Below are positions 1 to 64,000 of a stretch of DNA of 64,000 bases, piece after piece. Position 1 is the first letter of the stretch; each line of letters opens with the position of its first letter. The notes beneath the pieces are model-generated. The model was given only the letters and a program-made list of their open reading frames with translations. It made no database searches and was not told where the DNA came from. The stretch spans positions 28,730,532 through 28,794,531 of the forward strand of contig CM066912.1 of assembly GCA_033964015.1 (NCBI GenBank). The letters run 5' to 3'. A program made the translations under genes and the position numbers. This DNA comes from Scolanthus callimorphus (taxonomy: Eukaryota; Cnidaria; Anthozoa; Actiniaria; Edwardsiidae).

Positions 1-88
1 ATCTATCATCTATCTACGAGACCAGAGGGCCTAAATCGAAAATGAGGGTCTCGGCTAGGGACTTTGTGCCGTTTGACCGCATCCCTAG

Positions 89-865
89 TAGTCCGGTCAA
101 TTTAGCGTTTAACCTGGAAAAAATTGCAACATGGGATTTTTATACAGCAAATTCTCAGGAACATATGTGAGAAATACGTGTCCAAATTTTGTGAAAATCC
201 GTTTGGGGGAAGTTGCTTAAATTCGGGGTTTTCCGTCTCCACGAAGGAAAGCCCGTTGTTTTCGGTGGCACTTAGACAATGAAAGCGAACAATTCGAAGG
301 GAGGGCTATAGACTGTAGAGCCGTAACTCTGTGTGATATTGAACGAGATATCGAGCAATTTCTTTCTACTGCAGAATGTGATTGCATAGATGTGAATTTT
401 GTGTTTTTTTAATAACCAATTCTGCAAAATAAACAACAACACAATGCTGAGTTTTGACAAATCCCATATGATCCTTGTATTTCACGCGTGGTGATACACT
501 AAAGTTCGAATATTATACGCTAAAAGAAATAAAAGAAATAAACTGATCATAGGCGTAACTCATCGCTCAGAAATTATTTGTTTAAACCGAAAAAACCTTC
601 TTAAATCTTCCCCGGTTTCATCTGCACAGTCCATAAACATTCTCCCAGTTTTGTGTTTTCATTGTCTATGTGCCGCCGAAAACAATAGGCGCCCTTGACG
701 TCGCCGGTAAAACCAAAAATTTAACCAATTTCCCCCGGTCGGATTTCTACGAAATTTGGATATGTTATTCCTACATATGTTTTTGACAATTAGTACCAAA
801 AATTTCCCATGTTGCAATTTTTTCCAGGGTCCGGGGTTTTTTCGGGCTAATTTGACACCGGACTA
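89..865. mobile_element. Inverted-repeat DNA transposon, about 0.78 kb
   Basis: The first about 200 bp (89-292) reappear as a diverged reverse complement at about 650-865. The outer ends read TAGTCCGGT and ACCGGACTA, and both arms share the block GGAAAAAATTGCAACATGGG and the phrase TTTTCGG...GGCAC...TAGACAATGAAA further in. The outermost TA on each side would fit a TA target duplication. No coding capacity is visible in the 360-bp centre. This looks like an old non-autonomous element; the superfamily is not assigned. Confidence 0.7.
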
Positions 866-1570
866 TAGCTAAACTAGAAGTTTCTAATAGAAAGTGAAGT
901 GCTGTGAGCTGGTAAGACCGTTAAACAGTGTTTTCAGCTGTAACTGAAATCATTTTTTTGTCCAGAAATAGTAATCAAGAAAATATTTTGTTTTAAATTT
1001 GTAGAAATCATGCATAACCTCTATAACCCTATTTCTTCAAATAAAAGAAGCGAACCCCTCACATTTTTTTTACTTCATTTGTCACTCAGTTAACAATTTG
1101 TATTCAAGATGAAAGTACTCTTTGCTTTCCAATCTGTTACCTTGCCATTTATTCTGAATGTTATTTAAACTTTGATGGGTGCCTATATTATGGCCAGAGA
1201 CTGAAAATGCTTGACTTTATTCTGTTGAGTTATGAATTTATAATTCATAACTTATTCCTCTTCATAGGTGGCAGGTATAGGTGGCAGACAAGTGGGGCCG
1301 GGGGGCAGAAACCCCCCAGATTTAAAAGTGGGGGGGAGTTGGGACAACCCCCCAACTTTTGGACATGCTCCGTATCCCCTGCTCTTAAACTGGAACCTCA
1401 TTTTTAAAGCTATTTATTTTATTATTGGACTGCAAGGTCAGTTTACCATATGTATGCACCTTCACTTTAAAAGCAGCATTACACTTCATAGCCTAAAACC
1501 AGTTGTAAGCCGCTTTTGTGTGTGTAGTTGGATAAGCTTCTGTTAGTAAGACTGTGCATACATAAAGGAT

Positions 1571-1665
1571 ATTACATGGTGGTGTGAAGATATGAGTTTT
1601 ATTTTTGAGTAAAATTGTTTTTGACACAAGAAAATAAAACTCATATCTTCAAGCCACCATGTAAT
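1571..1665. repeat. Long hairpin, 35-bp arms
   Basis: The arms 1571-1605 and 1631-1665 are near-perfect reverse complements (ATTACATGGTGG... against ...CCACCATGTAAT) around a 25-bp loop. A second short palindrome, ATATCCTCA...TGAGGATAT, lies at 1739-1760. Both look like pieces of miniature inverted-repeat elements. Confidence 0.65.
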
Positions 1666-1905
1666 TTTCTTTTTATTATATAGACAAAGCAGAAAAAAAT
1701 ATTCCAAATTGATTTCCAAGCACTTTTGTTTGGACCGATATCCTCAGTAGTGAGGATATTGACACTCAGGTCCCGGATGTAGCTTCGTATGAGATCTACA
1801 AGTGGCGTATTTCCCAGTAAAACACTCGTGTCTATATAATAAAGTACAATACCGGTAAGTCAAATTAAAGAAAAAAATGTAAGGCTTGTACTACAACATT
1901 TGTAT

Positions 1906-2192
1906 AGGTAATGGTACAACTTTCAGTTCAATTGGGATTAATCATCATGTTTTTTTTATTTCTGGGCATCAATTGGCAAAGCTTTTCATTTAAAGGGTGA
2001 CTGGGTCTTGTCAAAAGGCATACTGGAGTATTGCAGGGGTGAGTTTTTCAAAATTGCATCATAGTTAGTGGAGGAGACTGCCTATAATAATTTGCAACAA
2101 GCCGCTAGGCGAGTGCAATTTGAGCTTTTTGAAAAATTCAAGAGTGTAATTTAAATCCCAAATTGAATGAGAATAGTTGTACCATTACTCCT
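1906..2192. mobile_element. Miniature inverted-repeat element
   Basis: The ends GGTAATGGTACAACT and AGTTGTACCATTAC form terminal inverted repeats of about 35 bp with mismatches, and the similarity continues inward through CAATTGGGATT and AATCCCAAATTG. There is no ORF. A related structure occurs at 51288-51421. Confidence 0.6.
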
Positions 2193-3861
2193 TATTAATA
2201 ATAATTATTGCTGAAAAAATTGTCAGAGAAGACCGAACACAGGCCAAACAAAGAACCAACCAACTCGACAAGAATTTCATTATAATACAATTTAAGCAGG
2301 ATGTGCAATTACTAATTCTGTTTTGACAACCATCAACTTTATTTCAAGACCGAAGGTAAAATTACATACAGTTTTAAAAAGGTGAACAGAACTATTGTAG
2401 GTAAACTTTAACAGAAAACATACCTGAAGTCTTGTGTAAACTTTCTTGAAACTGCCAAACAACCAAGCAATTTGCCCCTGGCATTTTGCATTAGTTTCCA
2501 CTATTTTAATCATCGCTGCCTTATCCTGCTGGATTTATTCACAGTCGAATTCATAGTAGTAACATTGTCATGGTTGTTATTTCCATTGTATTATGACATC
2601 TTCCGTGTGTTTATCTCATACAGTCATGTGGAGTGCAATTCAGTAGACTGTTAGTACAATTGTCACAACCCAAGGTTTGTCACAACCCTTGGTCACAACC
2701 ATTGTATGGAGTTTCCACAGATTTCAAAATTATTTTAAGCCTGAGCATGTTCAGAGGTTGGTCATGTTATTATAAATTGAGACAATCCAGTATTAATTTG
2801 CTACAATGACTGTATCAGGAATCTGTATCTAGGACAGCTAACATCTCTGCTTGTAAAAAAAACCCTTGTAATCACAACCTTTCTGCATAATATGCTTGTC
2901 TTGCTTGGCATTCATTATGAAAAGGGTCAGTCCTATGGAAAGAAAGCCAAATGTGCTTTGGTTGCCGTGGAATCTACAATCGTTCGAAACACAGCAAAAA
3001 CTCTGGGACAAAAGGTCATTTCGGTATAGAAATAATAACGGGGGTTTAAAAACTGCAAGTGAAAGAAACAAGGAACTTACCTAGAAACGAAAGTCTGCTC
3101 TCAGGCGTTGGAGAGTACGGTTTTTAGGACGAAGAACCAGAGTTTAACCACCATCTTGAAAATGTGACGACACAAATTCCAAAGGAGTCCCGATTCATGT
3201 TCGCTACTTGCACCATAACGAGGCGATCCCTTGTTGATATCGATGGGATATCGATTGTCCTGCTGATATCGATTGGATATCGATTGACCAGACAGACAGT
3301 CCCCAGCCTTATCCCCAGCCAGACGAAAAATCTCGGATGCTTCACGGCATATCATCTTGCGACTGTCCCAGAACGCTCTGCGCGCGTAATCCAAAAGATC
3401 CAAAATGGCGCCCAGCTATCGAAAAATGCACTACACACCGAAAATTAATGGCTCCCAGCTATCGAAAAGTGCATTGAACGTCGGAATTAGTTTCGCTGTT
3501 CGCTCGCTGCGCTCGCTCACAGCAATAACCGAAACACGTCACAACGTTTACACGAAAACTAAAACGGCGGGCACACTTTCTAGCCGGGAGTATACCGAAA
3601 ACAGACAAGTATCAGAATAGCTTTTGTGAAAACAAATTTTAAAGCGATGCCATTTCGAATTTTGGGTTGAAAGCAAGGAAGTCGACTGAGCAGCGTGCGC
3701 CCTCTAGAGAAGCTCAAGAGAGAAATAGTTTGTATCAAAAGGAGACTCGTACCCAGGAAAAAAAGAGATTGCGCCGACAAAAAAAAACTATCAGTCTTTT
3801 TGGGTCTAAAATTTAAAATAAGAAAAGTCGGCGTTACATGCAACGTAGGTTTTAGTTGTAT
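2193..3861. other. Intergenic, no gene recognised
   Basis: I find no convincing exon here. At 3236-3285 a short array of GATATCGAT palindromes repeats four times. At 3085-3120 and 46815-46850 the same phrase (GCAGGCGTTG followed by GAGTA) recurs, so this is another dispersed repeat. Confidence 0.5.
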
Positions 3862-3864
3862 TTT

Positions 3865-3907
3865 AGTACAATATTTCGGCTGGCCAAACCAGCCTTCTTC
3901 AGGTACT
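3865..3907 (-). ncRNA. Hammerhead-like ribozyme at the 3' end of the Penelope-like element
   Basis: Read on the minus strand, the segment has the hammerhead core order. The conserved CTGAAGA (3896-3902) is followed by a six-base-pair stem (GGCTGG with CCAGCC), then GAAA (3874-3877), then a very short self-complementary helix III (ATAT) and U17. Helix I is the pair AGTAC (3903-3907) and GTACT (3865-3869), which closes the molecule. An extra unpaired A lies between CTGAAGA and stem II. Very short helix III is known from Penelope-associated hammerheads, which are thought to act as dimers. Cleavage would fall between 3870 and 3869. The fold was judged by eye. Confidence 0.5.
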
Positions 3908-4045
3908 GTGAATACATAATGGCATGATAGGACTTATATATAAGGTGAAACGTGATACAATAAAAATAATGATGATGATGACGTTTGTGATGTGACACTA
4001 GATAAGAAATATAAAAATGAAAGGAAAAGATAGATACAATATAAT

Positions 4046-5491
4046 CTAAAATGAAGTCTCATCTCGTCGATTCAATCCGTCAGGCTCAAGGGTACCAGCA
4101 CGTAGGATGAGTGTGGCCTCTCTTGCCTTACGAATTGAATCTCGATTAGTCATTAATTTTTCAAGGGGAATCAATTGCATGTCAGATGTTTTGTGATTGG
4201 GTGTCGATAGAAAATGTTCAGCGGCGGTGGTGGGTTTAGATTTACATTCGGGCTTGTCTATTTTGCGATGATCATTAAAGCGTTGTCTAAGTTGGCGTTT
4301 AGTTTCTCCTATGTATTGCAAGTTACAGCGTTTGCATTGGATCATATAAATCACATTTTTAGTGTCGCAAGTTTATGTGAGAGTTTATAAAGCGAGTTTC
4401 ACCGGTCGTGAAAAAAGTATATGTTGTCTGTCCGTTTTCTATATATGGGCAGGTTAAGCAATTTTTATCGCAGCGGTAAGCGCCTGGTGAAAGGTCTGAA
4501 TCATTAGAGGTAGTAGTAGTAGAGGGCAAATTTAGCTTTGACAAGAGCGTCTCTGAGATTAGAACATCGTCGATATGCTATGATGGGTGGTTCAGCGAAA
4601 GCTTTTTTGCAGCGGTCAGATGAAAGAAGTAAATTAAAATTACGCTTAATGATATGATTGATGTTAGGAAGTGTGGGAATATAGGTTATAACAAAAGGGA
4701 CACGGTTACACTGTTTTTGGTCGATTAGTGGGGCGTAGAGCATTTATGCGAGGAATTGCTGCAGCGCGTTGTATTTGTCGTTGAAGAAATCCTTGTTTGT
4801 AGCCTCGTTTAAGAAGATAGTTAGTGAGCTCGTTACATCTTTTTTCGAAAGAGTCGTTAGTAGAACAGATGCGGCGTAGGCGAAGAGCGAGACTGTAAGG
4901 TATAGCCTTTTTGGTGTGGTGAGGATGGCAAGATGTGTATAGTAAATGCTGATGTTTATCAGTAGGTTTAGAATAAAGATCTGTTTCAATTAAGCCATTA
5001 TTTAAAGACACATTAACGTCAAGGAAAGGTACGCAATCATAAGAATGTGAGCTTGTGAATTTAATAGTAGGATGAATGTTAGTTCTGAGATTATCTGGGC
5101 CTTCTGTCCAGATGACAAAAATATCGTCGATATATCTGAGCCAAGTGTGTGGTTTATAGGGTGCATTAAGCAGAGCGTTAGTTTCAAAATGTCCAAGAAA
5201 AAGATTAGCGAACGAGGGTGCCATTCTAGTGCCCATTGCGGTGCCATGGACTTGAAGATAAAGTTGTTCGTTAAAAGAGAAGTGATTCATTTGTAGTATC
5301 ATACGAACTAAATCGCAGATAGTGCCGGCAGGGACAGTGTTATTATTGGATCGAGTGCGGAGGAAATGATAACAAGCGTCGATTCCATCGGTTTGGGTCT
5401 GTTTAGTCGACATCGTCTGACAGATGAATCCTTGTCCGTTGCCGTTAGTAAAAACAGGCTCATCCTGTTTGTAAGAGTACTTATCAGGTCA
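4046..5491 (-). pseudogene. Penelope-like RT/GIY-YIG polyprotein remnant
   Basis: This is the decayed coding part of the element. The readable pieces are RT fingers-palm with YIDD (5413-4706), a C-terminal RT/linker segment (4743-4504), a cysteine-bearing segment with C..NCLTCPY (4544-4359), typical of the region just upstream of the nuclease, and the GIY-YIG nuclease (4354-4046). Each piece is in a different minus-strand frame from its neighbour. The reading frame can be followed upstream of the 5413 codon to about 5491, without a start codon I would trust. Confidence 0.8.
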
Positions 5492-5527
5492 GACTGGGCA
5501 GGCCGGTTGGGGAGCCTCCGCACTGAC

Positions 5528-6010
5528 TGATTGCATTTTTATTCCGCACCGGGGGGGGGGGGGGGGGGGGGGGTTGAGGACCAGTGGAACTTTTTCAGGG
5601 GAGAGGGTCGATCCCATTGCCAATCCTGGAAATTCCAGGGGTTGGGTCATTACCAAGGCTGGAAATTCCAGGGGAGGGGTTTTTATTATCAAGGCCTGGA
5701 AATTCCAGGTGATGGGGGTGTTGAAGATACACGAAATTCCAGGGGAGGGGCTATATTGAGGATGCATGGAAATTCCGGGGAGGGGGGTATTGAGGATGTA
5801 CGGAAATTCCAGGGGATCGGGGGTATCGAAATGCCACGGAAATTCCGGGGAGGGGCCGGGGGTATTGAGGATGCACGGAAATTCCAGGGAAGGGAGTATC
5901 GAGGATGTACGGAAATTCCAGGGGAGGGGGGTACAGAGGATGTACGGAAGTTCCAGGGTGAGGGGGTCATCCCAAAGCAAGGTCCTCAACCCCCCCGGTG
6001 CCATTTAAGA
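5528..6010. mobile_element. Poly-G-ended inverted-repeat element with NF-kB-like minisatellite
   Basis: The left end reads TGATTGCATTTTTATTCCG, then CACC, then 23 G (5551-5573) and GTTGAGGACC. The right end is GGTCCTCAACCCCCCCGGTG, so the termini are inverted repeats. Between them lies a degenerate tandem array of about 12-14 units with consensus GGAAATTCCAGGGGAGGGG, spaced by short GTATTGAGGATG-type linkers. Open frames across the array only encode the repeat and are not genes. A second member lies at 46060-46408. Confidence 0.8.
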
Positions 6011-7531
6011 GGCAGAGGTACGGTACCGTGGTATTCCTGTGGTGTGACAAAATGTGGTCGAGACGGCTGCACAGGAAACCCTAGCAACTTTTGTATTTTG
6101 AATATATTTCTAACTACGGAAGACGGACAACAGGCTTACACATCAATGCCTACGGCCTAGCCCCGTGCAGCCGAGCTTCGAATGACATTGACCCCGATCA
6201 GAACACTTATATGTGGCTGCCCCGATCAATTCCTACTGCAACGCTGTAGCAGTAGTCATTTCTTCACTTGAGTTTACCATTTCAATTCACTCTCGGCCTG
6301 CCATTACCATGTCCATAATAGATGTTTTGTTTTTTTTGCATGATTGAAACTTGCGAAATGCGCTAGTTCTAAGATCAAAAGATATAGCTTTTTACCCTGC
6401 TTTTATCGAGAATGGCGGCGAAGTGCATTATGGGCAGGGTGAGCCGGCCCCCTCCCCGCCCCCCCCCCCCCCCCCCCTTTTCCTTCTAAAAAATCACTCC
6501 ACCGCATAACTGAGTTGGCGGGGGAATCCACGGGGGAAAATGTTCATAAGCAAAGATCGAAGTTTTAAAACACTTTTTACATTATGTTTCCATCTTCGCA
6601 CTCCGAAAGAGACAGTTTAATTTGCAAACTGATGATTTTATTTAGAAAACTATATTGGTTCATAAAATAAATGTAGCCTGGCCATGCATGCAATTTCATG
6701 CATGCACTGTAGAACGACTCGTACTGGCAAGAACCGGCCTTCTACATGAAGAATCATGCCTCGAAAACTTGGGAATACATTCTCAATATAGCTTCTGTAA
6801 AGAATATCAGAATTTTACAATTTTCACTCTGAATGGCCCCCGTCGCCGCTCATATAGCAGCCGGCAACATGTTATCTGTTGTTTTTGTAAGTACTGTTAC
6901 TTCGTAACTTCAAAGTACTGTTTGGATTTATTGTAACTTGTCTTCCGTCCTGGCGTGTGTATTTATTATAATATTTTCGATGTTAGTATTAATGTATGAC
7001 CTATTCCTGTAATTTAGTCCTAAACTGCAAGAGGAACAATAAACGATTATTATTATTATGTAAGTGTTTTTAAATACATACGGTATTTTTTTTTTCTTTA
7101 GAAAATACCAGCTTTGGATCAATCCTGTGAACTGTCTCGTTTTTGAAGTACAACAAAGATCTGAAGACAGACCCTGTACGAATATTGCGTTACTAATTTT
7201 AACATACAGTCGCCTGGCATGATGACAGCTAAACTCCAGCTCGTCTGGTCTGGCAACAAGACCGAAACCCAGTTAAACAGTTCTATAAACCTGCTGCCAA
7301 CTGGAGAAAAGCCTGCTGGCCCCTTGCTTTGCTGAAGTACCGCACGAAAGGGGGAAACATTCATACGAATTTGCGAAGGCAGCAACATTTTCACTGCGAT
7401 CTGCTCAAGCCAAATGGATAATTCTCAAATCTCCTGAAGACTGGAAGGAAATTTCGCGCCGTCTGGGGCGTTACGAAAGTTTCTAGTTTATGCGGACCTG
7501 CTGGAAAGTAGAGTGCTAGAATAATTCATGC
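6011..7531. other. Intergenic, no gene recognised
   Basis: A 19-base C run sits at 6459-6477, flanked by CCCCTCCCCG on one side, and probably marks the end of another poly-G/C-ended element. Short AT-rich low-complexity tracts (TTATTATTATT near 7045) follow. I see no exon. Confidence 0.5.
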
Positions 7532-7915
7532 ATGGAACAAAATGTCGCTAGACATACACTGAAGAAACAGATCCTCGTTAACGGAGCCTTCATTTTTATT
7601 GGAATCATTTTTATAACGCTTTGCTTTGTGTTCTTATCTCTCGCGTTTCAAGATGTTAAGGAGTGCAAGAAATCAAATCAATGCACAGCGGATATTTATT
7701 ACAGGGGGAAAATTCTCCGGATCACTGCGGCCGGTTTATTTATTGTCGGTTTTGGTTTGATGAGTGCATTTTGGTGGCGTCTACGCTCGATTAGAACTGT
7801 TCGTGATCTCCATGCGAGAATTGCCGAGATGGAGTTGCGAGGGTTACACAGAAGGAATTCTGTAGTAAACAAACCAGCGGGATGGGATATTGTACAACAA
7901 AGGAATTTAATGTGA
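7532..7915 (+). CDS. Small two-pass membrane protein, uncharacterised
   Basis: This single-exon ORF encodes 127 residues from an ATG to a TGA. I do not recognise the family. Two strongly hydrophobic segments are visible, at about residues 17-40 (AFIFIGIIFITLCFVFLSL) and about 70-87 (ITAAGLFIVGFGLMSAFWW). They are separated by a roughly 30-residue loop with two cysteines (KECKKSNQC) that could form a disulfide. The C-terminal tail is basic and arginine-rich (LRSIRTVRDLHARIAEMELRG), which would place it in the cytosol by the positive-inside rule. The composition is protein-like and the codon use unremarkable. No neighbour suggests a function. The gene could be a lineage-specific membrane protein or the last exon of a longer gene. 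Confidence 0.5.
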   Translation: MEQNVARHTLKKQILVNGAFIFIGIIFITLCFVFLSLAFQDVKECKKSNQCTADIYYRGKILRITAAGLFIVGFGLMSAFWWRLRSIRTVRDLHARIAEMELRGLHRRNSVVNKPAGWDIVQQRNLM

Positions 7916-8894
7916 GATGTCAAGCTGAGTCACAAAATACACGGGACCAACTACTTGAGGAGCTTTATAGATGCCCCGCTGCAAGCTCAGAATAGCCTTA
8001 TCCAGAAAGAGGAACCTTATCCGAACCTTATGAAAGGGTATTGTGAACTAGGATATATACATGACTAAACCGATTTTGATATGGCAAAATGTCACGCAAC
8101 AGCTCAACAAAGGAACAACATATCGAAAAATACATAATTATTATCGTTTGGAGGCTGTCCAAGAGGAGTTTCATCGCAAATTGCAACCTTATAACCCCAA
8201 ACGTTCATCCATGATTGTCATGAGTAGTTATCGAATCGACAAGGGGATATCGCAGAGGCGGATCGGTTGAATTTTTAAGGGTAGGGGTAAAGTACAAAGT
8301 GATGTTAAACTTGGGGAATAGGGGGCTGGGTTACTAAGAAACTAAGAGGGTACTGAGGAATTCACATAAAGGAGCAGAGAGGCCTCTTGTCTTTTATATT
8401 AGAGGGGGGAGGGGGTGCTAATCTAGAAAAGCGGACCAACGTGGTATGAATTTATTAACCGCTAGTCAAAATTCACTAGGAAAAGCAAATATACGAAACT
8501 GGCTGTATGCCACGCATGACTGCAGTCATTTAATCATTTAATGAGATCGACATAACGACATAGGAAAGTATCACGCGAACAAAATTAAGTGGTTTCAATG
8601 CGCACCCCCCTGACTATGGGCCTGTATTCGCTGGCCCTCAGCTAGCGAAATCAGGACTAGAAAGAGGCCTCTGCTAGCAAAAAACTAGCAGGGAACGAAA
8701 AGGTATGAGGACTATGAGAGAGGTAATCACCTAATTGCCTTATTCAATCCACCCCCGCCCCTGGATTTTCCTCTATCGACCATAATGACCATCGCGTAAA
8801 CCCTCGAGCAAGGCAACTACAAGGACTACTCTGGGATCTTATCTCGCCGCGAGATAATGCGAGTTTATCTGAGATAAAGCGAGATAAGTTGAGA
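7916..8894. other. Intergenic, no gene recognised
   Basis: No exon is evident. At about 8640-8690 copies of the palindrome GCTAGC (CAGCTAGCG, TGCTAGCA, ACTAGCAGG) cluster around GAGGCCTC. The same arrangement recurs at 32287-32311. Just upstream of 8895 the phrase GAGATAAAGCGAGATAA is repeated. Confidence 0.45.
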
Positions 8895-9014
8895 TAGAGC
8901 AGATTTCGTATGACTGTGAAAAGTATCGCCAGTGAAATCGCGTAGTCGCGGTACGGTCGCGGCGCGGAACAACTTTGTCACGGTACTTTTCACACTCATA
9001 CGAAATCTGCTCTA
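8895..9014. mobile_element. MITE, family A (TAGAGCAGATTTCG ends)
   Basis: This 120-bp element has terminal inverted repeats TAGAGCAGATTTCGTATGA and TCATACGAAATCTGCTCTA that continue inward as CTGTGAAAAGT and ACTTTTCACA. The terminal TA dinucleotides suggest a TA target site. The same family occurs at 59955-60069 and, in a diverged form, at 9363-9492 and 39668-40108. Confidence 0.85.
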
Positions 9015-9362
9015 AAGCGAGATAAGGAAAAATTGTGCCAATTAGGAGTGCGCTTTCTTCCCTTATCTAGCTTACAGGAGTACCAAAAGATAATTTGCGA
9101 GCACAATATTCAGTTTCTTTGCCAGACCGACATTTTTCATTTTCGACAAGTCTGCAGCAGATGTTACAGTTGTTTATCTGAATATCGTACCATGAGTACA
9201 AATGCAGCTTTGGGGACTGGGAAGTAATCGAATATCGCGAGGGCGCGCGCGCGCTTGAAATTCAGTAGCTGCGAGCACAAACATCCTATACTGTATAGTC
9301 TAATTACTTCTGGGGATTATAATAAAAGATGAGATCGACTTTTGAATTAAATGAACTAGTAA

Positions 9363-9492
9363 TAGAGCGGATTTCAGATGACTGTCGATCGTGAGTAATT
9401 CGCAATTATTTTGTAATTACTCCTATACGTTCTATTCAGAATTGGTGTAACTTTGCGATTGGTTTCGCTACAGTCATATGAAAACCTCTCTA
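9363..9492. mobile_element. MITE, family A, diverged subfamily
   Basis: The ends TAGAGCGGATTTCAGATGAC and GTCATATGAAAACCTCTCTA are imperfect inverted repeats. Internal phrases (GTGAGTAATT, TTCAGAATTGGTGTAAC, GGTTTCGCTACAG) recur in the nested copy at 39668-40108. Confidence 0.75.
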
Positions 9493-10267
9493 GCAAAAAC
9501 CTTTATTTGTACACTCGTACACACACGTTAAGTATGAGTGACTTGCTGTCGGAAAAAGCTCAGACTAAAGGAAGAAAATAATTGTTCTCACAATACTACA
9601 ATACTCGAGCTACAGAAACGAAAAAGCAAGTAAAAACAAAAAAAACAATTATTTATAGGTTGAAATGTGAAACTTTCTGCATGGAATCTCTCGAAATTGG
9701 CTACCACACGGGCGACTATTTCAGCACTGTCACAGAAAAGTCTGGCATTCAAACAAATTAGACATTTATTCTTCAGAAAGATTTTCTATCAGGACCACTA
9801 GTCTCCCACTCGAGCCAGTTAGCGCCTACAGGAGCGCGCACAAGAAACCAAATAACTATCGCCCGTATTCCTGCCAGCGCGCCAAAAAAAAAAAACAGAT
9901 ACCCGAAAAGAAAACCCACTGAGGTGCCGGCTCGCAGTGAACAGGAAGCGGACCCCGCATCCTGTGGACTTCTCTGTTGTTTTCATTTAGTATTTATTGC
10001 CGAAATTTGTAAGCTCTATGATGATGAGAAATTAATGTGCGGGATTCAAGGTTGGAACGCTGGATTCTTCCCCTTTGCTCTCCTCGTGTTTTCACTGCTT
10101 GAGCTAGTGTAAGTAGGGCCCACTGAGAGCTTTTAAGATTTGAACTGTCAAGTTAGTAGCACGCAATTGGCTGATCCAGAAGCTAAGCCGTATCTTTTTT
10201 TTTTCTTCTTTTTTTGTTTGTTCCAAAAACCAAAAGCACATTTTGATCCAAATGAAAATGTTATAAG
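9493..10267. other. Intergenic, no gene recognised
   Basis: No confident exon. A 62-codon open frame at 9924-10112 lacks an ATG at its beginning and has no recognisable domain. Confidence 0.4.
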
Positions 10268-10659
10268 AGGGCCGTAGGTAGGTAGCGGAGGGGTAGAGGG
10301 GGCAGTTGTCCCCCCCCCCCCCCAGCGAAGCAAAATTTTTAGTAGACTGCTTGCAGTCTCTTCTTTGGCGAACGTCCGTAATTCGAGAGAAAGGGAAAGG
10401 GAGTCCGTGAGTGCCGAAGGCACGAGCGAGCGCCGAAGGCGCGAGATAGCACCAAAAGAAGAGACTGCGGACATTCCTTTCAAAAAAGAGAGTTTTGTGC
10501 TGTCAAAAAATCATTCTCACCCTGAACGCTGAATAATCCCTGAATAGAACCGATGACACATAAGTGTCAAATCTGTCAATCATTTCTATATGAAATCCAG
10601 GTGCGGTCCTAGTTTCATATTAAAGCCGGCGGCATGTCGGATTTCACTGTTGTTGTGTT

Positions 10660-10881
10660 TTATGCGCCTATATCTTCTAAGTCATTTAGCTGATCAGTCA
10701 CTATTGATTTCAGCTTCCCTTTATCAGGTGCCAGCTTTCGTGCACCACATAAATAGAGCTGATACATGTAGCTTTTATCAAAGCCCGTAGGCAAAACGGC
10801 TAACACGTCTTGTCCCTCAAGCAGACTCGTAACTTTCTTTATCTGCTCTTCTTTTGGCGAGTAAAGCTTAAATTCTGTCAC
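10660..10881 (-). pseudogene. RecQ-like DEAD/DEAH helicase N-terminal fragment
   Basis: The minus strand encodes a 73-residue stretch with the helicase Q-motif region (L.SPKEEQIKKVTSLLEGQ) and a Walker A segment, DVLAVLPTGFDKSYMYQLYL. In RecQ-type and related helicases the Walker A loop is normally PTGxGKS. Here the glycine before lysine is aspartate (PTGFDKS), which should abolish nucleotide binding. Nothing beyond motif Ia is recognisable: the rest of the helicase is missing, and the frame stops at 10660. The fragment lies wholly inside the transposon at 10343-11371, so it was either captured by that element or belongs to its original coding content. Confidence 0.65.
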
Positions 10882-11113
10882 ACATTCGAGATCGCTGTCA
10901 TTGCGTAAAGGTCTAAAGGTCTAGTGTGGTTAGTTATTCGCCTCAAATCCACCTCAAGTGTTTATTGGTGTACCGCTGACAGATTGATGTACCGCTGACA
11001 GACAATCAGCATGAAATAGCGCCCCCAGCCAATCAGATCTTTCAGCTGAAATTCCACTGACAAATTCTCTTTTTTGAAAGGAATGTCCGCAGTCCCTTCT
11101 TTAGGCGCTTTCT

Positions 11114-11345
11114 CCCCCGTGGCGCTGCTTGTTATCCGACACCTAGACTCTCTCGTGAGCTTGAAATACGAGCGCGCAAACAAACTACAATGTAGGACTA
11201 GGACTTTATTCTCGATTTACTGACGTTCGCCCCCGTGGCGCTGCTTGTTATCCGACACCTAGACTCTCTCGTGAGCTTGAAATACGAGCGCGCAAACAAA
11301 CTACAATGTAGGACTAGGACTTTATTCTCGATTTACTGACGTTCG
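11114..11345. repeat. 116-bp tandem duplication, two copies
   Basis: The 116 bases beginning CCCCCGTGGCGCTGCTTG at 11114 are repeated immediately from 11230 to 11345 without a difference that I could find. The near-identity of the copies implies a recent duplication inside the transposon. Confidence 0.9.
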
Positions 11346-11853
11346 CCAAAGAAGGGGCTGCAAGCAGTCTAAATTTTTAGTGTCAACATGTGGGGAAAAA
11401 CCTGCTTGCCCCCCAACAAAACGAAGGATGGTCAAGGCTTGCCTCCAGACAAAAATTTCTAGCTACGGCCTTGATAAAGTGACCGACTCTCCAGACGTGC
11501 AGCGCGCAAGCTGAATTACGCTTGGATCTCACTGTTCTCACGGCGCCAATGGCTGCCAAGCAGTCATAAGCACAGACACTGAGGATGATCACTCCCGGGG
11601 TGCTTACCATTGGTCAAGGAAAACCGGTTGGTTTGATCAGCGTCCAATGGTACAAAATATTCCGGTTGAAATGAAATACCGAGTGGAATGGCGCTTACCA
11701 TTCGCTTATTCGCATTTCGGTTCGGATTGGCTACCTTATTTGGTCATAAAACCGGTTGGAGTGCCAATGGTACAAACCATTCCGATCGGTTCGTTCAGCG
11801 AGACAACCTCTGAAGCTGAACCTCTCGTACCAACCGGAATGACCGAAATTACC

Positions 11854-12305
11854 CCGGGGGGGACTCCCATATTTTTTGACCGGGGATGATCGTCGTATCT
11901 TTTAGGGGTTAAAATCACGATGGTTTGGTCTCTTTTAGGGGTGATCGTGATCTTCAATAAATTTTAGGGAGATTGGTATCTTTTAGGGCCGAAACTGTGT
12001 CCAAATTGTTTTTTCTTATGATAGTGCTTCTAAAAACCGTGTAAGAAGAGAGATTATTCGATTCGAGAAGACGATTAATTAGAAAAAAACACGGAAATTT
12101 CTTGATGGGTATCTTTCACCTTTACCTGTGTCCTTCGCGCCTACTTGGTACATAAGAACTCATGTTTTAGGGTATCTTTTAGGGTAATAAATTTTTGAGC
12201 CACGCCATGGCCCGCCATGTTTGGTATCTTTTAGGGGTGAAACTGAAAATTTCTGACGATCATCCCCGGTCAAAAAATATGGGAGTCCCCCCCCCCCCCC
12301 CCGGG
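11854..12305. mobile_element. Poly-G/C-ended element with TCTTTTAGGGGT minisatellite
   Basis: The left end is CCGGGGGGGACTCCC..., the right end ...GGGAGTC followed by 16 C (12287-12302) and GGG. The inner arms carry TTTTTTGACCGGGGATGATC and its complement. The flanks CGAAATTACC (11844-11853 and 12306-12315) are identical and look like a 9-10-bp target duplication. Inside, the motif TATCTTTTAGGGGT recurs at least six times. A second copy, missing one end and inverted, is at 52310-52730. Confidence 0.8.
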
Positions 12306-12315
12306 CGAAATTACC

Positions 12316-14444
12316 GGTTTTTCGTTACCAATGGTACTAGCACCCCCGGCCCGTTCTGTGGTTCTTGAACCTTCCTCTGGTTCAAGTTAATGTAGTGCAT
12401 GTGATAGACGGGACCTACAGTTTTACGTCCTTTTACCCGAGAAGACAACAACCAATTATACAGTGACTATCGTAAGCGATGAAGCTGATTGTTGATACAG
12501 TTTAGTGGCAATAACGAAAGTAGGATGATGATACAATGATGATGATTATGTTGGCGATGAAGATGACTAAACGATGATGGTCATCGGTAGATTTATCCTC
12601 TATACTCTTTTCCTATTTGGCAAAAAAAATCCAAGTGCGCAATGAAATCCGTCTTCGACATCCACTCTTGACTTGTGCCGAATGTTCACATGTTCAAGCA
12701 AAGGTCTTGCATCTCCCCTTTTCCTTTTTGCAACTTAATTGAATGATTGCGTTTAGATTTTATCAAAATAATATTTCTTCAGTCTAGTTTCTTATTTTAT
12801 TTGTATTGTAAATTCAATAGCAAAGATCTTGATCTATAATAAAATTATTCAGATTTCGTGTCATGATCCTCGTTTGCACTTGCATCGAAACTTCTGATTT
12901 TTTAAAGAAAAGCTCGTTTGTCGTTTTCTCATCCAATGGCATCTCGTGTAGACTTCCATGGATTGCAAACCCAGGACTTACAGAATTTATCAACTAACTA
13001 TCTGCCACTTCAAATCTAGCAATCAACTTTCACTGCCTGATCACGTGAACACCTCGTGCTCAGCTTGTTTACTGTTTACCAGTATTTCTTGCAGCACGTT
13101 TTGTTCACGTGCACATTTGATGAAAGTCCCTCTTGAGAGTGATATAAATCTATGACTTTTGACTAGACAATAGGATCCAGTATTTGTTTATCAGATGTGA
13201 AGATTCCATACTTCAATTTGCATGTTTCTGTTCAAGTGCTATCACTTTGTAAATTTGCAGTTTGTGTAGTTATGCAACAGAAACTGCAGGTCACGCAATA
13301 CCTAAAAAAATCACGCAGCTATATTACTAGAAAACGTCACAGAAAAAACTGTAATGAAAATAAAAATTACCAAGTTTCTTCGTCAAATTGTAGTGATGTT
13401 TGAGATTACGAAGTTATTTTTACTGTTGTCACGCGTATGTAATTATGTTATTATGCAATACAATCAACTCGATCATTGGTGAGATAACCATTGGCTGTTT
13501 TTTTTTTGTTGTTCTCTGATTTTATCTCTTCACCATTTTTAATTTGCTAACCACAAACGTACTATATTCCGAGAAAAATTCCCAAAGAGAAATGGAAAGT
13601 GAGACTTCCACATCGCTTGAAGCATTTTAATTTCCGTTCACGCGAAATATTTACTGAATAAATTGTCAGGTCGCCAAATTTGAACTCTTGCTTTAGTTGT
13701 CAAAATCCTTTTATCCTATTGGTTAACCACTATGGTTCGATATTTGTCAAGCAAACCTGGATATGTACATATCGACTCTTCATTACAATATGCGAGCTTG
13801 CACGAACGGCTTTAGAATTGGTAGCCGCTTGTGAAAAGCTGACTCAAAAAACGTCGCTGGGTTTGGTCGAGAAAACACGAGAAAACTTCAGAAACCTCTT
13901 GTTTTGATTTGGTGAAGAGGCTTACACTGCATGTCACCGAAATAGTGGTTATATTTCATATGGATTTATAAAAAAAATTGAATGAAGTTTATAAAGGGCA
14001 ACCCTCCAAGCCAAGCTCTATGAAATAACGGGCTGTCACTTCAGTTATTCTGAATTGAATCAAGAAGTCTTGCAGAGAGCCGGGCTGCATTGCATATTTG
14101 ATAAGGAAGCCTTCAAGATTAGAAGAAATTTAAAAATACACTTCAGTACTATACTGGAGTAAATGAGCTACCCAGGAAAGTGTAAATGAAGTGGCATTAA
14201 CGTAGAGTACAAGTGAATGAAAAGAAATTATTCCAAAGATCCAGTTTCTTGCAGAAAATGTAAAGATGCTGAATTAGCAAGAAAAAGTTTGTGGTTCACA
14301 AAGTGGTTCACAGGTTCCAAATTATACGAATTAGTTGAGTTGGTATTGCGGGTATTGCTAGCGGCAAGCAAGAAATAATTTTAGAGTGTACAAGAAGGGG
14401 CTACAAGATTTGCGAGGATTTGCCAGCATCGTCGGCGCGCAGCA
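12316..14444. other. Intergenic, AT-rich, no gene recognised
   Basis: This stretch contains GATGATGATG low-complexity sequence (12525-12590) and a few open frames below 76 codons that lack an ATG context, domains or splice support. I see no inverted repeats of note. Confidence 0.45.
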
Positions 14445-14636
14445 ATGGATAGTTTCACAGCAGCTATGGTTTCGTTTCTGGCATTTGCTCTCCTAATTCT
14501 TATGTGGTGCTTTGGGATTTGGTATTGTAAAGGTCCCTGCAGGGATACAGATCAAGAGAGTGCGGTGGAGCGGCAGGTTGAACCGCAGGAAGAGCTTGAA
14601 TGGCCAGCACTCCCGCACAAAACAATGGTGTCGTGA
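14445..14636 (+). CDS. Possible small single-pass membrane protein
   Basis: A 63-codon ATG-to-TGA ORF begins with a hydrophobic segment (residues about 8-27, MVSFLAFALLILMWCFGIWY) that could be a signal anchor. It is followed by C-K-G-P-C and an acidic, glutamate- and glutamine-rich tail. The start context AGCAATGG is acceptable. I do not recognise a family. A lone ORF of this size can arise by chance, so the call rests on the coherent membrane segment and hydrophilic tail only. Confidence 0.3.
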   Translation: MDSFTAAMVSFLAFALLILMWCFGIWYCKGPCRDTDQESAVERQVEPQEELEWPALPHKTMVS

Positions 14637-15131
14637 CAGTCACGCAATATTTCGAGAGTCACACAAAACTCTGTGACAAGTCAAACTAAGACAACTTTAC
14701 GGGAATTTTACTGACTTTTGCTTCATTGACGACTAGTGATCTGCAATCTCCTACTGAATAGAAAATGTTTTTCTATTATTGAGCGAAAAGTGAAGAAACT
14801 CCATCTCTGTTCCCAGTAATTGCCTCCTGACAATATTTCCCTTGGAATATAATTTTGAAAAATCCTAGTTTCACCGCAAACATTTTACCCCGTCACGCGG
14901 ACTATTAAGTTTGGGAGGTGATTGCGACTGCCAGGCAATAGGCATGCGATGAGCATGGTTTGTGATGTCAACCGCCACCAGGGGATGTGAGAGGGGCGCG
15001 AAACGTCTAATCGCCTCCACGGCAACTTGTTGCGCACTGTGTTGGAGGGGGCTGAGCGAAAGCCATTTGGTAAATATGCATCAATGCATGATCCCTGAGA
15101 TGCGCTCGCCTCATTGGTAACGATTTGATTT

Positions 15132-15314
15132 GAGGCTCTCGGGACATCCATTTGAGGGCCGTCGCTGATTGGCTGATTTTGAGCGTTGGAGCATGCGCTG
15201 AAAGGTCTCTCTCTGTAGCAGCTCTGTATTAAATCTCGCGCATGCGTCAGTGGCTGTCACCATAGAGCCTTCCCGCGCGAGGTTACGAGCCGGGGAGCTC
15301 TGGGTTCGAGAATG
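15132..15314. mobile_element. MITE, family B (GAGCTCTGGG...CGAGAATG), one end missing
   Basis: The element is palindromic: GGACATCCATTTGA...GCATGCGCTGAAAG on the left mirrors the right half through ATCTCGCGCATGCGTCA. The right end is complete (GCCGGGGAGCTCTGGG then TTCGAGAATG) but about 40 bp of the left end are absent. Full copies are at 47672-47892 and 56229-56446. Confidence 0.75.
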
Positions 15315-15580
15315 CGATTTGATGCGAAATCCTCCTTCCGCGTGCCGGGCTAATAATGTATGCGGTTGTAAATAGGACAATATTTTTAAGTGTAATTGTG
15401 GTGGATCCAAGATTGAAATACCGGCTCGTATAAACACGCCCTAAGCAATCTGTATTGGTTCTTCATAGATAATCTTTATAAGATGTTATTAAGATTGCTT
15501 CTTTGAGAAGAAGTAAAAAATTTACATACAATATGCTGGTCCCTCTTCATTAACGCCTCTAGAACATTAGTATATCCCGC

Positions 15581-15957
15581 TGGTAAACGCTATATAAGCC
15601 CCCGGGGGCTAATTTAAATTGGGACTCGTAGAGGGGGAACTTATTAGAGAGGGGAGGGGTTTATTAAAAACTCGAAAGCCAAAATACTAAGGCTTAATAA
15701 ATATATACAGTATTAATAGTATGTATATAGTATATCGAAAACAGAACTTGACAAGAATCTAACAAGAAAGCGAAAAAGTGGTTCAAATGAAATTTGAAGT
15801 GGGTACTGTAAAGCTAAGAGTCAGCATTTAAAATCTTATTTTGCCCTGTTTGGTTTGGGAGGGAAGGGGTTATTAAAGAGGGGGGCTTATCAGAAACTTG
15901 TGGGTCTAGAGGGGGCTTATTAGAGAGAGGGGGCTTTATTATTAGAGCGTTTATGGT
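15581..15957. mobile_element. Inverted-repeat element with GGGGCTTATTAGAGAG repeats
   Basis: The outer ends TGGTAAACGCTATATAAGC and TTATTAGAGCGTTTATGG are imperfect inverted repeats. The interior holds five or six copies of a G-rich motif close to GAGGGGGCTTATTAGAGAG, and the left end has a CCCCCGGGGG palindrome. The plan matches the other poly-G-ended, minisatellite-bearing elements of this window with a different internal motif. Confidence 0.6.
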
Positions 15958-16918
15958 AAATCAATGGTAAATCAATTAGAGGTCCATATTAACAATACAA
16001 TTAACTATACAGGCGTAAATATGCCTGAAATGTTTCCTTTTACGCCTAACGTTTTAGACTTAGACGTAAAATAACAACTGTGTAAATTTCAGTTTCTGCA
16101 GTGTTCTCCTGCGTCAAATTACGACTATGATTATTTCTTAATTTCGAGCCCTTAAGTGCGTGTCTTTCTAGGATTGTCCAGAGAGAAAATAGAATCGCTA
16201 AAACAAATTTTTCTCGAGCAAGTTCTAAGTAATAACCAAATTTCAACTAAACGTGGCGAATGGAAAAATACCTGGCGCAAAGCGAAATCCAAAAGGTTCT
16301 CATTAAATATCTAAATGTCCCGGAGCTTATTGCTAGAAGCTCTTAACTGAGTACTTAGTGCACAATTATAGCGATCTATTAGAATGACCGCTTGAAATGA
16401 TACTACAGTTGGCATGGCAACGCATGAAATGAAACCGCTGACCGGGCAGACGAACACACCACCTGCTACGATTGCCCTGAAAATAGACGTATTTGTACAG
16501 ACAATATAGTCAGTTTTCTAATATTGATCTTGTTTATGTATTTGACCATCTTTTTAGGCTTCTCTGACTATTTAACCATCCAATTAAAGTAAAATGTTTA
16601 CTATATCTTTGTGAGAAAACTCGAGTCACAATAGAAAAGTCAGTCGGCGTCTTGGAGTCTCTAAAAACTAATGAATCTTAAAATAAAAGTCTCAATGGCT
16701 TTAACAAGATGCAGTTCTTTTACAGCCATTAATAATAAATTATGTTGCATACGTTATAATTTCAAAGTCATAGCGACAAATGCTTTGTATTCACTTGTCT
16801 TGAATTTCCCTTGGAAACGTCGAAACACAGATCACAGTCCTATTTCCAACCTTTGGCAGCAAAGTAAAAAATAACGCCTGTAAAAAGTACGGAACATAGC
16901 GCTACAAAGTTTGTAGAA
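15958..16918. other. Upstream region of the coiled-coil gene
   Basis: I see no repeat pairing or exon here. The last 150 bp before the ATG at 16919 are presumably promoter and 5' UTR, but no TATA box or other element can be assigned with confidence. Confidence 0.4.
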
Positions 16919-18430
16919 ATGTCTGCTAAACAAGTTCGATTTAGTGCAGGACGTGAAAGAGAATTTGAAAATAACTCTCCTAAGATATCTGAAAATGTTG
17001 AAGTCAAAACACAGCAAAATGAAAACTCGTTGTTGCCCGACATTCTCCTTTCAAAGAATACCACTCAAAGCAACGAGAAAGAACCCGCAAAGAGAAAGAA
17101 AAAGAAGAAGAAAACAGAGCTACAGCAGCTCAAAGGTGAGAAAAAGATGTTACAAAAGGAGTTGAAAATTGCTAAAAAGCATATAAGAGCCGACAGTGCT
17201 CAAAAAGAAAGTGAAAGTTATTCACCGTTTGAAAATCGTCACCGGTTGGCTAGAACGACTAGTGAACTTCAAACAAAGTTGGAATCTTTGAAGGATCAGA
17301 TTTCTGTCAAGGATAAATTCAATAAAGAGAAAATAAAGAAGAGTTTTCACACGAAGATTAAGAAGAAAAGCATCAAAGCCGATAAGCAGCATAACAGGCT
17401 GATTAAGATGACTGGTAAACTGGAAAAAATAAAGCGAGGAGAGGAAGACTTGAGGATTGAAATTGCTGAAGAAATGGCTCAGCTTGACCTTGAAGAAAAG
17501 GAAAAAGAAAAGGAGTTAAATAAATTGAATGCTACACCACGAGGGATTGGAATTAGAAAGGGAGCAAAATTGGCAAAGAGCTTTGGAATAAATGATTCTA
17601 GCATCGAGGCAAAAAGGAATTCAAACCCTTTTCAAACGGCGAGTTTTAGTGGTAGGAAGTTAGGAAAGTTGTCGGAAGTTGATGATGATTCGGAAAAGAA
17701 TGTTCCAGAAAAGTCTACAAATGGGGTTGCTGTGTTCAAGCTGGATGCCGGGTTGAATGGCGCCATGGTGCCTATAGATCAAGCCCCGACCCATGCCTGG
17801 GTACGAATGCCATGTGTTGACACCGAGCCTAATATGAGACTCGGGCGAAGACTTAGCACAGTGGAGCCTAGAATCACACCTCCGCACCCTCCTATACGGC
17901 GATTCAGTTCTTTTGGACACGGAAGTAATCCGCAAGGTACCGCCCACAGCAGTATTATAAGAGGATCGAATTCGGGTACTTCCGGGTTCCAGTCCCCTAA
18001 CGAAAACACGGGTCTTTTACCACAGGGTGACCAAATCAAGCCCGAAAGAGCCGTGCGGTCCGCTGTTGGATTTGAGCGCGAACTGGATGAGGAATTGACG
18101 TCAGATTTAGCGCCCCGCGCGCTGTCAGCAAGACTACCTAATGAGCGATGGCTGAGCATAGAGGAAAAGAAAATACGAGCCGATAAATTAGCGAAAAAGT
18201 ATGAGTTCACTCGCGAATTGCGAAATACGATACACGAGCATATGATCACAAGATCTTATAGTTTCTCATATTTCAATATCATACCGCCGTACAAACACAA
18301 GAAGCAGAAGGCTGTGAAATCTAAGCAATCATACAATCGGGTAGTGTATGAGGATAAAATGAGAGTGACCGAGTTTAGTAAGAAATATGGGAGCGCTAAA
18401 CATAGAGGCAACGATCACGCAACTGCGTGA
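16919..18430 (+). CDS. Intronless lysine-rich coiled-coil protein, uncharacterised
   Basis: A single uninterrupted ORF encodes 503 residues from an ATG to a TGA. I do not recognise the family. Residues about 58-66 are a run of lysine and arginine that could serve as a nuclear localisation signal. Residues about 66-205 are charged, heptad-like and strongly predicted to be helical (LKGEKKMLQKELKIAKKH, then TSELQTKLESLKDQIS), which suggests one or two coiled coils. The middle (about 235-400) is low-complexity and proline- and serine-rich, so probably disordered. Residues about 425-490 are again helical and end in an aromatic patch, SYSFSYFNIIPP, that looks like a conserved binding peptide. No signal peptide or membrane segment is seen. 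The absence of introns in an intron-rich neighbourhood suggests a retrocopied or young gene. Confidence 0.7.
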   Translation: MSAKQVRFSAGREREFENNSPKISENVEVKTQQNENSLLPDILLSKNTTQSNEKEPAKRKKKKKKTELQQLKGEKKMLQKELKIAKKHIRADSAQKESESYSPFENRHRLARTTSELQTKLESLKDQISVKDKFNKEKIKKSFHTKIKKKSIKADKQHNRLIKMTGKLEKIKRGEEDLRIEIAEEMAQLDLEEKEKEKELNKLNATPRGIGIRKGAKLAKSFGINDSSIEAKRNSNPFQTASFSGRKLGKLSEVDDDSEKNVPEKSTNGVAVFKLDAGLNGAMVPIDQAPTHAWVRMPCVDTEPNMRLGRRLSTVEPRITPPHPPIRRFSSFGHGSNPQGTAHSSIIRGSNSGTSGFQSPNENTGLLPQGDQIKPERAVRSAVGFERELDEELTSDLAPRALSARLPNERWLSIEEKKIRADKLAKKYEFTRELRNTIHEHMITRSYSFSYFNIIPPYKHKKQKAVKSKQSYNRVVYEDKMRVTEFSKKYGSAKHRGNDHATA

Positions 18431-18535
18431 CGTGACAATGAGGATTTGTACAACATAGGGGCACCGATCACGCAAATGCGTGACGTGACATCACACAATG
18501 AGGAGTTACGTTACTTGAACACGTGACAATGAGGA
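18412..18535. repeat. Short repeats around the stop of the coiled-coil gene
   Basis: The phrase GATCACGCAACTGCGTGACG, followed by TGACAATGAGGA, occurs at the stop codon and again about 50 bp downstream with one change, then partly a third time. GATCACGCA...TGCGTGA is itself palindromic, so the first unit contributes the last codons of the ORF. Confidence 0.55.
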
Positions 18536-18976
18536 GTTTGCAGGTTTGAAGGCTTCGATGAAGAATATCGAAGATCATTCAGAGAACCTGAAATAATAGT
18601 CTGTGTTGACGCCCACTCAGGCAATTACTGGGTGATTTATATTTGTTCGAGGGTGCTTTTTTGTGGCATTTTCATGGTTTTTTTATGACATGTGTTCTTG
18701 CACTAAATATTTCAAAGCATTTTGTAATGATTTATTTTATATGTTGTTCCTTTTTATAATCTTTCTATATATTTTATTTATCATTAAAATTTGTGTACAG
18801 TATTGGGCAGTCACATTTGTTAACACGACCCGTACATTTTGTTCAACGGCCTCAAGACAACTTTGTTAAAATGGCCCGCTATTTTTTCCGTCTGTGGTGG
18901 TCCAAGCTGATTTAGTCCACTCTTAGCACCTCTGCACCAAGTGTCCCTCGTACAAGAATGGACAATTTATTCACCC

Positions 18977-21900
18977 TTAGCCCGTGAACTGCGATGAAAC
19001 CCATGCCAATCCCCATTTTAGGTTCGTTAGCATAAACTTTAGTGCCTTGGTCCACTGTTCTTCAGAGTTGAATTGAATTTTGATTGAAAAGGCTCCTCCG
19101 CTCCCACTGGAATCGTAAATCTTACCTTTCTCCATTCTATAAGGCAGACAGAATCGCTTGTCCACCTGGGGAGACAGAGACAGGTTTTTGTGGAGAGCAT
19201 AGACAAGTTTGTTAGATTGAGATTGATACCCTCAGTGCAAAACAATAGAGGGTCATACAATAGAACAAGGAAACAATGGGATGCTTTGTTCTGCCTATCT
19301 AATCACACAAGATCTTCTGAGAAGCTGTAGCACTCCTGGTATTTTTACTGTACTCTACCCACCTTTTCTACAGCCTCTTTGAATTGTTGTAGACAGTCCA
19401 GGAAGGCTACCATTGCATGATCAAACTTGGTGTCCCAAAAGAATCTGAATCCCCCAGATCCATATAAAGGGAGCTCTTTAGACTTGTCTGTAAGGCAGTC
19501 CAGGTAGGAGTGATTCCCAAATGGGACTAGCCGATATCTGTAGAGCACAAAAAAAAACAGTTCAAATTTGGTTCAAGAGTGGCATTACCAAACGATAGGG
19601 GTACCCAATAGAACCCATTAGAAATTTTAAATTCTGTCCACCCCCCGTGGTTGTTCAAATTAGCATCACCACAGGAAATGCGCGTAGCAAAATTTGCTCT
19701 TGAAGAGAACGAAAAGCTCTGACTGAGAGAAACAACAGAGAGCCTACATAGGAGGCTAGTTGTCTGGAACCTTTTGCATGATGTGACACAAATATAAACA
19801 TAAACAAAACAGAGAGAGAGAGACATCTTTATTTAAACAAAAATATATCTGCATGTTGTCCCATCGTAGTCCATTCGGAGAGACTATAACCTCCCTGCCC
19901 TGGAAACAACATGCTTACAAACTAAATATTTAATATATCACATAAAACACAATCTAAAAATTGGTTAACGAAGGCTCTAAAAAGCATACCTCTGAAAGGT
20001 CAGGTTCATTTTACGAGCCAAGGAGTGTAGTAGAAGCACAGTTTGACCCCAGGCAGCATTTATTTCAGACCACTCGACAGGAACACTTGGAAGGCGACCA
20101 AGACGGAAATTATTAATGGTGCCAAAATGTCCCTTATGCCATATGTGGAATGTGCTATTGAAGACGTTCGTCTTCTTTAACTTTTCAAGTTGAGCTTGGG
20201 CATACACCATCTGATTTTCAACACTAGAACAAAATAGCACCACAATAGAAATGCATAATATGTTATTCTAATCATAGCTGCCTTACATGAGGAAATTTGA
20301 CTCATTTGAAACAAGTCTATCTCTGCCTTTTTTCAAACATACTGAATTTGCCAATTTGAAATGTTCTGCACTGCTTCCTTTAAACTAACTCTTTCAATTT
20401 CAGGAATATTTTTGTACAATAAATTATTTTCATGTTTTCTAGGTGACCATGTCACATAAATGTCAACTTCTGTTTATTATACAATAAGACAGGGGGGACA
20501 GGGGTGCTTGTCCTATCCCTTAGGGTATAAAATTCATCCAACTGCTATCTCTTAGGGGTGTCCAAAGAATCTGCTATCCCTTAGGGTGTCTCACGCTAAA
20601 GGTGACCTAGAAATTCAGGGAGAACAAACCAAATTGTTTCAAGTTGATGGTATTTGCAAGGACCGCAATGACATTAGGATTTTCCACATCCAATTTGCTA
20701 CCTCTTAAGGGGCAAATTTATTTTTTACGCCCACTTCAAGATGGTGGCTAGCTAGTATAAATATTCATTATGAATCACATATTCTCATTTGACAAGTGAA
20801 TTAAAAGGAGGATGTTGACCTGCCAACTCTCTTGTTGCTCATGTGTAAGATGTTGGGGTATGAATAGGTAATTTGCACAGGGTTGAGGGTTCGCACCACC
20901 ATGAATACTTAAAAAAAGTGCCATGAAGTGGGCGTAAATAAAACAATCGCCCTCTTAGGGGTAAAATTCACTTTTGACCACACCCAATTTACTATCCCTT
21001 AGGGTTAAAATCAATTTTTCCGATAAGCACCCCCATCTATTTTATGGGAAGTCCCCCCGGGGTAAAAAAGTCAGCTCACCTTTGCTGTTCATCGTCAAAC
21101 TCCAGCAGCTCTCGATGGTACTCACAATACTCTGTATAATAACTCTTCTCAGACTCGTCAAGCTGCTTGGATGCCTCCTTCTCCTTCTCCAGAGCATTTG
21201 ACACTGCCTTGCTTTCCTCCTCGACTGCCTTCAGCTTACTTATTAACTCTGCTTCTTCCTTCTGAAGGTCTGATAACTCTTGGGTCAATGTTTCATTATT
21301 CCCTAAATAGATATTATATTGTTTGAAAATTCCACTAAAGAGCCTCAGTTAGCAGCCATTTGACCAGCCTAGTAAAATACTGAGTCAGAGAAACCATCCA
21401 TTTCCATTGGCTGATTTACATAATGGTAGTGCAATATTTTCAATTGAATTTGAAAGAATAGGCTGACTTTAGCAGTATCAACCATTAGAAGAAGTGGTTT
21501 TCAGATGACTGTCGAAAGTACAAATGTAAACAAGACTTGCGTTTTCTATGCATTCCATTGGTTGAGGTCTTGGGTCTCTGTTTACTCAGACAGGGAAGAA
21601 AATGCAAGTTGTACTTAGTTTGTCCCCTGGTTGTTCAGTTCTTGAATGGGCAATTCCAGAAAATAAAGGTACCCCCCCCCCCCCTCCCCACACGGGCAGC
21701 ATTTGGAAATTCCGAAGGGATGGGGGTTTAAGAGCTCGGAATTCTTATTGCAAGGGGGGGGGTTTCGAAGCTGGATTTCTTGTCACAAGGGGGGGTCTGA
21801 AGATGCCCAACTTCTTAAGGAGTTCGCATGTTTTTCAGTCTGCTAAATAGCGTTTTTCAGAAAGAAAATAATTTCGCCGCCATTCGATAGATAGAGAATG

Positions 21901-24900
21901 CTTGCCAGTTCGTACTTGTCCCTTCTAAGACAGAATCTCCATAATTTTCTACTGATTTTGACTGTTAGTTCAATCATGCAATCACGCAGCAGGTTCAACT
22001 TTGTACAATCACACATTGAAATTAATATAAAGAATGTTGGCGATACGGGATAAGTTGAGCTTGCATGGAAGCGCAACTTTCGCCAAAACCCGCAACTTTC
22101 CCTAACATATCTAATGAAATCCCGGAACAACACGGTATAGTTTAAAACGTTTCTCAAAAATGGTACATGTAATATGCATGTTGAATAATATGTTTTTCTT
22201 TTACTCCTTTTTAGAGTTTCTATATGGTTTTTTTCTAAACCTCAAATATTCGAAGATCCGCAAAAAGTAACAACTAGGCTTTCCAAGCTTGGTCTAGCTC
22301 ATTCTAATGTGTTTTCCTATTGGCTATATTTGGAAAAATTGTTTTAGAAAGCGATTTGAAAATGTGTGTTGCAAGTAAACAGCTTCCACACTTCATTTGA
22401 AATGTCTATTCCCCCATTTCACGATGGAATGGCGAAAGTCTCAAGTTTTTCCGTGATAATATCATATCCGATTCTTTGCCCCTACAATTCAAATCTTACA
22501 AAATAGCCAGTAAGCTACTAGCTAAACACACTAAAAATGTAGAGCTCATATTCAGTGGATGTTGTGAATGCCGGTGGTATTTTTTTCTTCAAAATCAAAC
22601 TATACTGCTCTGTATTAATATTCTGAAACAAGATTATGCGCTTTTTGTGTTTTCTTTACTTTGCAAATTTAATAAATTCCCGCAACAACCCCCGCAACTT
22701 TTGCCTTTTTCTCAGCAACGTTTTGGAAATTCTGGATGCATGGGGGGGGGGGGGATTTTCTGGAATTGCCCAATTTGTTTTTGTTTCTGATTGGCTAAGC
22801 ATATTTTCTTTGGGTTTAGTTTTTTGACACTGATCTGAAATCCACTCTACCAATAAAAATATAAAAGCAAACCTGAGAGATGCTGGTCATTCAGCTTGTG
22901 TAGGAAGTCCTTGTAGTCCTTGAGCTCATCTTCTGTTATCCTTAGTTGCTGATCAAGTTGATCCAGTAATGTATCAGTACATTCTTCACATATTGGATGG
23001 TCTACTTCAGTCTGACCAGACATGATGTCAAATAGTTGGGTGGTTACCTTTGAAGAAAACAAAAATAAAAGCAAATGTATGGTGCCTAACCACAGAGATA
23101 GAGCTGTCTGTCTGTCTGTCATCAGTCTTTCTGTCAGTTGATTGACTGATTGGCATACTTTTGGCCATTTAAAAGGGAAGCAACTTTCAGATCACAATCA
23201 ACTTTGCTGTTTTTATACTGCAGTGACCAGTTCAAAGATGCTCCTATGGTTATGGCACACTTTCTACCAATTTAAAGGCAGCTTCCTTCCTGTATCAAGC
23301 ATATATTAATTAACTGTATTCTAAAGTGTAAATAAAAAAATTGAATGGATTATTCCAGCTATAATCATGCATGCTCTCTTTTCTTTAGAAATGCCTCTGG
23401 AATGTAACACAGCTACCAGGATGCATAAAAGGCACTTGGTCCATGAAATGTAACAAAACTACCAACATGCAGGGCTCATTCATTATAGCTGGAATCACCC
23501 ACTGAACTGAATTGCTTACCTTTAGTCGGTGGCTAATGTTGTCTGACTTGTGCATAACTTGTGCATCACCTATCAGGGTAAACCCATTACCATCTGAGAG
23601 CATTCTTTTGGGTGCAAGTGTTCTCCTTTCAACCATACTGTCCTGTAACTCAGTGCTGGATTTGTCTGGTCTACTAGAGGTGCTTCCATCTGTGTTATGG
23701 AATTCTTCATCTGATATATCATCTCTACAACAGGAATAAAGTGTACGTAAGAACAAGACAGTTTTATCAATATCAAGACATGGTGTACACCTGCGAGTGT
23801 TGCCCACTGAAGAAATGAGATATTTCTTGGTTGCATGGTTGGGTAGTGTAGCATGTAAAGCACTTGCTAAATCTGTGCACCAGGTTGGATTCCCAGCCAG
23901 TTAAGCTGGGAGTTTCTCTGCTGTTTTGAACCTTGTGTTTATTGTGGGTTGAAGTGATTCATCACTTCTCCTGTGTTTCACGTCTTTCAGATGAGACAAT
24001 AAACCGAAGTCCCATTTCTCAGCCCACTACACTAAATCAGAACACAAGGGACTCACTACAGAATTATATATCTAACAACCACTCATGATTGCAAACTGCA
24101 TTGTATAAATTGCTGTCCACATCTAGGGATCAGACAAGTCCACATCTGTAAAGACTGGTTTTCATATATCGGGAACCACTGGGAACGATAGGGGATCCGT
24201 GGTTTCCCGACCATCCCAGTCAATCCCAGTTTTATGAAAACACATATCGGGAATTGTCGGCGACAACAGCGATTTACTGGGATGCGATCGGGAAAATAGC
24301 AATGGTTTCTATTTTCCCGATCGCATTCCAGGCGATTGCCAATGCCGCCAATTGTCCACGAAGCTGTGTTTTCATATGTCTGGAATTGACTGGGATGGAC
24401 GGGAAACAGGTCAACACCGATCATTCCTGACAGTCCCGACATATGAAAACCAGCCTTTAACCACATTTGAACATGTATGGATAATTGCGATATACAAGTG
24501 TGTACATTTCATTGCATTTTGTATGTGTGGTATGAAACCCACAAATGGTGTCAAAGGTTGCACCTCCCTGACCTGAAAACAACTGTCAGACTCGCCCCGT
24601 AAGATGGTTTGGCCATGCAGAGAGTAGCAACAGATGGATCAGAGTAGGGTGTAGGCCCAGGAACAGGCCACGCAAGACATGGCAAGAGGTTATTTCTTTC
24701 ACCCTGAAGCGGGGTAAAGCGGAAGGGTTTCAGCGGAAGGAAAGGCTCAATGATAAAATAATGGAACATGATACTAAACCTGGTAGGGTACTCGGGCAGC
24801 GGGGCTGTCAGCTCGGCAATTGTATCTCCATCTACGGAAGAGATTGAGTGATGAATCTTGAGGGGTTGATAGCACCTCTGGCACACAAAACTAACATGCG

Positions 24901-24943
24901 TTGTCCCTCGTACAACTTCAGAAGGTTGTTTCGCAGTCGCCAT
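18977..24943 (-). CDS. BECN1: Beclin 1 (autophagy PI3K complex subunit), seven coding exons
   Basis: The coding exons on the minus strand are 24943-24780, 23724-23520, 23047-22873, 21302-21080, 20223-19990, 19537-19363 and 19165-18977. All junctions are GT-AG and the phases join to 454 codons plus stop, close to the 450 residues of human Beclin 1. Exon 1 has the conserved N-terminal zinc-binding-like segment ([12 protein letters not shown]). Exon 2 ends at the BH3 helix, exon 4 is the coiled coil, and exons 5-7 are the evolutionarily conserved C-terminal membrane-binding domain ([49 protein letters not shown]). Beclin 1 scaffolds the VPS34 lipid kinase to start autophagosome formation. In the BH3 helix the usual Gly-Asp is Thr-Gln (LKVTTQLF). 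The gene is head to head with a BAK homologue 500 bp away, and several introns hold mobile elements. Confidence 0.96.
20490..21062. mobile_element. Poly-G/C-ended element with CTATCCCTTAGGG repeats, in BECN1 intron 4
   Basis: The left end reads AGGGGGGACAGGGGTGCTTG and the right end AGCACCCCCATC...GGGAAGTCCCCCC, an imperfect terminal inverted repeat. The motif TATCCCTTAGGGTATAAAAT and variants recur at both sides of the interior. The right end lies only about 17 bp from the splice donor of BECN1 exon 4. A second member is in the BAK intron at 26861-27070. Confidence 0.7.
21490..22853. mobile_element. Nested inverted-repeat elements in BECN1 intron 3
   Basis: Two layers can be seen. The outer ends are GTGGTTTTCAGATGACTGTC and GACACTGATCTGAAATCCAC, a family A-like inverted repeat. 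Inside, GGGCAATTCCAGAAAATAAA with a C run (21672-21684) at about 21647 faces a 13-G run (22742-22754) and ATTTTCTGGAATTGCCC at about 22772. Near each inner end lie GGAAATTC motifs and G-rich runs resembling the minisatellite elements. I see no coding sequence. Confidence 0.6.
23833..24530 (+). mobile_element. tRNA-derived SINE copy in BECN1 intron 1, split by a MITE
   Basis: The sequence matches the better copy at 28673-29083 over its length: a decayed tRNA-like head (GTGTAGCATGTAAAGCACTT, box B region GGTTGGATTCC), then the shared body (TTTCACGTCTTTCAGATGAG, CAACCACTCATGATTG) and tail (GATATACAAGTG, then an ATT-rich end). It is interrupted at 24152-24457 by a 306-bp MITE. The box B consensus is altered, so this copy is probably inactive. 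Confidence 0.75.
24152..24457. mobile_element. MITE with TAA target duplication (Harbinger-like)
   Basis: The terminal inverted repeats are GACTGGTTTTCATATATCGG and CCGACATATGAAAACCAGCC, and weaker copies of the same unit recur inside (TTTTATGAAAACACATATCG, TTTTCATATGTCTGGAATTG). TAA flanks it on both sides (24149-24151 and 24458-24460), and the uninterrupted SINE copy at 28673-29083 shows the empty-site sequence, with one such triplet. A TWA duplication is typical of the PIF/Harbinger superfamily, which is the inferred class. Confidence 0.75.
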
Positions 24944-25443
24944 TCAAGTATGAAAAGTTTCACTACTTGAATTACTTTTTCACACTGGAAATGAACTACA
25001 TCGTTCTGGCAGAAGTAAAGGTGTATGGTTTACCTTTGCAGAAAGAATATTTCCTAATAATATACAGTACTAGATTTAGAAAAACATCGAAGGGCAAAAG
25101 GAAACAAATAAATTCAGGTTTCCTCCATTTTGTTTTCAATCTATTACACCGCCGGAGGCTTCTGGGTAAAATACGCCACAGGGAGACCGCATTCGAAATT
25201 ATGTAATAAGCAGAAATTTAAATTCTATAAAATTTGAAATATAAATGTGTACAACACAGTTCTTTTGGCTAGGTAAATAAATATTGTACACTTATGTCAA
25301 ACGTTATTACTGAAAAATATATTTTGTTGCGCTTTTAAAGAGATTGCATAACCTAGCACATGACGGTATCCCTGTGTTAATTTGCGTATCGCCGCTGTAT
25401 TTTTTGGAGCCCGAGATTTCTCATTTCGAAGTACTTGACAAAA
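24944..25443. promoter_or_regulatory. Shared BECN1/BAK bidirectional promoter interval
   Basis: Only 500 bp separate the BECN1 start codon (minus strand) from the BAK start codon (plus strand). Any promoters and both 5' UTRs must therefore overlap or abut here unless distant upstream exons exist. No clear TATA box is seen. Candidate sites are CCTCCATTTTG (about 25124-25134, reverse of a YY1-type CAAAATGG motif) and CAAAAATGGCG at the BAK start codon itself. Confidence 0.6.
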
Positions 25444-27264
25444 ATGGCGTCCTCGGCTGCCGGCAACAACTCATCAGCCGAAGATCCAGAGGAAACCGAA
25501 AGACCCGAAACCAATGAAAGGGTAGTTGTCAGAGACACAGAAGGCGTCTTTCGCTATTTTATGTACCAACGCTTTCAGGAAGAAACCGAAAGAGGCGACA
25601 ACGAGGTTCAATTCACTAGCGCTCGCTCTGACGCTCTCGAAGAACTCCGATCTTGCAACGATCATTCTCAGCAGCATATAGCGACGATAGGACGGCGATT
25701 GGGAGAAGTAGGAGATGAAATAGATGCCAAATACAAAGACCAGTTTCAGGACATGATAGAAAGTTTGTACCTCACCCCCGGAACGGCCTATGACACTTTT
25801 GCCGCAGTGGCTCGGAGGCTTTTCCGCTCGGGGATAAGCTGGGGCAGAATAATCGCTCTGCTTTGCTTCGGATACGAAATTGCTATAACTGTTATACGAA
25901 GAGGATTCAGTGGCAGCTTCCTGAGGAGGATTATTCGATTTGTGGTGGACTTTATTTTCCGCGAAAGAATAGCCCGTTGGATTGCTGAACACGGAGGCTG
26001 GGTAGGTGAAATGTACAAGATTCTCGAATACTCGATCAGCAGGCTTCTGTTCTGTCTCGTCTATCAATCCAATGCTTTGTTATCGTTTTAGTAGTAAACA
26101 GTGGTGAGAATTATTGCAAGAGATACAATCTATTAGTTGTGTTTTTCCGGCGCATTGATTCCTGAATTATATATATTGTCTGACTGTACACAAAAACCTG
26201 CAAGCTTTTCATATTAATCTGAAATTTATCACAACAAAAACAGAAAAAAACCTTTTTTCAGTTTATATCGGAAACAAACGTGAATTGACTTTATTCCAGC
26301 TTTTTTGATGCTGAAAGCATGAGGAGACAATAAGCGAAAACAATCTGCAAATATAGATGTACTTAAAGCATTTTACATCCAAGTATTTAATGAATAATAT
26401 ATTTAGCTTGTTGATGTCATTATCAAGCATTTCTAAAATGGCATTGATTGCAATCTCTGCTGACAGTAAATATTTTCCTAGAGTTTTCCTGTCTTGACTT
26501 GATTTGCATTAAATGTATTGTGCACAGGAAGGGGAGGTAAGGGTGTAGTTAAGCTAAAGAAAGTTTTTCCTTTCACTGAGGGCAAAAAATCAGCTTTTCG
26601 CTGAAATGTGTTTTCAGTTTCCTTCAGATTTTAAGGAACTACTGAAGAGTGCTTTTCTCCCAGAATGATTTGATGTTCTTTACTTAGAAAATACTATTTT
26701 GTAATAAAAAAATATTTAATATTTTAATCCTGCTGATTGTTTTCAGGTTTAGTTGATAATCCATCCTCTAGCATGCTTGTGCAAACAATTTGATCATACA
26801 TAGCAAGCATGAGCCAATTTAGCAATTAGTAGTTCCTATTATTGGGATACTACAGGACAGAGGGGGGGGGGGGGGACTTCCCATAAAAATAGATGGGGGT
26901 GCTCTTCCTATCCCTTAGGGTATACAATTCACCCACCTGCCATCTCCAAAGAGTCTGCTATCCCTTAGGGTATAAAATTCACCCACCTGCTATCTCTTAG
27001 GGATGTCCAAAGAGTCTGCTATCCTTTAGGGGGCCTCACATCAAAGGTGACCTAGAAATTCAGTGACAACAGAATAAATTGTTTCAAATTGAGGTCTATT
27101 TTTGCAATAAATACTCGGGAGCCACCTTAATCTATAACCTTCTATTGTTCAAGGTATCGGTGATGGATTTCCGTCTGTCTGAACCAAGCTGGTACACCGT
27201 TGGGACTGTAGTTGTCCTAGGAGTGCTTGTTGCGGTCTGGGCTACACAAAGACTCAAGAAATAA
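25444..27264 (+). CDS. BAK1: BAK-type multidomain Bcl-2 family effector, two coding exons
   Basis: Exon 1 (25444-26001) encodes 186 residues and exon 2 (27154-27264) a further 36, giving 222; human BAK has 211. I chose the ATG at 25444 for its ACAAAATGG context. BH3 is at residues about 82-96, with L-G-E-V-G-D intact, BH1 at about 128-147 (SGISWGR) and BH2 at about 176-186 (ARWIAEHGGW). The second exon supplies the C-terminal membrane anchor (about 200-217, TVVVLGVLVAVW) and a basic RLKK tail. The splice falls directly after the Trp codon of BH2, the position conserved across Bcl-2 genes. BAK forms pores in the outer mitochondrial membrane in apoptosis. The surrounding residues (AKYKDQF, IARWIA) resemble BAK more than BAX or BOK. 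Read-through past the donor would give a tail of 30 other residues to 26091. Confidence 0.93.
26092..27153. other. BAK intron, partly repeat
   Basis: The intron formally starts at 26002. It is AT-rich and carries an element with CTATCCCTTAGGG repeats from 26861 to about 27070. The acceptor TTGTTCAAG precedes exon 2. Confidence 0.6.
26861..27070. mobile_element. Poly-G-ended element with CTATCCCTTAGGG repeats, one end only
   Basis: It begins with a 14-G run (26862-26875) and ACTTCCCATAAAAATAGATG, matching the inverted right end of the copy at 20490-21062. Three copies of CTATCCCTTAGGG(TATAAAATTCACCC) follow. The other terminus is missing, and the remnant stops about 85 bp before the BAK exon 2 acceptor. 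Confidence 0.7.
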
Positions 27265-28080
27265 GACCCTCTGGCTTTAGGTTTCTATTCATAGCAGCCA
27301 TGGTAGGGTAATGTAAATACTAAGTGCACAAGTTGGATAAATTTTACACAAGGCTGGCGGTTGCAACAGGCTTTATCAAAAAGTATGAGTAAGTTGGGAT
27401 GCGAATATAGCAATTAAAAAGGGGGGGGGGGGGTTAGTGATCCTGTACTCTCCCTACCCCTGCCCTATTTCTCTCTAGCTCCCCCTTGGGACATTTTAAC
27501 TATAGCAAAGGGTCTATAATTCCAGCTAATTTAACTGTTTACTTTCTGAGTTCCAATCCCATCCAAAGCCTAGCATTTTTTTTTATTGCAGGTTCTTTTT
27601 TCAGTAGTGTCTTAGGGTCTCATTTTGCACAAATAAAAATTAATGCTCATATTTTATGGTTAATTAGACAATGAAGTTGCAGTAAGAGTAGCTTGCTTGC
27701 AGAGGGTAGAGGGTGTTTTAATCACAGAAAACCAGAGTTCATGATTGTGACTGCCATCTTGGTTTTCCTGACAAAACAAGGGGCAAGAATGATAGAATCC
27801 CAATGCTGGGGTTTTCCGTGAAGGGATAAAAACACCATACAGCAAGCAGACTACATACATTATGAAAACAAATTTCTATTTCAATGATACAAACTTAAAG
27901 ACAGTTACATTATTCCTAAAGCTTGTTGAATGATTAGGAACTGTGAGGGATGATATTTAAAATATCACTTATAATAAAAAGGCTGAAGATACTGAATAGT
28001 ACATTGTACAGTCATTTCAAACATATGTATGTGAAAAACTATTACCTTTGCCAGTGGGAGAAAAATATAAGTAAACACAC
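27265..28080. other. BAK 3' flank
   Basis: This region holds the presumed 3' UTR of BAK, a 13-G run at 27421-27433 and AT-rich sequence. No other exon is recognised. Confidence 0.45.
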
Positions 28081-28287
28081 AGGGCTCGATCTTAACGGTG
28101 GTCAACTAGCCAAATACTAGTAGAATTTTCGTTTTGGCTAGTGGATTTTTGCTCTTTAATAGCCATATAGGGTACTGGATTTTTGGCAAGGAAGTAAAAA
28201 ATATAGTAGAAAATATATTATGGCTAGTGAATCTTGGCCATTTACTAGCCACTTGACTACTATTTTCAAAAGTTAAGATCAAGCCCT
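28081..28287. mobile_element. MITE with AGGGCTCGATCTTAA ends
   Basis: The ends AGGGCTCGATCTTAACGG and AAAGTTAAGATCAAGCCCT are inverted repeats. The interior repeats GGCTAGTGGATTTT-type phrases several times (28137, 28164, 28225). There is no ORF. Confidence 0.65.
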
Positions 28288-28672
28288 GAGACATGAGTTT
28301 AGGTGTGTAACAAGGTTGTGCTGTAATCCCAGTGCCAAAGATAACCATGTTTGGGGGAACAATTAAATGAATACCACCCCCTGGTATTCTCACTTCCCTC
28401 CTAGTTGGCAAATTTGGCTTTTTCTGGGATAACACATCTCAACTCACTAATATAAATTGTAACAAAAAAATATCCAAAGCTGTAGTTTGCTTTTACTAAA
28501 GCCAGGTGCGAACTTGTGACATAACAACATCAGAAAAATATCACACAAACAAAATTTAGTGGTTTCAAAAAGTTAAAATCCCCCAAAATATTGCTTTGGT
28601 GAAGTAATCTAATGAAGTTCCATGGAGAATATTGATTTTATTTCAATTATTTTCCCATACTTTTTTCGTGAA

Positions 28673-29083
28673 GCACGGGTGGCGCAGCGTGTAAAGCGTT
28701 TGCCTCTCACCTCTGTGCACCGGGTTCGAATCCCAGTCAGGGGCAGTTGGGATTTTTCTCTGCTGTTTCTAACCTTGTGTCCATGGTGGGTTGAAGTGAT
28801 TCGTCATTTCGCCTGTGTTTCACGTCTTTCGGATGAGACAATAAAACCGAGGTCCCGTCTCTCAGCCCACTACACTTAACCACTATGCGAGGGACGTTAA
28901 ACAATCACAGTGCTCACCACAGAATGTAATCTAACAACCACTCATGATTGTAAACTGCATTGTATAAATCGCAGTCCGCATCTTAGGGATCAGACATATC
29001 CACATCTGTAAACCGCATTTGAACATATTCATATGATAATTTGCGGTATACAAGTGCCTACATTACATTACATTACATTACAA
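28673..29083 (+). mobile_element. tRNA-derived SINE, full length
   Basis: The head is tRNA-like: box A GTGGCGCAGCGTGT (about 28679) and box B GGTTCGAATCC (28722-28732) at the expected spacing. A conserved body with TTCACGTCTTTCGGATGAGA follows, then a shared 3' region ending in CATTACATTACATTACATT, a pentanucleotide tail as many SINEs have. The copy at 23833-24530 is a diverged relative. RNA polymerase III transcription is inferred from the intact boxes. Confidence 0.85.
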
Positions 29084-30275
29084 CATCCTTATGTTGCAAG
29101 TGTGCACCGCTTAAGCAAACATTCAGCTCACCTTTAAGTAAGAGCACAGCAATATTAGTGCAAATAGAATATTTTCTGAAAAATATAATTTGTTATGTTT
29201 GGCACTGGTAGTGTAAGGGCATTTTAGCACCAACAAGTGAAAAGTACCCTTATACAGAATTCTAATTTGTAATGTAGCAATCTGGCAAAATAATTAGCAA
29301 TAAAAGTTTGTGTTTTATGCTGAACGGAGATTTTTTCCGGTTGTGGTTCACCAAACATTTTTGGTCCCATCAGTCAAATGTCTAACGAGTTACATTTTGC
29401 AAAACCCTCTGTGAGATAATTTTGGTTACTTAGTGTTTGGTATTTTTACCTTAGATTTGTATACATAATAGGACTCCATGCTGTACAATTAAGAAAACAT
29501 TGGATAAGAAATTTCAGAGGAACCCAAAATTAGGAGTCCAATTTGATGTTCCAAAGAATTTGACAAGGATAGAGTGCTGTTATTATTTATAAATTCAGGG
29601 GAGGATTTAGGGGGAGAGCCCCTCCTTGAGATTCACATACATTTACTATATTTGCTGAGGGCTAATGTGAAAATATTCGTCACATGTTTTCACTTACTGG
29701 CCCCACTTTCTGAAATTCCTGGATCCGCCCCTGAATTCCATAGCATTCAGACATGACTTGCAATCCAATAGACCTTTTCACAGTCCCTGGCTTTATTCTG
29801 ACTCAAATTGGAATTCTAGCCTGAATTTGAGTCTGCCGTTGACCAAACAATACATTGGTCAATTAGAGGCTAGATCACAATGGAGCAAGTAACTGAAAAG
29901 AACTATTAAGGAGAAATTGGACACTTGACAAAACTAGAAAAAAAAATCCATGACAATATTGGGTTTTGAGGTGGCAATTACCGTAGGAATTTTAGTTTTC
30001 TTAATACATTGATGGACTGGTTGAGTATTTCCACACAACAGTTTCCATAGATGCCAACCCAACAAGTCAATGAAGCAGGAGATTTGGGTCAAACTGCAAA
30101 TACAGTAACAGTGTATGAGGAAAAACGGGAGAGTTGGCACTAACTAAATAAAGGGACAACATCCATGTTTAACTTGCATTTCCTTTTTTTTTCAAACTGC
30201 TCATCCTAATGTGCCATATAATAATTCAACACTTATGTTAAATACTCAAACCTTTTAGGGATTACCACTATGTAT
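29084..30275. other. Intergenic with a small inverted-repeat element
   Basis: At 29767-29907 the ends AATAGACCTTTTCACAGT and ACTGAAAAGAACTATT are imperfect inverted repeats of a TA-type MITE related to the one at 57544-57938. At 29590-29735 remnants of the GGATCCGCCCCTGAATT family occur. No exon is seen. Confidence 0.45.
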
Positions 30276-30522
30276 TGCTACGTGACCTAAAAATTCAATG
30301 TTGCGATGGGCAATTGGCGATTTTTAGCTGTCAATCAAACCAAAACGCTGGATATGGCTGCTTCAGGGGGTCAATAGTGATTGAAAAATCAACCAAAATG
30401 GTTTTAAGGTATCCTTGGCTTCCTTGCCTAGAATGTTTAACTTTCTGTTCAAGAAAATTGATATCTAAATTTGCTTGCGTAAAATCGCCAATCGCAACAG
30501 TGAATTTTGAGGTGGCGTAGCA
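30276..30522. mobile_element. MITE with GCTACGTGACCTAAAAATTC ends
   Basis: The left arm (TGCTACGTGACCTAAAAATT...GCAATTGGCGATTTT) faces AAAATCGCCAATCGCAAC...GAATTTTGAGGTGGCGTAGCA. The arms are about 45 bp with a few mismatches. No coding sequence. Confidence 0.7.
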
Positions 30523-30615
30523 ATGCATACGGTGGTAACATGACAAGCTAATATAAATATGAACATTGCCTTTAACATTTTTTGCTCTTGGATAATAATA
30601 TCATGGGAAAATGAC

Positions 30616-31200
30616 TATCACACCTTGTATAAAAGTATTACAATCATTATGCTCATTAAAATAGGAGATGTTATACAACTCTTTTAAATATGACAACTAA
30701 AATGAATAAAATGTACCTTCGTAACTGCTAAAAAAATTATCTACAACCTTATATTGAATAAACATGACTAAGAATTTAAAATGTAGCAAGTTGAGAAATT
30801 CCGGTGTCCTGAAGTGTCTACCCTTCTCACTAGACAGCTACATGTTCCTTCACCTACTGCCTGCTCTAATGTTCCAAGAAGAGTAGGTATACATTGTTCT
30901 ACTGTTCAAACTATCTGATAATCAACACTAAGTCAGGGACATCAACCCCAGAACTTCATAATCTGGAGACCGCTTTGAAATGGCAAAATTTCCTGTAATT
31001 CTCCACGGTGAAACACAGTACATGTATGGCAGTCGTCTTGAATTTTTCCCAGGAGACGAAAAATATTGAGGCAAAACTGGGAAAGTTGATGTCCCTGCAA
31101 GGGGATCTCAGTCCAGCTGATCACACCTTGTATTAAAATATTACAACCATTGTTGTCCTCATTAAAATAGGAGATGCTATACAACTCTTTTAAATATGAC
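30616..31200 (+). repeat. Pair of 80-bp direct repeats 0.5 kb apart
   Basis: The segments 30616-30694 and 31119-31200 share CACCTTGTAT...TTACAA, CTCATTAAAATAGGAGATG and ATACAACTCTTTTAAATATG with few differences, in the same orientation. They lie just downstream of TMEM19 on its strand, so they may be duplicated 3' UTR or repeat sequence. Confidence 0.7.
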
Positions 31201-31518
31201 ACCCATGCACACAATGCACAAAAAAGGGTTGTAAAACTAAAACATTCCTAGGTCTAGCGAGAGATACCTGCGTTTTCACAGTTTTGGGATAAAAGCAAAA
31301 CCTCAGAGCTGCAAATAATGCTGGAAATCTGCTTGAAATGCTTGGTGATGCAACAAAAATTGTTCTGGTTGGCAAATTTGGTAATGCTAATCTAATTTCA
31401 CCAAAATACCATTCAAACCCAAGCCTCTCACCCTTGAGTTATAAGACTGTTCACTTCGTTTTTAACTCCCAGCCTTTGACATAATAATATGTTCTGCTAC
31501 TCGGGTTCGATGGTGAGA

Positions 31519-32803
31519 TTATTTGTTATCTATATATTTCCAGAAGTAGTAGCCAAATAAAGCCATAGAGAAGCTTGTAACAGCAGACGAGACTAAATTC
31601 ACAAAGTGGTTATTCAACAGAAGAAGCCCAGAGATGTGCTTGGTAGTTGGAGACGGTTTATTGACAACATGTTTCTTAACTGAGCAATAACCTGAGTATT
31701 GTAGGGTAGCCCCTAGAATAGAATCTACTATTGACCCAAACAATCCTCCCACTAAGCCTACCACAACTATAGGCCACTGGGAAGGAATATTTGGTTGTTT
31801 GTTTCGTAGTAAGACTGTGATGAACAGAGTTCCATAGTATGCGAGCCCAATGAAAAGGCCCCCAAACAAGCTAGCAAGTATTCCAGGAATAGTAACACCA
31901 CCATTGGTACCAGTAGGAACTTTCCTTAATGTGGTAATTAATCTTGGGGCATGGCTTTTAAATGCAGTCCCAATCTCGGATGACCATGTGTCACCACAGC
32001 TACATGATATGGCACCTAAAATTGCCATGGCAACAAGGGAGGCATCAAAGTCATGAGCATAATCTATTATCCTCTCACCACTTCCATTGTCCAACAAATA
32101 TATGGTAGATAATAAAGCAGCAACTCCAGCATTGCATATGACTTGTATCCAATTACGTTGGCCCCCTAAGAGTTGAAATATAAAATATGTATTATGTTAA
32201 AAACGTTTAGTTTAGTCTGACACGATGTGATCACAAATATTTAGAGCCTCCTTAATAAGCTTAATGCATTCAATGCACTTCCCGTGCTAGCAGAAGAGGC
32301 CTCTGCTAGCAGGGAATCAATGCACAGGTGCAAAGTTTAAACTATTCATAAAACAGGTTTGCTGCAACGATCGAAAATGTTTGGAATGCGAGGCTCCTAG
32401 CTGCGTAAAACGATTCCCAAATTTATAGGAATTCTACCACGTCGCTATTGGCATTAATTTAAGCTTAAAATATTTCCAAAGTTCAAAGTTCGCTACATAA
32501 GTTAAGTTAATGCAATTTCTCATGATATCTGTTTTCGAGTTAAATCTAAATCCTACCTTCTTTAAAATCATCCTCTAGTTCTCTTTTCACATCCTCTCTG
32601 AATTTCGTCAATTTTGAAGAGCTCAAATAGAAAATCAACAAACAGGCGAAGAAACACAAGTTGGTCGCTGTCAACACAAAACCCACAAGAACAGCCACGA
32701 TCGCACCAGAAAAATCCAGCGACTTGTTTTGGTATCCACGGCGTGTAATCGCACAGCAGACAGCGAAAGCAAATCCACAGCGAAGTATAAATTCACTGTG
32801 CAT
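31519..32803 (-). CDS. TMEM19: Transmembrane protein 19 (DUF92 family), two coding exons
   Basis: Exon 1 (32803-32557) encodes 82 residues and exon 2 (32165-31519) the remaining 215, joined in phase 1 through a GT-AG intron to give 297 residues; human TMEM19 is somewhat longer, with extra N-terminal sequence. Diagnostic segments are LDFSGAIVAVLVGF, FYLSSSKLTKFR, SCGDTWSSEIG, PRLITTLRKVPTGTNGGVT, SQWPIVVVGLVGGLFGSIVD and ILGATLQYSG, all in family order. Several membrane helices are apparent. The family is multi-pass and includes the plant phytyl-phosphate kinase VTE6, so a polyprenyl-phosphate kinase-like role is possible, but the animal function is unsettled. It is head to head with a CCDC34-like gene. 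Confidence 0.95.
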
Positions 32804-33077
32804 ACTCTTTTAAAAGATCGTATTAAATAAACGTCCAAAATAAATAACTTTTCAAAGACCTGTTTCTTTCATTAGAAACGGTCGCCATTTTGTTTTCAAC
32901 AATGCGCCTGCGGGCATTAGGGCAGCAGATATACCCATGGGACCGCCATTGGAGCATAAAAACACAACGAAATTTCACCTCCAAATTTTGCTGGATTTAT
33001 TGCTTTTTGCTCAAGTTCTAGACAGTTTTCATTTCTTTTTTGGCTTCAAGTTCACTTGAGCTACATTTAGACTGTAA
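32804..33077. promoter_or_regulatory. Shared TMEM19/CCDC34 promoter interval with YY1-like site
   Basis: Only 274 bp lie between the two divergent start codons. GTCGCCATTTTG at 32881-32892 is, on the minus strand, CAAAATGGCGAC, a close match to the YY1 consensus. A partial second one (ACCGCCATTGG) lies at about 32941. No TATA box is obvious. Short, TATA-less and YY1-bearing intervals are typical of bidirectional housekeeping promoters. Confidence 0.65.
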
Positions 33078-34060
33078 ATGGAAGGCTATTCTCTCGATTC
33101 TTTAGGGGACTCAACGAGATCGTTGCTATCGCCTCTCTACTCTGAACAACAACAACAAAATTCGAAAGAAAAATCACATTCCCGCTCACTGGATCACTCA
33201 TATGGATCAAATACAAGTAATTCAAGCACTGATTTAGAAAGTCTTTTGAACTCAAGTAGTGTAAGGTCAAGTTCTACGCCTAAAAGAAAGAGCAAAAAGT
33301 CAACAACCAGATCTAGTTATTCATCTGGCGTTAGTCATAGTGATAGAACTTTTACAGAGAAGGAAAATAAACCCAAAGAGCTAAGTCCTTGGGAAAAATG
33401 GCTCATTGATAAGACTGTAAAGGAGAGAGAAGAAATGAGCCGCCGTAAAGAACAAAGGAGGAAAGAGAAACAAGAATTAGAGAAGCAAAAAAGAGACAAA
33501 GAAAAACTGGAAAGAGACAGAGAGATTAAGATTCAAGAGTGGCTTGCAGAGAAAGACAGACGGTCTGTGCTTTCAAGAAGTAGTACTCGAAAAACTGAAG
33601 AAGAGCTAATGGCCAAAAAGAGGAGGAAAAACAAATAATTGATGAGAAATCAAAAGTTGCTTATGACAAATGGCTTCAGGAGAAGATGAATTCAGAACAT
33701 GAGAGAAAACAAAATGAGGAAATGGAAGTCAGGAGAAAGAAAGATGAACTTGTGGAAAAGAAAATGAAAAGTGAGCAAGCATATGAGGATTGGTTAAAGA
33801 ACGCAAAGTCCAGACCACATGGTGTTTCTGATAATTTTTGTTATGCAGGAGGAAAATTGACTGGATACTACATGTGGGGGTCATATCCTGCTCCAAAATA
33901 CTGTAACCCATTACCATGGCAACCAACTGTGTCAAAGAGGAGCAAAAGTGCTAGAGGCAAGAAGGGAGAAATGCAACCACCCTCCCCTCCCTTGTTATTT
34001 AGAGACCAGGAGAAGAGAGAGTTGGGTAAAAAGGCAGGAAAAAGAATTTCACCAAGCTGA
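33078..34060 (+). pseudogene. CCDC34: CCDC34-like coiled-coil protein gene with one frameshift
   Basis: The first frame (33078-33638, 186 residues) has a serine-rich N-terminus, the conserved SPWEKWLIDK motif and a lysine/glutamate-rich coiled coil. At about 33622-33630 the homology moves to another frame. It continues as a coiled coil (VAYDKWLQEKM, AYEDWLKNAK) and ends in the CCDC34 C-terminal signature: YAGGKLTGYY, then SYPAPKYCNPLPWQP, stop at 34058-34060. The change corresponds to one missing base or two extra bases, and no GT-AG intron can bridge it. CCDC34 is linked to cilia and sperm flagella in vertebrates. The downstream frame is fully open and conserved, so an assembly error or a very recent mutation is likelier than an old pseudogene. 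There is no intron across the region. Confidence 0.85.
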
Positions 34061-34206
34061 AACATGAATTTTTGATATGAACAAATTGTTATCTGTCTCA
34101 AAATTCCATGACCATAGCAGTACTCTTTTCACATTCCAGTCAAGGGGCAGCAACCAGATGTGTGGCTAGCAACAATTGTATGAATGTTGTTACTAGTCAA
34201 CCCCCT

Positions 34207-34374
34207 CAGTGGTGGATCCAGAAACTTTTCAAGGGGGTGCACAGAATATAAACAATATATAAAGTATGTGGCTAAAAAATGTTCTGCAGTAAGACAGTTT
34301 CATACATTTCCTGTAAAATGTAAAACAAAGGGGGTGCATAGGCACCCATTGTACCCCCTCTAAATCCGCCACTG
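34207..34374. mobile_element. hAT-like MITE (CAGTGGTGGATCCAG ends)
   Basis: The ends CAGTGGTGGATCCAGAAAC and CTAAATCCGCCACTG are inverted repeats of the widespread CAGTGGCGGATCCAG type seen in hAT-derived elements of many animals. The 168-bp body has no ORF. A fragment of the same type is at about 36360-36410. Confidence 0.65.
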
Positions 34375-35499
34375 CCCCTCCCCTGAATGACTCAAAATAT
34401 AGACTAGAATTTGAGGTTGCCTTCAATTTTGCAACTAAAATGCTACTCGATGCAACTAAATTTATGCAACAATCTGTTAAAGTGCAATTATTAACATTGT
34501 TTAAGCTGGAGCCCTGTCTCATAATGTGCTTTGTCATTCCCAGTTGTACAAAATTTTCATTTTTGTAGCTTTTTAATAGTACTATTTTTTATCATGTCAC
34601 AGGCTTTTGCTTAGTGTAACTTTTTAATAGTACTTCTGCAGGAAGCATTATTACTCAAAAACTTGATCATACCTGCCTCGTACCCAAGCACCGCAAACCT
34701 GCGGTGATCTGTGAAAGGTAAAATCTCGAGGGGTACAATGCAGCATGGGAAGGCTCGGGTGCTGTCGCAAAGTACTCAACTCAATAGCATTATAACAGAT
34801 CGATAAATTATTTATTGTTAATAGTTATTTATTAGTCAAGTTATATATGGGCTACATTGTGCAAAAACGACATGGACAGCATTAATGTACATGAATGGAA
34901 AGTGTAACTAAAATGTCTTCCAGAAAGTTAATGTCTTCAAATGTTTTGCCTGTTTTGTACTTGTGCTAAGAAAACTAATACTTGAAAAATATATACATCA
35001 GTTGAAAGAAAGAAATCCTAAGTTTTTGTCATTGTCATGCCAGCCAGCCCTTATTGCCTGACGTCGCCTATTCTGTAATGGGCAGTTGCAAAAAGATATG
35101 TAAGTAAAGATCTCTTGAATTCTCTCATGGTGGGTATTCCCAAGATATTGAGAATTCTAGATAGGTACATAAAGTTCAGAGCCAAGTTCTTGAAAGGCAG
35201 GATAGCTCTATTTATAGGAGAATAGATGTGCCTTAGTTATAGGGATTACTTTAATATTCCTGTGATAGAACAGCTCACCACTAAGAGGAACTTCACTGGA
35301 ATGGCAGGGTGAGGGACAATGCAAGATTTCCACAATACATCGGTTGCTAAAATGTGGATGATCTGACTGCAAAACAGATGCCACCCTAAAAATGGTCCCA
35401 TTTGCCAAAGTAGGAAGCTAATCGTTGAGTCACAGAAGAAAATACTGTTAGCGAAATAGTTTTCTAGGTTTTGACTAAAATAAGAATCTCTAGAAAGAG
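34375..35499. other. Intergenic, no gene recognised
   Basis: AT-rich sequence with a short palindrome (TTGAATTCTC...GAGAATTC, 35115-35157). A minus-strand open stretch at 35208-35397 behind a TTTTGCAG acceptor could be an alternative last exon of the gene upstream, but no homology supports it. Confidence 0.4.
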
Positions 35500-37415
35500 C
35501 TATAAAAAGTCAGTTTGAGTTGCTGCATCTGCTCGAGTTGGCTTCTTGGTTGCCTGTGGAACACATCCATGCTCTCTCCATTTCTTGGTTTCACTGTGGT
35601 TGGTCCTTTTCTTGATACCCATCTACAGCAAACAGTGGTAAATTAATGTTTGAGGTTGCAATACCACTTGGAGGGGGAGGGGGATCCTCCACGATAGAAA
35701 GCATTCAGCAGATAGACAGACAGACTTCAACCCAAATAAATTTAAATAAAAAGCATGTTTTCCCAGTTTACAACAACTCTTCAACATAATTTCTTTCCGG
35801 AAAGAGAAGCACTCATCTATAAATTTTGCAATTTTCCTTTGCATATGAATATTCTTGTTAATTAGAAAGTGAAAGGCATTTTCAGTTGACATTTTTCAAA
35901 TTTAACCTTCCCGTTTTCTCGATACATTTTACCAGCTCTTCGCGTTTATCTTCAGCATGGAAACGAGGCCAAGCAGGGCACGGGTTTTGCTCATGTTGGA
36001 AAGCGAAGCCTGATGCTGGGATTTGGGGTACAAAAGTTGACAAAGCTACCAAAAGTACACCTTATTTGTTTAAGAACCAAAAGTTGATTGGCTCACTGTT
36101 TTTTCTGCTTTGCCGGGTCATTGTGGAAACAAAATGGCGGCGCGTGACAAAGGCCAATGTACTGGTGTACTGGATTACCTTCTTGAGTGAATCCCAATGC
36201 AAAGCCTACCCGTGTTTGGAGATGCAATACCTCTTTCAATCAAAACTTGCTCGTTTACTGGCATTTTACCTTGCATGTCCTATCTGGATAATGCTTGGGC
36301 TTTATCAGATCTGGAATTTCAGCTATGTTATGCGATATGTCCTGCAAAACAACAAGAGTGCACATTCAGTGCTGGATCCAGAAATACCAGGAAGGGGTGG
36401 CTCATGAACTAAGGGCTGTATCTAAGTATAAAGTGATTTTGATTTTACTCTAGCGTACCTTACAAAAAAAACTCTAGCTATACCCTTGACCGTCTGTAAA
36501 TATTTTGAAGATATGCAAGCCCCTCTGCCCTCGAGGAACCAATCCTAAAACTTGTGTGAACAGAAACTGAACTCCCATATGGAGAAGTCTAATACTGCAT
36601 TCACACCAAAACCATGTTTAGTTAAACAAGGTTTTTCTTCGCCTCACGACATGTGAAGCTTCTTACTGCGATAAAGTCTTACTAGCTAATGATCACTTCG
36701 TAACATGTACAGTACAGTCTATTTAGTTTTTTCTTTGGAGCTTTCTCCTCTTGAGAGATAAAATTTTAAACCAGTTTAATTAAACTACCTTTAAACTGGT
36801 TTAAGCGCCGGTGTGAATGGGGTATAACATTTGAAGAACACAATGCAGACAGCAGGGGCCATCCTCGTTCCTGGGTCGTCCTCAAGGGAAGAAAAGGATG
36901 GCTTTCGAGGGGAGGACTCTGGAGTGCGGAAGGGATGCTGCTCGATGCCCCTTCTCATCAAAATTTACAAAGGACATCAGCTCAAACCAAGAAAAAGATG
37001 ACTTCAGGATCGCGTGCAATAGATGATACAAGTATATGTAGGTATAACTTCAAGAAACGGGTTCCTTTAGTCTAGAATCCCGTTCGCATGAGATGTAAAA
37101 TGGTACTTACAATCCACTTAGTGCCGCACTCGGCTAGCTTCCACACACCTTGTACCCGTGGCTGTCTGGGGCACTCGCGTAAAATGTCCTCCCATCCGCG
37201 AACCCATTTGACCTCTCTACAACGAGAGCACAACAATCAACCATGCAAAATGAAAACTATCGTCTCAAAATGTTCGCTTTTATTATAGATGTTGCACCGT
37301 GAAAGGGGACATAGTATAAACAAAAACGGAGCGTGAAGGTTTTTATCATCTGCAAAATGCAGGTGATTTCTTACCGTGTGTAGTATTCACGTTCTTGGTC
37401 GTTGTTTCTTGGCAT
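35500..37415 (-). CDS. Small basic protein, three predicted exons, unrecognised
   Basis: Three minus-strand exons join in phase: 37415-37375 (from an ATG), 37216-37111 and 35622-35500 (to a TAG). The junctions are CACG|GTAAGA, TTGTAG|A, GGATT|GTAAGT and GCTGTAG|ATG. The product would have 89 residues: a polar N-terminus, a tryptophan-rich middle (KWVRGWEDILRECPRQPRVQ, then VWKLAECGTKW), and a basic C-terminus ending in ADAATQTDFL. No signal peptide or membrane segment is present. I do not recognise the family. Small tryptophan-rich basic proteins of this kind include ciliary microtubule inner proteins, but that is only an analogy. The exon phases and good consensus sites are the main evidence. 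The long intron of about 1.5 kb leaves room for a missed exon. Confidence 0.5.
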
Positions 37416-38058
37416 TGTTCAGATAGCTTCGGAAAGATACTCTATGCAGTGTCCTATGTATAGTGTTGTTTTCAAAACTGCGTGAATGTTTTCACTGATT
37501 GCGCTTGTATGGTCGCGTGATTTGTATGCGCGCGCGCGCGGAACTTCTAACGGTAATCAGGCAAGCGCGCGAGTTGTTCTATATAATAAATGCGCGCCGT
37601 GTATTTGCCCATTTTATGAAGTAAACGAAGAGGGCACATTCTGGATTGAGAACCGGGCGACACAAATGAATATCAAAACAACAACGTATGCCTGCCAGAG
37701 CACAATTCACCTGCCCCTGGTATCCCTGTCTTCAAGAACAAGGCTAGAAAACGTAGACCTACATTACGTCAAGGGGTTCCGCTCATAGCACTTCGGCTGT
37801 GCATGTGGTGGCTTTTCCAGGAAAACAAATCCCATTTCCGTTTCCCTTTTCTTGCTAGTCTACGTTTGTAGAGCTTTCCGTCTCGTCACTCCACAGGCAG
37901 CCCAAGTATAATGGTCGTTTAAAAAAAATATTCTGGCTTGGCGATATTTATAGTGTTAATGTGGCTTTGTGTAAGAGTAATCGAAAAACTCGCTAAATTG
38001 CTATAAAATCGTCACTGAGTTCTGGTAAACTATGGCAAATAAAAGTAGAAGACTTACA

Positions 38059-38343
38059 TTAAGTTGTCCTGTTGTCCTTTCCTCGTCTAGAGGCGTTTAA
38101 GAGTGTTTCCGAGGGTTCCACCGGCCCCTCTAACCAGAGGGGAAGGCTCCAAACAACAATATCGAACGCCTCGCATCGCGACCGAATTTCTTCGATAAAT
38201 CGCCACTCGATCGGCGCCCTAATCACACCAGGAGAACCGTCTTGCATATATCTTTCCTGCAAAGCAGCGCTGTCTCGATTAAAACATCCGAACACGGTGA
38301 ATTTCGGTATTTTTTCCGTTGAACTTCGACAAGCCAATTTCAC
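38059..38343 (-). CDS. Unassigned open frame next to a palindromic element
   Basis: The minus strand is open for 94 codons to a TAA at about 38059, immediately followed by a good donor-like GTAAGT. It has no ATG at its upstream edge, which coincides with the boundary of the palindromic element at 38344-38614. The translation is varied and protein-like (FTVFGCFNRDSAALQERYM, PIEWRFIEEIRSRCEAFDIV), but I recognise no family. It could be the surviving part of an exon cut by the insertion, or chance. Confidence 0.25.
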   Translation of the reverse strand: MKLACRSSTEKIPKFTVFGCFNRDSAALQERYMQDGSPGVIRAPIEWRFIEEIRSRCEAFDIVVWSLPLWLEGPVEPSETLLNASRRGKDNRTT

Positions 38344-38614
38344 CGACTTGCGAAGTCAGGGGCCCTTTGGCCCAGGAAAACCGTTGCTCCAGTTACAGCG
38401 TTATCCTAGCCAGGCCTTCTGGCTTGATAGCCAGGCCTTCTTGCAAAAAGTCACTGTCACATGTAGGGGCAGGCTAAATTTGCATGTCGCTCACAATCCC
38501 CATTGGCTATCAAGCCAGAAGGCCTGGCTATCAAGCCAGAAGGCCTGGCTAGGATAACGCTGTAACTGGAGCAACGGTTTTCATGGGCCAAAGGGCCCCT
38601 GACTTCGCAAGTCG
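38344..38614. mobile_element. Long-arm palindromic element
   Basis: The arms (38344 to about 38432 and about 38505 to 38614) are near-perfect inverted repeats of some 90 bp, from CGACTTGCGAAGTCAGGGGC through CCGTTGCTCCAGTTACAGCG to CCAGGCCTTCTGGCTTGATA. In the right arm the unit CAAGCCAGAAGGCCTGGCTAT is duplicated. The high arm identity suggests recent activity or gene conversion between arms. Confidence 0.85.
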
Positions 38615-39308
38615 CCTTTCTGAGCACCCCCACTTTTTGAAGCTAGATATATTTTTTGTATTTACACGTAAAGGAGAAAAGGAACAGAAGAACAGAAGGG
38701 TGTCCTTTTTTTGTTTCTGTTTTGACATTAGGCTCAGAGAACGTAGGGGTTAAGATTATATTGTGACATATTTTCAATGTATTTCAATGTATTCGAGGTA
38801 AAAACATGACAAAAACGAAATTTTTTGCCTCTTCGGCACCCCCACTTTTGAGGGTGCTTCGCGCGTGGCCCCTGTAGAGCCAGAAAATCTTTTTTAGTAA
38901 CATATTTTCATTATTTTCTGAGCGTTTGTTTGTGTTAGTTTTTACTCGCGAAGGCTACAAATAAAACGACATGAAACGACCTGTCCCGTTTTGCATTTTT
39001 CAGTATAATTCGTTCTGCTTGGAGTGAGGTGTTTGTATAACGTTACAGGATCCTACAAGCCAGTTGGTAAACTGCAAGTTTTTGTTAAATTTCAATGTGA
39101 AAAACAGACTTTTCGGACGCTCTCCTGGTAGGAAAAGACCTGGTATGGAAGTTTCTTACTCATAGTAATGGTGCCTTGGTTCGCATCCAGTTGTTTATTC
39201 AGGTTCACAAGGAATTTCTGCAGAAACCCATACATGGGAAAAGCTGAATAATTTCCCATGTAGAAGAATGGTGGGAAGTTTTCGGATTTTCCATGGCCTT
39301 TCATGTGA

Positions 39309-39435
39309 ATTCCAGGGCCGTAGCTAGTGGGGGGCGGGGGGGTTCAGGGCAGAGGGGGCAGTTGCCCCCCAGCAAAAACAAAGAATGACCAAGGCTTGCC
39401 CCCCCAGACAAAAATTTCTAATTTCTAGCTACGGC
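39309..39435. repeat. GGGCCGTAGCTAG repeat, compact copy
   Basis: The segment begins with GGGCCGTAGCTAGTGGGGGG and ends TTTCTAGCTACGGCC, making inverted termini around CAGAGGGGGCAGTTGCCCCC. It is the uninterrupted relative of the split copy at 10268-11473. Confidence 0.75.
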
Positions 39436-39737
39436 CATGCGTGCGCCTTGGGAAATTCAGCTTTTCCCGTGGATGATGCATGGGTTCGGGTTTCCAGGTT
39501 TCGGCTAGCGAACTTATTCAATCTCGGTTTACGAAAAGATGATTTACTTTCTTGGTTTACTTTCTGATAATTTATTGGAAGTCTAAATAAACAAGTCTGA
39601 AAACGTGCTATTTGTTTTGTGTTACTTTTTGCTAATGTATGTTGATTTATGCCAGTGAAAGACTGACAGAGCGGATTTCAGATGACTGTCGTTAGTAATT
39701 GGTAATCACTTCGTAGATTTTTGAATCAGAATTGGTG

Positions 39738-39818
39738 ATTAATGATGATAGAGAATGGAAAACCAAAACAGAAACACAAAATATGCCAACGTTTCAGACC
39801 TTTATTTCGGTCCTTCTT
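39738..39818. mobile_element. 81-bp Penelope-like 3' fragment with 11-bp target duplication
   Basis: CAGAATTGGTG occurs at 39727-39737 and 39819-39829, framing 81 bp. Read on the minus strand, the insert holds CTGAAGA, a short stem (GGACC with GGTCT), GAAACG and TTGG. That is the same layout as the hammerhead-like 3' end of the Penelope-like element at 3865-3907, so this is probably an extremely truncated retrocopy of such an element. Confidence 0.6.
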
Positions 39819-39912
39819 CAGAATTGGTGTTATCACTTTTATAATTACATGTAATTACTCCTGTAGGTTTTGTTCAGAATTGGTGTGATCACTTTGTGAT
39901 TGGTTTCACTAC

Positions 39913-40080
39913 TAGCCTGCTAGCCGGCTCTCCAGTGGGTTTTTTCGGATATTCGATTTTTTTTGCGCGCGGGATTCCTGTCTCCCCCGCGACACAGGAA
40001 TCCCGACGCCACAGGAACCCCGCGCGCGCCCTAACGAATTCTTCTCTGGAAAACCCACTGGAGAGCCGGCTCCCAGGCTA
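39913..40080. mobile_element. Mutator-like MITE with perfect 9-bp duplication
   Basis: The terminal inverted repeats TAGCCTGCTAGCCGGCTC and GAGCCGGCTCCCAGGCTA continue as TCCAGTGGGTTTT. The flanks TTTCACTAC (39904-39912 and 40081-40089) are identical nine-base duplications, typical of Mutator-like transposition. The GC-rich interior (GCGCGCGGGATTCC) has no ORF. Confidence 0.85.
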
Positions 40081-41424
40081 TTTCACTACAGTCATATGAA
40101 TCTGCTAGAGCTAGAAATAGCAATTCAAATCCATGCGAACACGGGCTATAGGATAGATTACATTAGCATTGTTGTGGAAACGGCTGTGACGAGTTTGTGT
40201 GTAATAAATCGATTGAAATGGGCTCGTTATGCAGGTTGCAAAACTTCAATTATTTATCTAGTCCTAACTACAGTTCAGCTTTATTTCTTTTTACAGGTTT
40301 GTACGGGACTGTATTCTCTCCCTTTACTGTAAAATGGAGAGGAGATCCAGTTGTGTACTATTTCTACCCTTTTCTCCAGTTGTATACGTTTTCTACCCTT
40401 TTATCTTTGGTGGGTGCAGGCAAAAGTGATAGTTATCGATTAGGCGCGGCGCGTCTCTTGAATAGAAAACGTACAAGTACACTGGGAGAAACTGGGCGAG
40501 ACTGATTGGTTCGTACAGTTTGATTGACTAAGAAGAAATGCCCAAAACCCACTCGCAATGTTTTGACTACTGGGTCGCGTGCTGCCTGAAACAGCTGTAC
40601 ACGCCCAGCACTTCATAAATAAGGCGTCACGAGAATATAGAACCGCTGAAACAAAATAACTCGGTCTTTCCGTTCCTAACCGGATAGGGGAGAATGGGGA
40701 GGGACGTGTAATATTTAGTAAAGCTCTCTGACACCTGAGCACATAGACAGATGGCAAAATGCCAATTAATTTTTAAACTAATCTACATGTATTTGAATTA
40801 AAAGAGCACATGCTAGCTCGAATTCCAAACAAAGAAAGCAGTTTGAAAAACAAGCCATAGTCTAGACTAGAACGAACAAAAAAGAAAAGGAATTTGCAGC
40901 TGAAAGAGAGTGTTTCTACAGGCTCAAAGATTTTTCTTCCAGATAAAAAAGCGTTATTTTATCGGTACAATTGTGACTTTGTTTTCAACGCGTGGACCGT
41001 TTTCGTTGTTGAGACCGAAAAAATCCACTTGCGTCACAATCACGTCCTACGCCCTCGATAATATTTGTTTTGTTACTTTTGTAACACCTCTTATTTGTAA
41101 ATGAATTTCGATTACTTTGCAACAAATTTAACAGCGCTTAAACGTTCTAAGACGCACTTTTTCATGCCTGGAAAAGTCTGTTCGCTTTTTCAAAAAGCGA
41201 TGAGAGCTTACACAGGATTAAAACCGATAAAACTATTAGCTGTCAATCAATCAAAGCCACCATGGCAACTGACATCCCTATGCTTATTATGCATATTTTA
41301 AAAAGCGGGTATGAACAACAAAGTGATCAGTCAGTTTTGATTCGCGTGGGTTGAGCTTTTAAATATGGATAGACAAGACTTATATTCACTTTTCCCTCCG
41401 TAGAGAAGTGAAACAGCTTTCATT

Positions 41425-44400
41425 ATGTTAACTTATGTCGTAGTCGAGGGAGAAAGCGCTCGAACTATAGGTAAGTCAAAATTGTTGCTATATTTCGAAG
41501 TTATTTTAGCAAAGCAGTACAAAACCGTGGTCGATTGGTTATTACGGGTGAAGAGAACAAACTGAAGAGTAAGGCTCTTTACAAGACACAAAAGAACAGA
41601 AACAGCGTATTGCTCATTTGGGATTCATCGATCACAACTTCCTGCTTACGATATTTTCGAAACGAACGGCAAAAGTTCTTGTTGTTTTGAAATTAATTCG
41701 AAGAGTTTAACGGTTATCAGTTTCGGCTTGGTTTTTCTTGGTTCGGTGAACACAAGTCAGAAGCATCCCGCAAATCAATTCAACACTTTTAAATACCAAA
41801 GAATGTACTAAATAGATCTGTTAATAAGTCTCTTAAAGAAGAAAGTCTTTTAAAAGATTCGGGATACCAGTTGAATGTTTTATTCACGAGAACTTTTGAC
41901 AATCGATTAGAAATTTGGCGCTCGCTGAATAGTTGAAATTTAATCCTCGTATTTCAGACAGAAGTCACGAAGGTTAAGATAAATAAAATAACATAGGTTA
42001 AATTTCCATTTCGCCAATCTAAAATCATACACAAAGGCGAAATGCCAAGTTCTGATATAAAACCATGTCTTTCAGTTTTACGCGTCTCTGCACGCGAAAG
42101 TTCGCTGAGGTGAAACGCGCGTGTCTGTGTTAATTTAAGTCTAACAACATAATTTAATTTCCTTTTTTTAAATATTTATGATTTGTTTAGATGGAGCAAA
42201 TTGGGCACCAATTCTTGCGAGTTTGGTATCCCTTAGCACAGTGGCTATATTATGTTCTTGGTGTTACAATTGTTGGAAGAAACGTACTTCAAAGGACTCG
42301 GAGACCTCTGAAACCTTGGACTCAAGTTCTGAATCGTTAGCATCGACGCCAGGCCATAAATATCGAAGTATTGGACAAAGGCCGACAGGGCAGATACAGC
42401 CGCCCTATCAAATGCCTTATACCTCCCGTTTTCCGTACGATTCGCCAGATTATGGTAGAAAATCACTTAAATTTGGCCAGCCGCCGGTACAAGAATTCGA
42501 CTTGCAGACACCTCAGCCAGATGTTGCAAAAGTGGAAGTGCCTCCAGCTCCTCCTCCCCCTCCGGAATCCAACCTTCCAGGAGACTTGGGAAAACTGTTC
42601 TTTTCCCTGAATTATAATTCGCATCATATGGTCCTAACTCTAAAAATTCTCAGGGCCACTAATTTACCGGCGAAGGACTTCAGCGGGACAAGTGATCCCT
42701 TCGTGAAGATCATGCTTCTACCAGATAAGAAGCATAAATTAGAGACCAGAGTCAAACGAAAGAATTTAAACCCAGTTTGGAACGAAGTATTTACGTTCGA
42801 GGGTTTTCCTCATAATAAATTGCTCGAAAGAACGCTTTATATGCAAGTGCTGGATTATGATAGATTCTCTAGAAATGATCCTATTGGAGAAATTGAGATT
42901 CCACTAGAAAATATCGACCTTGGACCCATGACTCTCACATTTACCAAGGATTTACTACTGTGCAAGAAAGATAAGGTAAGATATGAAACATTAATTCTTC
43001 AGTAAACATTCAATGGTAAATTTGTTATTTAAATATTCATTTATTTTACAGAATGTTAAACATTTTAAACTTTCAAGCAATTAAATTGATATTCAATGCC
43101 TTTTTGTTTTTATGAATACATTAAATATACTAAATTCTTATTAACTCTTAGAAATGTATGAATTTCTTGATAAAAACACTGTTCAGCCATTTTCGTTAGG
43201 TTTCGCGACTTGCAGTGAAGGAACCACATTTTCTTTACGAGCGTTTTTATGACAAAGTATTTTTGTATATTTGCAGTACCTTCGGGCGTTTAAAAAATAT
43301 TATAGTTAGCACATAATTTCCCTATAAATAAAACATTTATGTAAAAAGAAAAATAGCCAGGCGTGTAACTACTGTACGCAAATACGCACGTGCGTACTCG
43401 TGAAGCCAAAATTAAGCAATAAATGATGCAACAGAAATGGGAAGCTGAGCCGCTGATGAAAGCAATGCAGTGCATACCTCAAAAAATGTACGGCTACGCC
43501 CCTGAAGTAATGATTATTTATATATCAAAGAAAGGCTGTTTAACAATTTTGATAAGTGTGCAAGAGTCATATGTCTGAGCTGAGTGAATAAAAGGACTTT
43601 TAATTTTTGTATACACTTCAAAGAAAACGTTATGAAATATTTATGTTGTAAAACGGTGAAATGGTCGTGGATCGTTGCACGTTTTTACGTAAAAACTTTT
43701 TTCAAGAAACACGAGACATAGATATGCCCAAAACATAAGAGAAGGTCAGAACTGGGAATTAAGAAAAAAATAAGTCGCATTTTAGCCAATAGCTTATTTG
43801 CATTTTACTGACTGTGGATGAAAAATGAACTAAAATTTCATGCAAATAGAAACGTTCAATCGAAAACGCGACTCAACACAGGCGCAATTTCCAGCCTTGA
43901 ACAGCTGAATGTTCATAAACTTACTACAAATAATTGAGAATTTTTTTACATAGTTTAAGCCCGAGCTCTACTCTAACTCTACTCAAAAGAATATATATCA
44001 AATATCAAACTTATCATGAAAGAAAAGATAAGTGTTATCTGTCAAGCATAGTTCACAATGGGTTATAATATATCTTGACTCGGATCCAGAAATTTCTCAA
44101 ACATTTTTCCTATAAACAGCTGTTCCAAAGTAATTAATTTCTGATATAAAAACAGTTTGGTAACTGTATTTTATTTAGAAGATGGCCAACAGGATGCTCA
44201 GTTGGAACTTCCCCCTAATAACGAATATTATGAATTAATTAGAATGGTTTTCGAATAGTAGATAAGCTGACAGCTGGGAAAAACGCATAGGGTTTCTTGT
44301 CATATAACTTTTTTCTCTGACTGATAAGCAGTTCCCGCCTTTGGCCCAAAAGCGCGGAAAATATTGCACCTAACAATGTTTTTAAGGCTTAATTAAGCCG

Positions 44401-47400
44401 GTGGGGGGGGGGGGGGGGGGGGGGTGGGGGTGTGACCAGGGGGTTAGGCTTCGACATTTTTTTTTCGGTCAAATTACTTGCCCTTGGACCGGAATTTTAT
44501 GTCAAAACATGGTCATTTCATTAAGATGCACTCCAGTAGACCGCGCCAGCACTTGATTTTTCGGCCCGTCGCGGCTGCTTCAAATCAATAGCGTCATCGC
44601 TTTTTATTTACCACGTAATGCGTTGCTTATTTACCACGTGATCAATACTTTTTTGTGCTAGGTTTAAGGATCCATTGTTTTGTTGATCGAAGTTAACGCC
44701 TAAATGTATTGATCACGTGGTACATAAACGCATCACGTGGTACACAAAGAGCGATCTGCCCGCGTGATCATTTTGAAGCAGCCGCCGGCGGGCAGAGAAA
44801 CCGAGGGTTGCCGCATGCCGCGGTCTACTGTAGAGCTGTAGTCGGACATATTTGCAAATTTATCGGAATATCAGAAAATTGGTCGGACATAAACTTGACA
44901 CCTTAATTCGAAAGAAATATCACAACATAGTGGAAAGTTAACGCTTGATTATTTGGCCGCGCATTTTTTAAAATTCTTGCTGATGTTGAATTCGTATTTC
45001 ACTCACTACGCTATCTCTTGTTGTCTTGTGTAGCTTGTAAAATTGTCTGCAGTAGTGTTTGGAGATAAATGGAGAGTTCACATTATTTTTCTGATATTAT
45101 ATTCTCAGTTGTCACCGCAAATTTAAACAGAGAAAAAAAAACCTCCAGCTATGATCAAATGGCCCTCGGGAAGGGATAGAGAGGGGTTGTGGCAAGGGGT
45201 GGGGATCTGACACTATTTATTTTCGGTCAAATTTCCTCCCTTCCTTTGGGCCGGAATGTTATGTCAAAACGTGGTCAATTCATTACCCCGGGCGACACAT
45301 GATCAATTAAATGGCCTTCTGGAAGGGACAGTATTATTGCGTCAGAGTGGCAGCTAGCTACCACCTGGCTGGAAAGCTTTACGAATATGAAACAAACTCG
45401 TGTTTTAACCCCTATGAAAGTTAGGACTCGGATTTTATTTTCCCTCTAAGCCTTGCATGCCAGGGATTGTTATTTATACAACAAGCACATATATGTCCCC
45501 CTTGCCTTCCCTAAATGCCCCCCTGAAATAGTTTGCTATTGAGTGATATCAGTTGTCAAGCCAAAAACATTGCGTAGAGCCTGTGTCAGCCGCCATGACA
45601 GCATAGCAACATACCAAGTCAGAGAAATCATCCATTTCCATCGGCTCATTCAGACAATATAGAGTAATGTAGACTGCTAGCAGCCCCCAAAGAAGTGCGC
45701 GCGAACCTCAGCGCTCCTCTGGCGCCAAAGTAGGGGCTTCTAGCAGTGTAATGTTCTCGATTGAATTTGGTAAATATAGTCTGAAACTTTTTTTAGATGT
45801 TTATTAAGAGATTTCTACACGTAATTCGTCTTCTAAGTTCTAATATCGAACGAAAACAATAAGAAAGGAGTGGCTGACACGGGCTCTTTAATTACCTCCC
45901 CATATGGTGGATTATCTTATTCTTTTTGAAGAGAATCCGGTAATACACCTAAAGGTCGTACTCTATATATTTCAACTAAGCTTCTGGATCTAAGTAAACA
46001 ATGTTGAGTCAAAATTTATTGCGATTTTCACAATTCTGCGGCGAACTCCTACTTTACATTGGCTGATTGCATTTTTAAATCGCACCGGGGGTGTTGAGGA
46101 CCTCCCTTAAAAAGACACCCTCCCCTGGAATTTCCACTCGTGAAACAGACCCCCTCCCCTGGAATTTCCAACCTCATAAAGAACCCCCTCCCCTTGAATT
46201 TCCATTTTTGTCCGGCAAAATACCCCTGGAAAATCTATTTTTGGATAAAATACCCCTGGAAAGTCACCTTTTTTACCCCTCCCCCTTGGAATTTCCAGTC
46301 TCCAGAACCACTTCCTCCCGTGGAATTTCCAGAGTCCAATACAACCCCCCTGGAAAATTTTCCATAGGTCCTAAACCCCCTGGTGCGGTTTAAAAATGCA
46401 ATCAGCCATTTACCAACGCCAAACTGCATTTTGGCTTCCGCAGACAGGTGCATGTTTTTTATTCTTCTTCTAATAGTCTATAAGTTTCGTTTGCATTTTA
46501 GGTATTACATTTAGATCTAATGAAGGATGTGGTTGATTTCTAGGTTCCGCTGGGTGACCTATTGATCTCACTCATGTATCAACCCACGTCCAATCGAGTT
46601 GTGGTAGTAGTTATGAAAGCGCACAAGCTGAAAGCAATGGACATTATAGGATCTTCAGGTACGTGACAATCATAGCGTGACAGGCGCTGGACGTGACCCC
46701 TCCCCCCTGTGGCATAAAGACACGGAAACACAACGATCTACACCTTGCCTAGTCTGCTTGTAGTCCCTTATTTGCCAATCGGCCTTGAATACAAGAGAAA
46801 CGTCGTCTTAGCCACGCTAGCCTGCTCGCAGGCGTTGAAGAGTATTTTTTAGGTCGAAAAGCCCGAGTTTGCTTTCGCGTGACCGCACCAAATCCAATAA
46901 TGGCGGCCACGGGAAGGCAAACCTTATCTGGACGTTCCCTTTGAAAAGTGGCGTTTTTTAAATGAAGTTTCCTTATATGGAAGTTTTTTGCGTACCATAT
47001 TTGGAATTCCAGAAGTTTTTCTAGCTTTTTTCACACGCTATGTTGCCCAAAAAGTCCTTAAAACTTGCAGATTTTGGAGAGAAACGTTGCTCTTGTAGGT
47101 CGCCATCTTGGTTTTGGCCGAGAGCCTGGCACTACGACACAGGTAAACCGCATCACGCAAAGCACTTGACGAAAACGACATCTTTCTTGATATATTTCCA
47201 GATCCATATGTAAAGATCTATGTCATGTACAAGGAAAAAAGACTCGTAAAGAAGAAAACAACAATAAAACGCCGGACTCGCGAGCCAGTGTGGAACGAGT
47301 CATTCATATTTGAGGTCCCACTGGACAAGATCCGGGACCTTACTTTAGTATTCAATGTAATGGACTATGATCGAATAACACAGAACGAGCTGATTGGTCA

Positions 47401-47509
47401 AATTATACTTGGGTATCGCACCACAGGAAGCTCGTTACGGCACTGGACTGAGATGATGAACAACCCAAGAAAGCCTATCGCCCAATGGCACAGGTTACAA
47501 GTTTATTGA
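41425..47509 (+). CDS. Synaptotagmin-7-like Ca2+ sensor, four coding exons
   Basis: The exons are 41425-41470, 42191-42975, 46544-46658 and 47202-47509. All introns are GT-AG and the phases join to 417 residues; human SYT7 has 403. After a 15-residue N-terminus, residues about 20-38 form a membrane segment followed by cysteines (CSWCYNC) that may be palmitoylated. A disordered proline-rich linker follows. C2A (about 148-265) closely resembles SYT7 ([37 protein letters not shown]) and keeps all five Ca2+-binding aspartates. C2B spans exons 3 and 4 and ends WHRLQVY; its fifth ligand position is Glu (YDRITQNE). Synaptotagmins couple Ca2+ to SNARE-mediated exocytosis. The start in exon 1 is inferred from phase and a good donor; an ATG at 42178 inside the acceptor tract would give a different N-terminus. 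Confidence 0.92.
44532..44833. mobile_element. MITE with CACGTG sites in synaptotagmin intron 2
   Basis: The ends CAGTAGACCGCG and CGCGGTCTACTG are inverted repeats. They continue as CGCGGCTGCTTCAAATCA against TTTTGAAGCAGCCGCCG. Three perfect CACGTG hexamers (44636-44641, 44714-44719, 44733-44738) and one CACGTA lie in mirrored positions in the arms. Confidence 0.7.
45670..45750. mobile_element. Short Mutator-type MITE (TAGACTGCTAGCAG ends)
   Basis: The ends TAGACTGCTAGCAGCCCC and GGGGCTTCTAGCAGTGTA are related to the TAGACTGCTTGCAG ends of the element at 10343-11371. GTAATG occurs at both borders (45664-45669 and 45748-45753). The element is about 80 bp long and strongly hairpin-forming. 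Confidence 0.65.
46060..46408. mobile_element. Inverted-repeat element with NF-kB-like minisatellite, second copy
   Basis: The termini TGGCTGATTGCATTTTTAAA and TTTAAAAATGCAATCAGCCA are perfect inverted repeats. They continue as CGCACCGGGGGTGTTGAGGA against TAGGTCCTAAACCCCCTGGTG. The interior is about nine units of CCCCTCCCCTGGAATTTCC in the opposite orientation to the copy at 5528-6010. It lies in intron 2 of the synaptotagmin gene, 136 bp before exon 3. Confidence 0.85.
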
Positions 47510-47671
47510 AGACTTTTTCTTGGACTTTTTCTAGGACTTTGTCAAGTAAGATGCTAATTCACATACTCTTAGCCTGCGAGGCATCTAAAACGGGGAAGGG
47601 ACGAGTTAAAACCGGACGAAGGGACTTAGTCCAGTCCCTGACTCCGTTGTTGTCTGTGGTCGCCGGAAGGA

Positions 47672-47892
47672 CATTCTCGAACACAGAGCTCGCCGGCTCG
47701 TCACCTCGCGGGGGAGGCTCTGGTGGCAGCCATTGACGCATGCGCGAGATTTGATGCAGAGCTCCTGAGAGAAACACCTTTGTGCGCATGCCCCAACGTT
47801 GAAAATCAGCCAATCAGCGAAGGCCCTCAAATGGATGTCCTCAGAGCCTCCCCTGCGAGCAGACGAGCCGTGGAGCTCTGGGCACAAGAATG
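47672..47892. mobile_element. MITE, family B, full length
   Basis: The 221-bp palindromic element runs from CATTCTCGAACACAGAGCTC to GAGCTCTGGGCACAAGAATG. GCCGGAAG at 47662-47669 and 47893-47900 looks like an 8-bp target duplication offset by two bases from the left end. Confidence 0.75.
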
Positions 47893-47900
47893 GCCGGAAG

Positions 47901-48121
47901 CAACCTCGTACCCAGAGCCCGTCATCTTTTGGCCAGCGGCAAGATTCAGGGCCCTGGGGGAATCCGATTTGTGAGCATGCGTGGTAGGTCAAAAACGTAA
48001 CGAACTTTCATACAACAATCAAACCGGAAACCCAGAATCTGGGTTTTAAAAAAATCGATTCCCCCAGAGCCCTGAATCTTTGGCGCTGGCCAAAAGATGA
48101 CGGGCTCTGGGTACGAGATTG
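47901..48121. mobile_element. CTCGTACCCAGAGCCCGTC MITE, copy 1
   Basis: The arms CTCGTACCCAGAGCCCGTCA and its complement continue through TTTTGGCCAGCG...AGATTCAGGGC...CTGGGGGAATC, nearly 75 bp per arm, around a centre containing AACGAACTTTCATACAAC. Copy 2 is the inverse at 48525-48736. Confidence 0.8.
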
Positions 48122-48524
48122 GGCCGGAAGTAGAGTGTAGAAACCTTTGCATGCGCATGCGCTAGATCTGACCAAGAACTTTGTTTTGTTACTGCCCATA
48201 TCTGCTGTCAGAGATTGATTGTTGGCATCATGAATTTTTTTCATCGAGATAGGACGCCATTTTGGCGGGCATTTTGGCCGTTCCCGTGGGTCACCGCTAA
48301 AAGGGATAACTCAGAAGGACCTGATTAATAATTCATAGGACAAACAATAGAACGAAGCTACATTGCATAACATGGCATATGTAGCTTCGTTCTACCGTGA
48401 AGCCTATGAATTATTAATCAGGTCCTTCTGAACCATCCCTTTTAGCCATGACCGTTCCCGTGACTGAAATTCAACAAACAATCTCCGAGGCGGTATTTGG
48501 ATCATGCGCACTGACAAAAAATCT

Positions 48525-48736
48525 CAATCTCGTACCCATCTTTTGGCCAGCGGCAAGATTCAGGGCTCTGGGGGAATCGATTTTTTTAAAACCCAGAGAT
48601 TCTGGGTTTCCGGTTTGAACGTTGTATGAAAGTTCGTTACGTTTTTTACCTACCACACATGCTCACAAATCGGATTCCCCCAGAGCCCTGAATCTTGCCG
48701 CTGGCCAAAAAATGACGGGCTCTGGGTACGAGATTG
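48525..48736. mobile_element. CTCGTACCCAGAGCCCGTC MITE, copy 2, inverted
   Basis: This element matches copy 1 in reverse orientation, including the central GTTGTATGAAAGTTCGTTAC. It interrupts the right arm of the surrounding fold-back, whose left-arm counterpart (48122-48240) is uninterrupted. Confidence 0.8.
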
Positions 48737-48900
48737 AAAATATCCAAGTTTCTGGTCAGATCTAGCGCATGCGCATACAAAGGTTTCTGGACTCGGCGAC
48801 CAACAGGCAACAACGGTTGCCGCGAAGGAGAGTTCAGGGACTGGACTAGAAGGGATTAGGAAAACCCGAGCGAACGGACGAGTAGCCGGTTTTCCTGTGG

Positions 48901-50219
48901 ATTTGTTCGGGTTTCATGCGGGATTCCTGTGGCGAGCAAAACATAGAGGGGTGGAGGGATGGGATTTTTCGGCGAACTCTTTCAGTAATAACGATGATAC
49001 CGACCTTACAGTTGTTTCAGCAGGGACCGACATTGGGACCATATTGTCGTATATAAAAATATTGTCGCCAATGGCGACTAAATTTGGGAGCTTGGCGACC
49101 AACATTTTAGAGCTAGTCGCCAATTGCACCCCACCTTTTTAAGTGTGGCTGAAATCCACGCTTACGTGGCGACTAAATATTGCGTTTTGGCGACTAAATG
49201 TTTAGAATTGGTCGCCAATGGCACCTAGCTAAAAAAGTTAATGCCGGGCCCTGCAGATAGACCCCTGGCCTAACCAATCAAACCGTTTTAGTTTTTTTCC
49301 CTATGTTTTCGGTTCGGGGGTCACGTGTTACCCACATAAGCTTTACGAACACAAAATGTACTGTTATTGTTAAGTGATAATTAACTGCTATCCCACGAAG
49401 GAGACTAGGTGAATAGTGGTGGATATATATATAGGTATATATCCACCGACCCAGAAGGGGATAGTTCTTAAATGGTATATGCGAAATCAGTAGAATAAAA
49501 TACGGTGGTGGATTAAAATATTTAAAACGCAGTATCACTCGCAGTATCACAGTGAAAAGTGTTTGATATATACTATTTCAGGAACCAATCAGAGCGCGCG
49601 AAAATGACTATTCACTGATTTGGTATATACTTATATATGGAATATTATGTGAAATAGTATCGCAGTGTGCGATTAAAATTACCAGGAGTCCACTCTTCCG
49701 AGTAACGATCTTTCGCATTAGTTCTCCGGGCCAACGCTGTTGAATTGGTGCTATTTTTAGCATTCCAAGGAAAATCGAAATTTCGATGTTTGACGATTGT
49801 CGTGAGTCCCAAGAGTAAGTTAAAAGGCACTTTTTAGATTCATAATGAAGTTATCCTTCATTATGAACAAAAGTCGTTTTCAGATTCTATAAATAGCACA
49901 ACCTCTACTGTGATGGCGGGAAACTCAATACGGCAGATCGGCTCTCCTAGTAATGGACTCCTGAGAGCACGTTTTTCAAATGGGTGTAAATTATTGTTAT
50001 AGAAGCACAAATTTTAATATGTCACGATGTTATGTATGTAAGGATCAATTGTATTTAATTAAAAGGCGAATGCTGATTTAGCCCGCTGTTTCGTAGTATT
50101 TTGTCTCGTCAAGAAAGATATCAAGAATATAGTTAGATCATTGATGTTGACTAATCAAATTCCTGTCAACAATGTGTTCAAATTTTATTATTATTAGTGA
50201 CAAAGTAGCTAATTTAACC
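48901..50219. other. Intergenic, repeats only
   Basis: At 49058-49230 the phrases GGCGACTAAAT and GTCGCCAATGGC repeat in both orientations as part of a MITE. At 49420-49450 the palindrome GGTGGATATATA...TATATCCACC occurs, and at 49838-49866 TTCATAATGAAGTTAT...TTCATTATGAA. No exon is seen. Confidence 0.45.
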
Positions 50220-50362
50220 GGCTCATCTCCAGTGTAAGAACTCACCAGCTGCGTCACAAAGCTTTCTTTGTTTGGTACAACGAAGGTTGAACCAATCATG
50301 ATTAAATAGTAACTAAACACAAAGGTGTCCTCAGGGAACGGTTCTTACACTGGAGATGACCC
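50220..50362. mobile_element. hAT-like MITE with perfect 8-bp duplication
   Basis: The ends GGCTCATCTCCAGTGTAAGA and CTTACACTGGAGATGACCC are inverted repeats. ATTTAACC flanks the element on both sides (50212-50219 and 50363-50370). An 8-bp duplication is typical of hAT elements. No ORF in the 143-bp body. Confidence 0.85.
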
Positions 50363-50370
50363 ATTTAACC

Positions 50371-51849
50371 CTATCCCAAACTGTTTTACAGATGTAAGAA
50401 AGTTCTCTTCATTTCTTGAATATAACGAAGCACGATTAGAAAGTATTTGTTTCTATGGATTATCTGGTTGGATATAGTGATTTCCCAGTTTAGTCTCCCT
50501 TCCGTGCAGTTTCACCAAAGGTTACAGTAAATGAAAACAACGCTCAAATTGGCGCTGAGCAACAAACAATGTATAAGTGCGTAGTGAGCTTTGCGATGCC
50601 ATTCTTGTGTAATAAACATTGATCATGGATGGCATCTTTTCAGCAGATTTTCACGTTTTCTGTAAACTCAGCCCCCGCACTTTGTCATGCATTGTCCTAA
50701 TCAGCCCCCTCACTTCAAACTTGTCTGCCGTTATTGTATTGTATTTTTGTTACTGTATTGTATTGTAATTAATTCTTTATTCCATAAAATACAAATAAAA
50801 TTTATAGTTTTTGCTGCGAATTTAAAGACGGGGATTAGAGAAGCTCTTGGGATCCGTTTGGTTGAACGGCGACGGCATTTAGGTTCTCGTCATTTTAGTT
50901 CTTCAAGTCGTTCTCCCAGTCCACGTCGCGTACAGCCCAGTTAGTTACCACCAGGACAACTAATAATGTTACACTGCGGGGGTATGTGTACAATATAAAA
51001 TCAAGTGATATTCATGTGATATTCACAAATGCAGTTTAAGAAAATTCAACAAGCTAGGAAGTCTCCTTGTGCTTCGTTCAAATAGCGAAGCCGGAAAAAA
51101 ACAGTTTTCAATATAGAGCTGTCGTGTGCAATAATCTTCCAAATGATACAAACAAACACTCTTGAATTTAGAAAAAATATCATTGAATGGCATTAAATTT
51201 TAAATAGGTCTAGTATAGTTTCAGTTACAGTTCTTTGGAAAGGCAAAAACTATAAATTTTATTTGTATTTTATGAAAAGATTAGTATAGGAAATCATACG
51301 AATTCGGTTCAATTTAGATTTATTTGCACGAGTGGGTTTTTCAAAAAGTATCAAAATTGCACGAGCCGCAGACGAGTGTAAATATATTCCAAATTGAACA
51401 AGAAAAGTCGTATGATTTCCTTTTATTACACATGTAAAAATTTCAGTAGTCATTCACAAATCTGCCTACAAACTGAGCAAGCCGCACGCATTTTTCCTTG
51501 ATTGAAATCTGGACCAAAACCTGACAGAATTTGAGCATGAACAAAATATAGTTTCCATAATATAGCTCTAAGTTATCAAAATATTTTGTAAACCTATTAG
51601 CATTTTGTTAACTATTTTTGCACTTTTGTTTGTTACCTTTTTTGGCACTTAAAAACTGCACTGCTCTCGACCAATCAGAATCCAGAAATTTTTTCATGTG
51701 TATTATTATATGGGAAACTAAAGTTTGATGATGATATAAGGTTACTCATTAAGATTGTTGACTTCAAGCAAGAACACAAACCTCTTGTTTCATGGTCTCC
51801 AAAACTCAGTAATTTTTCCATAGCGCTAAAACAAGTCCCTCCAAACGAG
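50371..51849. other. Intergenic, one MITE
   Basis: TATTGTATTGTAT low-complexity sequence occurs at about 50735-50770. An element at 51288-51421 has ends GGAAATCATACGAATTCGG and AAAAGTCGTATGATTTCC around CAATTTAGATT and its partner AATTGAAC. The last stretch is presumably the promoter and 5' UTR of the following gene. Confidence 0.5.
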
Positions 51850-53057
51850 ATGAGCTTCAAACATTGGTGTGTAGTTCTGAAGCGCGCAACAAATTTTCTT
51901 GCTCACATTGGTCTGAATTTTGTTCTTCCCTCAATTATCATCATTGCGACAGCTATATTCGGTGTAGGTAAGAAAGGAAGCAAATTTTTTTAATGTTTTG
52001 GTGTCACTGTTATTCTTAAGAGGTAGGAATAGTTAGCAACCTTTTATATTTTTGCTCAATTTTTGTTAATGAATGTTTTGCTTACGTTTGTAACTTTTAT
52101 TATGGAAAGAAGTTTATGTTTAATGACAATGTTAAAAAAAATGTGTTACTGTTTTGCTTTACGAGGTCAGGTAGGAAAAATAAGCAACGTTTATATTTTT
52201 TTAAATGTTTTATTCGATGTTCCGTACTTCCTTTCTATTCTTTTCATATAATATACAGAGAATTCAGTAACACGATATTCTTCGAATGAAAAAGAGATAT
52301 TTTTGAAGACCATGTCAGCCTATGTTTCACCCCTAAAAGATACCAAACATGGCGGGGCTCAAATAATTTCTTACCCTAAAAGCCACAAAAGATACCCTAA
52401 AAGATGAGGCCAAGTAGGCGCGAAGGAGACAGGGTATACAGGTAAAAGATATCCATCAAGAAATGTCCGTGTTTGACTAAAATGCTGCCTCTCATTTTGT
52501 CTAATTTATCGTCTTCTCGTCGAGTATATAATCTCTCTTTCTTGCACGGTTTTTAGAAGCACCACTTTGAGACAAAACAATTTGGACATATTTCTGCCCC
52601 AAAATATACCAATCACCTTAAAATTTATTGAAGATCACGATAACAACCCCCCGTGATTTTAACCCCTAAAAGATACGACGATCTTCCCCGACCCGAAAAT
52701 AAGGGATCCTCCCCGGGGGGTCTCGTTACAAGTTCCGGGGGTGCTCGTGAACCCCCTCTACCGACTAGACTGATCTTTTGAAAATAATGTAAACTAATCA
52801 TTTGTTCTCGTAGAATCGACAAAGCCTGTTGAGTGGAGAGCTCTTGTTTTCAACAAGGCACTAGTTGGTCACGTGATTGAGAACTTGACAGGTGTCAATC
52901 AAGATGCATGCGAGATTCGTTGCTTCTTGATGGCCAAGTGTCTCTCTTATGATTATCACAATGCCTCGAAAAAGTGTCAATTAATTCTGCGTTGACTGAA
53001 ACAGCAAATCCAGGTTCTTTAGCAGACATGCCGGGATACATCTATCGTGAGATTGAG
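51850..53057 (+). pseudogene. Secreted PAN-domain protein, two exons, one frameshift
   Basis: Exon 1 (51850-51967, phase 1 end) encodes 39 residues with a hydrophobic signal or anchor segment (LNFVLPSIIIIATAIFGV). Exon 2 (52814-53057) encodes a PAN/apple-like domain. It opens with KPVEWRALVFNKALVGHVIE and then has the cysteine pattern C-x3-C-x5-C (ACEIRCFLMAKC), SYDYH and KKCQL. Directly after KKCQL the frame is lost by one missing base near 52979-52985. The next frame continues naturally (INSALTETANPGS...YREIE) to a GTAAGA donor. PAN domains bind protein or carbohydrate in secreted and adhesion proteins, and are numerous in Anthozoa. Any further exons were not found, although a donor at the end implies them. 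The lesion could be an assembly error. Confidence 0.7.
52310..52730. mobile_element. ACCCCTAAAAGATAC minisatellite element, inverted and partial
   Basis: This is the reverse complement of the element at 11854-12305, sharing ATGGCGGG...CACCCCTAAAAGATACCAAA, TAGGCGCGAAGGA, AAGAAATGTCCGTG and the right end CCGACCCG...CCCCGGGGGGTCTC. The left terminus is missing. It sits in the single intron of the PAN-domain gene. Confidence 0.75.
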
Positions 53058-53163
53058 GTAAGAAACTACTACGACTGCGCGAAGAACGTCTCTGATTGCA
53101 ATTGGTTGTTTTTCCCGCCTTTATAAATTCCCGCCAATTTCTGGTCCAGCGTAAACCAACGAG

Positions 53164-53255
53164 CATCCTCGCGCGCCAGGGTCCTTCCCTCACCTCCCCC
53201 CTTTTCCTCTGTCCCCTGGGGGGAGGTGAGGGAAGGACCCTGGCGCGCGAGGATG
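53164..53255. repeat. Perfect 38-bp hairpin
   Basis: The arms 53164-53201 (CATCCTCGCGCGCCAGGGTC...) and 53218-53255 are exact reverse complements with a 16-base loop (CTTTTCCTCTGTCCCC-type). It lies about 100 bp after the last recognised donor of the PAN gene. Perfect identity suggests a young MITE. Confidence 0.9.
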
Positions 53256-53507
53256 ACCAACGAGTTGAGTCTGTCAAGTGGTTCGTCCTTCATTTACTAC
53301 AGACACAGGAAGCCCACAAGCAGATATTTTAAATCAAGCGGGAATTTCACGATTACGTCTTTTTTTTCTTGGAACTACATATTTCCATTAGTTTAGTTAC
53401 GATGTGTTTAAAATGCCTTTATGATAATTCCACAACATTCCAGGGCTGAAAATAAAATTCCAAGACTTCCCAAAAACGCGCTCATGAACAAAGTGCGAAT
53501 GAAGTCC

Positions 53508-54879
53508 TGGCCAAACGAAACGCAAGTTCACGCAAGTCGACGCCAGTTGTGTCTTACACGGACTTGCATTCAGAGATGCAAGTTTTGATATAGACTAGAC
53601 GAACTTTCGGAAAATCGTACTTCATGAGGCATTTTTTAGTAAAAGCTGGCAACAAGTGCCATCTTATGCGAAATTTTACGCTGAATCTGAATTGTTTTGT
53701 TGCCAACGCAGATTTTGCATTTTAAGAGGTGAAATAACGTCATGATTGACAGCTGTCACACAAACCTCTACAATGAATTTTTCGCCGATTTTTCTTTTCA
53801 AATTTTAACGGCCAGTGAAATTCAAATGTATAAGTGGCAATGTGATATTAAAAAAAAAATGTATCTATTATGGGATAGGGTGATTGATGGGCGTAGAATG
53901 TCATCCAAAATGGCGGATCCAAGATGGCCGCCGTGCCGCCGTGCCGCCATTTTGGATATCTGTTGATTGTTTGAGGCTATCAAGTTCAAAGGCTAAACTT
54001 AAGAAAAAAACAAAATACAAAACTTAAACGATTTTGCAATACATAAATAGTAGCAACTGACGATTATGGTGGAAAGAGAATAATATATAGGCAAATATAT
54101 GATTGTTGTTAGTGAATTTAGGTAGGAAGCGCAAGCCACAAAATAATAGCAACTTAGTCGTCCCTATGTAAAAGTTCTCACTATGACTATTGATTTCAAA
54201 GCCTATCACTGAGTCAACTACATCTACGACTATTGTTTTAAATGTATGCAGACTATTCCTCTTACACACACAGGAATAATAATGATAAGAAAAAAGCAGG
54301 GATAAAGGGGGAAATAATTCTATGGCAATTTAGGGGTTCGCGAAGAGCTGTCAATCATGACTTGACGTCATTTTCACGCATTAAAATGCAAAATCAGGGA
54401 TGGCAACAAGAAAATTCGGATTCAGCGTGAAAAATTACATAAGAAAACTCTTGTTGCCAGCTTTTACTAAAAAATGCCTCATGCGCCTTAAATATTGCAA
54501 TTTTCTGATATTTCGTCTAGTCTAATACAGCTTCTGAACACAGAGCGCGCGTTCAAGCTCATAGTGCTTTTCTTGTTAAACTGACAAGAGAAATCAAGCC
54601 ACTTTCTTGTAAATAACAGCTATGAATATAAGTGCAACATTTTCATTACTTGTTTTGGTCATAATATTTCGTCAATTTGGAAAACGAAAAAAATGGTAAC
54701 GTGCATCAACTTGCGCACACTTGCATGCGGTGGCCAAACAAGATGCAAGTTGTCGCGAGTTGCATGAAAAACGTTCAAAGTGGACGCAAGTGAACGCAAG
54801 TCATCACAAGTTGGTGGCCAAACGAGTGCAAATCAATGTATGTAGCAAAACTCGCGCTGACTTGCGTTTCGTTTGGTCA
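53508..54879. mobile_element. 1.37-kb fold-back element
   Basis: The ends TGGCCAAACGAAACGCAAG and CTTGCGTTTCGTTTGGTCA are inverted repeats. Further in, 53580-53770 and 54330-54525 pair over some 190 bp (GAGGCATTTTTTAGTAAAAG, GCTGGCAACAAG, ATTTTGCATTTTAA, TCATGATTGACAGCT). A separate hairpin (ATCCAAAATGGCGG...CCGCCATTTTGGAT, 53905-53957) sits near the centre. The right end is repeat-rich (GCAAGT units, 54740-54800). No ORF of note. Its right border is 12 bp from the ATG of the discoidin gene. Confidence 0.8.
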
Positions 54880-54891
54880 GGTAGCCTAAAC

Positions 54892-55984
54892 ATGATCGCC
54901 ATTGGGATTTGTTTCCTTTCTATTGTGTTCCTTATATTAGGTAAATTATGTCCATCTTCCATGTCCTAACGGTAACGATATCATGAATGCAGCTGGTTTG
55001 GATACCAAGGTTGAGCGTTGTTCACAAACGACAGACGGTTAGTTTTCTCTATTACCCTTTGTTACAGCCGTCCCCCCTAGAGCGCAATAATGAGTTGATT
55101 CTTAGAATATTGGATCCATTTTTCAGTACGCAAGTGAAATATTTGGGACTTTGAAAAAAGGCCGCGGAATAGAGGGTGGCTACTGTAGTTTGCTGTTCTA
55201 CAACTACATAAAATATTTTATCGCGACGCCTCCTACAATTTCAGGGATACAGATTATAAGGTAGTCGTTCCAAAGCCACGCACTGACTATATGCCGTCTT
55301 GTGGAATTATCTACTCTGAATTGCGCACCACTGACTCACTGACAAAATATAAGAGGGGTCTCGAGAATATTTATACTTTCTAGCAGCTATCCCACGGCAA
55401 ACCTGTAAACCCAGTACCGTTCATTGTATATTTTAAAATGTCATTGTAACTATCGACTGTACTGAGTTCTTTACCGTGGTTAAATAAAGTCTATGTAATG
55501 CAATGGATTGAAATTCCATGAGATGTAAACGAATTTGACCGTTGCCTCTTTAATGGTCTTCAAAACTCTATCGAACCCGTCTGGAAAAATCAAACCAAGT
55601 TAAATGTATTCTTCTCAATTTTTCGACGACTTTTTCGTCTTTATACCCGCGTTGTTTTGTATCATTTGTGATTTATGAACAGAGTGCAACGAGATCGCTC
55701 TGGGTATGGAAAATGGGCGAATCGCTAATGAACAGATTTCTGTATCGTCGTCAAAGAACAATTGGGACGGATGGAAAGCGAGATTGAATAGACAGGAATA
55801 TGGAAAATGGGCACCTCGGGCCTCTGACACCAATCAATGGCTACAAGTTGATTTCTTGAACGTCGCAAGGGTCACAAAGATTGCATCTCAAAGTGGTCGC
55901 CACTGATGGATTAATGCGTATACCGTTGGCTACAGTCTGGATGGCAAAACGTGGTTGAACTACACAGAGGGAGGTCAAATTAAG
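54892..55984 (+). pseudogene. Secreted discoidin (F5/8 type C) protein, truncated with a nonsense codon
   Basis: Exon 1 (54892-54940) encodes a 16-residue hydrophobic signal peptide (MIAIGICFLSIVFLIL) and ends in phase 1 at a GTAAAT donor. Exon 2 starts at 55683 after AACAG and encodes the first part of an F5/8C domain: C-N-E-I-A-LGMENGRI, WKARLN, WAPRASDTNQWLQVDF, VTKIASQSGRH. A TGA (55904-55906) then stands where an Arg or Gln codon would fit, and the same frame resumes perfectly (WINAYTVGYSLDGKTWLNYT...GGQIK) to 55984. There the expected donor GTAGGA reads ATAGGA. The domain's C-terminal half was not found. The domain normally binds membrane lipids or glycans. This looks like a decaying gene. 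Confidence 0.72.
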
Positions 55985-56228
55985 ATAGGATTACTAGAGT
56001 TCTAGAAGAGCAGATTTAAGATGACTCGTGAGTAATTTAATCACTTATAACAATAACAATATATATAAATAACAATAGTATTTATTGTTACAAGAACGCG
56101 CGCGTGATTTCAAAGTGGATATACTACAATTTGATATCTCACTCATGTATTATTCTCTTTATAAATGATAAAAATTTTGGAGATGCTTATCAAGACAGAT
56201 ATTTTTAGTGATTGGAGCAACGTGTGAC

Positions 56229-56446
56229 CATTCTCGAACCCAGAGCTCCTCGGCTCGTTGCCTCGCAGGGGTAGGCTCTGGTGACAGCCATTGACGCATG
56301 CGCGAGATTTGATAGAAAGCGGTCGAGAGAAACAACTTTCAGCGCATGCTCCAACCTTCAAAATCAGCGAAGGCCTTCGATCAAATGGATGTCCCCAGAG
56401 CCTCCTCTGCGAGCAGACGAGCCGGGGAGCTCTGGGCACGAGAATG
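56229..56446. mobile_element. MITE, family B, full length, with adjoining fragment
   Basis: The element runs from CATTCTCGAACCCAGAGCTC to GAGCTCTGGGCACGAGAATG and is palindromic throughout (CTCTGGTGACAGCCATTGAC, ATGCGCGAGATTTGAT). A partial extra arm (CAGCCAATCAGCGAAGG...GAGCTCCCCGGCTCGG) follows at 56467-56507. Confidence 0.8.
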
Positions 56447-56610
56447 TTGAGAGAATGTCACGTTTCAGCCAATCAGCGAAGGTCGCCACCAGAGCTCCCC
56501 GGCTCGGCGAGAGGTATTGTCAGTCAATAACAAAAGGATGTCTAGAAACTAGTTTTAGGTGTCCCCATCTCGAAAAAGTGTCCCATGAGGTTCATTTCGC
56601 CACATTTTCG

Positions 56611-56869
56611 TTATTTAATGAGATTCTTTTGTTATTTAATGAGATTCTTTTGTTATTTAATAAGATTCTTTTGTTATTTAATGAGATTCTTTCGTTATTT
56701 AATGAGATTCTTTTGTTATTTAATAAGATTCTTTTGTTATTTAATGAGATTCTTTCGTTATTTAATGAGATTCTTTTGTTATTTAATGAGATTCTTTTGT
56801 TATTTAATGAGACCCTTTTGTTATTTTATGAGATTCTTTTGTAAATTTAATGAGATTCTTAATGGGGTT
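56611..56869 (+). repeat. 21-bp tandem repeat, about 12 copies
   Basis: The unit TTATTTAATGAGATTCTTTT plus G repeats with few changes (AATGAG/AATAAG, CTTTTG/CTTTCG). Because 21 is divisible by three, all frames stay open through the array, producing artificial long ORFs. I regard it as non-coding minisatellite. Confidence 0.92.
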
Positions 56870-56898
56870 CTAAAAGGAAATTTTAGGTCGATGTGGTC

Positions 56899-57150
56899 CA
56901 GTCTCGTATATACCCAGACGCTTTCCGGCGTTTCTAGGGTACGCAATGGTTTGTGGGATAGTTTTAACAGGGCGCGCAGAGAGTTATGGGATATGCGTAT
57001 GTAAAGAAGGAAGCGCATGTCCCACAATTCATTGCGCACCGTGTCTAGAACTCATTCCAGTCCCTACGGCTCCAAACCAATTTTCATAGAGAACTCGATT
57101 GCAGAATCACCGCAAGAGACGCAAAAGAATAAGGTCTGGGAACGAGACTG
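56899..57150. mobile_element. Mutator-like MITE with perfect 9-bp duplication
   Basis: The ends CAGTCTCGTATATACCCAGA and TCTGGGAACGAGACTG are inverted repeats. GATGTGGTC flanks the element at 56890-56898 and 57151-57159. The interior has GTGGGATAG...GCGCGCAGAGAGTTATGGGA, shared with the relative at 59628-59826. Confidence 0.85.
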
Positions 57151-57159
57151 GATGTGGTC

Positions 57160-57543
57160 AGATATCAATGGCGTTGTTCAACCAAGAAGGACTGGGCACT
57201 GAGAGATAAGCACTGCATCACAACACCCGATTATTTTATTTTTAAATTGGTAAAAAGTGAAAAAGAGCCACGATTTTTGCTTACATAATAAATACTTAGC
57301 ATATTGCACATGCTCTACATATAAATACAACTAGGATGAGAGTTTACATTAATAACATCCCTGTACCAGAGCTAGAACTTCCACCTTAGCTAAACCGTGA
57401 CCTCTATCTAACAATGTAGAAGTATGAAACAAAGCCTCATCCGCTATCTGAATCAGTGGCAAAAGTGAGAGAGGATGCCGAGGGCCGGAGGAACCGAAAG
57501 CAGAAGCAATCAAATATCAACAAAAAAGAAACAAAGTTTAAGC
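57160..57543. other. Intergenic, nothing recognised
   Basis: AT-rich sequence without repeat pairing or a supportable exon. Confidence 0.4.
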
Positions 57544-57938
57544 AATAGACCTTTTTTCCAAAATGGCCACCGCAAATTCACATGTCTTAAAATTAAACTG
57601 ACTGAAAATCAAATACTGGCACTAGAAAGAATATCCTCACATTAGTAATACTTTAAATTTTTGTTATGCCAAATGCCATTTCGGCTGAGAAAGCAGAGTC
57701 TGAAAATTGAAATTTTTACAGATATTTGTATGACTGGGGGTATGACGCATACCCCCAGTCATACAAACGTCTGTAAATTTTCAAATTTTCAACTTTCGTT
57801 TTCTCGGAAGATATTGGATATAATGCAGCGAAATTTTGTAGTTTTACTAAAGTGATGATGTGTGTTCTAGTGCTGGTGTTCATTTTTAACAAAAATCGAT
57901 TTGAATTTCCGGCGGCCATTTTGGAAAAAGGTCTATTA
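57544..57938. mobile_element. TA-type MITE with internal perfect palindrome
   Basis: The ends TAGACCTTTTTTCCAAAATG and CATTTTGGAAAAAGGTCTA are inverted repeats with terminal TA dinucleotides. Inside, TTGTATGACTGGGGGTATG and CATACCCCCAGTCATACAA (about 57727-57770) form a nearly loopless palindrome with arms extending to AATTTTTACAGA. TA borders suggest a Tc1/mariner-like origin. Confidence 0.8.
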
Positions 57939-58236
57939 TCAGTGTTTCAAGAAACACATCACTAAGCGTGTGTCATCAGCATTTTAACACCGAGAAGTGG
58001 GACGAAAGAAAAAAAGAGGCAAATCTATCTTCGAGGTGTTTGGAAATCCTGCTGAAAATCCCTGTCGAATGTTTGATATACCTTTTCAAACGAATAATTA
58101 TTTAGTACTGGGAAAAAGACGGGATAAATTTCAAAAATCTATGTATATTAAGACCGCGTATCGTAAACTCCTTCCCGCGTATGATTTTCTTTGAAGCCCT
58201 AAGCCGACACGCCTCCAGTACTTTTAACAAATTATT

Positions 58237-58511
58237 ATTACTGTGCGACTACGTCAACCGGGCCATCCCATAAAAAGTTTGTCATTTAGAGATCCAAACC
58301 ATTTTAGGCAAATTTAATACCTGCAATACATCTGACGATGAGTAATTAAGTGTTTTGAAGTTATTTCTGCCCATAATTTCAACAATTTGTACGAGAAAAG
58401 CGATATTTCGGTGTCTCAGATCTCAAGAAAGTCGAGATCCTTTGTTCTGTACTCGCTTTCTGATTGGCTAACTTCTTACAAAATGGCCCGGATGACGTAG
58501 TCGCACAGTAA
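58237..58511. mobile_element. MITE with TTACTGTGCGACTACGTC ends
   Basis: The ends TTACTGTGCGACTACGTCA and TGACGTAGTCGCACAGTAA are inverted repeats. Similarity continues through CCGGGCCAT and ATGGCCCGG. No ORF. Confidence 0.8.
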
Positions 58512-59627
58512 CAAATTCGTTTGGTTATCGCCCTATGATCTAAGGAGAACAGACTAGTCCTACCAAAAGCCGCGAGAACGAAATAATGAACATAAAGTAA
58601 GTTCAAATCGAATTTATTATGGCCTTTCACCTATTGATAGTGCCATTTTAACAACTATATACAAAAAAAAAAAAAATACGCGTATAGCTAAGGTCCTTCT
58701 CCCGCCAAAATGCACTGACAACAAAATCTATAATTTCAAAGTATTTAAAAGTTATTGGACTTCGCCTGCTGATGCAATTGAAAAACATATACACAACAAA
58801 CCCGAGATTAAATTCACCTCACATGAAATTATTAACGAAACAAAACTTGAATAAATAAGTTATCGAATTTGAAATGATGGAGTTCAACATCATTAGCGCC
58901 TCCTTGGGAGACACTTTCATTACTTCAAAATCTCAGTCATGAAATTCAAGGGGTCAGAAGTTTTCTGCCTTCGCGACTGGGACATTTTAGTTTGTAAGAG
59001 CGAAAAAGTATATGGACTCTCCACAAATATCAAATTATAGTTTTCTTATTTTTTAATTTAAAAACTATACTCCTCACACACCTTACAGCCCATAATCAAC
59101 CAGCTAGTATTTTTAGCGCACTTTTGTTTATATTTTGAATCAAATCTAGTTCCAACATATACCTAAAACGTTGTCTTGAATGTTTAAGCAAGTTATCTAT
59201 AAAACGCTGTCTCATTGTGGACTTGTTTTATGACGGCTGGAAGTGAACATTTCAACCAAAATGTAAGACAATTTCGAGTTGGTGGAGATGAGATTAAAAT
59301 TTCCAAATTTGCTCGCCACATAGATTTATCTAAAATGGTAAAACACCCACGGGGATGATTGGTACTGGTGCTACCACATGAACTAGCGATGTAGAAGGGT
59401 AAGGGAAAACTCTAGGGAGGAGGGTGGACGTCTGGAATTCCAAATATGGCAAGTAGAAACGTCCACATAAGTACACTTTAGAAAACGACGCATTTCAACG
59501 GGAACTATCTTGATATGTGGCGACAACTCCTTATGAGTGACTAGCGACCTGAATCATACCTGCCATGCTAACCTGCAGAGCAAGCATTCTCGTGGAGTTT
59601 CAGGAAAGAAAACTCGGGCGAGATTTG
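58512..59627. other. Intergenic, nothing recognised
   Basis: AT-rich sequence with an A run at 58662-58675 and no supportable exon. Confidence 0.4.
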
Positions 59628-59826
59628 GATCTCGTAGCCAGACGCTTTCCGTTTTTTTTTATTAGATTGATTTGTGGGATTTTTAGCAGTTTTAGCAGGG
59701 CGCGCAGAGAGTTATGGGATAGTTTTAACATGGCGCGCGTAGTACTGATTCCCAGTCCCTACGCCTCCAAAAACTTTTTCATAGTTATATCATGAGACGG
59801 AAAAAAATAACGTCTGGGTACGAGAC
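59628..59826. mobile_element. Relative of the 56899-57150 MITE
   Basis: The ends ATCTCGTAGCCAGACGCTTT and CGTCTGGGTACGAGAC are inverted repeats, and the interior shares GGGCGCGCAGAGAGTTATGG, TTCCCAGTCCCTACG and CATAGTTAT-like phrases with 56899-57150. No clear target duplication is visible. Confidence 0.7.
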
Positions 59827-59954
59827 AGGGAGGGGAAGGGATATCCTCTCTCCCTCCGCTTTTTTTTTCGCGCGGCGAAAATCTCGCTCGTCGTGCTCTC
59901 TTCGCTTTTCTCTGAGTTTCTCTGCCCGAAATACTCCACGGGAACTATGCCGGC

Positions 59955-60069
59955 TAGAGCAGATTTCGTATGACTGTGAAAAGTGCCACGGAAGACGTCG
60001 CCTGCTGTAGATACGGAATGAAAATTGCGTAGTCGCGGCACTTCTCGCAGTCATACGAAATCTGCTCTA
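59955..60069. mobile_element. MITE, family A, canonical copy
   Basis: The ends TAGAGCAGATTTCGTATGAC and GTCATACGAAATCTGCTCTA match the element at 8895-9014, as does the internal GCGTAGTCGCGG. Its length is 115 bp. Confidence 0.88.
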
Positions 60070-61743
60070 CTTTGTGTCCTTTACCTTATCTCTTCCTATA
60101 TAGCAGGATAAGACTCGCCACCTCTGACCTTGGGGGATTGACCGAGTATATTGGCTCCCATGGATCCATAACTTGACGCTATCCCGGGCAGGGATCGCGC
60201 TCGGCTTTGTGATGGCATGACAGGTGGCTCACCCTGGCCGTAGAGATGCTTGTAGTTGAAACTGGAGCCACGGGGTCGAAATTCTGACGTGAAATTCTAC
60301 AGATAAATTCAGATTCAGTTTAGCATGTTGGTGTACAGAACAAAGAGCAACAAATGAACTTTTTTTTGTTCCTGTACACCAACATGGCTGCCAATGACGT
60401 CACGTGCAAACCAGCAATATGTTAGTCAGATATTAATGCCCCTTTTGAAGTATTGGTCAACGGTAGACTCGATTCCAGGATAGTATTTCAACTTGAATTA
60501 TAATAGAGCGAGCAACTGTGAAAAGGACTAAATTATCACAAGCTACAAGGGACATGAAATTGAAAGAAAAAATCCTCTGGAGAATTCCAGACTTGTCTTT
60601 CCCCTACGAATATGAATTATTTGAGAATATTTTCATAGTCTTCAGGTGACGGATTTTCCCTTCTCTCCCCACCCCCTCCCCTCGACTTTTTCTCTCGCCT
60701 CCAGACCACGCGCGCCCAAAAATCCAAGATGGCAAGGGGCGGTCGCTTTTTCCGTGTTTCCTTGACAACAACTCCCCGCCGTCTGCAAGCAGGCTATTCC
60801 GAAAGGTATTATACCACAACGCGCGCGTTTCCCGAATTCTGATTGGCTCTCAGCCGTGGGTACATAAACGTATATACCACGAAACGCGCCATCATCAGCG
60901 CGTGCGCTAAAAAGAACCAACGAAAACACTGCGTCTCGTGAGTCCACAACATTTTGACCACTTTATTACGTCATTCCGTGGTATATAAGAGGACATACCA
61001 CGAAAAATCAGAGGACATTTGTTAATATCACTGGAGTTATTCGTGTTAGACAGTGATGTTACATACCCCCGAGTCGTGTGCATTTATATAAATAGGTACT
61101 CTCTGCTCCTCATCATCCCATTCATTATTCTCGATTCCAAATATTATAGCAATGGCCCACACTGGAAGCAACCATCGTATTATCTGTGGAAAAAGGACCG
61201 AGAAACGTTTCTGATTGAAACGCTGAAGTTTTCCCGCCGAAATCCCCGCCACTTTTGGCGCTCGCGCGTGCAACACAGGAAGCCCACAACATAAATATGT
61301 TTCTAAGATACGAATTATTTCAAGATTACGAAGTCTACTTTCGATTTTTGATGTTCTATAATTGTGTAGACATCTAGAAATAATACTCTACAAAATTAAA
61401 TACTTGATTTACCGAATTCAATGGAAAATACTGCACTAAATTCTCTAAATAAGCCGATGGAAATGGATGCTTTCTCTGACTCGGTATGTTGCTAGGCTGA
61501 CAAAATGGTGGCTGTCTGAAGCTCTTCTGCAGTGCAGCGGCTTCCTCCGACGATCTAACGTGACTGTCTTTATACACCTCATTGTCCTATTGCTCTTTCG
61601 TTCTAATTTTTTTGATCTTTTGTTTTCTAGTGAGGTGTTTCTATCCAATAGGAAGAGATTTTTCCAGCACCGCTACACAACTCTCTTTTCTAACTTGTCA
61701 ATTGGACCACGTCCCTGATTGGAGCAAGGAGTATAATACTAGT
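60070..61743. other. Intergenic with short palindromes
   Basis: A hairpin with arms CATGTTGGTGTACAGAACAA and TTGTTCCTGTACACCAACAT lies at 60324-60386. At 60860-61000 the phrase TATACCACGAAA and its complement TCCGTGGTATATAAG recur, in a further inverted-repeat element. No exon is recognised. Confidence 0.45.
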
Positions 61744-61857
61744 TATACTGCAGAATATCCCACGCGTCACTTGTATTTTCTGGTAGATACACGAGCCTTC
61801 AGGCGAGTGTGTATGCTAAGAAAATACAATTGACTTGAGCGGGATATTCTGCAGTTT
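61744..61857. mobile_element. Inverted repeat with ACTGCAGAATATCCC arms
   Basis: The arms ACTGCAGAATATCCCACGC...TGTATTTTCT and AGAAAATACAATTG...GCGGGATATTCTGCAGT pair over about 50 bp with mismatches and a short central GAGCCTTCAGGCG stem. Confidence 0.75.
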
Positions 61858-63461
61858 GCCACGAGAAATCATCGTATAACTACTTCATGCCACGCTACAG
61901 AAAATTAAGGCAACGTTTTACATAGTTGCAGTGCGCGACGGGAAGGTTGAATGGAATACAACCGAATATACAACGCTATTCCTGCATTCTGATTGGCTGT
62001 ATTTTCTGTGGCGTGGTATAAAGCGCTGTAAACAGACGAATCCGCACCTTGACTGTCATGTATATCGCTGTGTATCCCACAGCTGTATTAACCTGAAAAA
62101 CGAAAACGCTTTTATTCCCAATGCTCATTTATTTGACAGACAAAACATTTGGTGATTTACCATACTTGAATACGGGAATTTTCAATGTAGTATAGAAATA
62201 TAAGCAAATAAACGTTTTAATACTTACAAAAATACCTTGACAAGAATTATGAGGACCAGCTGAAAGTACAAATATCGTTTTTAGAATTTCAGCGCCTGTT
62301 CATCCAGCGTAAGGCGACAAAAATGCAAAGATTTTGTTACAAAGCTAGAAAATGATAACGAAATACTCACTAATTTGCATCACAATATCATGTACCACAC
62401 TTGCTAAGGCAGAAATTTCAAACACAAAAACTGCCCTGCAATGAAAATAAACAAATAATAGTGATGTTTTACAAACGGCCATGTCTACAGGCCCGTTTAC
62501 ACCAATTTTTGTCGCGGCGATTTTTCTCGCACGTACGCGCCAACTCAAAATCACTATGCGAATTCAGCATATTTACTTGAGGAAATTCAGCATATTATTG
62601 ACTTGAGAAAAAAAATAGGACCATACTTCCAGACAAAGAGCTGAAGCGTCGTATGGCGACCGTAACGGTTCTTACGCCCACGCCAGAGATTTCGGCCCTG
62701 ACAGTCGCTATCCTGGTGTTGAACTGCCCAGTAGCTAGATACCTATGGGTGAGAGTACGCCCGGCCACCAGACCATATAAAGACGCCCCTTGTACCGTTA
62801 GTGAACAGTCAACATTTGTTATGCATCGCGAACGTATTTATAGGCCTAATGAGTGTGTAAGAGATCCATGTGGGATAGATACGTTGTTCGTTTGTTTAAA
62901 CTAGCTTATCTAACGGTAATGCAGAAATAATTCTCACAGTTGTCGTTTAGCATGTTGTATTCATTATAATTCAATAGTATCCATTATAATGTCACGAGAA
63001 TGAGTTTCTTTTAGTTTCCATTTGCGCATGCGCACACACGTCATCTCGATTTTCCGTGACCAGACGAAGTGTTATATACTCTCCGCTTCTTAAATACTAT
63101 TGTCTATTCATTTATTCGAATATATTTTAAAGTTAAAACCGTGTTCACACAATTAAAACTGAGCCAGACTGCAGAGTTAACAATGATCGTAATCACTGTA
63201 TTGCAATGAAGGCCTTTCTTACCCCCATAAATCTCGTTTCTGTGCGGTTCTATCTGTCTCGAGCATCTGTACATTCTCGAGTTCCCTAAACGGTTAGAAT
63301 GGCATGACAGTTAGTGCAGGATGAACAATGTCTGGTCCTGTTATTGGACAGATCCTAAAACCTGCCTAATTTCTTGCCTTTTCCCGCTTATCTCCAACAC
63401 AACGTTTAGCTGTTAGGTTAATCTCGTCTCTATCCTTCTTTTGCCCCTTCCTGCCCGGCAG
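61858..63461. other. Intergenic, no gene recognised
   Basis: An 83-codon ATG frame at 62653-62904 has no recognisable domain or splice support. The remaining sequence is AT-rich and without repeat pairing that I can see. Confidence 0.4.
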
Positions 63462-63562
63462 GTACAAAATGCAGGTCACAGGTCACAAGTAGAACGAATT
63501 TACTTGTGACCTGTGATCTGTGACTTGCGTTCTACTTGTGACCTGTGACCTGCGTTTTGTAC
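63462..63562. repeat. Palindrome built of DR1 nuclear-receptor-like half-sites
   Basis: The arms 63462-63496 and 63528-63562 are reverse complements with one mismatch. Each arm holds AGGTCACAGGTCA (63473-63485 on plus, 63539-63551 on minus), two AGGTCA half-sites spaced by one base. A third, degenerate pair (TGACCTGTGATCT) lies in the centre. Confidence 0.8.
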
Positions 63563-63568
63563 AGTGTG

Positions 63569-63781
63569 TTGCCCAAACTCCGGACGCTTTTTGCGTTTAG
63601 CGCTATAACATTTCGAAAATAAGTCGCAACAGTTTGAAAGTTTGTAAGCGGTAAGTAAAACTGTTTTCTGGTGTAAACAGCGTAAAAACTCCCATTTTTC
63701 TCTAAATGATAAGTAACTGTGCGGTAAAATTCTGTTGTTCAAAATTGCCCAAACTACGGACAATTTGCCCAAACTCCGGAC
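63569..63781 (+). repeat. Three copies of TTGCCCAAACTCCGGAC
   Basis: The 17-mer occurs at 63569-63585, 63745-63761 (one change) and 63765-63781 in the same orientation. The first copy directly follows the DR1 palindrome, so the two may belong to one element. Confidence 0.75.
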
Positions 63782-64000
63782 ACTAACTGCACAAATTATT
63801 TTCACCACTCTCTTTGTATGTATGTGTTATCAATCAAGTTCAAATTGCTAACATTATTGTATTCAACATTTGTGTCTACTTATATAACTTTATTGTGAGC
63901 GAAGAATCGCAAATGAAAAGAAAACTTGAGTGGGTAATTTTTGTTGTTGTTGCCTAACGAGCTTATCTTATTTTTCGTTTCTAATTAACCCGCTTCGTTG

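What the first reader, a model, noticed from the sequence alone, without database searches (positions are those of the whole stretch)
18977..27264. Beclin 1 and a BAK effector are head to head on one 500-bp interval
The minus-strand gene reads as full-length Beclin 1 and the plus-strand gene as a BAK-type protein, with start codons 500 bp apart. Beclin 1 carries a BH3 helix that in vertebrates binds anti-apoptotic Bcl-2 proteins, and those same proteins restrain BAK. In human the two genes are on different chromosomes. A shared promoter would co-regulate an autophagy initiator and an apoptosis executor in this lineage, for example under thermal stress or bleaching. The linkage is seen; the regulatory consequence is inferred.
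Basis: partly seen in the sequence, partly recalled or inferred. Interest (0 to 1): 0.82.

Follow-up and report, generated by a model that had tools for sequence, protein, structure and literature searches.

The report
Anemone Beclin and BAK, adjacent genes
In one sea-anemone-like genome an autophagy gene and a cell-death gene really do start back to back, 500 bases apart, but the arrangement looks like an ordinary gene neighbourhood rather than a conserved control circuit.

Summary
A complete Beclin 1 gene (minus strand, 7 coding exons, 454 aa) and a complete BAK gene (plus strand, 2 coding exons, 222 aa) lie head to head, 500 bp between start codons. Both are intact in a second copy of the block, 318 kb away. 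The interval keeps its CpGs while both gene bodies are depleted, which fits one promoter zone.

The larger interpretation lacks support. In Dendronephthya they also lie on different scaffolds. So the contact looks lineage-specific. About 8 kb away TMEM19 and CCDC34 are head to head too (274 bp). No heat-shock element was found, though few were expected. The acidic BH3 residue of Beclin is Gln here and not acidic in 10 of 10 named cnidarian rows; Gln may still allow binding. Expression could not be tested. Verdict: a real, ordinary divergent gene pair.

The parts
24780..24943 (-). Beclin 1 coding exon 1 (ATG at 24943)
   Evidence: N-terminus resembles Nematostella Beclin (by eye)
23520..23724 (-). 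Beclin 1 coding exon 2 (first half of BH3)
22873..23047 (-). Beclin 1 coding exon 3 (second half of BH3, VTTQLFDIM)
21080..21302 (-). Beclin 1 coding exon 4 (coiled coil)
19990..20223 (-). Beclin 1 coding exon 5 (BARA domain)
19363..19537 (-). Beclin 1 coding exon 6 (BARA domain)
18977..19165 (-). Beclin 1 coding exon 7 with stop (BARA domain)
24944..25443 (.). 500-bp interval between the two start codons; GC 0.338, CpG o/e 1.05; presumed shared promoter zone
25444..26001 (+). BAK coding exon 1 (BH3, BH1, BH2 up to GGW)
27154..27264 (+). BAK coding exon 2 (C-terminal hydrophobic tail, stop)
31522..32803 (-). TMEM19 coding sequence seen here (matches 32555-32803 and 31525-32166), ATG at 32803; tail to tail with BAK
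33078..34057 (+). CCDC34-like gene, head to head with TMEM19, 274 bp between ATGs; its start was not checked against a relative

Best explanation
An ordinary divergent gene pair. At some point in the sea-anemone lineage a rearrangement brought Beclin 1 and an older BAK-TMEM19 block together, so that the two 5' ends now share one CpG-retaining promoter zone of roughly 0.5-1.4 kb. Transcription leaves this zone in both directions. Both genes use the same open chromatin and may be loosely co-expressed for that reason, but there is no dedicated autophagy-apoptosis switch. Shown: gene structures, the 500-bp gap, intactness in two copies, the CpG profile, different contig lengths for the two genes in two other cnidarians. 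Inferred: the shared promoter, the rearrangement and its direction, and the absence of special regulation.
For: Gene models and gap. Second intact copy. Beclin BARA-domain exons found only in these two copies, 5 matches. CpG o/e 0.92-1.23 over 24.8-26.2 kb against 0.05-0.23 in the five 600-bp windows from 26.4 to 28.6 kb and at most 0.35 in 8 of 15 windows of the Beclin body. Nematostella: Beclin on a contig of 1,068,422 bp, BAK on 3,256,212 bp, TMEM19 also on 3,256,212 bp. Dendronephthya: Beclin 2,058,963 and 122,050 bp, BAK 2,634,848 bp. A second head-to-head pair, TMEM19-CCDC34, lies in the same window with its own CpG-retaining stretch. Divergent pairs are common and many are species-specific.
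Against: Equal contig lengths also occur by chance among short contigs of the BAK and TMEM19 lists (1,381 and 1,709 bp). The interval's CpG o/e is not rare in the window as a whole: 65 of 254 windows are as high, and one Beclin intron also reaches 0.73-0.88. BAK coding CpG o/e is 1.02, on the weakly methylated, more plastic side of the Acropora threshold 0.46, so BAK may be regulated. No transcript data were available.
Confidence: 0.75

Rival explanations
1. A selected control module: the shared promoter sets autophagy initiation and the apoptotic executor together, for example under stress.
For: Known functions of the two families; a CpG-retaining zone between the genes; arrangement kept in both copies; BAK coding sequence not CpG-depleted.
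Against: Different contigs in Nematostella and Dendronephthya; no heat-shock element in the interval, though only 0.01 three-unit and 0.33 two-unit sites were expected; Beclin coding CpG o/e 0.39, on the strongly methylated, stable-expression side of the Acropora threshold, a threshold that may not carry over, since most cnidarians lack discrete bimodality (passages of PMC8857923); the same layout for TMEM19-CCDC34, a pair for which I know of no functional link (recalled).
Confidence: 0.1
2. An old cnidarian pair, later broken in Nematostella and Dendronephthya.
For: Only two named species could be checked; the pair could exist elsewhere.
Against: Needs two independent breaks, while BAK-TMEM19 linkage seems kept in Nematostella and in an unnamed ENA genome.
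Confidence: 0.1
3. Two independent promoters that happen to be close, with no co-regulation at all.
For: 500 bp is room for two separate core promoters.
Against: The CpG-retaining stretch is continuous from about 24.8 to 26.2 kb, but the resolution is about 600 bp.
Confidence: 0.04
4. Assembly artefact.
For: The genome carries second copies of several loci.
Against: No N in the window; both copies show the contact, with 495 of 500 interval bases identical.
Confidence: 0.01

Closest known systems
Divergently paired genes with a bidirectional promoter (head-to-head pairs, under 1 kb)
   Same: Opposite orientation, 500 bp between start codons, a CpG-retaining zone between them.
   Different: Start codons only, transcription starts unmapped; co-expression untested.
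Metazoan Beclin 1 (BECN1/Atg6)
   Same: All three Pfam domains; BH3 split over two exons, as PMC7022251 describes for Beclin-1 (passages).
   Different: Gly-Asp of the human BH3 is Thr-Gln.
Cnidarian BAK (Nematostella BAK; AmBak of Acropora, PMC4715348, passages)
   Same: 84% identical to Nematostella BAK over 84% of the query; BH3 with GD, GGW, hydrophobic tail; tree support 97/94 with Nematostella.
   Different: Lies next to Beclin; in Nematostella the two are on contigs of different length.

Membership tests
Beclin 1 | BARA domain, coiled coil and BH3 region in one protein | tested here: met
   PF04111 2.9e-77, PF17675 6.1e-31, PF15285 2.3e-11
Vertebrate-type Bcl-2-binding BH3 in Beclin (a feature of some members, not of the Beclin family) | Acidic residue at the position of human Asp121 | tested here: not met
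   TQ in place of GD; non-acidic in 10 of 10 named cnidarian rows; acidic in 62 of 120 listed rows; Gln may be tolerated. The residue number is recalled.
BAK effector | Bcl-2 domain with BH3, BH1, BH2 | tested here: met
   PF00452 6.1e-27; alignments; motifs judged by eye
BAK effector | Closer to BAK than to other Bcl-2 proteins | tested here: met
   First 18 of 60 PDB rows shown are BAK; BAX and BOK were not compared in a tree
BAK effector | C-terminal membrane anchor | tested here: met
   Hydrophobic tail in exon 2, aligned with coral BAKs, judged by eye
BAK effector | Pore formation in the mitochondrial outer membrane | not testable with these tools
   -
Bidirectional promoter pair | Opposite strands, starts under 1 kb apart | tested here: inconclusive
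   500 bp between ATGs; transcription starts unmapped
Bidirectional promoter pair | One promoter drives both genes | tested here: inconclusive
   CpG profile only
Conserved functional gene pair | Contact kept in relatives | tested here: not met
Conserved functional gene pair | Co-expression | not testable with these tools

The most novel reading that the evidence does not exclude
In this anemone lineage the joining of the Beclin and BAK promoters created a new transcriptional coupling of autophagy and apoptosis, in a group whose protein-level coupling (Beclin BH3 to Bcl-2) may be weaker because its Beclin lacks the acidic BH3 residue.
Probability: 0.05. Interest if true: 0.65.

Novelty: new member of a known kind. 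Interest (0 to 1): 0.22.

Why it matters
If the pair were regulatory it would be a natural experiment in joint control of autophagy and apoptosis. As it stands it shows how readily a plausible story arises from a gene neighbourhood, and it supplies a control pair (TMEM19-CCDC34). A side result bears on a common assumption: among the Beclin rows listed, Asp in the BH3 is seen only in vertebrates where a name is given, and no named cnidarian row has an acidic residue there, so the Beclin-Bcl-2 link should be tested rather than assumed in corals and anemones.

Tried and rejected
Looked for other cnidarian loci in viral contigs (TMEM19, BAK) and genome contigs (Beclin): no relatives confirmed. To annotate neighbours, 63 of the 108 window ORFs of 80 aa or more outside 16.8-28.5 kb were scanned with Pfam, among them 46 of the 47 of 100 aa or more; ten of them were scanned singly. 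Other ORFs were not scanned, so genes may have been missed. Papers: ten searches; no title or abstract start listed there describes a Beclin-BAK neighbour pair. I first put the TMEM19 start at 32888 (gap 189 bp; and notebook entry 2); the Nematostella protein shows the start at 32803 (gap 274 bp), so the first value is withdrawn. I considered calling both genes constitutive from CpG depletion; rejected for BAK, coding CpG o/e 1.02. I considered that the BH3 change abolishes Bcl-2 binding; rejected as too strong. I first took the acidic BH3 residue to be a vertebrate feature; the recount shows Glu in 6 of 120 rows, one of them named Capitella, so only the statement about Asp is kept. A guess that human BECN1 shares a promoter with PSME3 (recalled) was searched and not borne out by the listing. 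No structure prediction was run.

Full report
What is there. On the minus strand a Beclin 1 gene runs from its ATG at 24943 to its stop at 18977 in seven coding exons with GT-AG introns, giving 454 aa. It carries the BARA domain, the coiled coil and the Beclin BH3, each above Pfam's cut-off, and its best PDB row is Beclin-1, E 6.3e-178. On the plus strand a BAK gene has two coding exons, 25444-26001 and 27154-27264, 222 aa; the Bcl-2 domain matches at 6.1e-27, and the first 18 of the 60 PDB rows shown are BAK before Bcl-xL appears. The gap between start codons is 500 bp. Both N-termini resemble those of relatives (by eye), so the starts are probably right.

Is the contact real. The window lies in a 597-Mb assembly of 302 contigs, at C2:28730532-28794531. 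A second copy of the block lies on the same contig, 318 kb away; its two main pieces are 98.1 and 98.6% identical to the window, a third short one 96.3%. It belongs to a longer collinear stretch covering about 63 kb on the window's side, in pieces of 94-99% identity with unaligned gaps between them, the largest about 15 kb. Both genes are intact there; Beclin differs at 2 residues and BAK at 3, and 495 of 500 interval bases agree. The Bcl-2 search gave 17 matches, ten of them in five pairs of equal score, the window's BAK and its second copy being one pair. I read this as uncollapsed haplotypes, but a true duplication is not excluded. The Beclin BARA domain was found only in these two copies, 5 exon matches in all.

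Which lineage. A tree of the window's Beclin and 15 of the 120 listed rows puts it with Nematostella, Actinia and Actinostola, support 100/97; the join with Nematostella alone is 85/82. In a tree with 29 of the 54 BAK rows it joins Nematostella at 97/94, Nematostella being the only named anemone there. So this is very likely a sea anemone; the species, and whether it has algae, are unknown, and the bleaching setting is unsupported.

Promoter zone. CpG o/e in 600-bp windows is 0.92, 1.23 and 1.07 from 24.8 to 26.2 kb. On the BAK side it is 0.05 to 0.23 in the five windows from 26.4 to 28.6 kb. In the Beclin body it is at most 0.35 in 8 of 15 windows and 0.43 to 0.88 in the other seven, highest at 21.6-22.6 kb in an intron; the Beclin gene from 18977 to 24779 as a whole has 0.41. 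The interval itself (1.05) is not rare in the window: 65 of 254 windows are as high. In cnidarians CpGs are lost where gene bodies are methylated (passages of PMC8857923). A CpG-retaining stretch between two depleted bodies fits one promoter zone and gives no hint of distant first exons, but the evidence is indirect. Beclin coding sequence has CpG o/e 0.39, below the Acropora threshold of 0.46 for strongly methylated genes, which tend to be stably expressed; BAK coding sequence has 1.02, above it (passages of PMC4378018; values), chiefly because its first exon lies in the CpG-retaining stretch. So constitutive expression is suggested for Beclin and open for BAK, and most cnidarians do not show the discrete two-class pattern. 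The interval has no heat-shock element, but only 0.01 three-unit and 0.33 two-unit sites were expected, so absence is weak evidence.

Is the pair conserved. The protein database gives the longest contig for each cluster. In Nematostella, Beclin (P0001) is on 1,068,422 bp, BAK (P0121) on 3,256,212 bp and TMEM19 (P0175) also on 3,256,212 bp; each cluster has one contig. In the window TMEM19 is the next recognised gene beyond BAK. Between them four ORFs scanned singly gave no Pfam match; two more (30242, 30334) were scanned only in bulk, where no families but DUF92, C2, CCDC34, GIY-YIG and reverse transcriptase appeared, and one (31193) was not scanned. In Dendronephthya, Beclin rows are on 2,058,963 and 122,050 bp and BAK on 2,634,848 bp. 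A contig length of 329,975 bp appears for one BAK row and one TMEM19 row, both unnamed and from ENA. No Beclin row among the 120 listed, of 3006 found, has either 3,256,212 or 329,975 bp. Equal lengths arise by chance among short contigs (1,381 and 1,709 bp occur in both the BAK and the TMEM19 list); at 330 kb and 3.26 Mb that is much less likely. The simplest reading is that BAK-TMEM19 linkage is old and the Beclin-BAK contact is derived in this lineage. Lengths are not coordinates, and a scaffold end could in principle fall between the genes.

How unusual is it. Divergent pairs under 1 kb hold 31.6% of fly genes and 6-55% in other eukaryotes, and many are species-specific (PMC2670823: abstract and two sections seen); a figure of about 10% stands in the abstract start of PMC4089025 (listing only). 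In this very window TMEM19 (ATG 32803) and a CCDC34-like gene (ATG 33078, not checked against a relative) form a second head-to-head pair with 274 bp between starts, with CpG o/e 0.77-1.20 at 32.4-33.4 kb, though only 0.54 in the 189 bases just upstream of the CCDC34 start. I know of no functional link between those two.

The protein link. In human Beclin the BH3 reads VTGDLFDIM; here it is VTTQLFDIM. Of the 120 Beclin rows listed, 56 have Asp at this place, 6 have Glu and 58 neither. Of the 56 with Asp, 50 carry a name and all are vertebrates (names, residues). Of the 6 with Glu one bears a species name, Capitella. The 10 named cnidarian rows, from 8 species, carry Q, K, L or R. A hagfish row lacks the acidic residue too. 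The acidic residue is described as essential for canonical binding, but Asn or Gln can be tolerated (section 8 of PMC9171138). So the vertebrate interaction cannot be assumed in cnidarians, but in this species it is not excluded.

Verdict. The linkage is real and well read. It is best explained as an ordinary, lineage-specific divergent pair with a probable shared promoter zone. Co-regulation of autophagy and apoptosis remains possible, and no positive evidence for it was found here.

Noticed in passing
22873-23724: The acidic residue of the Beclin BH3 (Asp in named vertebrates) is Gln here and non-acidic in 10 of 10 named cnidarian rows; 6 of 120 rows have Glu.
   Followed up: partly
L009; G000:C2:29067500-29077400: A second, about 98% identical copy of the Beclin-BAK block 318 kb away, within about 63 kb of interrupted collinear sequence.
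   Followed up: partly
31522-34057: TMEM19 and a CCDC34-like gene are head to head with 274 bp between start codons.
   Followed up: partly
18800-37000: A mostly CpG-depleted domain with CpG-retaining stretches at the two divergent promoters, and lesser rises at 21.6-22.6 and 28.4-29.4 kb; the rest of the window is mostly not depleted, apart from about 0.8-3.0 kb.
   Followed up: partly
16868-18427: A 520-aa open frame on the plus strand, coiled-coil-like by eye, no Pfam match, ending about 550 bp from the Beclin stop.
   Followed up: no
20490-20600 and 26870-27060: A similar repeat ('tatcccttagggtata') occurs in a Beclin intron and in the BAK intron, seen by eye.
   Followed up: no
4709-5488: Weak reverse transcriptase match below Pfam's cut-off; one other scanned ORF, position not identified, matches GIY-YIG at 1.3e-8.
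   Followed up: no
42172-43002: C2-domain open frame on the plus strand, E 3.8e-30.
   Followed up: no
G000: 17 Bcl-2 domain matches in the genome, ten of them in five pairs of equal score, such as C14:809535 and C14:974911.
   Followed up: no
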